Positions 1 through 64,000 of a stretch of 64,000 nt of DNA are shown piece by piece. The stretch lies in NCBI GenBank assembly GCA_037501455.1, contig CM074860.1:45518501-45582500 (forward strand), in the 5' to 3' direction. Below the pieces are notes generated by a model, which saw nothing but the letters and a program-made list of their open reading frames with translations, was not told the DNA's origin and did not search any database. The position numbers were made by a program, and so were the translations under genes. This stretch comes from Lantana camara. Its lineage: Eukaryota > Streptophyta > Magnoliopsida > Lamiales > Verbenaceae. Position 1 is the first letter of the stretch. Every line of letters starts with the position of its first letter.

Positions 1-1017
1 CGACTGACGAAATCGGCACATTTTCTAGTTGTTCGGATGTCGGATAAGGTACCTAAATTGGCTAAGAAATATGTTGATGAAATTGTCCGACTTCATGGAG
101 TACCAGTTAGCATTGTATCAGATCGGGATCCGAGGTTTACTTCTAGATTTTGGCAAGAATTGCAAAGGAATCTGGGCACAAGGCTTCAATTCAGCACAGC
201 TTTCCATCCTCAGACAGACGGGCAATCGGAGAGATTAATTAAGTATTTGGAGGATATGTTGAGAGCATGTGCATTGGATTTTTCGAGTTCGTGGAACGAA
301 CAATTGCCTTTGATTGAATTCGCCTATAATAACAGCTTTCAAGCATCGATAGAAATGGCTCCATATGAGGCTCTCTACGGACGGAAATGCAGATCACCGT
401 TGTTCTTTGATTTGGAGGAATGGAATTGGACGAAGCAAGAGGGTGTGAAACGAGGAGAGAATAAGGAAAAACCCTCTAAGGCCGTGCAAGAGGCAATTGA
501 TAAGGTTCAAATAATCAGACAACGAATGAAAGCAGCCCAGGACAGACAGAAAAGCTATGCCGATCATCGAAGGAAAGATCTTCAGTTTGAGATTGGTGTA
601 GGGTATTCTTGAAAGCCTCACCTCGTAAGGGATTTTCGAGGATTGGAAAAGGAGGGAAATTGAATCCTCGGTATCTAGGACCGTATGAAATTTTGGAGAA
701 AATTGGAGATACGGCCTATCGTTTGGACCTACCACCGAGTTTGACCGGAATCCATAATGTATTTCATGTGTCTCAGCTTCGGAAATATTATCCGGATGAA
801 TCGGAAGTTATTCCCGTTGAGGAAATAGAGTTAGAACCGAATCTCACCTTCGTTCAAAAGCCGATTAAGATTTTGATCGTAAATTTCAAGAGCTTTGAAA
901 TCGGCAGATCCCATTAGTTAAAGTCTTATGGAGAAGTGATAAAACGGAAGAGGCTATGTGGGAGACGGAGGATAAGATGAAGAGATTTCATCCCGAGTTG
1001 TTTCCGAGTGATCAATG
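1..1017 (+). pseudogene. Ty3/gypsy pol 3' end: integrase and chromodomain-like tail, broken
   Basis: This is the 3' end of a gypsy polyprotein, entered inside the integrase catalytic domain. The frame from 37 shows the second catalytic Asp in SDRDPRF and the catalytic Glu in DGQSER, then the conserved [15 protein letters not shown] region. Near 600 one base appears to be missing and reading moves to the frame of 609-917 (ASPRKGF, YLGPYEIL, HNVFHVSQLRKYYPDE). Near 870 another single base is lost. A third stretch, about 868-1017, then encodes the chromodomain-like tail (IPLVKVLW, MWETEDKMKRFHPELF) after an in-frame TGA. The enzyme would have inserted element cDNA into chromosomes, with the tail probably guiding targeting in chromatin. 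The two frameshifts and the stop make it non-functional. It leads straight into a polypurine tract and the LTR at 1052, so strand and clade are secure. Confidence 0.93.
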
Positions 1018-1051
1018 AATCCGAGGACGGATTCTTTTAAGGGGGAGAGGT
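1016..1051 (+). other. Hairpin plus polypurine tract (plus-strand primer), gypsy-I
   Basis: GAATCCG-AGGA-CGGATTC forms a 7-bp stem with a 4-nt loop right at the pol stop codon. It is followed by TTTTAAGGGGGAGAGG, the polypurine tract that primes second-strand DNA synthesis next to the 3' LTR. The same hairpin-tract order occurs in N1, N2, A and B. Confidence 0.85.
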
Positions 1052-3802
1052 TGTGACGCCCCGATATTTCGGTCGTACAGGTATGACTTAATTGTTTACC
1101 AAATTGCGCAAAATAATTATTTTTCGTGTTTATATAGTAATTCTATTTTAAATGCATTATATGTTATTTACTTTATTTTATTGTTGTTAGTATACTTATA
1201 TTTATCTAATTGTTAATTGTGTGAGTAATTTAATGTTAAGTATTTTGTGAATTCTTTACAAATTGATAAGTATTGCATAAATTGAACTTGATTGCAACAT
1301 GAATTACTTTCCCGAATTTGACTTAATTTAGTTATGACCTTAATTGAGCATTCATGAAATTTGAGTACTTAATTGTATTGGATTTAATTGATTACATTTC
1401 AAAAGATTGGGGTTTCATTTGCATAACTTATTAATTTGGAGGACTTAATAGCAAATTTGGCCATTTCTTCTTAATGCAAAGCAGCATATCACGTTCCATT
1501 TCTTCCTTTCTTTCATACATACATTACATACACTCTTGCTCTTGCTCTCCAAGCCAACCGATCAAACCCTTGCGAAAGTGGAGGAAAATTTCATCTTTCA
1601 AGCATTATAATTGTGAGTTTTGTGATCATTCAAGCATCATCAACATCATCTCTTTTTCTCATCTCCCATTTCTTGCATTTGAGGTATTTTTGGAACTTTG
1701 ATGAATTTCTTGGATTTATGTGCTAGATAGGGCTTGGCTATATGTTGGTTAATGTGTGTAATTGTTATTGGAAATATGTTTAGGAACTTTGAGCTCAAGT
1801 TGTATGCATTTATCTTGTGAAGTTTGGACTTGGAAGCATGAATGAGTATGTGGGTTTCATTTGATGATTCTTGATGATCTAACATGGAAATGGATGTTTG
1901 TTTGAATTGATATTGATTTATATGTAAGTTAGTATGTTTATTGCATGGAATATATGGGTTTGAACTTGAGAATTTGGTGTTTTGGGATGGTTGTTGTTGC
2001 TGTCACGTTGATGCCCTGTTTTTTTTCCTGCTACGCACAGTGACACGGGCGTGTCACTTTTCTTTTTTTCAGCGTGACACGGGGGTGCATGCTTGGTTGG
2101 GCTGATTTTCTGTACCTTGACACGGGGGTGTCACGGTTTGCTTTGTTTTTGTGACACGGGCGTGTCACCTTATTTTCATGCGTGATTGTCCGCTGTACCG
2201 TGACACGGGGGTGTCACGGCTTAGTGTATTGAGGTGACACGGGCGTGTCACCCTCTGTTTTTCATGCATTCTCTTTGCATGCTATTGTACATGCATGTGT
2301 TTTATATATATTGGACATGTATTAAATGTTATTTTATTTAATTGAATATATGTAATTGTTTATTTCCAATTTGAATGCGATTTGACTTGTGCTTCGATTT
2401 TATATGAAGTTTTGAATCAATGTGTTTGAAAGTGTGGAATTATGAGCTCGAATGAATTGAACAAGTGATTGAATGACTTGATTATATGATTTGATTTCTT
2501 AATAGTGCTCATGAACATCTCATAGCATAATCTTATCTTTTATACATTTATATCATGATCATTGCATTGCCGAGCGTCTTATTTGGTCATATTGAGTCTC
2601 ACTTCACCGTTCTTGCACAGATTTTGATCACGTTGGAGACGAGGCCAGTCAGTGAGGCTCGTGTTTGCTCCTTTTTGCGGTTTAAGGTGGGTTTCTCTTC
2701 TACTTAGATAAAACGACCCGAAATATCTCCCTATGTGAAAAGTTTTAAGCCAAAGTAATACGATATATATATATTTTGAGCCTTTTATCGAGTAAATGAT
2801 TGCAAACGTAAAGCCCTTATTTCTTGAACCCTACCTAATGTTTTGGCAAGAATGAATGAATGTTATGCACGAATGGGGCCCAGGGACTTAGTGTGAGTGG
2901 CTATCCGGGGAGGCACGGGCCGACGGTGATCCCTCACACTAGTTCCACCAAGTAACGGCGTAACCGGACCTCGTTAGAAGTTAGCGAGGAATGGACGCTG
3001 AGCGCCATCTGGGGAGTCATATAGCCCCTTTTGGTCAATGAATGGGTGGTCGGGCCTTGCAAACCCACCACCAAACCGGAGGAAGAAGGTGTAAATGTTA
3101 ATGAATGTGCACAAAAGATTGATTGCATGAAAAGAATGAATGAATGTTTAAATGATTTACACAAGGTGTTGGTTGGAGATAATGCACGCCCACTCGCCGG
3201 GCCAATAATGACCTAATGTAATTGATTCGTTATAATCCCTTTTGATGATTTATTTTCACCCACTTGGGAAATTCTTCAAACACCTCACTTGGGATTATAG
3301 CGTGCATGTGATTGTTCAATTACCGTCATATATTCTATTTATACCCTGTTTTATACCCACCAGTCCCCTTTGGACTGAACCCGTTTGGTTTGCAGTTGTT
3401 TTATGCAGGTGTTGAGGGAGCTAGGCGGGAATACGAGTCCTAGGTCTTACATTCGTCTCTAGCTCTGTATTTTGAGTCTTACACTTGCATACTTTTATCT
3501 TGATCATTGTATATGAATATTGATTGGAGCGTACTTGTTTGAGCCGTGATGGCAAGTGATGTTGTATGTGAATAATTTTTGGAGCTTGGATGCTCATGGT
3601 ATATATATATATGGTATATGTTCGTTTATTGCTTCCGCTGTAATGTTTTATGTTGTTATATGGTTTTAAGGGTTAGCCCGCCTAGCTTAGAGTGTGTGTT
3701 TGTCCCCGTTCGCCGTGATTTGGCTCGGGTATAGATCGTCCATTTCATAATCGGGTCAGGTCTCGGTACGGGGGATGTGACGCCTTGCGCTCGGGTGTTA
3801 CA
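1052..3802 (+). mobile_element. LTR-I, 3' LTR of gypsy-I (2.75 kb)
   Basis: The LTR begins TGTGACGCCCCG after the polypurine tract and ends GGTGTTACA. It is long for a plant gypsy LTR. An array of GTGACAC palindromes starts about 1 kb in (2040-2251). Downstream, a pyrimidine run and GCAG precede GAGCTAGGCGGG near 3418, with the reverse complement CCCGCCTAGC near 3678. The right flank TTCGA (3803-3807) is the predicted TSD. The element's left part lies outside the window. It carries no coding capacity; open frames inside it are short and unsupported. Confidence 0.88.
2040..2251 (+). repeat. Array of six GTGACAC-GGGS-GTGTCAC palindromes in LTR-I
   Basis: Units start near 2040, 2074, 2117, 2151, 2199 and 2234. 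The consensus is GTGACACGGGCGTGTCAC or GTGACACGGGGGTGTCAC. One unit extends to 9-bp arms (CCGTGACAC/GTGTCACGG). The second unit has a damaged right arm. Spacers of 16-30 bp are not alike, so this is not a simple tandem repeat. Confidence 0.88.
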
Positions 3803-4897
3803 TTCGACCTCTACTTCTAGTCGTCACCTCGATCAAGAATCCAGTGCTTATCCTTTATGAGTTTAATTCACCTCCAATTGCTTATACTTGAGCGCATGAT
3901 TTCCTTACAAAGAGTCTTTGCCTCTCTTTACTGTTTCCATTTGTTGCTCTATATTTCCCAATTCGACCTCACAACATGCCACTTCAGCTTGGATTTGGAG
4001 AATGAACTCAAATCCCGTCCTCAGTATCGCCACCTTCCCTAAATTTGCATTTACACAGTTACTTGCCTCTCTCTACTCCCTCCCAGACTCGTTTCCCATC
4101 ATTAATCGAAATCCAGAGCACCCAAATCCAACTCTTCCCGGTTTTAACTTCGACAAACTCGATTTCTAAGCACTAGGCTTAGTTAGAAATCCTTCTTTGT
4201 CGACCCTTGGTTCATAACTCCTGCCGAACCCACTTTATCTTGACTCCTCTTAATTATTGATACCTCTTCAATGATCCGAATCTGGGACCAAAATACCTTC
4301 AAGGTTTGTTCACCTCATTCCTCAGGTTGAAAGATCCCGTTGAATCCAATTAAAGGCACCTTATGTAGTAGAGCCGTGTATGTCGATCCTCTAAGTCATA
4401 ACCATCTCACAATCAATCCTTATTTCACCAAGTGTCCTTCTACCATCGCATCTCTAAATTCGAACCTCCCATTTCGAATCCTAATCCTTGAACTCTAGCT
4501 CCATCTAGAAAGCCTCACATCTCGAATTCTCTACATTCTTCCCGGGTGTATCCTTCCTATCTTCCATGCCTTAGAAAAAGCTTGCAATCGATCGTCTTTA
4601 TCGTAGAACCTGGCCGTGGTTTGATATTATCTTCATAACCTATAAATCATAACTTACTTCAAGGGTATATACATGCAATTAGTGCATGCCCATGGCACAT
4701 ATTTAACACGGAAGGCAATGATCCATATAATAATGCAACAGGTAATTCCACATAATTCAAAAAGAAAGACAAATTCATGCTCAAAATCAATGCAATGCAC
4801 ATATTATCAGGTAGTTCCTAAGCCGTACGACCTAGACTGACTCGATCACGACACGCGAACCCCGGTTTTGCAACCGGGCTCTAATACCACTTAAGGA
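3803..4897 (-). mobile_element. N3: 5' internal fragment of an old non-autonomous LTR element
   Basis: Read on the minus strand, this begins at a tRNA primer site and runs about 1.1 kb. It matches the first 1.0 kb of N1's internal region (6883 to about 7905), for example around the shared text near 4600 and 7140 and near 3890 and 7830. No gag or pol is visible. It is cut at 3803 by the insertion of gypsy-I. The open frames at 3857-4169 are not conserved with N1 in any convincing coding sense. Confidence 0.78.
4872..4889 (-). other. Primer-binding site of N3
   Basis: On the minus strand this reads TGGTATTAGAGCCCGG, one base off the initiator tRNA-Met complement TGGTATCAGAGC. It lies 8 bp inside the LTR end. 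Confidence 0.8.
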
Positions 4898-5234
4898 TGC
4901 AGCACCCCGCACGTAAGGCACCACATCCCCCGCACTATGGCTCAACACGAGTAACCAAATAGGAAGTCCGCACCCGTATCAAACCATAGAGAACGGGAGA
5001 CAAACAAAACACCACCCTCCTAAGCTAGGCGGAACTTAGACCCTGCAAAATAGTCAACCAACATTACATAATGCAGCGGAGAACTAAATCTAAACACATG
5101 CATTGGCCACGGGCCTGCAGAAATTAAACACACGAACCATAAGCAGACTTGGGCTCCTCTGGCCTCTTTTTAAGTCATAACAAAGCCCGGTAAGGTCAAT
5201 TCAATAGCAAATACATAAAGATTCAAGTTCATAA
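4898..5234 (-). mobile_element. N3 LTR, proximal part (resumes at 15613-15772)
   Basis: The LTR end (minus-strand ...GGGGTGCTGCA) lies here. The sequence breaks at 5234, where solo LTR-II entered, and resumes at 15613 after the duplicated CATAA. The join is supported by the matching TSD. The usual module pair is present: GCTAGGCGG near 5024 and its complement near 15708. Confidence 0.78.
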
Positions 5235-6357
5235 TGTAACACCCCGGAGCGAAGGGCGCCACATCTCCCCGCACCATAGCCCGATGCGAGTAACGAAATG
5301 GGATCTCCTCACCCGCACCAAGCTACAGCGAACGGAGACAAACAAAAACCCACGCTCTAGCTAGGCGGTCTAGACCCTCAAAACAGAGTGCACAAAGAAA
5401 CAAAAGCAAATGCGGAAGCTACCAAGATCGCAAAATACAAACATACGTGCCAAAACTTATGCCAATTATACAAGTTATGCCCATTCAAGGCCAAATGAAT
5501 CATATAACAGAAGCTCAAATTCCGAATCATAAATAATACGAAACTTATACATAGTACCAAACTTATACATATTTATACGTAGTACCAAAACTGAAAGTAA
5601 AGATGCAAGGATGCAAAGACTCTCCTATACAACCCGAATAACTCAAAGCAAAAGACACCGCCTAGCACGAACCGAAGACCTGCACCTGCAAACTCAAGAA
5701 GCAAAGAGGGAAAAAGAAACCACGAAGAGGGGTCAGTCCTAGAGACTGGTGAGGGGGCTAACACATGCACCCGTACATAACTATAGAGCAAAGCATAGCA
5801 TAATCAAATTTTAGAATATTCATGAACCGAGCGTGGTTTTTGCAATCCAAATCATTTTAACAAGTGATAACATATATAGAAAAGGGTTTAGGGCCGAAGG
5901 CCAAAATCAACCAATTTTAAGGATTAGAAGTCCTCACCCGTTTCACTAGTCTTAGACGAAAACAAATTCATAGCGGAAACAAAGCTTATCCTAGTAACTC
6001 GGCGAGAACGAGTTCCAACTAATCTCCTTCAGAATGCAAAACTCAAAGCTTATCACGCGAAGATACAAAACAAACATAAACACAAACCTCCTTACTCCAT
6101 GGGATGTAAGGCTGGCCACCCTTCGCATCCACGCTGATACGTCAGGGTCGTGAGTTTCATGACACTCACGCCCAAGGACTCCGTCCCCCACCTCTCTCCG
6201 AGTGGGTTTCGGGTTGATCCTATTAGTGGAGAAGTGTCCCGGGCTTGCATCGGCGACCCCAATGGTCATCCCGGGTTTCCCAACCACACAACTCCGGGGC
6301 CCAAACAAAAGTCACGCTTACACTGATCACAAAAAGCTTATCTCGCCAAAACTGATC

Positions 6358-6882
6358 TGTAACGCCCCAGTTTTTCAGTTTTAAATAATGTGGCGTATTT
6401 GTTTATAAATTGCGCAAATTAATTATTTAATTATATGATTAATTGTTTATAAATGTTTATATTTGTTTTAAACTATAAACTATTTCTATTTTAATTTAAT
6501 TCATTTTATTTTACCTTGTTACTTAGTGTTTAAATTCTCAATTAGGGTTTCATGTTACCTTAAATATTTCGGTAATTTCGTTAATTAATTTCAACATGTT
6601 ATTAGTTGGTTTTAATTTAATTAATATGGAATTTAAGTTTAGTAATTTATTTATAACAATATGAATTCGTTCATGCGCTTGAGTGTTCTATTTCTACTTC
6701 GTTCTTATATGTAATGATATCGGATTGGTTTTCATTGCAGGGTCTAGCTCCACCTGGCTTAGGAAGGTTTTTATGTTTGTCTCCCGTTCGCTATGGTTTG
6801 ATACGGGTGCGGATTTACTGTTTCGTTACTCGTGTCGAGCCATAGTGCGGGGGATGTGGTGCCTCACATGAGGGGTGCTACA
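6358..6882 (+). repeat. N1 5' LTR
   Basis: It begins TGTAACGCCCCAG and ends GGGGTGCTACA. It contains TTGCAGGGTCTAGCTC near 6737, which resembles a splice acceptor and exon, and the terminal hairpin at 6789-6849. Confidence 0.95.
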
Positions 6883-6890
6883 TCCTTAAG

Positions 6891-6908
6891 TGGTATCAGA
6901 GCCCGGTT
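6891..6908 (+). other. N1 primer-binding site
   Basis: TGGTATCAGAGCCCGGTT begins 8 bp after the LTR. It complements the 3' end of plant initiator tRNA-Met over the first 12 bases. Confidence 0.9.
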
Positions 6909-9856
6909 GCAAAACCGGTGTTCTTGAGTCATGTCTGAGTCAGTTAGGTTGCACGGTATAGGAACAACTTGTGAATGTGTGCATTGCATCGATCTTGAAC
7001 ATGAATTTGGCTAGACTATCTGTTGCATTTACATAAGGATCCTTGCATTAATTGTTGAAAATGTGTCATGAGCATGCACTAATCGCATGCATCTACTCTT
7101 GAAGTAAGCTGTGATTTATAGGTTATGGAGATAATATCAAACCACGGCCAAGTTCGACGATAAAGAAGATCGATTGCAAACTTTTCTGAGACATGGAAGA
7201 TGGGCAGGATACTCTGGGAAGAATGTAGAGAATTAGAGATGTGAGACTTCCCAAATGGAGCTAGAGTCAAGGATGAGGATTCGGAATGGGAAGATTGAAT
7301 CTAGAGATGCGATGGCAGAGAGACATTTGGTGAAATCGGAATAGGAGTTAATCATGGGATTGTTGGGACTCAAAAGACTAATTCATGAGAATCTGCTACT
7401 TGGAGTGTTTTAATTGGATTCAGCAAGATCGGTCAACCTAAAGAATGAAGTGCACGAACCTTGAAGATATTTTGATCCCGGATGGGATCGTTGAAGAGGT
7501 CTCAATAACTAGGAGAGACTAAGATAAAATAGGTCCGGTAGGAGCTGTGTATCTGGGGTCGACAAGAAGGATTTCTGATTAAGCCTAGTGAATTGAAATC
7601 AAGTCTGTCAAAGTTAAGACCGGGAAGAGTTGGACTTGGGTGCTCTGGATTTTTGATCGTGATGGGAAACTCATAAACAATAGTCACGGTAATCTTGAGC
7701 AAGGTGTTGAGTGGGAGATGAGCTTGTTTTTCCAAGACCAAGCTGAATTGTCATGTTGTGAAGTTGAAATGGAAGATATGAAGCAACAAATGGAAACGGT
7801 AAAGAAAGGCAACCACTCCTTGAAAGGAAATCATGCGCTCAAATGTAAGCAGTGGGAGGTGAATTGAACTTTCGAAAGGGTAAGTGCGGGATTCTTGATT
7901 GAGACGACGATTGGAAGTAAAGGTCGAATTTAGAGAATAGATTGGATGCTAACTCCTTGGAAGTGGAAGATACAAGTTGATTTATAAAGATGCATGGGAA
8001 TCTCGAAGACCGTGGGAAAGGCAAGGAATAATTACCAAGTCAAAGTAACCGCGGGACTTGGAGTAGCAAGGAAAAGCTGTCGAGCTAACTACTTACCCCA
8101 TTGGTGACAGGTTCCAAAGCATTCATAGCACGTGCATCATATTTTGCATTAATTATTTATTCTCTTGATCTTATGTTATTCGTGCATTTCTAATTGGTTT
8201 CGTTGCGCTAAGGTATTGTATAATTGCTTGATGTAAACGTGACCCATGCATGGTCATTTTAACCCAGCATGCATTTTAGTGTTTACTTGATAGGAAGTTC
8301 TTTCGCCTCAACTATCAAGTATCAGTTCAACCGAGCCGCATCTGAGTTATAAGGAAGAGAAATAATAGGATGACGTTAGAAGGAAGGTGAACTTGGGAAA
8401 TAAGAACTTCTATTAAGGGATAGGTTAACGGAAACAAGGATTCGGAAGGAGAGGTGAGACTAGATTTCCGGACAAGATTAAGAAAGGAGTTTCGGACATC
8501 AAGAGAACTGGGGAAAGAGTTGAAAGGCCAAATCCTTGATTTCTATGTCAGTTAAACTTCACCTAATGGGATTTACGCATCGAGAATTTCGATAAAAGAA
8601 GAATCAATGGAGTTCAACCCGGGACAACAGAAATTTAAGGGGGAGAGCACGACCGAAGAACAAATTGGACGATGGAAAAGGTGCTCGAAGAAATATTTTA
8701 GTGGGAATGACGAAATTACAAATTAAGGAAGACCTGGAAGTCCTATTAGTGATGATCGGAGATAACTAAGGTGGCGTGAATGGTTAAGTGTTAAGAGGAG
8801 AACTAAGTTATTAAATTCGGGTTGAAGTCCATCATTGGGAATGGAGGAAATGGTTTGGAGAATATTCTTATGTGTAGAATATGGATCTGGGGGTAACAAA
8901 ATTATAATGGAGTTTTTGTGAACCCTAAGTCAGAATTGACAAGAGAGAGAGTCGAATCCAGTTAGCATATAATGAAATGATGGCGATCCAGAGTAATCCA
9001 ATAAAGTACACAGGGGGTTCAATAATGACAATATTACCAAGTCTTCGGTTAGTCCCACGTTAATTCGGAAGAAACCAAATCGGAGAAGATGATCATTAGA
9101 GGATTTACATCGAACTTCAAGAGTCATCAAGAACACTCTATCTTCGATTCAAGAAATGTGGGGCCAGATACCGAATAACCCTAAGGGGTTAAAGAGTATG
9201 AATAGATAACATGAACGGAAGATGGGAAGAGGATTCGTGTTAAGGTAGATCCTAATAACGAATACCTCTAGGTAGGGATTGAATCGTCAAGGTGGTCAGG
9301 GGTAGTTATTCTTGAGGATATTTTAAACTCTGATATGAGTAAGATAGTAGCTATGGATCTAATATTGAGACAGATGGTTTAAGGATATTCGGGGAGGTCA
9401 AGCTCGGTTAATTAAAAAGAATTGGATGGTCGAACGAAGATTGTGGGAAATGGTGAAGACTGGAAATAGTACAAGTCAGAACGGATCCAAGAGTATGATC
9501 CTTAAAGGATTTATCAATAGCTTCACCGAGGAACCTTGAAGAGGTTCAAGACAAGCTGACCACTGAGCTATCTTCAGGATAGATCCTACACTGGACAACG
9601 ACAACTCTCAGTTCTAAACTTTGAGACTTCGGTGAACGGTACTTATAGCATTCATGATACATGCATCCATGCAAAATTAACTTTTATAAACTTTATGTTA
9701 AGTGCTTTGTTCTGCACTGTGTTAAATTACTTGGAATAATTGGAAACCAATATGGGAGATATTTATTACTTGCTATGGGTGCCTTACGTGATTTTAATCT
9801 TGGTTTTGCGTGAGTTGCTTGGGAGTATTGGAGATTTCCTTGCTTTATTTTTGGTT
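6909..9856 (+). other. N1 internal region, no coding capacity seen
   Basis: About 2.9 kb of purine-rich sequence with frequent stops in all frames. The longest open frame (7640-7867, 75 codons) has no family I recognise and is not supported by the homologous N3 fragment. The first 1 kb is shared with N3. The only clear signal is the internal TTTAAGGGGGAGAGC at 8634. Confidence 0.7.
8634..8648 (+). other. N1 internal (central) polypurine tract
   Basis: TTTAAGGGGGAGAGC repeats the core of the 3' polypurine tract (TTTTAAGGGGGAGAGA at 10061) about 1.4 kb upstream of it. N2 has a matching internal copy at 23061-23077. Confidence 0.65.
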
Positions 9857-10020
9857 AAGAGACGGGGATTCTCTTATTTTTGTTTGGGAGACGGGGTACT
9901 CTCTTTGCTTGCGAGAGACGGGGTTCTCTCATTGTTGTTGGAGAGACGGGGTTCTCTCATTGCTGTTCGAGAGACGGGGCTCTCTCCTTGTTGCTTGTGA
10001 GAGACGGGGAATCTCTCATT
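9857..10020 (+). repeat. N1 array of six GAGAGA-CGGGGN-TCTCTC hairpins
   Basis: Six units are spaced 24-34 bp apart. The core CGGGG is constant. Arms include TAAGAGA/TCTCTTA, GAGAGA/TCTCTC and TGAGAGA/TCTCTCA, so a change in one arm is matched in the other. The array ends about 20 bp before the pre-tract hairpin. Confidence 0.88.
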
Positions 10021-10041
10021 GTTTGATTTCAAGCGTGTTTT

Positions 10042-10077
10042 GAATCCGAGGACGGATTCCTTTTAAGGGGGAGAGAT
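10042..10077 (+). other. N1 hairpin and 3' polypurine tract
   Basis: GAATCCG-AGGA-CGGATTC is followed by CTTTTAAGGGGGAGAGAT and then the LTR TGTAACG. Confidence 0.88.
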
Positions 10078-10602
10078 TGTAACGCCCCAGTTTTTCAGTT
10101 TTAAATAATGTGGCGTATTTGTTTATAAATTGCTCAAATTAATTATTTAATTATATGATTAATTGTTTATAAATGTTTATATTTGTTTTAAACTATAAAC
10201 TATTTCTATTTTAATTTAATTCATTTTATTTTACCTTGTTACTTAGTGTTTAAATTCTCAATTAGGGTTTCATGTTACCTTAAATATTTCGGTAATTTCG
10301 TTAATTAATTTCAACATGTTATTAGTTGGTTTTAATTTAATTAATATGGAATTTAAGTTTAGTAATTTATTTATAACAATATGAATTCGTTCATGTGCTT
10401 GAGTGTTCTATTTCTACTTTGTTCTTATATGTAATGATATCGGATTGGTTTTCATTGCAGGGTCTAGCTCCGCCTGGCTTAGGAAGGTTTTTATGTTTGT
10501 CTCCCGTTCGCTATGGTTTGATACGGGTGCGGATTTACTGTTTCGTTACTCGTGTCCAGCCATAGTGCGGGGGATGTGGTGCCTCACGTGCGGGGTGCTA
10601 CA
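10078..10602 (+). repeat. N1 3' LTR
   Basis: This is a copy of the 5' LTR, same length (525 bp), followed by TSD TGATC. Confidence 0.95.
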
Positions 10603-11427
10603 TGATCACAAACACATGCCAACCCTTTTCAAAATAAAAGAACGAAAATAGCTTACTTATACATAAAAGCGTTTTCAAACGTTTTATAACAAAAGGGTCA
10701 ATTCCCACAAATTACATATCGAACACGTATCTAAGTATATATATACGTATAGGTCACATGCGGGCTTGAAATCACATATAGGGCTGTAGGTCATAATAAC
10801 TAAAAGAAAGAAACCTCACCTTGCCGACCAAACCGACAAAACGAACTCAAACCCTTCTAAGAGACCACCTCTTCAACCACGAGACGAACCTAAGAACAAA
10901 ACAATGATCTGAAGATAAACTTAGACTCAAAATGAACCAATTAGACGCTCGGCAAATGCATATAAATGCGAATGATACGAATAAAATGCAACATGTGCAT
11001 GTGAGATACAATAATGTAACATTTAATTCACTTAAGATCATATCATCTAGAAATTCATGCTAAATATTCACATAAAACTAAATACTAAAAACATGACATA
11101 TAATATAGCATATCGAATGTTTAGAAATTGGAAACAATTAAATTAAATACATGAGTATCATATATACATCATTATCCATCTAATATATTTAAAATTCATA
11201 CTCATCATTCTTGAATTTAATTCAAACAATTATAACTCTTAAATTCTCAAACATGCACACACATCACACACCGTATAAATATATATACGTACTACACTAA
11301 TACACATGCATGCACTAATGTATATATATTAAACACATGCACTCACACTATGATATATAATATATATATACACGCAGCACACACTAAACACACATTTAAT
11401 ACATATATACACAGCATGCATACATTA

Positions 11428-14051
11428 TGTAACGCCCCAGATTTTTATTTATAATATCTTATGTCCAAAATAATTTTATAAATTATATTTTATAATACTT
11501 TCATGAAATTCATATTAAACTTATAATTTACCTCATAACTTGACAATATTTAATTCGTGAATTAATTACCGAAAATGATTTAATTGTCAAACTTGGCCTA
11601 TATGTTCATTCTTTTAAATTTCGGGACCAAATTTCATAACATTTTCAAGGACTCAATCGATCAATTCCTAAAGCTTTCCATCCTTAGTTGCATGACTTAG
11701 ATATTTGAGGGACTAAAGTGCAAATTAGACATTTCAAAACTTGATTGATCGGTATATCATCTCCTAGCTTCCAAAATTATTTCATTCTTGATCTTTCTTC
11801 ATAGTTGCTTCATCTCTCTCTCTCTCGGTATTAAGAAGAAAAGGGAAGGAAGTGATTTTCATCCATTCCATCAAGAATTTCAAGTATTAATCCAAGTTTG
11901 GGAAGCTTGATCATCACCCTCATCCATCTTCTTCCTTTCTTTCATTTCCAAGGTTGGTTGTGCATGAACTCTTAATTCTTGAGCATATATGATTGAGCTA
12001 GGGTTTAGAATTTATATGTTAAATGAGTCAATTGGAGTTGGAAGCATGATTATGTGATTATATCATAAATTATGGCATGATTTGTGCATGAATTAGTTGA
12101 GAATTGAGCTTGAATGATCAAGTGTGATCATGAGTGTGGAATCATGAATTCTTGATGATCTTGTGTGCTTTGAGTGTTTAAGGGTTATGAGATTATTTCT
12201 TGAACCTATATGCATCATATTTCCAGAAAAACATGAATTGGTTGATTGAAATTGGAACTTTGGTTGCTTTGTTATGCATTCCCGTAGCCCTCCCCTGTTT
12301 TTCTCTGTTCTTCATATTTGCAGAAACAGGGAACGACCGTTCCCAGCCTCAAGGCATTGTGGGAACGGGCGTTCCCACCTTTTCAAATGATTTGGGCGGC
12401 CGAGCATGGGAACGGCCGTTCCCATTTTGGCCTTGCGCCGGAAGGGCCGTTCCCAGCTTCCGCGCGTTTTAAAAGGGGAAATCGTTGGTGCGTTTATTGG
12501 GGTTATGGGAACGACCGTTCCCATTTTACAAAGGGGTCCGGAACGGCCGTTCCCACCACGCTGACAGAACAAAAATGACTGCATAAAATTACATTTTTAG
12601 CCCCTCGATCCAACGACTTCTTTGACCCCGAATTGCCGTAATATGTACTCTTATGATGTGAAACAACATGTTATCATACCACATTGCATTTTCGTGGTCA
12701 TCTCGATATATTTCCGCCGTTCGTCACTTTTTGGGCATTTTAGGTCATGTCTCATGTATAAGTGTCGTGTTTGCACAGGTCACGAGGGTAGGGACGAGGA
12801 GCAAGCCCCGTAGGCCGTGCCTACTTGTCTTTGTCGGTATAGGTGAGGTTTCATTGTTAGTTACGTAGAACCCGTATACCCCCTTATGTGATACTTTGGC
12901 CAAAATAGTATTTACGGTTATATATTTCTATAAATCATTGATCATTTCAAGCCAGGTTCAAGTAAGCAAGCAAGCAAGCAAGTCAGGTACTGTTTCATGC
13001 ATGTTTAGGCGAGTAGCATGACGGTTACGTTTGGGCCCGAGGGTAGTGACTAGAGCCAACCGGGAAAGCAAGGGCTGACGGGTAACTCTGGCGCTATCCT
13101 CACCTGTTAGGGGTCACCCCTGAATCCACTAGGAGATTAGTGGAGGAAGGAGCTCCGGGCTTAGGGATTCATGTACCCTCTGCTCAATGAGATTGGATGT
13201 TGGGGCCTTGCAATCCCTTCATCAAACCGGAGGGAAAAGGAGACTGGGGACGAGTCCGGCACCACGGATGCGCCTCGGGTTATTGCATGATTATCATTTC
13301 ATGAATGTGTTATATGAATACACTATCGCACGATCGCACAATAAGTGAATTGCATGATCACCTATTGAATATTAAACAAGCAAGCATGTTCATGTACATT
13401 TGGAGTAAGGTTGGAGATTGCCCTCACTCGCCGGGGCCATGTATTGATTGATTGCATGAAACGATCCAGTAATTAATATTAGTAGTTGTAATCTCGGGCG
13501 AGTCTCTATTATTGTGAACGTATAATGTTTTAATTATAAAACCTTACCCGAGGTTATAACTTGCATGTGATTGCGCTAATATATATTTATGCCCCTCACT
13601 CAGTCTTCGGTAGACTGATACTTCACCTTTCAGGTACTTGAGAGCCGGTCGTGCTAGGCGGGAGTCTGGTCCAGTCTTGCATTGTCACGAGTTTAGCAGT
13701 GCACCATCATGTATATATATTTTACTACGTCTCATGTCATGTCTATTGTTATCACATTTGGAATACTTGATCATGTATAAGAGATGCTAAGGTATTGATA
13801 ATTAGTTTGGTATCTATATGTATCTATCTGATAAATATGGTACCTATATGTATATATATGAATTAATGCTTCCGCTTTTAATTGTTATGTCGTGATTTTG
13901 TATTGTCTTGGGGTTTAGTCCCGCCTAGCTCGTCTTTTCTGTTCTTTGTCACCCGTTCGCTATCGGTTAGTTCATGTACGGATTGTCCATTTCGTATGTG
14001 GATCAGCCTATAGTGCGGGGGTGTGGTATCCCTACGTATAGGGGTGCTACA
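11428..14051 (+). mobile_element. LTR-III, solo LTR related to gypsy B (2.62 kb)
   Basis: It begins TGTAACGCCCCAG, ends GGGTGCTACA, and is flanked by CATTA (11423-11427, 14052-14056). It resembles the gypsy B LTR on the opposite strand, sharing the text around GGCATTGTGGGAACG and the TTGCACAGGTCACGAGGG segment, but is clearly diverged. Features in order: possible splice donor AAG/GTTGG near 11953; palindrome array 12329-12554; acceptor-like TTGCACAG at 12778; an AAGC microsatellite near 12965; acceptor-like CTTTCAG at 13633 followed by GTGCTAGGCGGGA; its inverted copy at 13919; terminal hairpin 13958-14017. No coding sequence. Confidence 0.93.
12329..12554 (+). repeat. LTR-III array of six GGGAACG-NN-CGTTCCC palindromes
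   Basis: Units lie near 12329, 12361, 12408, 12440, 12507 and 12540. Arms GGGAA/TTCCC are constant, with centres CGACCG, CGGGCG or CGGCCG. Four of six are full 16-mers. The fourth has GGAAGGGCCGTTCCC. Spacers of 16-52 bp are unrelated in sequence. Confidence 0.9.
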
Positions 14052-14251
14052 CATTAAAAAAAATACAATTCAGAAATAAACCTTTCATATATTTTAAATT
14101 AAGTATGCATGCATGGGAATTCCATAATATCATTTCATGCATTAAATATAACACGCATCCATGCACACACAAAAGGAAAAGAGATTAAAACCTTTCCACC
14201 TTACACAGCTGTTGCGGCAAAACTTCAAAATACAGACCAATTTCAACATCA

Positions 14252-14383
14252 TGACACGGCCGTGTTGGTATTTAGGCATAAGGTGACACGACCGTGTCAC
14301 ATTTATTTAAATCAGCAGCCCCAACTCGAGAGCTCAACACGGCCGTGTTAACTTTTCAAAGGAATCGGACACGGTCGTGTTGG
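14252..14383 (-). repeat. LTR-II array of four ACACGRCCGTGT palindromes
   Basis: Units near 14252, 14283, 14334 and 14367 have the centre CGGCCG, CGACCG or CGGTCG. Arms switch together: TGACAC/GTGTCA in one, AACAC/GTGTT in others. The array lies about 1.25 kb from the LTR start, close to the position seen in the other LTRs. Confidence 0.82.
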
Positions 14384-15612
14384 CCCTTCGTTCTCGAAAA
14401 TAAAATAGCAACAGCGGCGTTTCGGCATGGAAGGGAGCAGGGGAAGGTCCATCCATGGCTTGGGCATGAAGATGATCAAGTAATGCAACAAAGAGAGCAA
14501 GGAAAACGCAGCAAATCGAGCCATATAATAAGCAAACAACCGGCAAAGGCATGGAGATCAATTTTCAGCACAAAAGCTTCAAAACTCAAGAATTCATCAA
14601 TGGTGGAGCTCCAAATTCGGCACACAAATGAAATTCAAGGTAAGTAATAGATCAAGCATACAACAAGGGTCATGTAGCACTTCACGGATCAAGAATTGGA
14701 TCAAAAACGAGCAAGATATCAAGGAATTACCACAAACCAGCTACTATTCATATGACCACCCAAATCAGCCCCAAAACTCAATGAATGCAAGCAAAAGGGT
14801 ACTCAAATGAAAGGGGAGAAGATGTGCATCAAGAATATGCGCTTACCTCTTTGATTTGATGAATAATGAAGGTCGAACGAGCTCAAAATCGGGCTTGGGT
14901 CAGTAGTGACGGGAATCCTTTCTCTCTTCTAGTTTCCCCTGCTCTCTCGGTCCTGGAGCTGCTGAAAATGAGGGAAAAGAGCAAGTTGGAGGGTAGGTGG
15001 GTGAGTTAGGAAGAAATAGGTTCAAGAATCGGGTCAAACGGAGTTAAAACGAATAAATTACGGGCAAAACGGTAAAGGGTGGAAATCCTACCCGAGGCTC
15101 ACGTTTCGGGCGAAATTCGGAGGATCAAATGGGTTTAGAAAAATACAAGGCTAGGTTCCTTAGCTCCCAATCTTCGTTACGAGTCCGGCGTCTCTTCCGG
15201 AATTCGAATCCGAATTCTCGAGCTCAAGATATAAATTCCGGAACACAAGGCGCGCTAAAACTAGTTAGGCCCTCGAGTCCCCAACAAATAAAATATGGTG
15301 CGTTACCATATCAAACAAGTCCGAAAAATTAAAACGAGCACGTAAACGAATTCATAACACGCGTAATTCATGCATATCAAATTTTCACAAAATTTCGAAA
15401 CGAGTTGAAACTCAAACGAATTAAAAACAAGTTTAAAAACATAAAAACGTTTAATTATTCAAATTTATAAATATATCAATTAATTCAAATAAATTCAAAT
15501 AATCACATAATCGTTAAAATAACACTTATTTGCATAATTAAATTAATTTAAATGCGCCATATAAAAATCTTGAAGTAGCATACCTGTACGGGCGAGCCAG
15601 CAGGATGTTACA

Positions 15613-15772
15613 CATAATCTCACAAAGTCGAATCATACACGATTTAAATACATATGCGAGTGCAGAGACTCTTCTAACTTAACTTGACCGACTCAAAGAC
15701 TCAACACCACACCGCCTAGCTCGAACTCCAGCGCCAAACCTGCACACTAAAAGTTTGGGGAGGGAGAGGGTC
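15613..15772 (-). mobile_element. N3 LTR, continuation
   Basis: Sequence resumes after the duplicated CATAA and runs to the insertion point of gypsy A (TSD GGGTC, 15768-15772). It holds the acceptor-like GTGCAG followed by the GCTAGGCGG module on the minus strand. Confidence 0.72.
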
Positions 15773-16476
15773 TGTAGCGCCCCCTAACACTACAACTCCC
15801 GCACCGTACTACCCTCGAGTGGATGTGAGACCTAGCACCCGAGAAATACTACGGCGAACGGTATAGACGGTACTTAAGTAGAGCGTAGGATAAAATGCAG
15901 CGGAAGATAAAAGAATTTAAAATTTGCAACAAGCAACATAATAACACAAAGAATAGTGCATGATATTGTAAGGGGGTACTATGGTAGTGTAGTGTAAGGA
16001 GTTAATGTATAAGAGCAATTTATTAGCAATATATACTTGATCAGGATTAAATGCTCTTAATCTAAACCTGATCTAATAAATATGACACCTATAGCTTCAA
16101 GATACCTCTAGGTGTCGTTGTCCTTGCTCCCTGAAATCATGTGTTTGAAACAGGCGATGAATTAGTCAAAGTGACTAAGTGAAGGAAGATTAGATTTAGA
16201 TATATATTATTATATATATAGATATATATTTATATAAAATGATAGCAATAGGATATAGCAAATATGATACGGTTCGTAAGTTTAAAACCGGGATAGGGGT
16301 ATTTGGATTTTAGTTTATAATTGATGAACCGTTTGATAAAAGATTTGTACCGCCTGCAAGTAAGGCGTCTCCCTCCAATCTCCTTAAAATATTTGTAAAA
16401 TAGTACCGGGCTGATCAAGGCACCAGTACTTTAATAAAACTAAATATGATAATAACTCCGCAACACCGTAGTGTCA

Positions 16477-16660
16477 GTAGGGGAGCAAACCCTACCGACG
16501 ATATGTAATATGTGGGAGGAAGCTATCTCTCCCAGGGAGGTTATTCTCCCTTGTAAGTCTCTTGGCGTGGAGTAACTATCCTCCAGCTAAACCACTACCA
16601 AGAGTTGGTGGCGGTCTGTAGCACCAACAATACCCTCGGCCCGATGCCTTCCGAGTATTG
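16477..16660 (-). repeat. Hairpin cluster in gypsy A LTR
   Basis: Successive short inverted repeats: GTAGGG/CCCTAC (16477-16495), GGGAG/CTCCC (16513-16532), AGGGAG/CTCCCT (16534-16552), TGGAG/CTCCA near 16568, an imperfect CCACTACCAA/TTGGTGG (16592-16611) and CAATACCCTCGG/CCGAGTATTG (16628-16660). A second copy lies in the 5' LTR near 47949-48130. The cores are less constant than in the other arrays. Confidence 0.5.
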
Positions 16661-17286
16661 CTCGACACAGCTGCATGCCGGGCCCATTTTGATAAATGAT
16701 AATGATTGACTTGCTTAGTCGGGAATCCGTTCTTAGTATTAATAGGACTGAAATATATAATGTCCGGATAAGATCCTGATTCCGACTTATTGGTATTTTC
16801 CTCATAAAGAGGAATATTATATTATATTAATATATATATAGATAGGAAATCAAATAATAGATAGGTAGATTTGGAAATCATTTTATAATTAGATATAGAT
16901 ATATACATGATTCCAGTTAAAAATGTTTTAACCCTCACCTAGTATCGAAATTCAAACAGATTGGAACGGATCCCACTGTTCAGTGCAATTGTCGCCTAAA
17001 AATAATTACTACTGACTTAGAACTAGGTTCTTATTATTCTAATCAAACAATCACATAAGGTTTAGGAAATATAACATATTATAAAATTCTTATAACATTT
17101 AGAAATTATTTTCCCGGTAAAATTTAATTTTAACTGTTTAAGGAAAATTAATTAATTAATTAGGTTTCAAAAATTCTTTAACCACTTAAATATTTATTAA
17201 TCATGTTGTGACCTTAATTAGAGTATTAGGAATTAAATTTATAATTTAATTCAATAATGTAGGTTGATTTTGAAATTATTTTATAA

Positions 17287-17317
<31 letters not shown>

Positions 17318-18729
17318 TTTGAATTAATTTGGAAAAATCTTTATTTAAAATTCCAAAATCCTATTTTATAATTAATTTTAAATTAGTTTCGAAATTATTT
17401 AATTAAATGTTGACCAAAAAGTCAAAATTACTATTAAAAACATTTACTATTCAATTTCTTATGAATTAAACACTTTATAACACAAAATTAAACACACACA
17501 TACACACACTATCACACGAGCACATGAATTTGGTTCAAGAACATTATGAAGGTGTTCTTAAGCTTATGAAGATATTCATACTAGTTCATGATCACATTCA
17601 ATAAATTTTTGAATTCATAACATATAATTAAATTCAAATGTAACACTTTAATTATGAAATTAAATCTAAATAAATTATTCTAAGCATAAATTTAATCAAA
17701 CAAGAACATAATTATTTAAATACATACTCATGATACATCATATCATAATTCATGCAATTAATTAAATAAAATTTCATAATATAGGCACATTACACATAAA
17801 GCTAACAATTATGCATATATATTATAAAAATAAATTCCTAAAGCATAATTTTATTATTCCTAAGCATGCTACTAATATTATTATATTAAAAACATAACAT
17901 AAATCATGAAATAATAAAAGAAAATTGCACCTTATGAGAGAGAGAAGGTTTGGCCGTGTATATGGGGGGAGAGAGAGAATTTTGTGTGATTTCTTAAGTG
18001 AAGTTGGGAGGTTATTTATAGTTATAATTTAGGGGCTTATGTTTCAATTATGAGGACTTAATTAGATGAATCATGGTGTGAGTAAGCTAGGTTCATTTAT
18101 TAGGGGGGTTTAGTTGTATACTTATGTGTATGTTTAAGATATAATTAATTAATTTAGTAATCATGACAAAATAAAATAATTCTAAAATAGGATAAAAATG
18201 ATAATAAATTTGTAGAAGACTGTCTAGGGTTTAGTTTGAAATGAGAGAACTTGCAAAAGAAAGAGAATCGAAAGAGCTTTCTAATGGTTATAAACAATTA
18301 ACGTTTGAACGTCTACATTTAAAGTAGTAGTCGTTCGGGAATTTTGAAAAATACGATAAAATTCATAAACGAAGCTAGAATGTGAATTGATTTCCGAGAA
18401 AATGTCCATGATTCTTGAAATAATTCAAGGATCATTTTGACTATAATATTGTATACCAAATGTTGGACGGTTTGAAAATTAGTTTTTACGGTAGGAATAG
18501 TACTTTGGGAAAAATAAAGAAAAATTTATAAATCGAGTTAGGGTTTGAACTAGAGTTTGGAAAAGATCCTAAAATTCATATAATAATCCAAGGATCGTAA
18601 TGGTTATAATATTGCATAGGAAAAACGTTGAAATTCAGAAATTTCTAATTTAGGGCAAAATTAGGGTTTTTCAGCCGGTTTTGATTTCTACTGAAGCTAC
18701 GTTAAGAATTAGGATTTGGAAATCATACC

Positions 18730-21386
18730 TGTAGCACCCCTTGACACGTGGAGGTGCCACACCCCCGCACTATAGATCAATTCACATACGAAATGGTCAA
18801 TCCGTACATGAACCAACCTATAGCGAACGGGTGACAATGCAATACTCGACAAGCTAGGCGGGATAACTAAAACATGCAATAAGATAACGCGGAAGCATAA
18901 AATAATTTCTAACAAATAGTTTCATTTATTCAATCATGATATTTCTCATTTATCAAGTAGTGCATAATCTAGATTATCATCTTCCATTAAAGAATAACAA
19001 TAATTACAATTCCAGAATTAATACTCTTAATTAAATGCACGAACCACGGATGACACGACTACATGAACTGGACCCGACTCGACTCACTCCCGCCTAGCGT
19101 GCACCTGTAATACCTGAAAGGTGGAGGCGTCAGTCTGTGAAGACCGAGTGAGGGGTTTACATATATATTAGCGCAGATAACATGCAAGCTATATTCTCGG
19201 GTAAAGGTTTATAAAAGATAATTATACATGTTCAATAATAACATAGCTTCGCCCGAGAATACAACTGTCAATATTAAATACTTGTTCATTATCATGCAAT
19301 CAATCAATACATGGCCCCGGCGAGTGAGGGCGGTCTCCAACCTTACTCCCAATGAACATGAACATGCTTGCTTGTTTATTAATCACGAGGTGATCATGCA
19401 ATCAATTATCGTGCTATCGTGCAATAGTGTAATCAGGTAACATATTCATGGAGTAACAATCATGAAATAACCCGAGGCGCATCCGTGGTGCCGGACTCGT
19501 CCCCAGTCTCCTTCTCCCTCCAATGATGGGAAGGTAGCTAGCCTTCACCATCCACGACATATTGAGCAGAGGGTACATGAATCCCTAAGCCCGGAGCTCC
19601 TTCCTCCACTAACCTCCTAGTGGATTCAGGGGTGACCCCAAATGTGGTGAGGATAGCACCAGAGTTACCCGTCAGCCCTTGCTTTCCCGGTTGGCTCTAG
19701 TCACTACCCTCGGGCCCATCGTGAACGATCATGCTACTCGCCTAAACATGCTTGCAATCATGAACATGGACAATCTTGGCTTGCTTGCTTGAAACATGAC
19801 TTGATAAAATGTAGCTATCAATCGTGATCAATAGTTTATGGAAATTATAAATATAATTACCTTTTGGCCGAAATATCACATAAGGGATATACGGGTTCTA
19901 TGTAACTAGAAATTAAACCTCACCTGACAGGCGACACATGACTCGTGAATGCGTGGACGTGCTCATGAGCCACAATCTCCGCCCTGGAGAGTAACTGGAC
20001 AAGAAACGGGACAATGTGCGTGCATGAGACCATAATTCAATCATATTATTCATATAATGACGCACGGCATAAGCGTACACGAGACATCGAGCAATACACA
20101 ATGTAGCATGAAAACATGTTGTTTCGACATATAATCAATCATATAATAGCAATTCGGGATCAAATAGGCCATTGGAACGAGGGGTGGAAATTGTAATTTT
20201 GTGTAGAAACTTTCTGCACTTCCAGTGGCCTGGGAACGGCCGTTCCGGGCTTTAGTACAAAAATGGGAAGGGCCGTTCCCCAGTCCCGAAGCGGCTCCCG
20301 AAGATGGGAACGACCGTTCCGGCTTGCAAGCCAAAATGGGAACGGGCGTTCCCGTCCTCCGCCAAGCAAAGCGTTCAAACAATGGGAACGGCTGTTCCCC
20401 AATTGCAAAGGGGACGGGAACGGCCGTTCCCGTTACACAGAAGAACAAAGAACAGAGCAGAACAGGGGATGCTCTCGGGACAAAACCAAGCATCCCCAAA
20501 CCTACCAAATTCATCACAACATGCAAGGATTCTTGGAAATATGCAAGTATACATGTTCAATATACATTAGTATGCAACCAAAACACATAACTCATGCCTT
20601 AATCTCCATAATTACCAACTTTAGCATAAATACAAATTTATCATATAATCTCATATTCTTCAAGAATCATACATGAATTTCAAGTCTAAAGCATAAGATC
20701 ATGCTTCTAACAATTAGAGCACATAATATTCAAGTAAACCTCAAACCCTAGCTTCATGAATTATTATCAAGAATTCACATAATTTCCATGTCTACCTAGG
20801 AAGAAAGAAATGGAGTGATATGAGATGATGAGGGTGATGATGATGCTTCCAAGCTCCTAATCCTTTAAGTTCTTTGATGAAAGTGATGAATTCTCCTTTC
20901 TTCCTTGGATGGCAATGGTTCGGTGGTGAAGGAAGCAAAATGAGATGATTGGTATGAAAAATGAAGATGATGATTGAGAGAGATGCATATATCGTGATAT
21001 TTGGGGAAATATGTAATATTTATGTTTCAATCCCCCAAGTTTTGTAAGTCATGCAATTAAGTATAAAAGGTTTGGAAAGTGATCAATTAAGTCCAAAAGA
21101 TATTCATGCAATTTAGTCTTTAAATAAAAGGAAATAAGCAATTAAGGACAATTAGGCAATTAATACAAGTTGGGCAATTAATTCACGTACAATTGAATTC
21201 CATTCGTGCAAGAATTCTCAATTAAAATAAATATCACATAATTTTCACGTAATCATATTGAGTCACAATTTATAAAATTAATATAACACTTATAAATTGA
21301 ATAAATAAAATAATAAAATAAGACCCTAACGCTCGAAACTCACACGTGTCGAGCGTACCTGCCTGTCTGAAATTCGGGGCGTTACA
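18730..21386 (-). repeat. N2 3' LTR
   Basis: It ends (minus strand) with the terminal hairpin at 18766-18825. It carries six palindrome units and the GCTAGGCGGG pair near 18853 and 19096. Confidence 0.95.
20232..20431 (-). repeat. N2 3' LTR palindrome array, six units
   Basis: The units have GGGAA/TTCC(C) arms, with centres CGGCCG, GGGCCG, CGACCG, CGGGCG, CGGCTG and CGGCCG. The fourth unit and its spacer are absent from the other LTR. Confidence 0.9.
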
Positions 21387-21422
21387 ACTCTCTCCCCCTT
21401 AACAGAATCCGTCCTCGGATTC
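21387..21422 (-). other. N2 3' polypurine tract and hairpin
   Basis: The minus strand reads GAATCCG-AGGA-CGGATTC (21405-21422), then TGTTAAGGGGGAGAGAGT next to the LTR. Confidence 0.87.
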
Positions 21423-21631
21423 CTTGTCCTGAATTCCTGAAATTTTAATTGGCTCTTACATGTTCATCCCACGCGGGTTAGCTACTCCCCGTCAGGGATT
21501 AGTTTGAAAGAGATCTTCATTCCACCATGTCTTCCCATGGTTGAGATCACGACCCTCAACTTCCGGAGTCTAATCACTCGAAAGAAAATCTAGCCTTCCA
21601 CTATAACAAATTAACAAATAGTTGAAAATAC

Positions 21632-21740
21632 TGAGAGTGCCCCGCCTCTCAAGCAATTAACGAGAGAACCCCGTCTCTCGAGCAAGGAACAAGAGAACCC
21701 CGTCTCTTGACAACCCTGAGAGAATCCCCGTCTCTCACGC
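21632..21740 (-). repeat. N2 array of four hairpins with covarying arms
   Basis: Plus-strand arms are TGAGAG/CTCTCA, CGAGAGA/TCTCTCG, CAAGAGA/TCTCTTG and TGAGAGA/TCTCTCA around a constant CCCCG (sense CGGGG). Each unit has different arms, yet all are fully complementary. The position, just before the 3' tract, matches N1. Confidence 0.9.
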
Positions 21741-22445
21741 ACACGAAATAAAATTCAAGCGAGCACTTAGGTACATACTTACAATTAATACACCAGGATC
21801 AGATAAAATTATCATTTACGCAAGTAATTGTTCACGTAATAATTATTAATAAACAAGAAATCATATACAAGACTAATGAATTAATAATAAAAAAATTAAT
21901 AACAACAAGGAGTCATATGTAGAATTAACAAAATAATGATAATGATAAATAATGATGCATGTGGTATGCATGCTTAGGTGTACCGTTCACCGAGGAGTGA
22001 CGTTCCGGAACGGAGTTAATTCGGTTGAAAACTTGATTCCTTTAGTTGAGATTTTCCCCGCGGGATACCGTTACGGTTCGATATTCCCAGTTCTGATAAT
22101 CATCTCTGCCCTTGCGCTATTTTCTAACATAATCCGTAAATCATCATTAATCACCACATCTGCAGACCCGTCTGAATTACAGATTTGCCGGTTGAACCAT
22201 TCTTGCACTGATTTTTCACATTTACTTTCCGATTCCAGAATTGAGAATACCCTGATATTCTTGTTAGAGTGCAATTGCCCGTTCAAGCTTAAAAGACTGA
22301 CTTTGTGTTCCAAGCAAGCTCTTGTCTAACGAGCAGAGAAAACAGGTGTTACCCTTTCTCAGACCTCAGTAATTAAAGTAAACCTTTTCCCGAAGCAACC
22401 TTCCTGACTTCTTGTTTGCAATCTGAAAGTTGAGCTCTTACTCCC

Positions 22446-23069
22446 TTAGTTAACAATACGGCGGATAGTTGCAATAGAGGAGCCAAGGTCGTCATCCCGT
22501 GAGAGTAATTCAGCGAGCACACTTGCATAGAAACCGAAAGAATCAGGTCCTAGTGAAACGTCTTCCTTTGGCCCTTGAAATTCGATAACGTACCCCATAA
22601 TTCCACGAAATATCTTAAAAGAGAGGATCACTCGAACTTCCATCTCTCTGAAGGGTTCATAGTAAACTGGTGTATTCATGGAGGCGGCGGCAACCACACG
22701 AATGAAAGCACGACGAGCATTCCCAAACATCTCTAGGGCACAAGTAACAACTTCATAAGAAAACTCTTGTCGGAGTTAACCTATCAAAACTTGAGATTGG
22801 CTCCGGATATCGCCCAAACTGAATCCTTTTCTATTTACTGAGTCAAATGATATCCTGAGGTTATCGGAGGATTGCAGACAGTGTACCCACCTTCCTGAAA
22901 ATAATGATAGATCAAAGGTACTGTCGATGATGGGACTTTTCTTTGTGTAGGAAGGAGGAAAGCTTAACTTATTGAAAACTCCTTTCACATGGTTCTGATA
23001 GAGGATTCCCGACTCTCCTGAATGTTGTCCAGCTTCCAATTTAATCCATTCCCAGACCGGCTCTCCCCC
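22446..23069 (-). pseudogene. Unrecognised open frame in N2, one internal stop
   Basis: One minus-strand frame stays open from directly after the internal polypurine tract to 22446, about 200 codons, with a single TAA at 22776-22778. It starts with no clear ATG; the first ATG in this frame opens MFGNARRAF at 22730. The inferred protein is mixed and soluble-looking (for example SFPPSYTKKS, YYEPFREMEVRV, ELLSRDDDLG). It has no zinc knuckle, no catalytic motif I know and no membrane segment. It may be a captured host fragment, a decayed gag-like frame or chance. A further frame at 22071-22313 is similar in style. N1 shows no comparable frame at this place, which argues against an essential role. 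Confidence 0.3.
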
Positions 23070-23077
23070 TTAAGAAA
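23061..23077 (-). other. N2 internal (central) polypurine tract with hairpin
   Basis: The minus strand reads TTAAGGGGGAGAGCC. It is directly preceded by AAGAAAAT-TTCC-ATTTTCTT, an 8-bp perfect stem with a 4-nt loop. The arrangement copies the 3' tract with a different stem sequence. Confidence 0.65.
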
Positions 23078-24471
23078 ATGGAAATTTTCTTATCCTTTGG
23101 GTTCCTTCTGTCCTTTCCCACTTGCAAGCTTCTCTGCTAATTCAATTCCCGTAACCTTGTCCCTGTCTTACTGATCGTTAATCAAAATGTTGATTGATGA
23201 TTTCTTTCCAGTTCTTTCTGTTATCCTCATACTCGACTTGAAGCTCCCTGACTATCACCACTTTGGTTTGATTTTAAAATTCTTCAATATCCTATACCTC
23301 TTCTGCTATTCATGAAAATGCCATGTCCTGTAATTATCCTCTACTGCTTCCCAATTGATATCTGTCAAGCTAGCACTCTAATCCGTAGCGAGAAAAGTTC
23401 TTTCTCCTACCCTTACTGAATTCCCGAAATGCTAATTAGTTTCTGAAGGTTAAAAGGCCCACTGAACATTTATCTGCTTGGACTTATCATCATTTTCCAG
23501 TTTCCCAAAATTTTTCCAATATCTAATTCACACTTCCTGCTTTTACCGAATCCCGAACAAATTCTTCTCACAACCCCAAAATTTTCTAAACTTTCAATCC
23601 AAATCAAATTACCCGGTTACCACCATGGTACCCACTGATTCAAAATCTCTTCCTTAAAACTCAAATTGTAGAAATAAGAGCAACGATTATGCAGAACATC
23701 CGAAAAGCCTATTGACAATAAATACTAAATAATGCATGATGGTTAAAGTGCACATGTACACCGTATACCTATCAACAAATTTGAAATACAACACGTCGAA
23801 TCCACTATATCACGTTGAAGGTATACATATAAATAAAGGAATATAAGTAATGCGAATAATTTGAATAGCCACTCAAGACATCAAGTAAGAAAGTCTGAAT
23901 AAAAATTAAATCAAGGTTTATAAATGAGGAACAATTCAATTAACAATTACAATGCACGTGCTTATGAATGCATTAAGGAACCTTGCACCGTAGTAATATT
24001 GGGCTCGGTTCCGGTGTCCGTTCCTGGTTGGCCAAATTGCAACTTGGCTCACACGGCTGATCCGTTTCGTGAATCTTCAAAGTCCCCCGGTCTTGATTCA
24101 TATATTTCCAAAACCTGTCACTCACAACTTATTTTGCAAATAAATGCATGTGGATAAGACGTGATCATGTCACATAATTGCCACGTAGTTGGGCCAATAA
24201 CGAGAATTTAAAATAAAATGCAATAAGCAATTCATCAATACCTGAGATAAGCCACGTTGATCACATAATTTCAAGCAATTCAAGATAAACAAATTGGCAA
24301 TGAATACATAAATCAATACAAGGGCACAAGTTATCAAGTATTTCAGGTAATTCAAAGAATCCAGGTAGCCAAGTAATTTCAAATAAAATGCAGGACTCGC
24401 AAATTATCAAGTAATTCCTATGCCGTACGACCTAGACTCGACACGACACGACACTAGAACCTCGGTTTTGC
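23078..24471 (-). other. N2 internal region, 5' part, no gene seen
   Basis: About 1.4 kb of AT-rich sequence between primer site and internal tract, with stops in all frames. Only short text near the primer site (TAGGTCGTACGGC) is shared with N3. Confidence 0.65.
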
Positions 24472-24489
24472 AGCCTGGCTCTGATACCA
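24472..24489 (-). other. N2 primer-binding site
   Basis: The minus strand reads TGGTATCAGAGCCAGGCT, an initiator tRNA-Met match, 7 bp from the 5' LTR. Confidence 0.9.
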
Positions 24490-24496
24490 CCTCGGA

Positions 24497-27107
24497 TGTA
24501 GCACCCCTTGACACGTGGAGGTGCCACACCCCCGCACTATAGATCAATTCACATACGAAATGGTCAATCCGTACATGAACCAACCTATAGCGAACGGGTG
24601 ATAATGCAATACTCGACAAGCTAGGCGGGATAACTAAAACATGCAATAAGATAACGCGGAAGCATAAAATAATTTCTAACAAATAGTTTCATTTATTCAA
24701 TCATGATATTTCTCATTTATCAAGTAGTGCATAATCTAGATTATCATCTTCCATTAAAGAATAACAATAATTACAATTCCAGAATTAATACTCTTAATTA
24801 AATGCACGAACCACGGATGACACGACTACATGAACTGGACCCGACTCGACTCACTCCCGCCTAGCGTGCACCTGCAATACCTGAAAGGTGGAGGCGTCAG
24901 TCTGTGAAGACCGAGTGAGGGGTTTACATATATATTAGCGCAGATAACATGCAAGCTATATTCTCGGGTAAAGGTTTATAAAAGATAATTATACATGTTC
25001 AATAATAACATAGCTTCGCCCGAGAATACAACTGTCAATATTAAATACTTGTTCATTATCATGCAATCAATCAATACATGGCCCCGGCGAGTGAGGGCGG
25101 TCTCCAACCTTACTCCCAATGAACATGAACATGCTTGCTTGTTTATTAATCACGAGGTGATCATGCAATCAATTATCGTGCTATCGTGCAATAGTGTAAT
25201 CAGGTAACATATTCATGGAGTAACAATCATGAAATAACCCGAGGCGCATCCGTGGTGCCGGACTCGTCCCCAGTCTCCTTCTCCCTCCAATGATGGGAAG
25301 GTAGCTAGCCTTCACCATCCACGACATATTGAGCAGAGGGTACATGAATCCCTAAGCCCGGAGCTCCTTCCTCCACTAACCTCCTAGTGGATTCAGGGGT
25401 GACCCCAAATGTGGTGAGGATAGCACCAGAGTTACCCGTCAGCCCTTGCTTTCCCGGTTGGCTCTAGTCACTACCCTCGGGCCCATCGTGAACGATCATG
25501 CTACTCGCCTAAACATGCTTGCAATCATGAACATGGACAATCTTGGCTTGCTTGCTTGAAACATGACTTGATAAAATGTAGCTATCAATCGTGATCAATA
25601 GTTTATGGAAATTATAAATATAATTACCTTTTGGCCGAAATATCACATAAGGGATATACGGGTTCTATGTAACTAGAAATTAAACCTCACCTGACAGGCG
25701 ACACACGACTCGTGAATGCGTGGACGTGCTCATGAGCCACAATCTCCGCCTTGGAGAGTAACTGGACAAGAAACGGGACAATGTGCGTGCATGAGACCAT
25801 AATTCAATCATATTATTCATATAATGACGCACGGCATAAGCGTACACGAGACATCGAGCAATACACAATGTAGCATGAAAACATGTTGTTTCGACATATA
25901 ATCAATCATATAATAGCAATTCGGGATCAAATAGGCCATTGGAACGAGGGGTGGAAATTGTAATTTTGTGCAGAAACTTTCTGCACTTCCAGTGGCCTGG
26001 GAACGGCCGTTCCGGGCTTTAGTACAAAAATGGGAAGGGCCGTTCCCCAGTCCCGAAGCGGCTCCCGAAGATGGGAACGACCGTTCCGGCTTGCAAGCCA
26101 AAATGGGAACGGCTGTTCCCCAATTGCAAAGGGGACGGGAACGGCCGTTCCCGTTACACAGAAGAACAAAGAACAGAGCAGAACAGGGGATGCTCTCGGG
26201 ACAAAACCAAGCATCCCCAAACCTACCAAATTCATCACAACATGCAAGGATTCTTGGAAATATGCAAGTATACATGTTCAATATACATTAGTATGCAACC
26301 AAAACACATAACTCATGCCTTAATCTCCATAATTACCAACTTTAGCATAAATACAAATTTATCATATAATCTCATATTCTTCAAGAATCATACATGAATT
26401 TCAAGTCTAAAGCATAAGATCATGCTTCTAACAATTAGAGCACATAATATTCAAGTAAACCTCAAACCCTAGCTTCATGAATTATTATCAAGAATTCACA
26501 TAATTTCCATGTCTACCTTGGAAGAAAGAAATGGAGTGATATGAGATGATGAGGGTGATGATGATGCTTCCAAGCTCCTAATCCTTTAAGTTCTTTGATG
26601 AAAGTGATGAATTCTCCTTTCTTCCTTGGATGGCAATGGTTCGGTGGTGAAGGAAGCAAAATGAGATGATTGGTATGAAAAATGAAGATGATGATTGAGA
26701 GAGATGCATATATCGTGATATTTGGGGAAATATGTAATATTTATGTTTCAATCCCCCAAGTTTTGTAAGTCATGCAATTAAGTATAAAAGGTTTGGAAAG
26801 TGATCAATTAAGTCCAAAAGATATTCATGCAATTTAGTCTTTAAATAAAAGGAAATAAGCAATTAAGGACAATTAGGCAATTAATACAAGTTGGGCAATT
26901 AATTCACGTACAATTGAATTCCATTCGTGCAAGAATTCTCAATTAAAATAAATATCACATAATTTTCACGTAATCATATTGAGTCACAATTTATAAAATT
27001 AATATAACACTTATAAATTGAATAAATAAAATAATAAAATAAGACCCTAACGCTCGAAACTCACACGTGTCGAGCGTACCTGCCTGTCTGAAATTCGGGG
27101 CGTTACA
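24497..27107 (-). repeat. N2 5' LTR
   Basis: Identical to the 3' LTR apart from the 46-bp indel and a handful of transitions. Its palindrome array has five units. Confidence 0.95.
25999..26152 (-). repeat. N2 5' LTR palindrome array, five units
   Basis: Same as the array at 20232-20431 but missing the CGGGCG unit with its spacer. The indel ends fall within the repeated ATGGGAACGG. Confidence 0.9.
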
Positions 27108-27514
27108 ATACCAAAATTCATAAATTTTTGCAAGGATTCTATCGAGCCCAATATTGAATAGGTAAAAGTGTTTCGAAAATTCCTACAATTAAAGATGAAT
27201 AGTATCTAGGGACCTAAATGGATTTTTCAACAAACAATTTTAAAAATGTATTCCGGAATGATGAAAGCTATGATACGAGTTTGAAAAATATAGAAATCAG
27301 CTTTCTAAGGTTTTTCAAGGTTTAGGTAAAGGTTTAGGGTTCGGTGGATGAATAGTGATGTGATTCTCTCAAGAAGGCACAAATCATAAGTCAGAACATA
27401 AATGCACATAATTCACATAAAATGGAATGTGTAATGGACTAAGGCTATAAATGCTTTCCTCTTAACCCTCTACTTACCCGTGCTATCCTGACCTCAAAAA
27501 TCCGGGCTGTTAAA

Positions 27515-27550
27515 ATCTTCCCCCCTTAAAGAGAATCTGTCCTCAGATTC
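27515..27550 (-). other. Gypsy A 3' polypurine tract and hairpin
   Basis: The minus strand reads GAATCTG-AGGA-CAGATTC (27533-27550), then TCTTTAAGGGGGGAAGAT. The stem differs from N1/N2 at a base pair (C-G to T-A), with pairing kept. The stem overlaps the last codons of pol. Confidence 0.87.
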
Positions 27551-30500
27551 TATTCTTGTTTCGGAACAACTCTGGATAATGTTTATGTATCTTTTCCTCA
27601 GTTTCCCAGGTTTGTTCTTCTGTTCCATGTCCTTTCCATAACACTTTAATAAGGGGGATTTTCCGATTCCTTAGTTCTTGGAATTTCCTATCCAAGATTT
27701 CGGTTGGTCTTACTGTATAAGTTAAATCGGGCTTTAGAGGAACTTCTTCTATTGGCAAGATGTGGGATTCATCCGCAAAATATTTACGGAGCTGAGATAC
27801 ATGGAATACGTTATGTATTCAAGTGAGGTTTGCTGGTAAATCTAGGCGATAGGCTGTCGGTCCAACACGTTCTATGATTTCAAAAGGTCCTATGTATTTG
27901 GGATTCAGTTTTCCACCTTTCCCAATACGTGTGAAACATTTTCTTGGTGATGCCTTTAAAAACACTTTATCGCCTACTGTAAATTCTATATCCTTTCTCC
28001 GGGTATCGGCATAACTCTTTTTCCTATCTTGAGCTTCTTTCATTCTTTGACGGATAATTTCAATCTTTTCTGTAGACTCCGCTATCCACTTTCTAATGGT
28101 TTTCCTGGTATCCCCTCTTTCAGTTGCTTTAGTTTCTTCCACATCCCAGTATAACGGAGACCTACATTTCCTTCCATATAAGGCTTCATAAGGTGCTGCT
28201 TGGATCGATGCCTGATAACTATTGTTATATGCAAATTCCACAAGAGGCAAACATTCTTTCCACTCCTCTTGAAAATCCAAGGCACAAGCTCACAACATAT
28301 CCTCTAGAAATTTGATCGTCCTTTCTGATTGACCATCGGTCTGAGGATCTGCGGCTGAACTGAAATGCAATTTAGTCCCCATTGTTTCTTGAAGACTTTG
28401 CTATAACTGTGAAGTGAATTTCGGATCTCTATCGGAGACTATACTAATGGGTACACCATGTAACCTTATAATCTCTTTCTGATACAACTTTGCTAGAGAA
28501 CCGACCTTGTTAGTAGTCTTGACCGGTAAGAAATGTGCAGACTTAGTCAACCGATCAATAATAACCCATATACTATCATATCCTCCTTTAACTTTTGGTA
28601 AGCCCGTGATAAAGTCCATGGTGATTTGTTCCCATTTCCAAGTAGGAATTGGTGGCGGCTGTAACTTTCCTCCGGGTTTCTGGTGGTCCACTTTGACTTG
28701 CTGGCACGTCAAACACCTTTTGATATAAATAGCAACATCTCGTTTCATTCCATTCCACCATAAATGTTTCTTGAGATCATGATACATTTTTGTTTCTCCT
28801 GGATGTATCGTATATCGAGTCTTATGTGCCTCATCCAGTACTTCTTTTCGAATTGTAGGAGGTACACAGACTCGGCCTTTATATCTCAAGATCCCATGGT
28901 CATCTGTTGCGAATTTTGTCTCAATATCTTTTTCCTTGGAATTGAGATGCTTCTTGATCCACTCATCCTGGGCTTGGGCTTCCCTAAGTTTTTCTTTTAA
29001 TGGCGAGGATATCACTATATTGGCTATTCAGGATTTCGAAATGACAGTTATGGGTTTGCTTTTTCCGTCTAATGCTGATAGACTGGCTGCCACTACGTTG
29101 GCTTTTCCTGAATGGTACTGTATTTTACAGTCGTAGTCTTTCAGAAATTCCATCCATCTCCTTTGTCTCATATTTAACTCCTTTTGAGTGAATAAACATT
29201 TCAAACCTTTGTGGTCGGTAAAGACTTCAAAAGTTACCCCGTACAGATAATGCCTCCATTTAGCTAAAGCGAATACAATCGCAGCTAATTCTAAATCATT
29301 TGTGGGGTAATTCTCTTCATAAGGTTTAAGTTTTCTTGAGGCATAGGCTATAACCTTACCGTTTTGCATTAGAACACACCCTAATCCTTCTTTAGAGACG
29401 TCTGTATAAACCACGTAGCCTTCTTTTCCTTCAGGTAAAGCTAGTACTGGAGCGGACGTTAACCTTTGCTTCAGTTCTTGAAAACTTTGCTCACACTTAT
29501 CTGTCCACTCGAACTTTCCTTGTTTCTTGGTTAACTGAGTAAGAGGCGCTGCTACCTTGGAGAAATCTTTTACAAACCTCCTGTAATATCCGGCAAGTCC
29601 TAGAAAACTTCTCACTTCTGATGGGTTCTTTGGTGCCTGCCAATTTATTACAGTTTCAACCTTTGAAGGGTCTACTTCTATTCCAGAACCGGATATTATA
29701 TGTCCAAGGAAGGACACTCTTTCCAACCAAAATTCACACTTGCTGAACTTCGCGTATAACTTATGATCTTTTAAAGCTCTTAACACTTTACGAAGGTGTT
29801 CAGCATCTTCTTCTGGAGTTCTTGAGAATACCAGAATGTCATCAATAAAGATGACCACGAACTGGTCCAAATACGGTCGGAATGTTCGGTGCATTAAATC
29901 CATGAATGCAGCCGGGGCATTGGTTAACCCAAAAGGCATTACTACAAATTCGAAATGACCGTAGCGGGTATTAAAAGCAGTCTTTGGAATATCCTCCTTT
30001 TTAATCCTCAGCTGATAGTACCCCTGCCTTAAATCTAACTTGGAGTACACTCGTGATCCTTGAAGAATATCGAACAGTTCTTCAATATGGGGAAGAGGGT
30101 ATTTGTTCTTGATAGTCATACGATTGAGTTCTCGATAATCGATACACAATCGTAATGATCCGTCTTTCTTTTTGACAAATAGCACAGGCGCTCCCCATGG
30201 GGATGTGCTAGGACGGATGTATCCTGAAGCTAACAACTCATCAAGTTCTTTTCTTAACTCTTGGAGTTCAGCTGGAGCCATTCGATAAGGTGTTTTAGAG
30301 AATGGCTCAGCTCCAGGGACTAAGTCAATTACAAATTCTAATTCCCTATCAGGAGGTAATGAATTCAGATGCTCAGGAAAGACATCAGTGAATTCTTTTA
30401 CTACCTCTACTTCCTCAATTTTCAGCTGATCTTTGGGCCTATTTAACAGATAGGCAATGAATCCACTAGCTCCATTACTCACTAACTTCTTAGCTTCAGC

Positions 30501-30989
30501 AGCTGTAACTAGTGGTACTGATTCAAATTTTTCTTTCGACCAAGAGCTATCACCTTTCCCTAAGGTGACTTCTTTCTTGAAGCAATCCAACTTAGCATGG
30601 TACTTACTAAGCCAATCCATTCCCAGAATAATTCCATATCTTGACATTGGTAATTCTAAAAGATCTATCGGGTAGTATTGGGTACCAATTCTTATAGGAC
30701 AGTGTTTATATCCTCTATCCGTAGTAAAACAAGCTCCCAAAGGAGAACTTATTTCGAGCATATAAGGCAACGATTCAAGTGGAAAATTGAAATGCACACA
30801 TAATTCAGATGCAATAAATGAATGTGTGGCGCCAGGGTCATATAAAGCAATAACTGGCGTGTTTAGGATGTGTACCATACCATCAACAACCTTGGTGGGA
30901 TCGGGATCCTCACTGCCCTCTATAGCATAAGCACGTTTTTTAACCACTGGTCTTCCAGGAGTCTTAGCTGGAACCTTTCCTTTATTCCA
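27543..30989 (-). pseudogene. Gypsy A pol: protease, reverse transcriptase, RNase H, integrase, chromodomain
   Basis: This is the pol half of a Tekay/Del-type polyprotein in a single frame with four premature stops after the gag/pol boundary. The protease shows [10 protein letters not shown] near 30830. Reverse transcriptase shows [13 protein letters not shown] and FIDDILVF near 29850. RNase H shows [10 protein letters not shown] near 29400. Integrase has a zinc finger (HKTRYTIHPGE, CLTCQQVK), the first Asp in TMDFITGLP and the second in SDRDPKFTS. The C-terminal tail has IPLIKVLWKGHGTEEQTW. Stops lie at 29028-29030 (TGA), 28401-28403 (TAG), 28290-28292 (TGA, where relatives have Arg) and 27819-27821 (TGA). 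No frameshift is evident. The element was complete until recently, but this copy cannot make full-length pol without readthrough. Confidence 0.93.
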
Positions 30990-31931
30990 CTATTTTGGTC
31001 CCTTTGGGCATTCTGGATACTGATGGTCAGGGATTCCACACCATGTACAGACTCCAGCTTTCTTATGACAATCCTTCTCAGTATGTCCACGCTTCTGACA
31101 ATATTCACAGACAATCTCTTCTTGAGGTTTTGGGAATGCCTGTTGAAGTCGGGACCATGATTGCATCGGTTTCTTTCCTGGATTTGGCTTTGCTGGTCCA
31201 GCAGGTCGTTTGGATCCCTGAGTCGGCTTGTAGAAGGATCCAGGACGGCTATTAGCTATACGGACCTCTTTATGTGTAGCCTCTGTTTTCATAGCCGTTT
31301 CCACAGCCTTAGTATAGATTTCCAACTCGAATGGAGCCAAAGCCCACCTAAGATCCGACTTAAGTCCTTTAATGAATCGTTGGGTTTTCCGACGTTCATC
31401 ATGGAGGATATGTGGGGCATATTGAATCAACCTGATAAACTTAGCTTCATACTCAGCTACCGACATGTTACCTTGTACTAATTCCATGAATTCTGCCTCT
31501 CGAGCACCCCTAACTATCTGAGGGATGTATTTGTTTTGAAATACTCTGACAAAGTCTACCCACCTATAATGAACTTGATCTTCTGTCCAGACACGCTTGA
31601 TATAATTCCACCAACTTAATGTTGCTCCTTCTAACATGAAAACTGCGAACTGAATCCTTTCAGGTTCTTCAGGAGAAATACCCATAGCCTCAAAGATCTT
31701 TTCGATACTAGCTATCCAACTTTCAGCTTTTACATCACTGGGTTCTCCAAAGAACTTTGGCGGGTTCATTCGTAGAAATTTCTCCAGAGTCTTTTCGTTA
31801 TTCCCCTTTGTTCCATTAGCACAAGTTTGCACTATCTCCTTCAAAGCATCTACTAATTCAGAGTTTCCTCCTGCCGAGGATGCACCTTCTTGAGGGGGGG
31901 TGTTGTCTTGGGTAGCTCGTCGAGGAGACAT
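30990..31931 (-). CDS. gag: Gypsy A gag (capsid/nucleocapsid), 313 aa
   Basis: The ATG at 31931 opens MSPRRATQDN. A retrotransposon gag (capsid) domain spans about residues 55-190 (WWNYIKRVW, YIPQIVRGAREAEFMELVQG). A basic Pro-rich linker follows. Two zinc knuckles of C-X2-C-X4-H-X4-C form lie near the C-terminus: CEYCQKRGHTEKDC and CTWCGIPDHQYPEC. The product would package element RNA into virus-like particles. The frame ends at a TAG (30990-30992) exactly between the second knuckle and the protease linker, and pol continues in the same frame. This stop could be a decay mutation or a natural gag/pol readthrough signal; the single copy cannot decide. Gag itself looks intact and expressible. 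Confidence 0.9.
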   Translation of the reverse strand: MSPRRATQDNTPPQEGASSAGGNSELVDALKEIVQTCANGTKGNNEKTLEKFLRMNPPKFFGEPSDVKAESWIASIEKIFEAMGISPEEPERIQFAVFMLEGATLSWWNYIKRVWTEDQVHYRWVDFVRVFQNKYIPQIVRGAREAEFMELVQGNMSVAEYEAKFIRLIQYAPHILHDERRKTQRFIKGLKSDLRWALAPFELEIYTKAVETAMKTEATHKEVRIANSRPGSFYKPTQGSKRPAGPAKPNPGKKPMQSWSRLQQAFPKPQEEIVCEYCQKRGHTEKDCHKKAGVCTWCGIPDHQYPECPKGPK

Positions 31932-32485
31932 ATTGATTTGCAGTTGCTTTATAAAGAATATAATGCATGATGGTTAATAATGTGTTGCATATAATCACAT
32001 AAATACATGTTTCAAATAATATCAAGCAGTAGATATCATATCATACAGATTTAGTAAAGTAAAGCACAAAATTAAACAGAACAGCAATTAAAAGAGTGCA
32101 GAAAAGTAAGCACAAACATAATAACAAGTAAAGGTGCAGGAAAATAAAATACTCACTCACGGTCCTGTTGGTATCTTGAAGCAATTCTAATTCATAATGC
32201 AATAAGTATGAAAGCAGTAAATGTTGAACAAGAATGTAACTGCAAAAGTGGGTTATATATATATGCATCAAGTTTTAGAGCTATAGCTACAACTACAAAA
32301 AGCAAAATGGGGTGGACCTGATCTACGTCAAGTTACACCCTACAAAGCTCTCAACTCACTCATCTCCGTCAGGCTAGCTGCGTCAACTGTTACGTCAGAA
32401 GGGGAAGGTCCTCTACTGACTGATATGTACAACCTCCCACTGATATTACTCCTATATATATATCAAGCTCCAGAATAATCTCTGC
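31932..32485 (-). other. Gypsy A spacer between upstream ORF and gag
   Basis: About 550 bp of AT-rich leader with no gene seen. It has a TATATATATA stretch near 32256. Confidence 0.6.
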
Positions 32486-33139
32486 CTAATCATGCTGATC
32501 ACTATCCACAACCTCACCTCGAATAGGACTCCAACCATCACCCTGCTGCTCCTCCTCTGAATCCTGCTCATCCTCCTCAGGATCCTGCTCAGCCTCTGCA
32601 TCACCTCCAGGCTCCTCCTCCTCAGGCTCTGCTGCTGCAATCTCCTGAACAGCCTGTACACCAGACAGATGATAGGCACCAGCCAGGCGGCTCCGAATAC
32701 AAGAACGGTAACGCTGATATAAAGTCCGAACGGCATTCCTGGAAAGAGTCATAGTAGCTAGATCCTGCTGTAAAGTCGCTACCTGTGCCATAAGATCGGC
32801 ATTCTCTTGCTCTAGCGTGGATGTCTGCTGCTGAGCAAAATTCCTACTCACAGCATTCTGTAGGGCTAAATCAAGATGCCTAGTAGACTCCAGCTGATAC
32901 TCACGAGCCATCTGAGCCTCCATATAATACGTATCTCGCTGTGACTCAAGCATATGCACTAAACGGTTCGGATAAGCATGCCCAACTCTACCTGCTCTAC
33001 CTCCCCGAACTACATGTCTCGCCCTCTGCCAAGTGTAATAACGTATAGGGTTCTCACGACGAGATACCGCTATAGTGTGTGGGGCCTCGTACTACTCAAG
33101 CCAGATATGATGTGGGTTCCCGTGTTCCTGATTCTCCAT
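32486..33139 (-). CDS. Additional ORF upstream of gag in gypsy A: coiled-coil, acidic tail
   Basis: On the minus strand an ATG at 33139 (MENQEHGNPHHIWLE) begins a 217-codon frame. It is interrupted by one TAG at codon 16, and the next ATG at 32959 leaves 157 codons. The N-terminal part is basic (RRENPIRYYTWQRARHVVRGGRAGR). The middle is Gln/Leu/Ala-rich and heptad-like (LEQENADLMAQVATLQQDLA), suggesting a coiled coil. The C-terminal 45 residues are strongly acidic (EEEEPGG, QDPEEDEQDSEEEQQ). I recognise no family. It sits between the primer site and gag, in the same sense, where additional ORFs are known in some plant LTR elements. A duplicated copy at 36500-37054 keeps the frame and the same TAG. 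A structural or nucleic-acid-binding role is only a guess. Confidence 0.5.
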
Positions 33140-33234
33140 TGCTATATAAAAAAACACTTAGAGTGAATTCTAAAGTTCAAGTACAAAATGAGCATTCTCC
33201 CAGCATTTATAGGTTAAGTCTCTTCTTAACCAAA

Positions 33235-33252
33235 CCTGATGCTCTGATACCA
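33235..33252 (-). other. Gypsy A primer-binding site
   Basis: The minus strand reads TGGTATCAGAGCATCAGG, 8 bp from the 5' LTR end at 33261. The first 12 bases fit initiator tRNA-Met. Confidence 0.9.
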
Positions 33253-33260
33253 CCATAAGC

Positions 33261-33657
33261 TGTAGCGCCCCCAAACACTACAACTGCCGCACCGTACTAC
33301 CCTCGAGTGGATGTGAGACCTAGCACCCGAGAAATACTACGGCGAACGGTATAGACGGTACTTAAGTAGAGCGTAGGATAAAATGCAGCGGAAGATAAAA
33401 GAATTTAAAATTTACAACAAGCAACATAATAACACACAGAATAGTGCATGATATTGTAAGCGGGTAATATGGTAGTGTAGTGTATGGAGTTAATGTATAA
33501 GAGCAATTTATTAGCAATATATACATGATCAAGATTAAATGCTCTTAATCTAAACCTGATCTAATAAATATGACACCTATAGCTTCAAGATACCTCTAGG
33601 TGTCGTTGTCCTTGCTCCCTGAAATCATGTGTTTGAAACAGGCGAGGAATTAGTCAA
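33261..33657 (-). mobile_element. Gypsy A 5' LTR, first piece (duplicated at 37176-37572)
   Basis: It begins TGTAGCGCCCCC and matches 15773-16170 of the 3' LTR. It ends with GTCAA, the target duplicated by gypsy B. The LTR continues at 47639. Confidence 0.92.
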
Positions 33658-36313
33658 TGTAGCACCCTAACCCCCAGGGCACTACTTCCCCCGCACTATA
33701 GCCTCGATCCACGTATGAAATGGAAAGTCCATACATAAACCAAAACTATAGCGAACGGGTGACAATATAAATGACGAGCTTGGCGGGACACTCCCCAACC
33801 TAATTAACACAAACATAAATTCAAAAGTGGAAGCAATAAAATCATTCATACATATAGGTACCATATTTACCGAATAGCTACGTATAGATACCAACTTAAC
33901 TATCAATACATTATCATCTCTTACTAATATACATATTCAGTTATTCAAAAAGTACAAATAACGACCATAATATGAGATACCAAAAGTGCTATACATTAAG
34001 GTACGGTACTAGACTCGTGAGAATGCAAAACTCGACCGGACACCTGCCTAGCACGACCAAGCGCTCAAGTACCTGAAAAGTGAAGTATCAGTCTACCGAA
34101 GACTGAGTGAGGGGCAATAAATATATAACACACATCACATGCAAAGTTTTAGCCACGGGTGAAGACTTTGGAAGTGAAATAGATATTTAGTTCAAGAAAC
34201 TCGTTCTTTGCCCGAGATTACAACTAATCATTTTAACATTTTAACTTGAACATTTCATGAACATGTGACCCCGGCGAGTAGGGGCGATTCTCCAACCTTT
34301 ACACCAAACGTGACAATACGTGCTTGCTTTATCAATTCAATACATGATCATATAATTCCATTTAGTGCTCACATAGACAGTTTCATGCTTGAAATCATGC
34401 AATAACCCGAGGATAACCCGACATACCGGATTAATCCCCAGTCTCCTTCTTCCTCCGGTTGATAGTGAGTTTGCAAGGCTCAACTATCCACGACATGTTG
34501 TGTGTAGGGGACATGACCCCCTAGACACGGAACTCCTTCCACCACTAATCTCCTAGTGGCTTCGGGGGTGATTCCAACAATGTGAGGATAATTCATGAGT
34601 TACCCGTCAGCCCTTGCTTTCCCGGTTGGCTCAAGAATTACCCTCAGGCCCATGTGCAATCATGTACTCGCCAAACTTGCTTGAAAATCATGACAATCAT
34701 TACTTGCTTGCTTGAAATATTTATAACTTTGAAAACGTTTATAATTATAATATGTTTTAGCCGAAAATAGCACATAAGGGTTACAAGGTTCGATTTACTC
34801 AAAACAAAACCTCACCTTTCTTTCAAAATAAAATAAGGATATGCTCTACAGAGCCTGCTCCTCGTCCACACCCTCGTGACCTGTGCAAACACGACGTGTA
34901 TACGTGAGACATGACCTAAAATGGACGAAATATGACGAACGGCGGAAGTGTATCGAGATAACGATGAAAATGCAATGTGGCATGATAACATGTTGTTTCA
35001 CTACATATTAGCACATATTATAGCAATCCAGGGTCAAAGAAGTCGTCGGATCGAGGGGCTATTTTCGTTATTTTATGCAGAGAATTTTGTTTTGCAATCC
35101 AGGTGGGAACGGCCGTTCCGGACCCCTTTGGAAAATGGGAACGGTCGTTCCCATGAACCCCCAAAATCGCGCCAACATTTTTCCAATTTAAAAACGCGCC
35201 TAGCTGGGAACGGCCCTTCCAGCACCAAGGCCAAAACGGGAACGACCGTTCCCATGGTCGGCCGCCTAGTTCCATTTGAAAAGGTGGGAACGCCCGTTCC
35301 CACAATGCCTTGAGGCTGGGAACGGTCGTTCCCAGTTTCTGCAACTGAAAGAACAGAGGAAAAACAGAGCATGGCTACGGGAATGCATATCAACAACAAC
35401 AAAACTCCAATTTTGATCAACAAAGGCCATAATTTCTGGTAATATGATGCATCTATATTCACAAGATGATAATATAACATTTAAACACTCAAAGCATGAG
35501 ATATTATCAAGAATTTCAAGTTTCATGCCCATGCTCCCCTTGATCAACAAAGCTCAAATTTTCAATGATTTCATGAATAAATCATGCTATAATTCAACAT
35601 ATATTCACCTAATCATTCTTTGTTCAGCAAATAATCCTCAAAGTACATAATTCATAAACCCTAGCTAACCAAATATGATCAAGAATCATGAAATCATGCA
35701 ACTATCACGTTTGAAGTTCAAGAAGTGAAGAAATGGATGAAGATGATGCTCAAACTTGATTTCTTGAAATCTTTCTTGGAAATTCTTGAGGTAAATGATA
35801 AAATTCTCTTCCCTTTTCTTTCTAGTATGAATCGAGAATGAGGAGCAAGTGTATTTGAGGAAATATTTGATGAAATGAGTATAAGGAAGCTTGGAGATGG
35901 AAATAACGTAACATCCTATTTTTGAAAAATGTGAAACACCAATATTTACGATTTAATCCTTCAATTCATGAAGTTATGCAATTGAGTATTCATGGTTTTA
36001 AAATATGATCAATTGGATCCCTAAAAGATTATGCAATTAGGTCCCTAAAGTTAGAAAAATAATCAAGTAGGGATAATTCGATAATTAAAGCACTCTCGGC
36101 ATTTGTTTCATGCAATAAATATTTTTCCGTGTCATGAAATAATATATCCAATGATATGAATTCAAATAATTTATGTAAACAATGTTTCATGAATTTTATA
36201 AAAATATGAATGCCACGTAAGAATATATTATGAAATTAAAGAACGAAAATAAAATTACGCTCAAAACGCACACGTGGCGTGCTTACCTGTTCATCCGGAA
36301 CCGGGGCGTTACA
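33658..36313 (-). repeat. Gypsy B 3' LTR, duplicate copy 1 (2656 bp)
   Basis: It starts TGTAGCACCCT (plus strand) and ends GGGGCGTTACA. Roughly its first 1.4 kb differs at many sites from the two other B LTRs, which agree there. After the palindrome array all three are about equally similar. Confidence 0.92.
35104..35334 (-). repeat. Gypsy B LTR palindrome array (copy 1), six units
   Basis: Units with GGGAA/TTCC(C) arms and centres CGGCCG, CGGTCG, CGGCCC, CGACCG, CGCCCG and CGGTCG. The third is imperfect. Confidence 0.9.
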
Positions 36314-36506
36314 ACTCTCCCCCCCTTAAAAGAATCTGGTCCCCAGATTCCCTAATCTTGTGTGAACAACTCCGGGTGGAACCGTTTCATCTTATCTTCC
36401 GTTTCCCACGTAGCTTCCTCGGTTTTGTCACTTCTCCATAAAACTTTAACCATGGGAATTCTCCGGTTTCTCAATTCCTAAAATTTTCGATCCAAGATTC
36501 TAACCG
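36314..36506 (-). pseudogene. Duplicated 3' scrap of gypsy B with polypurine tract
   Basis: 193 bp that match 40227-40419: tract, hairpin GAATCTGG-GGA-CCAGATTC (36332-36350) and the chromodomain-like end of B pol. It joins directly to the copied A upstream ORF at GCCTCTG. Confidence 0.9.
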
Positions 36507-37054
36507 GCCTCTGCATCACCTCCGGGCTCCTCCTCCTCAGGCTCTGCTGCTGCAATCTCCTGAACAGCCTGTACACCAGACAGATGATAGGCACCAGCCA
36601 GGCGGCTCCGAATACAAGAACGGTAACGCTGATATAAAGTCCGAACGGCATTCCTGGAAAGAGTCATAGTAGCTAGATTCTGCTGTAAAGTCGCTACCTG
36701 TGCCATAAGATCGGCATTCTCCTGCTCTAGCGTGGATGTCTGCTGCTGAGCAAAATTCCTACTCACAGCATTCTGTAGGGCTAAATCAAGATGCCTAGTA
36801 GACTCCAGCTGATACTCACGAGCCATCTGAGCCTCCATATAATACGTATCTCGCTGTGACTCAAGCATATGCACTAAACGGTTCGGATAAACATGCCCAA
36901 CCCTACCTGCTCTACCTCCCCGAACTACATGTCTCGCCCTCTGCCAAGTGTAATAACGTATAGGGTTCTCACGACGAGATACCGCTATAGTGTGTGGGGC
37001 CTCGTACTACTCAAGCCAGATATGATGTGGGTTCCCGTGTTCCTGATTCTCCAT
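36500..37054 (-). pseudogene. Truncated second copy of the gypsy A upstream ORF
   Basis: This copy of 32585-33139 shares the codon-16 TAG and the coiled-coil segment. It loses the acidic tail at the duplication junction, where it runs a few codons into gypsy B sequence and stops. About ten substitutions separate the two A-derived segments (1066 bp) by eye. Confidence 0.85.
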
Positions 37055-37572
37055 TGCTATATAAAAAAACACTTAGAGTGAATTCAAAAGTTCAAGTACA
37101 AAATGAGCATTCTCCCAGCATTTATAGGTTAAGTCTCTTCTTAACCAAACCTGATGCTCTGATACCACCATAAGCTGTAGCGCCCCCAAACACTACAACT
37201 GCCGCACCGTACTACCCTCGAGTGGATGTGAGACCTAGCACCCGAGAAATACTACGGCGAACGGTATAGACGGTACTTAAGTAGAGCGTAGGATAAAATG
37301 CAGCGGAAGATAAAAGAATTTAAAATTTACAACAAGCAACATAATAACACACAGAATAGTGCAGGATATTGTAAGCGGGTAATATGGTAGTGTAGTGTAT
37401 GGAGTTAATGTATAAGAGCAATTTATTAGCAATATATACATGATCAAGATTAAATGCTCTTAATCTAAACCTGATCTAATAAATACGACACCTATAGCTT
37501 CAAGATACCTCTAGGTGTCGTTGTCCTTGCTCCCTGAGATCATGTGTTTGAAACAGGTGAGGAATTAGTCAA

Positions 37573-40226
37573 TGTAGCACCCTAACCCCCAGGGCACTAC
37601 ATCCCCCGCACTATAGCCTCGATCCACGTATGAAATGGAAAGTCCATACATAAACCAAAACTATAGCGAACGGGTGACAATAAAAATGACAAGCTAGGCG
37701 GGACACTCCCCAACCTAATTAACACAAACATGAATTCAAAAGCGGAAGCAATAAAATCATTCATACATATAGGTACCATATTTACCGAATAGCTACGTAT
37801 AGATATCAACTTAACTATCAATACATTATCATCTCTTACTAATATACATATTCAGGTATTCAAAAAGTACTAATAACGACCATAAAATGAGATAACAAAA
37901 GTGCTATACATGAAGGTACGGTACTAGACTCGTGAGAATGCAAAACTCGACCGGACACCCGCCTAGCACGACCAAGCGCTCAAGTACCTGAAAAGTGAAG
38001 TATCAGTCTACTGAAGACTGAGTGAGGGGCAATAAATATATAACACACATCACATGCAAGTTGTAGCCTCGGGTGAAGACTTTGGAAGTGAAATAGATAT
38101 TTAGTTCAAGAAACTCGTTCTTTGCCCGAGATTACAACTAATCATTTTAACATTTTAACTTGAACATTTCATGAACATGTGACCCCGGCGAGTAGGGGCG
38201 ATTCTCCAACCTTTACACCAAACGTGACGATACGTGCTTGCTTTATCAATTCAATACATGATCATACAATTCCATTTAGTGCTCACATAGACAGTTTCAT
38301 GCTTGAAATCATGCAATAACCCGAGGATAACCCGACATGCCGGATTAATCCCCAGTCTTCTTCTTCCTCCGGTTGATAGTGAGTTTGCAAGGCTCAACTA
38401 TCCATGACATGTTGTGTGTAGGGGACATGACCCCCTAGACACGGAACTCCTTCCACCACTAATCTCCTAGTGGCTTCGGGGGTGATCCCAATAATGTGAG
38501 GATAATTCAGGAGTTACCCATCAGCCCTTGCTTTCCCGGTTGGCTCAAGAATTACCCTCGGGCCCACGTGCAATCATGTACTCGCTAAACTTTCTTGAAA
38601 ATCATGACAATCATTACTTGCTTGCTTGAAATATTTATAACTTTGAAAACGTTTATAATTATAATATGTTTTAGCCGAAAATAGCACATAAGGGTTATAG
38701 GGTTCGATTTACTCAAAACAAACCTCACCTTTCTTACAAAATAAAACAAGGATATGCTCTACAGAGCCTGCTCCTCGTCCACGCCCTCGTGACATGTGCA
38801 AACACGACGTGTATACGTGAGACATGACCTAAAATGGACCAAATATGATGAACGACGGAAGTGTATCGAGATAACGATGAAAATGCAATGTGGCATGATA
38901 ACATGTTGTTTCACTACATATTAGCACATATTATAGCAATCCGGGGTCAAAGAAGTCATCGGATCGAGGGGCTATTTTCGTTATTTTATGCAGAGAATTT
39001 TGTTCTGCAATCCAGGTGGGAACGGCCGTTCCGGACCCCTTTGGAAAATGGGAACGGTCGTTCCCATGAACCCCCAAAATCGTGCCAACGTTTTTCCAAT
39101 TTAAAAACGCGCCTAGCTGGGAACGGCCCTTCCGGCACCAAGGCCAAAACAGGAACGACCGTTCCCATGGTCGGCCGCCTAGTTCCATTTGAAAAGGTGG
39201 GAACGCCTGTTCCCACAATGCCTTGAGGCTGGGAACGGTCGTTCCCAGTTTCTGCAACTGAAAGAACAGAGGAAAAACAGAGCATGGCTACGGGAATGCA
39301 TATCAACAACAACAAAACTCCAATTTTGATCAACAAAGGCCATAATTTCTGGTAATATGATGCATCTATATTCACAAGATGATAATATAACATTTAAACA
39401 CTCAAAGCATGAGATATTATCAAGAATTTCAAGTTTCATGCCCATGCTCCCCTTGATCAACAAAGCTCAAATTTTCAATGATTTCATGAATAAATCATGC
39501 TATAATTCAACATATATTCACCTAATCATTCTTTGTTCAGCAAATAATCCTCAAAGTACATAATTCATAAACCCTAGCTAACCAAATATGATCAAGAATC
39601 ATGAAATCATGCAACTATCACCTTTGAAGTTCAAGAAGTGAAGAAATGGATGAAGATGATGCTCAAACTTGATTTCTTGAAATCTTTCTTGGAAATTCTT
39701 GAGGTAAATGATAAAATTCTCTTCCCTTTTCTTTCTAGTATGAACCGAGAATGAGGAGCAAGTGTATTTGAGGAAATATTGGATGAAATGAGTATAAGGA
39801 AGCTTGGAGATGGAAATAACGTAACATCCTATTTTTGAAAAATGTGAAACACCAATATTTACGATTTAATCCTTCAATTCATGAAGTTATGCAATTGAGT
39901 ATTCATGGTTTTAAAATATGATCAATTGGATCCCTAAAAGATTATGCAATTAGGTCCCTAAAGTTAGAAAAATAATCAAGTAGGGACAATTCGATAATTA
40001 AAGCACTCTCGGCATTTGTTTCATGCAATAAATATTTTTCCGTGTCATGAAATAATATATCCAATGATATGAATTCAAATAATTTATGTAAACAATGTTT
40101 CATGAATTTAATAAAAATATGAATGCCACGTAAGAATATATTATGAAATTAAAGAACGAAAATAAAATTACGCTCAAAACGCACACGTGGCGTGCTTACC
40201 TGTTCATCCGGAACCGGGGCGTTACA
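37573..40226 (-). repeat. Gypsy B 3' LTR, duplicate copy 2 (2654 bp)
   Basis: Same LTR as 33658-36313, with GTCAA to its left at 37568-37572. Over its first 500 bp it differs from the 5' LTR at only about two positions. Confidence 0.93.
39018..39247 (-). repeat. Gypsy B LTR palindrome array (copy 2), six units
   Basis: Same six units as at 35104-35334. Here the fifth unit has centre CGCCTG, and the fourth has lost one outer G of the left arm. Confidence 0.88.
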
Positions 40227-40263
40227 ACTCTCCCCCCCTTAAAAGAATGTGGTCCCCAGATTC
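40227..40263 (-). other. Gypsy B 3' polypurine tract and hairpin
   Basis: The minus strand reads GAATCTGGGGACC then CATTCTTTTAAGGGGGGGAGAGT. The right arm carries one substitution against the intact hairpin at 36332-36350. Confidence 0.82.
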
Positions 40264-40264
40264 C

Positions 40265-43200
40265 CTAATCTTGTGTGAACAACTCCGGGTGGAACCGTTT
40301 CATCTTATCTTTCGTTTCCCACGTAGCTTCCTCGGTTTTGTCACTTCTCCATAAAACTTTAACCATGGGAATTCTCCGGTTTCTCAATTCCTAAAATTTT
40401 CGATCCAAGATTCTAACCGGCCTCTGTACAAATGTTAAATTCGGTTCCAGCTCTACTTCTTCCACGGGGAGAATCGTGGTCTCATCGGGGTAATATTTCC
40501 TTAGTTGAGATACGTGGAATACGTTGTGAATCCCCGTAAGACTCGGTGGTAGGTCCAGTCGATAGGCTACTTCGCCTATTCTTTCAAGAATCTCGAAAGG
40601 ACCTAAATAGCGAGGGTTAAGTTTCCCTCCTTTCCCGATCCGGGTGAAACCTTTCCTTGGTGACACCTTCAAGAATATCCGGTCACCAACTTCAAATTCT
40701 AGATCTCTTCGGCGCTTATCGGCATAGCTCTTTTGCCTATCTTGCGCGGCTTTCATCCGTTGTTGAATCATTTGTACTTTCTCAATCATAGCTTGAACGA
40801 CTTTGGAAGGTCTCTCAAATCTTTCCCCTTTCTTTACACCTTCTTTCGATCATTTCCACTCTTCCAAGTCGAAGAACAATGGAGATCGGCACTTTCTTCC
40901 ATAAAGAAGTTCATACGGAGCCATCCCGATCGAAGCCTGAAAGCTATTGTTATAAGCAAATTCGATTAAAGGAAGTTGTTCTGCCCATGAATTCTGAAAA
41001 TCGATCGCGCACGCCCGAAGAAGATCTTCCAAATACCTGATTAACCTTTCTGTTTGGCCGTCTGTTTGCGGGTGAAATGTTGTACTGAACTTATGTTTCG
41101 TTCCCAAAACGGCCTGCAACTCTTGCCACAACTTAGAAGTAAACCTCGGGTCTCGGTCTGAAACTATGCTCACCGGAATACCATGAAGTCGAATAATCTC
41201 TTTATTATAGATTTCAGCCAACTTCGGGATCTTATAAGACATCCGGACCGGTAGAAAGTGAGCAGACTTTGTAAATCTATCCACGATTACCCAAATTCCA
41301 TCAAACCCGCCTTTAACCTTCGGTAATCCGGAAACAAAGTCCATCGTTTCTTGTTCCCACTTCCATTCGGGAATAGGTAACGGTTGTAGAAGTCCTGCGG
41401 GCTTTTGGTGCTCAGCTTTCACTTTCTGACAAGTCAGGCAATGTTTCACATATTCTGCCACGTCTCTTTTCATCCCGTTCCACCAATAGTATTGCATCAA
41501 ATCCTTATACATTTTGTTTCCTCCTGGGTGGATTGAATAGGCTGACTTGTGAGCTTCTTCGAGTAGAACCCATTTCAATTGTTCAGGTACTACTACTCTG
41601 TTTTTAAACCGAAGTAACCCGGTCTCATCAAACCCAAACAGACTCTCCGGGTCATCCTTAGCTTTACTCACGAGCTTCTGAACTTCCGGATCCTTATTCT
41701 GAGCCTCAAATAACTGATACTTTAATTTCGGCTGAATTGTGATATTAGAAACCCGAGCTTTTAGGACAATTGGAGCAACTTCATCAACTTCCTTTACTTC
41801 CAAACTCGACACACTTGCCTTCCTGCTAAGTGCATCGGCGACCACATTTGCTTTTCCTGGATGGTATTTAATTGTACAGTCATAATCTTCTAACTTTTCC
41901 ATCCAACGCCGTTGCCTCATATTCAGATCTTTCTGTGTGAACAAATACTGGAGGCTCTTGTGGTCGGTAAAAATCTCAAAGGAAGTCCTATAAAGATAAT
42001 GTCTCCATTTCCCGAGAGCAAAGATCATGGCTGCAAGCTCTAGGTCGTGTGTCGGATAATTCCTTTCATATTCCTTTAGCTTTCGAGAAGCATAGGCGAT
42101 CACTTTTCCTTTCTGAGTCAAAACACAACCTAAGCCTTCTTTAGAAGGATCAGTATACACTGCATACTCCTCTGAACCCTCGGGTAGATTTAACACCGAA
42201 GCGGAGACTAACTTCTCTTTCAAAAAGTTGAAGCTTTGATCACACTTCTCGTCCCAGACAAATTTAACATCTTTCTTTGTTAATCGGGTTAACGGTGCAG
42301 CAATCTTAGAAAAGTCCTGAACAAATCTTCAATAATAACCGGCCAATCCCAAGAAGCTTCTAATTTCTGAGACATTCTTTGGTTTCTCCCACTTGAGCAC
42401 GGCCTCGATTTTCGAGGGATCGACTTCCAACCCTTTTCCTGAAATTACATGTCCCAAGAAAGAAACCCGATCGATCCAAAATTCACACTTGCTAAACTTA
42501 GCAAACAACTGGTGCTCTTTCAAAGTCTGTAGAACAAGCTTAAGATGCCTCGCGTGCTCCTCGACTGATTTTGAGAAAACCAGAATATCATCAATAAAAA
42601 TCACCACAAACTTGTCGAGGAAAGGCCTGAAAATCCGGTGCATCATATCCAAATGGCATAACCACGAACTCGTAGTGCCCGTACCGAGTATTGAATCCTA
42701 TCTTAGGAATATCCTCTGCTCGGATTCGCAGCTGATAGTATCCCTGTCTTAAATCCAGTTTCGAATAAACTTTGGAACCCTGAAGTATATCGAATAACTC
42801 CTCAATATGTGGGAGGGGATACTTGTTCTTAATAGTCATCCTATTCAACTCCCTGTAATCGATGCACATTCTTAAAGTCCCGTCCTTTTTCTTTACAAAT
42901 AGAACGGGTGCTCCCCAAGGCGAAGAACTCGGTCGAATATACCCAACTTCCAACAATGCTTCAAGCTGAACTTTTAATTCCTTCAATTCTGCTGGAGCCA
43001 TCCGGTATGGAGTCTTTGGATACGGCTCGGCATTCGGAAAAAGATCGATCACAAACTCGATCTCTCGCTCAGGAGGCAAAGAATCCAACTTTTCTGGAAA
43101 TACCTCGGGAAACTCCTTTACCACTTCGGTGTCCTCTAATTTCACCTGATCTTTAGGCTTGTTCAGAATATAAGCAATGAACCCTGTAGCCCCGTCTCTG

Positions 43201-44741
43201 ACTAATTTCTGAGCTTCTAAAAAAGAAAGTAGGGGTACGGTCTTCGAAGTACAACCCGTGGTAACCTCTGAACCCAACTGAACCTTCTTAGCCCGACAAT
43301 CAACTATAGCACAATGCCTGTATAACCACTCCATCCCCAATATAGCCCCGTATCTCTCCATCGGCATCACAATGAAATCGGTCGGAAATTCCCTGCCTTC
43401 AATCACCACTGGAACATCCCTGTAGACCTGATCCGTCTCTCGCCTACTACCGAAAGGAGTACTAACTGAATAGCACACAAAAGTACACATAGCAGGCAAA
43501 GGTAATGTAATAGCAATAGAGTGCGCAAGAAAGGAGTGTGTAGCTCCTGGATCAAATAATGTATGGATGTTCGTGCCATGGATACAAATAGTACCTTCAA
43601 CTACTGCGGCGGGGTCTATCTCGGCATCCCGCTCCTCTCCAGCGAGTGCAAAAGCCCGAGCTCTCACAAGGGGCCTCGGTCCTGCAGGTGGCGGATCCCG
43701 ACGATCCGGACAACCATCAACCAAGTGCTCGTTGCTCCCACAAATCAAACATAAACCTAACCTCCGTTTGCAATTATCATAGTTATGTGTAGGAAGCCCA
43801 CAGAATCTCCAGCCCGGTTTCTGAGGTGGCTGTGGTGGTGCTGGAGCTCTTGGACCTCTCGGTAACGGCCCTGTCGCCTTAAGCTTCTTCCCGGTGTCCT
43901 TCTGCGCGGGAGGTGCGGAGTAAATCATCGGCCTCTTCCCTAAGCTCGATCCCTGACCTGCTCTCGAGCCTGAAGCCTGTCCAGTACGCTGAGTAGCCCT
44001 CCTAGCAATATCAGAATCCTCAACCTTTAGAGCTTTTGCAATAGCTTTGGCCCAAGTGCTGGTATTGGCTGCTTTCAGGGCATCCTGGATGTCTGGCCTG
44101 AGTCCCTGAACAAACTGAATCGCCTTATGAAAGTCATCATTCGCTATGTTGGGTGCATAACGAGAAAGCCTCTCAAACTCGGCGATATACTGCCCCACAG
44201 ACCTTCCTCCCTGTTTTAGCTCAGTGAACTCCCTCAACCTGGGAGTACGGGAAGCTGGAGGAATATACTTGTTTCTAAACTCCTGTGCAAATACCTCCCA
44301 AGTAATCTCTATCCCGGCTGCCTCTAGAATAATCTTTGTGCTCTCCCACCACGAATAGACCTCGCCCTGGATGAGAGTAAGGGTGCAGCGAGCCTTCTCC
44401 TGCGTGTCACAAGGGATAAGCTGCCAGATTCTCTCAATCTCCTTCAGCCACATCTCTACCTGAATATCGTCACCCTTATAGAACTTCGGGGGAAGCTGAT
44501 TCTGAAACTCTCGCAAAATGGCAGAAATGGGGTTCTCCTGAGGTGCTAATGGTGCTGAAGGTGGTGGAGGAACCCTTTCTTGTAGCCTCTGATCAATTAG
44601 CCCCACTACCGCGTTCATGAAATCCTGGGGCTGTGCCTGAGCAGGTGGAGGAGGTGGTGATCTCTCCCGACGATGATGCCGGCGATGATGATGATGCATA
44701 TGTCTCGAGGATCGGTCACTGGAGTGTCTGTCGTGCTCCAT
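40265..44741 (-). pseudogene. Gypsy B gag-pol polyprotein, broken
   Basis: The ATG at 44741 opens a His/Arg-rich N-terminus, then a gag domain ([21 protein letters not shown]). A knuckle lacking its first Cys ([12 protein letters not shown]) and an intact one ([14 protein letters not shown]) follow. Protease has [10 protein letters not shown], reverse transcriptase FIDDILVF, RNase [11 protein letters not shown], and integrase the HHCC finger, DFVSGLP and SDRDPRFTS. It ends in a chromodomain-like tail, with the stop at 40265-40267. Breaks: a deletion of about 28 bp near 42650 between the PFG and MHR motifs of reverse transcriptase, shifting frame; TGA near 42329; TGA near 40850; TAG near 40391. 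Unlike A, gag and pol are in one frame with no stop between them. The element is an autonomous design that is now dead. Confidence 0.93.
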
Positions 44742-44951
44742 CCTGAAATCAGATCACTACACATGCGTGGCTTGATTAATAAATGCAAATGTGTGCATAT
44801 AATTCAACAATGTCAATAAACACACATACAAGAAAGATCAAGTATCTCAATTAACGCAAGAATTAAAGTAAATCAAGTATTTCAGTGAAATGCAGACTCT
44901 CAAGTAACAAATAAAGACTGACCTGACACGACTCGAGAACTTCGGTTTTGC

Positions 44952-44969
44952 AACCGGGCTCTGATACCA
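44952..44969 (-). other. Gypsy B primer-binding site
   Basis: The minus strand reads TGGTATCAGAGCCCGGTT, 8 bp inside the 5' LTR end. Only about 210 bp of leader separates it from the gag ATG. Confidence 0.9.
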
Positions 44970-44977
44970 CCTATAGA

Positions 44978-47633
44978 TGTAGCACCCTAACCCCCAGGGC
45001 ACTACATCCCCCGCACTATAGCCTCGATCCACGTATGAAATGGAAAGTCCATACATAAACCAAAACTATAGCGAACGGGTGACAATAAAAATGACAAGCT
45101 AGGCAGGACACTCCCCAACCTAATTAACACAAACATGAATTCAAAAGCGGAAGCAATAAAATCATTCATACATATAGGTACCATATTTACCGAATAGCTA
45201 CGTATAGATATCAACTTAACTATCAATACATTATCATCTCTTACTAATATACATATTCAGGTATTCAAAAAGTACTAATAACGACCATAAAATGAGATAA
45301 CAAAAGTGCTATACATGAAGGTACGGTACTAGACTCGTGAGAATGCAAAACTCGACCGGACACCCGCCTAGCACGACCAAGCGCTCAAGTACCTGAAAAG
45401 TGAAGTATCAGTCTACCGAAGACTGAGTGAGGGGCAATAAATATATAACACACATCACATGCAAGTTGTAGCCTCGGGTGAAGACTTTGGAAGTGAAATA
45501 GATATTTAGTTCAAGAAACTCGTTCTTTGCCCGAGATTACAACTAATCATTTTAACATTTTAACTTGAACATTTCATGAACATGTGACCCCGGCGAGCAG
45601 GGGCGATTCTCCAACCTTTACACCAAACGTGACGATACGTGCTTGCTTTATCAATTCAATACATGATCATACAATTCCATTTAGTGATCACATAGACAGT
45701 TTCATGCTTGAAATCATGCAATAACCCGAGGATAACCCGACATGCCGGATTAATCCCCAGTCTCCTTCTTCCTCCGGTTGATAGTGAGTTTGCAAAGCTC
45801 AACTATCCATGACATGTTGTGTGCAGGGGACATGACCCCCTAGACACGGAACTCCTTCCACCACTAATCTCCTAGTGGCTTCGGGGGTGATCCCAACAAT
45901 GTGAGGATAATTCAGGAGTTACCCATCAGCCCTTGCTTTCCCGGTTGGCTCAAGAATTACCCTCGGGCCCACGTGCAATCATGTACTCGCCAAACTTTCT
46001 TGAAAATCATGACAATCATTACTTGCTTGCTTGAAATATTTATAACTTTGAAAACGTTTATAATTATAATATGTTTTAGCCGAAAATAGCACATAAGGGT
46101 TATAGGGTTCGATTTACTCAAAACAAACCTCACCTTTCTTACAAAATAAAACAAGGATATGCTCTACAGAGCCTGCTCCTCGTCCACGCCCTCGTGACCT
46201 GTGCAAACACGACGTGTATACGTGAGACATGACCTAAAATGGACCAAATATGATGAACGACGGAAGTGTATCGAGATAACGATGAAAATGTAATGTGGCA
46301 TGATAACATGTTGTTTCACTACATATTAGCACATATTATAGCAATCCGGGGTCAAAGAAGTCGTCGGATCGAGGGGCTATTTTCGTAATTTTATGCAGAG
46401 AATTTTGTTCTGCAATCTAGGTGGGAACGGCAGTTCCGGACCCCTTTGGAAAATGGGAACGGTCGTTCCCATGAACCCCCAAAATCGCGCCAACGTTTTT
46501 CCAGTTTAAAAACGCGCCTAGCTGGGAATGGCCCTTCCTGCACCAAGGCCAAAACAGGAACGACCGTTCCCATGGTCGGCTGCCTAGTTCCATTTGAAAA
46601 GGTGGGAACGCCCGTTCCCACAATGCCTTGAGGCTGGGAACGGTCGTTCCCAGTTTCTGCAACTGAAAGAACAGAGGAAAAACAGAGCATGGCTACGGGA
46701 ATGCATATCAACAACAACAAAACTCCAATTTTGATCAACAAAGGCCATAATTTCTAGTAATATGATGCATCTATATTCACAAGATGATAATATAACATTT
46801 AAACACTCAAAGCATGAGATATTATCAAGAATTTCAAGTTTCATGCCCATGCTCCCCTTGATCAACAAAGCTCAAATTTTCAATGATTTCATGAATAAAT
46901 CATGCTATATTTCAACATATATTCACCTAATCATTCTTTGTTCAGCAAATAATCCTCAAAGTACATAATTCATAAACCCTAGCTAACCAAATATGATCAA
47001 GAATCATGAAATCATGCAACTATCTCCTTTGAAGTTCAAGAAGTGAAGGAATGGATGAAGATGATGCTCAAACTTGATTTCTTGAAATCTTTCTTGGAAA
47101 TTCTTGAGGTAAATGATAAAATTCTCTTCCCTTTTCTTTCTAGTATGAACCGAGAATGAGGAGCAAGTGTATTTGAGGAAATATTGGATGAAATGAGTAT
47201 AAGGAAGCTTGGAGATGGAAATAACGTAACATCCTATTTTTGAAAAATGTGAAACACCAATATTTACGATTTAATCCTTCAATTCATGAAGTTATGCAAT
47301 TGAGTATTCATGGTTTTAAAATATGATCAATTGGATCCCTAAAAGATTATGCAATTAGGTCCCTAAAGTTAGAAAAATAATCAAGTAGGGACAATTCGGT
47401 AATTAAAGCACTCTCGGCACTTGTTTCATGCAATAAATATTTTTCCGTGTCATGAAATAATATATCCAATGATATGAATTCAAATAATTTATGTAAACAA
47501 TGTTTCATGAATTTTATAAAAATATGAATGCCACGTAAGAATATATTATGAAATTAAAGAACGAAAATAAAATCCTACGCTCAAAACGCACACGTGGCGT
47601 GCTTACCTGTTCATCCGGAACTGGGGCGTTACA
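44978..47633 (-). repeat. Gypsy B 5' LTR (2656 bp)
   Basis: TGTAGCACCCT...GGGGCGTTACA, followed by the TSD GTCAA (47634-47638). On the minus strand it shows TTGCACAGGTCACGAGGG, CTTTTCAGGTACTTGAG and the GCTAGGCRGG pair shared with LTR-III. Confidence 0.95.
46423..46651 (-). repeat. Gypsy B 5' LTR palindrome array, six units
   Basis: Same layout as the two 3' copies. The first unit has one arm damaged (CGGCAG centre), and the third has GAATGGCCC. Confidence 0.88.
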
Positions 47634-47638
47634 GTCAA

Positions 47639-50529
47639 AGTGACTAAGTGAAGGAAGATTATATTTAGATATATATGATTATATATATAAATATATATTT
47701 ATATAAAATGATAGCGATAGGATATAGCAAATATGATACGGTTCGTAAGTTTAAAATTGGGATAGGGGTATTTGGAGTTTAGTTTATAATTGATGAACCG
47801 TTTGATAAAAGATTTGTACCGCCTGCAAGTAAGGCGTCTCCCTCCAATCTCCTTAAAATATTTGTAAAATAGTACCGGGCTGATCAAGGTACCAGTACTT
47901 TAATAAAACTAAATATGATAATAACTCCGCAACACCGTAGTGTCAGTAGGGGAGCAAACCCTACCGACGATATGTAATATGTGGGAGGAAGTTATCTCTC
48001 CCAGGGAGGTTATTCTCCCTTGTAAGTCTCTTGGCGTGGAGTAACTAACCTTCAGCTAAACCACTACCAAGACTTGGTGGCGGTCTGTGGCACCAACAAT
48101 ACCCTCTGCCCGATGTCTTCCGAGTATTGCTCGACACAGCTGTACGCCGGGCCCATTTTGATAAATGATAATGATTGACTTGCTTAGTCGGGAATCAGTT
48201 CTTAGTATTAATAGGACTGAAATATATAATATCTGGATAAGATCCTGATTCCGACTTATTGGTATTTTCCTCATAAAGAGGAATATTATATTATATTAAT
48301 ATATATATGGATAGGAAATCAAATAATAGATAGGTAGATTTGGAAATCATTTTATAATTAGATATAGATATATACATGATTCCAGTTAAATATGTTTTAA
48401 CCCTCACCTAGTATCGAAATTCAAACAGATTGGAACGGATCCCACTGTTCAGTGCAATTATCGCCTGAAAATAATTACTACTGACTTAGAACTAGATTCT
48501 TATTGTTCTAATCAAACAATCACTTAAGGTTTAGGAAATATAACATATTATAAAATTCTTATAACATTTAGAAATTATTTTCCCAGGAAAATTTAATTTT
48601 AACTGTTTAAGGAAAATTAATTAATTAATTAGGTTTCAAAAATTCTTTAACCACTTAAATATTTATTAATCATGTTGTGACCTTAATTAGAGTATTAGGA
48701 ATTAAATTTAGAATTTAATTCAATAATGTAGGTTGATTTTGAAATTATTTTATAATTTTATTATTTTTTTTTTAATTAATTTGGAAAAATCTTTATTTAA
48801 AATTCCAAAATCCTATTTTATAATTAATTTTAAATTAATTTCGAAATTATTTAATTAAATTTTGACCAAAAAGTCAAAATTACTATTAAAAACATTTACT
48901 ATTCAATTTCTTATGAATTAAACACACACATATACACACTATCACACGAGCACATGAATTTGGTTCAAGAACATTATGAAGGTGTTCTTAAGCTTATGAA
49001 GATATTCATACTAGTTCATGATCACATTCAATAAATTTTTGAATTCATAACATATAATTAAATTCAAATGTAACACTTTAATTATGAAATTAAATCTAAT
49101 AAATTATTCTAAGCATAAATTTAATCAAACAAGAACATAATTATTTAAATACATACTCATGCTACATCATATCATAATTCATGCAATTAATTAAATAAAA
49201 TTCCATAATATAGGCACATTACACATAAAGCTAACAATTATGCATATATATTATAAAAATAAATTCCTAAAGCATAATTTTATTATTCCTAAGCATGCTA
49301 CTATTATTATTATATTAAAAACATAACATAAAGAATGAAATAATAAAAGAAAATTTCACCTTATGAGAGAGAGAAGGTTTGGTCGTGTATATGGGGGGAG
49401 AGAGAGAATTTTGTGTGATTTCTTAAGTGAAGTTGGGAGGCTATTTATAGTTATAATTTAGGGGCTTATGTTGCAATTATGAGGACTTAATTAGATGAAT
49501 CATGGTGTGAGTAAGCTAGGTTCATTTATTAGGGGGGTTTAGTTGTATACTTATGTGTATGTTTAAGATATAATTAATTAATTTAGTAATCATGACAAAA
49601 TAAAATAATTCTAAAATAGGATAAAAATGATAATAAATTTGTAGAAGAATGTCTAGGGTTTAGTTTGAAATGAGAGAACTTGAAAAAGAAAGAGAATCGA
49701 AAGAGCTTTCTAATGGTTATAAACACTTAACGTTTGAACGTCTACATTTAAAGTAGTAGTCCTTCGGGAATTTTGAAAAATACGATAAAATTCATAAACG
49801 AAGCTAGAATGTGAATTGATTTCCGAGAAAATGTCCATGATTCTTGAAATAATTCAAGGATCATTTTGATTGTAATATTGTATACCAAATGTTGGACGAT
49901 TTGAAAATTAGTTTTTACGGTAGGAATAGTACTTAGGGAAAAATCAAGAAAAATTTATAAATCGGGTTAGGGTTTGAACTAGAGTTTGGCAAAGATCCTA
50001 AAATTCATAAAATAATCCAAGGATCGTAATGGTTATAATATTGCATAGGAAAAACGTTGAAATTCAGAAATTTCTAATTTACGGCAAAATTAGGGTTTTT
50101 CGGCCGGTTTTGATTTCTACTAAAGCTACGTTAAGAATTAGGGTTTGGAAATCATACCAAAATTCATAAATTTTTGCAAGGATTCTATCAAGCCCAATAT
50201 TGAATAGGTAAAAGTGTTTCGAAAATTCCTACAATTAAAGATGAATAGTATCTAGGGACCTAAATGGAATTTTCAACAAACAATTTTAAAAATGTATTCT
50301 GGAATGATGAAAGCTATGATACGAGTTTGAAAAATATAGAAATCCACTTTCTAAGGTTTTTCAAGGTTTAGGTAAAGGTTTAGGGTTCGGTGGATGAATA
50401 GTGATGTGATTCTCTCAAGAAGGCACAAATCATAAGTCAGAACATAAATGCACATAATTCACATAAAATGGAATGTGTAATGGACTAAGGCTAAAAACGC
50501 TTTCCTCTTAACCCTTTACTTACCCGTGC
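47639..50529 (-). mobile_element. Gypsy A 5' LTR, second piece
   Basis: It continues from 33657 after gypsy B and matches 16170-18729 plus 27113-27490 of the 3' LTR. This shows the LTR without N2. The last 25 bp or so are missing because LTR-C inserted at CCCGTGC. Noncoding and AT-rich; it contains a copy of the hairpin cluster near 47949-48130. Confidence 0.92.
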
Positions 50530-51460
50530 TGTAACGCCCCAATTTTCGGAAGTTCAGGTAAGCACTCCACGAGCGGGTCTTCGGGAGTTGGGAGGTTAAA
50601 TTACTTGTTTGTTCATTTAATTACAAGTTTCATCATATTACTTGCCATATGTTTCCATACATTTATATGAAATATCATTTATATGAATTATATGAAATAA
50701 GTGAAATAAGTGCCATATTTGTATTATATAATCCTTAATTGTCCCTTATGTGAAATTGTGTAATGAGTGTATATCATGACTTGAAGTTAATTGCATCATT
50801 TGTTAGAAATTATACTTATGTGCATCAATTTAAATAAGCAAGGGACTTTTATGCAAATAAGGTTGAATCACATGTTTCCATACAAGACTTAGGATATATC
50901 ATGATTTCCACATTATTCCATTCATTTCTTCTATATTCCAAGAACATAAATCCCACACACACACACCTAGTGGATTACGGTTTTTACACCAAGAAGAGAA
51001 GGAGATTTCATTTCAATTTCAAGCTACATTCTTGAAGGATTCTTGAAGATAGAAGCATCATTAACCTCATATCATCATCTCATCCACCACCTCTTTGATT
51101 CAAGGTAGGAATTGGAGAATTTCATGAAATTCTTGAATATGTGATCAAGCATGAATTTAGGGATTTGTTGAGGAATTCTTGCATGATTGGAGTAGAGGAT
51201 ATGATGATGATGAATTAGAGTGAAAATTGCATGAAAATATTGGAATTCTTGAAGGATGGAAGCATGAGCAAGCATGGGGGGTTTTATGATGATACTTGCC
51301 ATTTTAATGTTTATTCTTGGTTATTTTGTTAGATGCTTGAAGTATGATGCATATTTGATGATTTGAAGCATAAGTTATGGTTGGAGTTTGGTATATTTTG
51401 GTTTGGGGTTGGTTTTGCATGGAAACCCCTGTTTCTCCCCTGTTTTTTCGGTCACGCACA

Positions 51461-51588
51461 GTTGACACGGGGGTGTCAACTTTGCTTTGGGCTGGCGACA
51501 CGGGGGTGCACGTTGGTTTGATTTTCTGTACCGTGACACGGGGGTGTCACGGTTTGCCTTGTATTGACGACACGGGCGTGTCACTTTC
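51461..51588 (+). repeat. LTR-C array of four TGACAC-type palindromes
   Basis: Units near 51461 (AGTTGACAC/GTGTCAACT, 9-bp arms), 51494 (right arm damaged), 51530 (CCGTGACAC/GTGTCACGG) and 51568 (CGACACGGGCGTGTC). The first and third units show compensated arm changes. Confidence 0.85.
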
Positions 51589-52088
51589 CTGCATTTTGCC
51601 CAACTTCGGACGAACGCCATTTTCACCTCGGTTTGAATTAGAAAGCGTGCTATATAGCTTTGGAAAGGTCTATGTGTCTACTTTAATTTCAACAAGCAAA
51701 ACTCAATTCCCACTTCTAGAATTTAAGATATTACAGTTTTCCCACAACATGTGCATTTTCCCAAAATTGTCAAGTGTTCCTAAACTTCACCAAAATCTTT
51801 CCTATTGCATTTCTTTCACTTTCTTGGTTCCCATATGTGAATTATATGACTTTTATGCCCTATTTGATCATTATTATCTTAAATTGCTAAATTAAACATG
51901 TCATGATCATTATTGATTGAAATTGTATAAGTAACATTATTGGAACATGTCGTTCGTCTTCGTTGGTTCATAAGGGTAGAGTCTTATGTACACTTGTCCC
52001 TTTGTTACACAGATCACGGTCCAGGAGACGAGGAACACGCTCCAAAAGGTGTATCCTTTCTTCTTGTGTTGGTAAAGGTGAGGTTATT

Positions 52089-54033
52089 GTTGGAAAACAC
52101 GAATCAGAAAGCAGCGGAATTTAAAAAATTTTTCCAACAAAAGGACCTTGAGCTCGCAATCGTGTAACCAAATTCGTAAAGATAGAAAACTTACTTTTCT
52201 TTTATTCTTTCTTGAAGCGTTTCAAGCCACCCAAGAACGCTCTTCTCGCGGCTTGATCCCCTCTCCTTTGGTAAAGCTCGAATCTTCAAACTTCTAACTT
52301 GAAGTCTCTAGAGAAAGTCCACCAACTTGATCACAATCTAACTAGTAAGGATGCTAGTTCTCTAGTTAGTGTTTAGGCTTAACCTAGGGTTTAATTTAAT
52401 CTTGGAGAAAGGAAGGTGTTCAACACATGAACCAAGAATTGTCAAATCGCTCTAAAGGGGAGCTCGAGCTACCCTATATATAGGAGGGAGTGCCGATCCA
52501 AATCCTTATTGGACAAGGATTTGGTTCCTCTCTCTCCTATTACTTGATCATCAAGTATTTTCCAACTTTGACTTTGAATTCTAATTCAAGTCAACTTTTA
52601 AGAGAGCTAAAAATATCCAAACTATTTTTGGATAATTTTATACTTTATTTATTATAAAATAAATAACTTATTTTTATCTAATTAATTAATTCATAATTAA
52701 TTAACTAGATTATTTTTCTCCAAAATAAGACTTTCTTTTTAATTCAAAATTAAACCAAAGTCTATTAAATAATTAACTAATTAATTATTTAATATATATA
52801 TATAATATATATATACACACGTGTGTGACATGTGTCACAGTGACACGTGTCACTCACGTGAGCCACACGTGTGATTTCACACGTGTGGAACCCTCTTGGC
52901 CCGATTAACTCGTTTAATCATTTTCAAGCCTCAACTCATGTAACCAAGTTGTTGTGTGTGGCCCTCTAGGTTCTCAATTCAATTAGCAGTGACCCTAATT
53001 AATTAATTCACTAACTAATTAATCAGTCCACAGATTAAACGACCATAGTCTAGCAACAGGTGTTTAACCCCTAGCTGAATTGGAATGTTCGGATTCGACA
53101 GAACCTTTAAGTCATTGATTCATGTGAGATACAATCCTCCTACTTACTATCTCTCAACCAAGATCTAGGGCAAGGGAATAATCAGAACCCTAATAATCCG
53201 GTCTTAAAGCTAAGTGCATTTCATATCCATTTGATCTCAATCCAAGAAACCCTTTTCTTGATGTTTTGATCTACTGCCTTGGCCAAGGACTCCATATGGT
53301 ATATGAATGACTTACACAATAAGAGATCACCTTGCAAATGCAAGTGTAGGTCCTTTCTTGATTCTCATTCACTTTCACGAGTCACTTGTGCAGCCCCAGC
53401 ATAAGCCTTGAATCAGTTGTCTAAGGCGACACCCTTTAAAGCTTATACCTAAGACTACAGAGTTAACTCATAAAGTGACAAGGAACCTCAAGTCTAAGGA
53501 TCAATTAATCACATCAATGACTCGTGAGATATTTCCTAATCTGGAAGTTTCCATTTCCTGAAATAGAAACTTCCTTTCCCATTTAGGAATGTTCTCACAC
53601 GGGGCGCCTCAGTGAACTCACTTATTAAAGTAAGCACCCTCATGTATCACGCACGTATCAACTATACACTTTCCACCTCCATGAAACAAGGTGGTCCTTC
53701 TTAAGGGCGTGATCCCACAAGCAAGCCTTAGAGGAGTCAGGTTGACACTCCCACTGTCTGTAGGACTCATCGGCTTGGAGTATTTTACTAATCATGACTT
53801 ATGTGATATAGGGCTCGTTTCATGAACCATTTCACCTAAATGGCAGAGTCCTAAAGTCATCAGGATTAGGGGAGTTCTCATACATGCACAGATAAAGTAA
53901 ACGCATACCAAACAAGAGCAGATAAAGAAGTGTTGCCTCAATTCGTTATTTCATTCAAAGATTGTCTGTGATTACAATAAGGAAAAGCACAAAGCGGATA
54001 TACAATCGGCTTTCTAGAGCACTATTCCTAACA
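52089..54033 (-). repeat. Copia 3' LTR
   Basis: TGTTGGAAAACACG...TTCCTAACA, a typical plant copia LTR boundary. It includes a G-box cluster at 52816-52887. Confidence 0.96.
52816..52887 (-). promoter_or_regulatory. G-box/ACACGTGT cluster in copia 3' LTR
   Basis: Five CACGTG palindromes, plus one ACATGTGT variant, in about 70 bp. On the sense (minus) strand the cluster directly precedes an AT-run (TATATATATTATATATATAT). See the 5' LTR copy, which is the one able to act as promoter. Confidence 0.7.
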
Positions 54034-54050
54034 ATCTCCCACTTGCCCGT
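54034..54050 (-). other. Copia polypurine tract
   Basis: The minus strand reads GACGGGCAAGTGGGAGAT, next to the 3' LTR and right after the end of the ORF. Confidence 0.8.
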
Positions 54051-57000
54051 CAAAGCCATTCTAAAGCTACTCTAAGTCCCATCTTCTGAAGATGACCTTG
54101 GAAAGCTTCTCGACTAAGGGGTTTAGTAAGTGGATCTGCCACGTTCTCTACTGATGTGACCCTCTCAATTAGCACATCTCCTCTTTTGATAATATCACGG
54201 ATTAGGTGATACTTCCTCATAATGTGTTTGGTCCGTTGGTGAGATCTTGGTTCTCTTGCTTGAGCAACCGCCCCAGTGTTGTCACAAAACACAGTAATGG
54301 GGTCTTTCATGCTAGGAACAACATTCAATTCTTGAATGAATTTTCTAATCCAAACACCTTCCTTGGCTGCATCATTTGCAGCTAAGTATTCGGCCTCAGT
54401 GGTCGAATCTGCAGTGGTAGTTTGCTTGGAACTCTTCCAACTCACTGCTCCGCCGTTTAGGCAGAAAATGTATCCTGACATTGACTTAAAATCATCTAAG
54501 TCAGATGCAAAGCTTGCATCGCAGTATCCTTCGACAGTAAGATCTTTCTGACCTCCGTAAACTAAGAATAAATCTTTAGTACTTTTCAAGTACTTAAGAA
54601 TATTCTTCACGGCAGTCCAGTGACCATCTCCAGGGTCAGTTTGGAAACGACTTGTCACACTAAGTGCATAAGCCACATCCGGTCGAGTACATAACATTGC
54701 ATATATTATGCTACCTATTGCTGATGCATAAGGTGTATGAGTCATTCTTTCCTTCTCAAGGTTAGTCTTAGGACACATCTTCTTTGAAAGACATGTTCCT
54801 ACACTTATAGGAAGGTTCTTAACCTTTGCTGACTCCATATTGAATCTCTTCAATACTTTGTCAATGTACATCGACTGTGATAGTCCTATTAACCTTCTAG
54901 ATCTATCTCTATAGATTTTAATTCCAAGGATATAGGACGCATCACCAAGATCTTTCATCTCGAATTGGTTCGATAACCATAACTTAGTCACTTTCATGTC
55001 ATCCTTCGAATTCCCAATAAGAAGGATGTCATCAACATAAAGTACTAAGAATTGCACTAAGGTCTCCAATTCCTTTCTATACACACATGATTCATTCGAA
55101 ATTTGGATGAAGCCAAACGCTTTGACCGATTCATCAAATCGAATGTTCCAATTCCTAGAAGCCAGTTTCAATCCATAGATTGATCTTTGGAGTTTGCAAA
55201 CCTTTTGCTCACTCCCACTGAATGTGAAACCTATGGGTTGCTCCATATAAATGTCTTTGTCAATGTCACCATTGAGAAAGGCAGTTTTCACATCCATTTG
55301 CCATATCTCATAGTCATAATATGCAGCAATGGCAAGCATGATCCGAATAGACTTTTGCATTGCAACTGGTGAAAAGGTTTCATCAAAATCCACGCCGGGT
55401 CTTTGAGTGAATCCTTTTGCAACCAGTCTTGCTTTGTAGGCTGCAATGCTTCCATCAACTCCAAGCTTTCTCTTAAAGATCCATTTGCAACCTATGGGTT
55501 TGACCCCATCAGGCAAATCTACCAAGGTCCAAACTTGGTTGGAGTTCATGGAGTCCATTTCGGATTTCATGGCTTCTATCCACTGTTCAGAGTCAGAATC
55601 TGAAAGTGCCTCCTCATATGTTAAAGGATCATTATCCTTTTGAGAGATTTCATGGAAGAATCCATACCATCTCTCCGGCTGTCTAGGATTGCATTCAGAA
55701 CGCCTTAGAGGAGGATTTTCATGTGTATCGAAATTCGTGATTGGTTGTGGTTGATCAGAGTGGGACGTTTCTTCAGTGGGTGGTATGGGGTCACTTTGTA
55801 CTTCTTCTAATTCTATGAGCTTGCCTTGCTTTTCTTTAAGGAACGGTTCCTCCAGAAAAGTAGCATTTCTGGAAACAAACACCTTTTGCTCAGATTGATC
55901 ATAGAAATAGTATCCTATGGATTCCTTAGGATAACCTACAAAGTAGCATAAGTTAGAACGAGATTCTAACTTATCTCCCACTGTCCTCTTCACGTAAGCA
56001 GGACAACCCCAAATTCTTAAGTAAGAATAACTAGGGATTTTACCATGCCACATTTCATAGGGCGTTTTAGGGACTGACTTAGAGGGAACTAGATTCAAAA
56101 TCTTTGCTGCACTTTCTAGGGCATAACCCCAGAAAGAAGGTGGTAAGTCAGTGAAACTCATCATGGAACGAACCATATCAAGTAGGGTTCGATTCCTTCT
56201 CTCAGAAACTCCATTAAGCTGAGGAGTTCCCGGAGGAGTCCACTGAGAGATAATCCCATTATCTTTGAGATGATTAAGGAATTCTTCACTAAGATATTCG
56301 CCTCCTCGATCAGATCGAAGTGCTTTGATCCTGTGACCAGTTTGGTTCTCAACCTCCTTTTGAAATTCTAAGAATTTCTCAAAAGCTTCAGATTTATACT
56401 TCATTAAGTATACATAACCATACCGACTAAAGTCATCAGTAAAGGTTATGAAGTACTGATGATTGTTTCTCGTGCTTACACTAAGCGGTCCACAAACATC
56501 AATATGGATCAAATCCAAAACCTTAGTGGCACGTTCCACAGTTCCCTTAAAAGTGACTTTGGACATTTTTCCTTTGAGACAGGATTCGCAAGAAGTTAAC
56601 TCTTTAAGATCATTTTCAGAGAATGATCCTAAAGTGTTTATCTTGCTAATTCTGTTCTTGGAAATGTGTCCTAATCTAGCGTGCCATAAGGGAGCTGAAA
56701 CTTTGTCATCTCTCTTACGCTTTGTTTCTCGTTGTATATTCATAATATTGATATTTTGAGTTAGGTAAAGTCCATTACTTAGAGTACCGATATGAACGGA
56801 AGAGTTGTTCCGTTTGATAAAGTATTTACCATTCTTAATATAAGTTTCATAACCGTCACAATCTAATATTGGAACTGAAATTATATTACGAATAATGCTC
56901 GGTACATAAAGGACTTTACTTAATACTAACTCAAAACTACCTAAATCTAATCTAATTGTGCCTAAAGCTCGAGCTTCAACGTTTGAGCCATCGCCGATCT

Positions 57001-57970
57001 TCAAGACACATTCTCCTTCTTTTAGTTGTCGAACATCACTTAGCATCTGTACATCATTACAGATATGAGTTCCACAACCGGTATCAAGTACCCAAGAACT
57101 AGAACTAATAGACAGATTTACTTCAACGAGAAAGATACCTTTCTTTAGAGTAGCCTTGTACTCTGGGCAGTTTCTCCTCCAATGTCCCGCTTTGCCACAA
57201 TGGAAGCAAACATCCTCTTTCTGATCACGCTTCTTCTTTTGGGCCTTCCCCTTCGAAATGCCACCAGTGGGCCTAAGGGGTTTCTTCTTCTTCTTTTGGG
57301 CTTTCTTGCCCTTACCTTTAGAAGGCCCAGAAGAGGAAGATGGAGCATTCACCATCAAAATCTCATTGTCCTTCTTGATCGTGCTTTCAGCAGTCACAAG
57401 CTGACTAATCAGCTCAGCTACAGTAGCACCAGCATGATTCATGTTGAAGTTAAGGACAAATGGGTTGAATGATGGTGGGAGCGAAGCTAGCAACAAATCC
57501 ACTGAAAGCTCATCTTTCAGTGGCATGTCCATGGAAGCAAGTTTCTCAGTAAGGGCAAGAAACTTGAGTCCATATTCATGGACACTTGAACCTTCCCTCA
57601 TTCTTAAGTGGAATAATTCCTTTGAAGTGTTATTCCTTGTAACACGTTCATGAGGGCAGTAAAGTTGCTCTAAGTGGTCGTAAATCTCCCAAGCAAATTC
57701 CATGGCCTCATGTTGCCTTTGCAAGTCCGGAGACACGTTAGCCAACATAAGGCAACGGGCTTGGAGATTATCATCCTTCCACTTCTGAATCGCATCCCGC
57801 TCGGCCCGAGTGGGAGCCTCCCCTTCGGGACTAGGCTCCCCTTCGAAGAGAACATAAGTTCTCTTCTCAGAATCCAAAATGATTTTTAGATTCCTCAGCC
57901 AATCAGAATAGTTGGGACCAGTCAACTTGTTTGACTCGAGGATCGATACAAGAGGGTTTTTGGTTGCCAT
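54050..57970 (-). CDS. gag-pol: Copia gag-pol polyprotein, intact, 1306 aa
   Basis: The ATG at 57970 opens MATKNPLVSILESNKLTG, a start common to plant copia gags. Gag (DUF4219/UBN2-like) covers about residues 1-240. The zinc knuckle CFHCGKAGHWRRNC is near 255-268. The protease active site LDTGCGTH is near 295. The pre-integrase finger (HARLGHIS...CESC) is near 430-464. Integrase catalytic residues fit D in HIDVCGP (about 491), D in LRSDRGGEY (about 554) and E in GVSERRNR (about 590). Reverse transcriptase runs from about 800, with YVDD near 979. RNase H covers about 1148-1290 (CDASFASD, EAEYLAA, DNTGA). No stop or frameshift occurs. Length is usual for the family. Residue positions are counted by hand. 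The protein would reverse-transcribe and integrate the element in virus-like particles. Confidence 0.97.
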   Translation of the reverse strand: MATKNPLVSILESNKLTGPNYSDWLRNLKIILDSEKRTYVLFEGEPSPEGEAPTRAERDAIQKWKDDNLQARCLMLANVSPDLQRQHEAMEFAWEIYDHLEQLYCPHERVTRNNTSKELFHLRMREGSSVHEYGLKFLALTEKLASMDMPLKDELSVDLLLASLPPSFNPFVLNFNMNHAGATVAELISQLVTAESTIKKDNEILMVNAPSSSSGPSKGKGKKAQKKKKKPLRPTGGISKGKAQKKKRDQKEDVCFHCGKAGHWRRNCPEYKATLKKGIFLVEVNLSISSSSWVLDTGCGTHICNDVQMLSDVRQLKEGECVLKIGDGSNVEARALGTIRLDLGSFELVLSKVLYVPSIIRNIISVPILDCDGYETYIKNGKYFIKRNNSSVHIGTLSNGLYLTQNINIMNIQRETKRKRDDKVSAPLWHARLGHISKNRISKINTLGSFSENDLKELTSCESCLKGKMSKVTFKGTVERATKVLDLIHIDVCGPLSVSTRNNHQYFITFTDDFSRYGYVYLMKYKSEAFEKFLEFQKEVENQTGHRIKALRSDRGGEYLSEEFLNHLKDNGIISQWTPPGTPQLNGVSERRNRTLLDMVRSMMSFTDLPPSFWGYALESAAKILNLVPSKSVPKTPYEMWHGKIPSYSYLRIWGCPAYVKRTVGDKLESRSNLCYFVGYPKESIGYYFYDQSEQKVFVSRNATFLEEPFLKEKQGKLIELEEVQSDPIPPTEETSHSDQPQPITNFDTHENPPLRRSECNPRQPERWYGFFHEISQKDNDPLTYEEALSDSDSEQWIEAMKSEMDSMNSNQVWTLVDLPDGVKPIGCKWIFKRKLGVDGSIAAYKARLVAKGFTQRPGVDFDETFSPVAMQKSIRIMLAIAAYYDYEIWQMDVKTAFLNGDIDKDIYMEQPIGFTFSGSEQKVCKLQRSIYGLKLASRNWNIRFDESVKAFGFIQISNESCVYRKELETLVQFLVLYVDDILLIGNSKDDMKVTKLWLSNQFEMKDLGDASYILGIKIYRDRSRRLIGLSQSMYIDKVLKRFNMESAKVKNLPISVGTCLSKKMCPKTNLEKERMTHTPYASAIGSIIYAMLCTRPDVAYALSVTSRFQTDPGDGHWTAVKNILKYLKSTKDLFLVYGGQKDLTVEGYCDASFASDLDDFKSMSGYIFCLNGGAVSWKSSKQTTTADSTTEAEYLAANDAAKEGVWIRKFIQELNVVPSMKDPITVFCDNTGAVAQAREPRSHQRTKHIMRKYHLIRDIIKRGDVLIERVTSVENVADPLTKPLSREAFQGHLQKMGLRVALEWL

Positions 57971-58159
57971 TTCAAAACACGTAGAGAATCACAGAATCTA
58001 CGACCTAAATGGTAAAACAGAGAACTAGTGAGCATGCTGAATTATAACGATATACAAAAGATAAGGTCTTTAATCTAATGTAGCTCCCACTGTTTTTCAA
58101 AGATCTAGAATTCCCAAAGATCTAAGAGGAACGCGTTTCCCAATGGGTACTAAGATCCT

Positions 58160-58515
58160 AGGCATTTTACCTCGAACCCACGACTCGCGGACATTCTAAG
58201 TAAGAACCCTAGGTAGGTACAGCTTACCAATTCTAACACCTTTAGAACTCTTAGTAATTGTTTTTGCATCACCTATCTTTCAATATGGACCCACGACTCG
58301 TGCGACATCCATATTTACTTAGGCGTTAAGCTAGACCCATCAATCATAAGATCATGACCAAAACTTAGTTCGAACGACCCACGACTCGCGGACATCGCCC
58401 TTGCTAAAATTGACCATGAAATATTGATCATTTAAAATGATCAATTAGGTAACTAAGAACTAATAAGCTCCACTAGCTATCCCACGACTCGCGGACAATA
58501 ACTAGCTTTACTTAC
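58160..58515 (-). repeat. Four CCCACGACTCGCGGAC units with self-complementary flanks
   Basis: Cores at about 58177, 58290, 58378 and 58480, spaced 88-113 bp. Flanks of unit 2 are AATATGGA/TCCATATT (8 bp, perfect). Unit 4 has CTAGCTAT/ATAACTAG (one G-U). Units 1 and 3 are imperfect (TTACCTCGAA/ATTCTAAGTAA; TTAG..CGA/TCG..CTAA). The core is constant except unit 2, which reads CGACTCGTGCGAC. Confidence 0.75.
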
Positions 58516-59618
58516 TGAACTTAAAACCTATTGATGGAATGCTAGGAATTTAATTCAAAATTTGCATCTCGAATTAAACACCTATTTGTTCGAAATTAGC
58601 TTAATATTTGATGGGAATTTTCGAATCAACCGGAGAGTTGTCCGGTTCGACCTCACCAACATATATGTTATCCAATTTTATTAGTCTTGATTAATGCAAG
58701 TACACTTAAATGCATTTCAAACAAGCACATAAACAGATAACATGTCCTAGCATGATACTAACATGTAATGATCATGGGTTCTACCTATCTTATGCGTGAT
58801 ATGTGGGAGCCACTCCACAATCACAAGTTCTAACATACATGCCACATAAACAGTTCAAATCACATAAGGGAAAGCGGTAACAAAATACGAGCCCTATCTC
58901 TATTACATTTAACAATTGAGATTCCCCTCCCTAACATTTTGAGGGGTCTTCACTTATGGCCTCCTTGTTACTTGAATGTGGTCCATCTTACTCCATGGGT
59001 GCATTGTCTCCAAAATGAAAATAAAACCTCACCACATATCTCTACTCTCAAATTACAATAAAAGGAAAAAGACATAAAGTAATAAGGCTCAATCTTCATA
59101 TTGGCCTTAGACAATTACACGGGGCATACCCCGGCCTCAAAAATAGTAATATGGAAAGCCACATAATAAATCACATAACAGTACGCACATAAGTGAGGCT
59201 CCAACCTCAATTGAAAAACGCAACTATAGGGCTCCAACCCCAATTTAAACCATCCATGTGCATAAATTAAAACCATACATAGATCTAAACCCATGATCAC
59301 CTAACATGCTTTTGCAAGAATTTAAATTTAACCAATAAATTAAAATTCTCGCCTTAAGCTCTAATAGCTTAAAACACGACTTGATGCGAGTCTTGTTTAT
59401 AAAAGTTTTCAATAAATCCCAAATTACCAAAACAAATAAAATTCCAATTAATTTCTGAAAATTAATAATTTTATCAAGATGTATTTTCCCAAAACATAAA
59501 CCGTTTCAATTTCTCAAAAATCCCAATTTTAAGTTTTGTTCAAAATTAAAATAAATATTCAAAAATAAAATTTTAAAATTAAAATAAAATTGGGACTGGA
59601 TTGCACGAAACATGAAAA

Positions 59619-59945
59619 GGCCGAATCGCGAAAACGGGACCCGTACGCGGAGAAGACCGCACGCACGCGGCGCGCGCGACAGGCGCGCTCAGCGCGCGGC
59701 TTTCCCGCAAGCATGCGGGCGGGGTGGGCGGCCAGTCTCGGCCACCCTGGGCGCGCCCGGAAGACTCCCGCACAGGCGTGTGGGAGGAGCTGGGCGGCTG
59801 GCCGGTCTATCCCGGCCAGGCCTGGGCGGTTGCCCTTGCGCACGCCTAGCACAGGCGGGCGGTGCGCGCGAAGCCCGCGCGCGCGACGCCTTCGCGCGCG
59901 GGGTTTCGCGTGTTCGTCGCGATCCGGGTTTTCGTTTCGTGTTTT
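59619..59945 (-). other. GC- and CpG-rich block in copia leader
   Basis: About 330 bp dense in GCGCGC, GGCGGG and CGCGCG, set in AT-rich DNA on both sides. The edges are abrupt. No matching block exists elsewhere in the window. Confidence 0.85.
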
Positions 59946-60176
59946 CGTTCAAAAGTAAAACCAATCCAAGAAATCCAAAAACAGTTTATACAGTTTCAAA
60001 TCTAAAACAGTTTTCAAAAATTAAATTTTGTAAAAACCAATTTTCAGAAACTTTCAGGAAAAAATACAGTTTCGTAATTCAGGCTTTCTAAAACAATTAC
60101 AAATACTCAATCGCATCAAGCCTAAGAATTTCTACCAAATTCAGTATAATTGAGACGAATCAGAAACACGATTAAC

Positions 60177-60194
60177 GAGGTGGCTCTGATACCA
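60177..60194 (-). other. Copia primer-binding site
   Basis: The minus strand reads TGGTATCAGAGCCACCTC, two bases inside the LTR end, an initiator tRNA-Met match. Confidence 0.92.
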
Positions 60195-60196
60195 CT

Positions 60197-62140
60197 TGTT
60201 GGAAAACACGAATCAGAAAGCAGCGGAATTTAAAAAATTTTTCCAACAAAAGGACCTTGAACTCGCAATCGTGTAACCAAATTCGTAAAGATAGAAAACT
60301 TACTTTTCTTTTATTCTTTCTTGAAGCGTTTCAAGCCACCCAAGAACGCTCTTCTCGCGGCTTGATCCCCTCTCCTTTGGTAAAGCTCAAATCTTCAAAC
60401 TTCTAACTTGAAGTCTCTAGAGAAAGTCCACCAACTTGATCACAATCTAACTAGTAAGGATGCTAGTTCTCTAGTTAGTGTTTAGGCTTAACCTAGGGTT
60501 TAATTTAATCTTGGAGAAAGGAAGGTGTTCAACACATGAACCAAGAATTGTCAAATCGCTCTAAAGGGGAGCTCGAGCTCCCCTATATATAGGAGGGAGT
60601 GCCGATCCAAATCCTTATTGGACAAGGATTTGGTTCCTCTCTCTCCTATTACTTGATCATCAAGTATTTTCCAACTTTGACTTTGAATTCTAATTCAAGT
60701 CAACTTTTAAGAGAGCTAAAAATATCCAAACTATTTTTGGATAATTTTATACTTTATTTATTATAAAATAAATAACTTATTTTTATCTAATTAATTAATT
60801 CATAATTAATTAACTAGATTATTTTTCTCCAAAATAAGACTTTCTTTTTAATTCAAAATTAAACCAAAGTCTATTAAATAATTAAATAATTAATTATTTA
60901 ATATATATATATAATATATATACACACGTGTGTGACACGTGTCACAGTGACACGTGTCACTCACGTGAGCCACACGTGTGATTTCACACGTGTGGAACCC
61001 TCTTGGCCCGATTAACTCGTTTAATCATTTTCAAGCCTCAACTCATGTAACCAAGTTGTTGTGTGTGACCCTCTAGGTTCTCAATTCAATTAGCAGTGAC
61101 CCTAATTAATTAATTCACTAATTAATTAATCAGTCCACAGATTAAACGACCATAGTCTAGCAACAGGTGTTTAACCCCTAGCTGAATTGGAATGTTCGGA
61201 TTCGACAGAACCTTTAAGTCATTGATTCATGTGAGATACAATCCTCCTACTTACTATCTCTCAACCAAGATCTAGGGCAAGGGAATAATCAGAACCCTAA
61301 TAATCCGGTCTTAAAGCTAAGTGCATTTCATATCCATTTGATCTCAATCCAAGAAACCCTTTTCTTGATGTTTTGATCTACTGCCTTGGCCAAGGACTCC
61401 ATATGGCATATGAATGACTTACACAATAAGAGATCACCTTGCAAATGCAAGTGTAGGCCCTTTCTTGATTCTCATTCACTTTCACGAGTCACTTGTGCAG
61501 CCCCAGCATAAGCCTTGAATCAGTTGTCTAAGGCGACACCCTTTAAAGCTTATACCTAAGACTACAGAGTTAACTCATAAAGTGACAAGGAACCTCAAGT
61601 CTAAGGATCAATTAATCACATCAATGACTCGTGAGATATTTCCTAATCTGGAAGTTTCCATTTCCTGAAATAGAAACTTCCTTTCCCATTTAGGAATGTT
61701 CTCACACGGGGCACCTCAGTGAACTCACTTATTAAAGTAAGCACCCTCATGTATCACGCACGTATCAACTATACACTTTCCACCTCCATGAAACAAGGTG
61801 GTCCTTCTTAAGGGCGTGATCCCACGAGCAAGCCTTAGAGGAGTCAGGTTGACACTCCCACTGTCTGTAGGACTCATCGGCTTGGAGTATTTTACTAATC
61901 ATGACTTATGTGATATAGGGCTCGTTTCATGAACCATTTCACCTAAATGGCAGAGTCCTAAAGTCATCAGGATTAGGGGAGTTCTCATACATGCACAGAT
62001 AAAGTAAACGCATACCAAACAAGAGCATATAAAGAAGTGTTGCCTCAATTCGTTATTTCATTCAAAGATTGTCTGTGATTACAATAAGGAAAAGCACAAA
62101 GCGGATATACAATCGGCTTTCTAGGGCACTATTCCTAACA
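60197..62140 (-). repeat. Copia 5' LTR
   Basis: Same boundaries as the 3' copy, followed by TSD GTTAT. It should hold the promoter of the element. Confidence 0.96.
60923..60995 (-). promoter_or_regulatory. G-box cluster upstream of TATA-like run, copia 5' LTR
   Basis: On the minus strand the order is five ACACGTGT/GACACGTGTC palindromes and one TCACGTGA, then TGTATATATATTATATATATA. G-boxes (CACGTG) and ABRE-type ACGTGTC sites bind plant bZIP and bHLH factors, so light, ABA or stress control is a reasonable inference. Here the second palindrome is intact, while in the 3' LTR it is ACATGTGT. Confidence 0.72.
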
Positions 62141-63157
62141 GTTATTTCTAATTATATTGAACCCTACAACCCTATGTGGCTTTGGACCAAAACAAATAAT
62201 TATATCTATAGTTTTCCAAAAAATTGAATTATTCCTTTATTGTTTGATTGGTATTGTACCGAGTTATTGAATTGATATTGAATTGGATTGATTGATTGTT
62301 TTGGCGAGTAAAACATGTTCACAGAGGGCCCGAGGGTAGTGTATTGAGCCAACCGGGAAGGCAAGGGCCGACGGGCAACTCTTGCACTATCCTCACCAAA
62401 TTGCGGGATGACCCCTGAACCCACTAGGAGATTAATGGAGGAAGGAGTTCCGGGTATAGGGAATCATGAACCCTATACTCAATGAGATTGGATGGCGGGG
62501 CCTTGCAATCCCCCATCACCCGGAGGAAGAAGGATGGATTGATTGAAACTGTCTATTTGTGCACTGAATTGATTGCCTGATCACTTAATTGATAAAATGG
62601 AATTAGTGTACACTGTCGGAGATTGGTTGGAGATTTGCCCTCACTCGCCGGGCCACTGATTATTGAATTGTATTGAAATAACTGAATTGAAAATGGAATG
62701 ATTGTAACCTCGGGCGAGCCTTGTTTATTTATTAAACTAATATTGTTTATGAAAATCTTACCCGAGTTTACAATTTGCATGGTATTTGCGCTTTTAAATT
62801 ATAACCCCTCACTCAGTCTTTCATAGACTGACACCTCACAACTTTCAGGTCATGAAGATCGAGTGCTAGGCGGGATTTGAGTCCATTTTACGCTTTTGGG
62901 AGTCTAGCGTTGGTCTCTGGTATTTTGGCACATGTTATGAGCATTTGGAACTTTTGGTGAACTTGACTAATATATATATATCATGACCTATGTTTGATAA
63001 CTGACGGATGGTGATGTAATTATGTAATGGAGTGAATGTATAACTTTATGCTTCCGGTTTTATTTTGGATTGTTGTATTATTTGAGGGTATCCCGCCTAG
63101 CTAGGGTAGTGTTTTATTGTCTCCCGTTCGCTATAGGCTTGATTCATGTATGGGTGC

Positions 63158-63276
63158 CCGTTCCATATGTGGATTGAACTATAGTGCGGGGGATGTAGTG
63201 CCCTTGCGTTAAGGGTGTTACATAACGCAAGGGCACTACATCCCCCGCACTATAGTTCAATCCACATATGGAACGG
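63158..63276. repeat. Perfect 54-bp inverted repeat with 11-bp spacer
   Basis: The left arm 63158-63211 is the end of LTR-C. The right arm 63223-63276 is its exact reverse complement. The spacer 63212-63222 is the last 11 bp of LTR-C. The right arm is followed at once by LTR-D. Confidence 0.96.
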
Positions 63277-64000
63277 TGTAACACCCCGACTTAAAGTCGG
63301 TACAGGTAAATTATGTGATTTAATATTATTTGTGTTTTAGATTATTTGTATAGGACTATTTTGAATTATTTGAACTTATAAGAATTACTTGAACTATATG
63401 TTGCATGCGATTTATTCGTTATAATTTGAGTTGGCCTTATTTGAACCTGTATTTGTTGAACCGAACCAACTTGAACCGGAAACCTTGAACCGAACCCGTG
63501 AACCGACCGGTCCAGCCTTAAAGACTGAACCATTTCTCTCCTCCCTCATTCTTCACGTTCATTTTCAGCAACCAAGCCAAGAAAGAAGCTAAAACCTCAA
63601 GTTTGATCATCCAACTTCCCAAGCCAAGTTCTCTCTCGTTTCTTCGTCTTTTCTCGAACTTAGGTAGGTTTCGGAATCCCCTCGTCGTGCTCGTCATTTA
63701 TATGGTTTAATTTCTGAGTTTGGAGTGAGTTTTGCATGCCTTTGCTTCCCTACGTGAATAGTAAGGGTTTAATGAAAAATGAGATTTCTTGCTCTTTGCT
63801 TGTTGTAATTGATCCCTAGCTTCATTTATGAGTTGTATAGGTTGTATGTGTTGTCTTTATTGCATTTAATCTTTGGTTGGTGGAGTATTTATTGATGATC
63901 ATGATTTTAGCTTGAGTATTGCAATCCTTTGATCATGCTTTTTAATTCCGTTTTCTTGAGTTATTTGAGTGTTTATATGTCAAGCATGATTTATATGTAT
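63277..64000 (+). mobile_element. LTR-D, start of another gypsy-type LTR (cut by window end)
   Basis: It begins TGTAACACCCCGACTT, the usual opening of this LTR group, and runs off the window. A donor-like CTTAGGTAGGTTTCGG lies near 63658. The preceding AACGG (63272-63276) is the predicted TSD. No gene seen. Confidence 0.75.

Follow-up and report, generated by a model that had tools for sequence, protein, structure and literature searches.

Using a 64-kb stretch of the 1.27 Gb Lantana camara genome (this whole stretch being referred to here as the window), we confirm that arrays of short palindromic units, in which a constant centre is flanked by complementary arms that are swapped between groups of elements, are real and extend beyond the window. 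Base pairing between the arms is well supported as a feature of these units, and a stem-loop is the simplest reading of pairing that is kept without conservation of sequence. We tentatively propose, with somewhat less than even confidence, that the units are short stem-loops of one class, which selection maintains in Ty3/gypsy elements.

Palindrome arrays in nested LTR retrotransposons

Nested LTR retrotransposons fill the window, in which a Pfam scan identified one intact copia frame as well as domains of Ty3/gypsy elements (gag, protease, reverse transcriptase, RNase H and integrase); among the best 120 matches for a gypsy frame and the best 120 for the copia frame, the named proteins were nearly all from plants. 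The coding elements of the window carry the features of Ty3/gypsy elements, i.e., gag-protease-reverse transcriptase-RNase H-integrase, TG..CA LTRs, a primer site and a polypurine tract, an assignment that covers these coding elements and does not extend to N1 and N2 as encoding those domains. The gypsy LTRs begin with TGTAACGCCCC or TGTGACGCCCC, and several copies end in TGCTACA followed by the primer site TGGTATCAGAGC. A Tf2-1-like SH3 domain, and no match to a chromodomain, was found in the pieces scanned for membership of the Tekay/Del chromoviruses. Gypsy B (32592-47633) has the order LTR-internal-LTR-internal-LTR, its three LTRs being approximately 97-99% alike, and a low-GC stretch of 2.5 kb occurs in two copies (16164-18729 and 47633-50158) with 96% identity, each adjoining an LTR end.

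The initial annotation of this DNA had named arrays in LTR-I, LTR-C, LTR-II and the GGGAA and GAGAGA groups, all of which were found in the window:

2039..2252, + strand: LTR-I array, six units, GTGACA/TGTCAC arms, centres CGGGCG or CGGGGG
51460..51582, + strand: LTR-C array, four units (one a half), AGTTGACA, CCGTGACA and other arms, centres CGGGGG/CGGGCG
14252..14383, - strand: LTR-II array, four units whose arms share an ACACG core and vary in their outer bases, centres CGGCCG/CGACCG; LTR start near 15613
12329..12553, + strand: GGGAA/TTCCC array (G12), six units; LTR start 11428
20233..20433, - strand: N2 GGGAA array; LTR 18730-21387
26000..26154, - strand: N2 GGGAA array, in which a stretch covering parts of units 2-3 is absent; LTR 24497-27108
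35106..35335, - strand: gypsy B GGGAA array; LTR 33657-36313
39019..39248, - strand: gypsy B GGGAA array; LTR 37572-40226
46424..46653, - strand: gypsy B GGGAA array; LTR 44977-47633
9856..10018, + strand: N1 GAGAGA/TCTCTC array, CGGGGN centres, internal region approximately 60 bp ahead of the 3' LTR (10078)
about 21640..21740, - strand: N2 GAGAGA/TCTCTC array, CGGGGN centres, internal region ahead of the 3' LTR

Five of the LTR-I units pair well, and the unit near 2083 is without a right arm. The compensated pair of units that had been quoted from LTR-C is present as described. In LTR-II, only one of four units contains the full GTGACAC arm. The GAGAGA arrays have centres of 6-7 nt and are located outside the LTRs, in the internal region, just ahead of the polypurine tract of the 3' LTR. 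In the GGGAA arrays, the off-class centres GGGCCG, CGGCTG and CGGCCC are also present. A protein search with an open frame that crosses an N2 array gave no match.

The copia LTR contains an array of a different kind (60924-60995, with its second LTR copy near 52810-52886), made up of about six palindromes with varying arms centred on CACGTG, an ordinary DNA-binding motif; one of these units has a AGTGACACG arm in common with LTR-I.

A constant centre with exchanged arms

The clustering described by the initial annotation was borne out by comparison with shuffled sequence: clusters, defined as three dyads with a common 5-base arm inside 300 bp, were absent from all 30 sequences obtained by block-wise dinucleotide shuffling of the window, compared with at least five such places in the real window (one being the CACGTG array in the copia LTR), a lower bound in that only the best place was retained per arm. 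Every CGGNCG or CGGGGN on either strand, with no choice made on pairing, was then scored in a systematic genome sample of 27 stretches of 10 kb (270,000 bases; C1-C10 at 5 and 25 Mb, and C1, C2, C3, C5, C7, C8 and C9 at 65 Mb). Arms of at least 5 bp were found in 51 of 503 such places, compared with 30 of 10,631 for centres made of permuted letters, scored in these 27 stretches, a control in which LTR and non-LTR DNA are pooled; with every occurrence of a known arm removed, the figures were 15 of 442 and 22 of 10,502. When all six-base centres that occur 20 times or more (2,060 centres) were ranked by the fraction having 5-bp arms, six of the eight class centres took ranks 1, 4, 5, 6, 8 and 9 (the order being CGGGCG; TATATA and ATATAT; CGGCCG, CGGGGG and CGGTCG; GAGGAC, seventh; and CGGGGT and CGGGGC), and the class centres CGGACG and CGGGGA fell outside the best 16. 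Twelve different 5-base arms were counted around class centres. Since CTACC, CTCCC and AGCTT are single dyads, possibly due to chance, and since AGACA and AAAGA share arrays with TGACA and AGAGA, the independent arm types are fewer, about six or seven.

These arms are exchanged in matched pairs. In the window and the sample together, which contain 641 class centres, we counted 96 matched and 5 mixed pairs, using a list of eight 4-base arms and pairs with both arms listed (101 of the 142 centres having at least one listed arm). Genome-wide, the matched forms GGGAACGNNCGTTCCC, TGACACGNNCGTGTCA and GGTAACGNNCGTTACC occur at 37,901, 13,324 and 5,070 sites, respectively, compared with 2 sites for the mixed GGGAA/TGACA form and 106 (53 + 53) for the mixed GGTAA/GGGAA form, and GACACGGGCGTGTC occurs at 9,009 + 9,095 sites (18,104 places), with none for its reversed control. 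Because the units are related by descent, all of these numbers count copies and not independent changes. A constant centre with exchangeable complementary arms, the central claim of the initial annotation, is therefore backed both by tests blind to pairing and by the matched and mixed counts in the genome; its statement that the two arms must have changed in concert from family to family holds for the overall pattern, without reaching the level of single changes placed on a tree.

Covariation of the arms

Outer arm positions covary inside arrays. When right flanks were permuted among units within the same array (gypsy B and N2 each represented by a single copy, with some inner right-arm letters required and positions 6-8 free), 69 of 126 cells at positions 6-8 were Watson-Crick pairs compared with 53.3 expected, and 0 of 5,000 permutations reached 69; the four less overlapping arrays gave 36 compared with 29.9 expected (P ~0.01). 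In 11 GTGACA-type arrays, chosen on left arm and centre only and with units identical across 8+8 flanking bases dropped, 98 of 168 cells at positions 5-8 paired compared with 69.4 expected (0 of 5,000 permutations), and all four Watson-Crick types were seen at each of positions 5, 7 and 8; four of these arrays (L044-L047) had been taken because both orientations are seen there, and L045-L047 are related. Partners slid by one base also scored above their own permutations, but with far lower pairing (32 cells at +1 in the first test, and 50-51 cells at -1 and +1 in the second). Pooled by family, covariation was significant at some positions only, including outer GGGAA positions where kinship can produce it. 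Conserved letters across the sites of one family, which an array of DNA-binding sites would be expected to show, are seen in the centre and the inner 4-5 arm bases, with the outer bases varying pairwise. The stems are kept by compensatory change, as is expected of a packaging or dimerization signal, with kinship partly controlled.

The pairing is mostly exact. G-U cells numbered 8 compared with 14.5 expected, and A-C cells 11 compared with 16.6, at positions 6-8; the corresponding figures in the GTGACA-type arrays were 14 compared with 17.1 and 10 compared with 14.3, and 21 oriented arrays held 9 G-U and 15 A-C among 456 cells. With G-U no commoner than A-C, there is no sign of the tolerance of G-U that RNA alone would lead one to expect. 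An excess of Watson-Crick cells with both G-U and A-C below expectation is also what a mutational process would leave, in which the template is switched within a quasi-palindrome, in the course of replication or reverse transcription, and one arm is overwritten with a copy of the other, giving complementarity and flipped centres without selection. Flipped centres do occur (see below), and unit 1 of LTR-I and LTR-C can be read as one possible mirrored insertion, of one base per arm (our alignment shows a gap for the left insertion and substitutions for the right). Template switching leaves unexplained, however, the one constant centre across different arms, the like position of the arrays in their LTRs and the conservation of 96% in arms beside 51% in spacers, and one-sided changes persist in near-identical LTR copies. 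We consider it a live but unlikely source of the pairing, which would, if the units are the stem-loop class that we propose, reflect selection and not mutation.

Conservation and position within the LTR

Arms are conserved relative to the spacers between them. Between gypsy B and N2, 69 of 72 arm positions are identical (96%), compared with 53 of 103 in spacers (51%) and 176 of 297 in the flanking LTR, and two other LTR pairs differ in the same direction (71 of 72 compared with 105 of 130, and 70 of 72 compared with 56 of 102). This bears on a further explanation, neutral tandem-repeat growth, by which an ancestral palindrome would have been duplicated with its neighbours and homogenized while remaining functionless. 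The self-match of LTR-I at an offset of approximately 80 bp, and the 28-bp period and similar spacers of the N1 GAGAGA array, are consistent with such growth, but spacers diverge where units do not, changes inside arrays are compensated, and the centre is common to different arms; already disfavoured, this explanation is in our judgement highly improbable.

In 14 of 15 LTRs, with distances taken by hand, approximately 0.9-1.3 kb separate the LTR start and the near edge of the array (LTR-I, LTR-C, LTR-II, G12, N2, B, L017, L020, L026, L030, L033, L038, L039 and L024, for the last of which we used the nearer of two start-like sites and set the orientation from one of the two), the exception being L032, with approximately 1.8 kb from LTR start to array. 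LTRs with GTGACA, GGGAA, GTCG and AATCC arms therefore bear arrays at a like position.

Several further features were observed in these LTRs. In L032, a single element has both an LTR array with GTGACA and GAGACA arms (1763-1802) and, ahead of its 3' LTR, a GAGAGA array (3682-3790). In L024 (8686-8808), two pairs of AAATCCA-type units are each contained within a larger inverted repeat, with outer arms that differ between the two. A block TTGCACAG-RTCACG...GACGAGG, resembling a 3' splice site, is located approximately 200-450 bases past the array in 6 of 15 LTRs (LTR-I near 2611, LTR-C near 52005, and LTRs B1, G12, L017 and L026). As for a possible intron, sites resembling 5' splice sites were found ahead of arrays in 8 of 15 LTRs, which is not above a rough estimate of chance.

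Strand polarity of the centres

In the 21 arrays that could be oriented, the G-rich strand of asymmetric centres is the sense strand of the element in 42 of 43 units; this set is without class centres having fewer than three of five inner pairs, one of any overlapping pair was removed, L036, L040 and L041 were left out as their orientation could not be told, and L042, L043 and L009-L016 were unused. Among 27 groups of at least two exact GACACGGGCGTGTC sites, drawn from the first 100 of the 18,104 places, 10 contain both orientations (minority sites 10 of 75), and flipped centres are also seen in L044-L047; the polarity of the G strand is thus a tendency.

Polarity and symmetry bear on the possibility that the units are sites in double-stranded DNA, i.e., dyads bound by a dimeric protein of the host or the element that controls the LTR promoter or silencing, with arms that drift with the protein as in the VANC/VANDAL system. 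Pairing is symmetric without preference for G-U, many units are near-perfect dyads, the array has a higher CpG ratio than the remainder of its LTR in all five LTRs measured, and the copia LTR here has an array of CACGTG palindromes. VANC arrays, moreover, are described as short motifs that are multiplied by the formation of tandem repeats and differ between families (PMC5735166, from the available part of the text). For a protein site, however, one would expect the letters themselves to be retained and not complementarity alone, and within one arm type all four pair types occur at outer positions; several unrelated arm types share one centre, the centres CGGGGG and CGGGGN are asymmetric, and most arrays have one orientation of the centre (42 of 43 units; 17 of 27 groups). 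We regard binding sites of this kind as a serious explanation, although an unlikely one.

A second stem-loop beside the polypurine tract

The centre ranked seventh in our survey, GAGGAC, marks a second set of dyads, 10 of 12 of which are directly ahead of a polypurine tract. The exceptions are two in L029, near 901 and 1358, where two repeat copies contain GAGGAC dyads with CTAGC and CCAGC arms away from the tract. At the polypurine tract, the arms around GAGGAC are GAATCC/GGATTC, GAATCT/AGATTC or GGACCT/AGGTCC, one further copy has GACGAC, and loops of the GGGGAC type have GAATCT, GGACCT or GGATCT arms. Those located in the window are as follows:

1017..1034, + strand: polypurine-tract stem-loop, GAATCC, loop GAGGAC, GGATTC
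10042..10059, + strand: polypurine-tract stem-loop of N1, fixed-loop class
21405..21422, - strand: polypurine-tract stem-loop of N2, fixed-loop class
27533..27550, - strand: polypurine-tract stem-loop, GAATCT, loop GAGGAC, AGATTC

Further fixed-loop stem-loops (GAGGAC or GGGGAC) are found ahead of the polypurine tract near 36334 and 40247, the latter copy having one broken pair. The 11 stem-loops with six-base centres that we used, of 16 gathered, reduce to four distinct rows in which 24 of 24 cells pair; three of six pairs have changed two-sidedly and none one-sidedly, and the covariation score was reached in 4 of 500 shuffles.

Predicted folding

The predicted RNA folds of six LTR arrays are more stable than those of shuffles on both strands, with z scores that are stronger on the antisense strand in four of them (LTR-I, LTR-C, N2 and B1) and similar on the two strands in LTR-II and G12. 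For the GAGAGA arrays, sense z scores are approximately 0, i.e., no better than shuffles, compared with -6.6 and -4.3 on the antisense strand. Overall, the z score is stronger on the antisense strand in six of eight arrays, whereas absolute energy is lower on the sense strand in seven of eight. Whole arrays are predicted to fold mostly by unit-to-unit pairing and not as separate hairpins; folded singly, each of 12 chosen units gave, on either strand, a hairpin of 6-10 bp whose loop has 4 or 6 bases. Predicted duplexes among these 12 units are mostly stronger inside arm types than across them, but some across types are strong (GGGAA with GGTAA, -24 kcal/mol), and those of GAGAGA with GGGAA are about as good as those of GAGAGA with itself.

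The tolerance of G-U and the structure specific to the sense strand that are expected of a packaging or dimerization signal were therefore not observed in the arrays tested. For the initial annotation, which likened the units to a stem-loop class with a fixed loop, this divides the claim: pairing and the constant centre agree with it, but an RNA form is not well supported, in view of G-U being no commoner than A-C, of the stronger antisense z scores in six of eight arrays and of the flipped centres.

Searches for related sequences

No description of such arrays was found in titles and the openings of abstracts when the literature was searched for the units themselves and for LTR palindromes or inverted repeats, a coverage that most subscription papers fall outside. 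Similar palindromes presumably occur in the LTRs of other plants. In one study, palindromes are reported as targets of insertion and not as arrays (PMC6911290, from the part of the text available). Rfam, at its gathering score, gave 0 matches in the window, and viral contigs gave nothing for the pol protein or the palindrome pattern. Plasmids contained three distant pol matches and prokaryote assemblies eight pol relatives; no such array was seen among the dyads of the latter, few of which reach far into an LTR, so that they do not serve as a negative control. Contigs from prokaryote assemblies (L001-L006) encode Ty3/gypsy pol at 50-58% identity to the query, and are possibly plant contamination.

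A possible role and comparison with known systems

If the units are stem-loops kept by selection, the centre (C GGN C G, or C GGGG N) would be constant because it is read by something, and the arms would be free to change provided that pairing is kept. Arrays of approximately 3-8 such units, located in the LTR at 0.9-1.3 kb and, in certain elements, directly ahead of the polypurine tract as well, might be transcribed and act as RNA in the Gag-dependent handling of genomic RNA, with the G-rich loops bound by Gag as the putative reader. Self-complementary arms could then allow RNAs of the same family to pair for dimerization or packaging, and RNAs of other families would not pair. This role in dimerization or packaging is our best guess, favoured by analogy with retroviruses and Ty3 and held less firmly than the stem-loop class itself; the GAGAGA arrays, located far from the 5' leader, count against the reading as a whole. 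A more far-reaching version, which we put forward as a long shot, would have the arms as a code of self-recognition: the units of an array would bear the arm of their family and genomic RNAs of the same family would pair with each other but not with those of other families present in the cell, a common factor such as Gag would read the centre, and new families would arise when a whole array switches arm.

LTRs diverge fast and are hard to compare across families, and a class with a fixed centre at a like position gives a defined target for studying how the RNAs of plant Ty3/gypsy elements are chosen, paired and packaged. With thousands of copies per arm and several arms in one genome, the arrays also amount to a natural mutagenesis, and a recognition code in the arms, if there is one, would account for the coexistence of many related families that stay unmixed.

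Known systems that invite comparison are the retroviral Psi and DIS, in which several short stem-loops have G-rich or palindromic loops and pairing outweighs the letters of the stem, yeast Ty3, the VANDAL elements of Arabidopsis, the copia element Tnt1, and Retand. Short stem-loops with G-rich or palindromic loops are common to our units, to Psi and DIS, and to the 5' palindrome of Ty3, reported to drive dimerization of genomic RNA in vitro (PMC11381356, available part); unlike these, the units described here form arrays of near-identical, self-complementary predicted hairpins, inside the LTR or ahead of the polypurine tract. The VANC motifs of VANDAL elements are similar in being short, family-specific and multiplied in noncoding parts of the element, where they are reported to co-evolve, but palindromes with swapped arms are not described for them in the available part of that paper (PMC5735166). 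The BII boxes of the Tnt1 promoter, which bind defence-induced factors, are likewise located within a plant LTR, but a fixed centre with exchangeable arms is not described in the part of the report available (PMC3316501). Finally, Retand elements contain family-specific tandem repeats between pol and the 3' LTR, the same place as our GAGAGA arrays, but the accessible portion of that study does not mention palindromic units with a fixed centre (PMC11963269).
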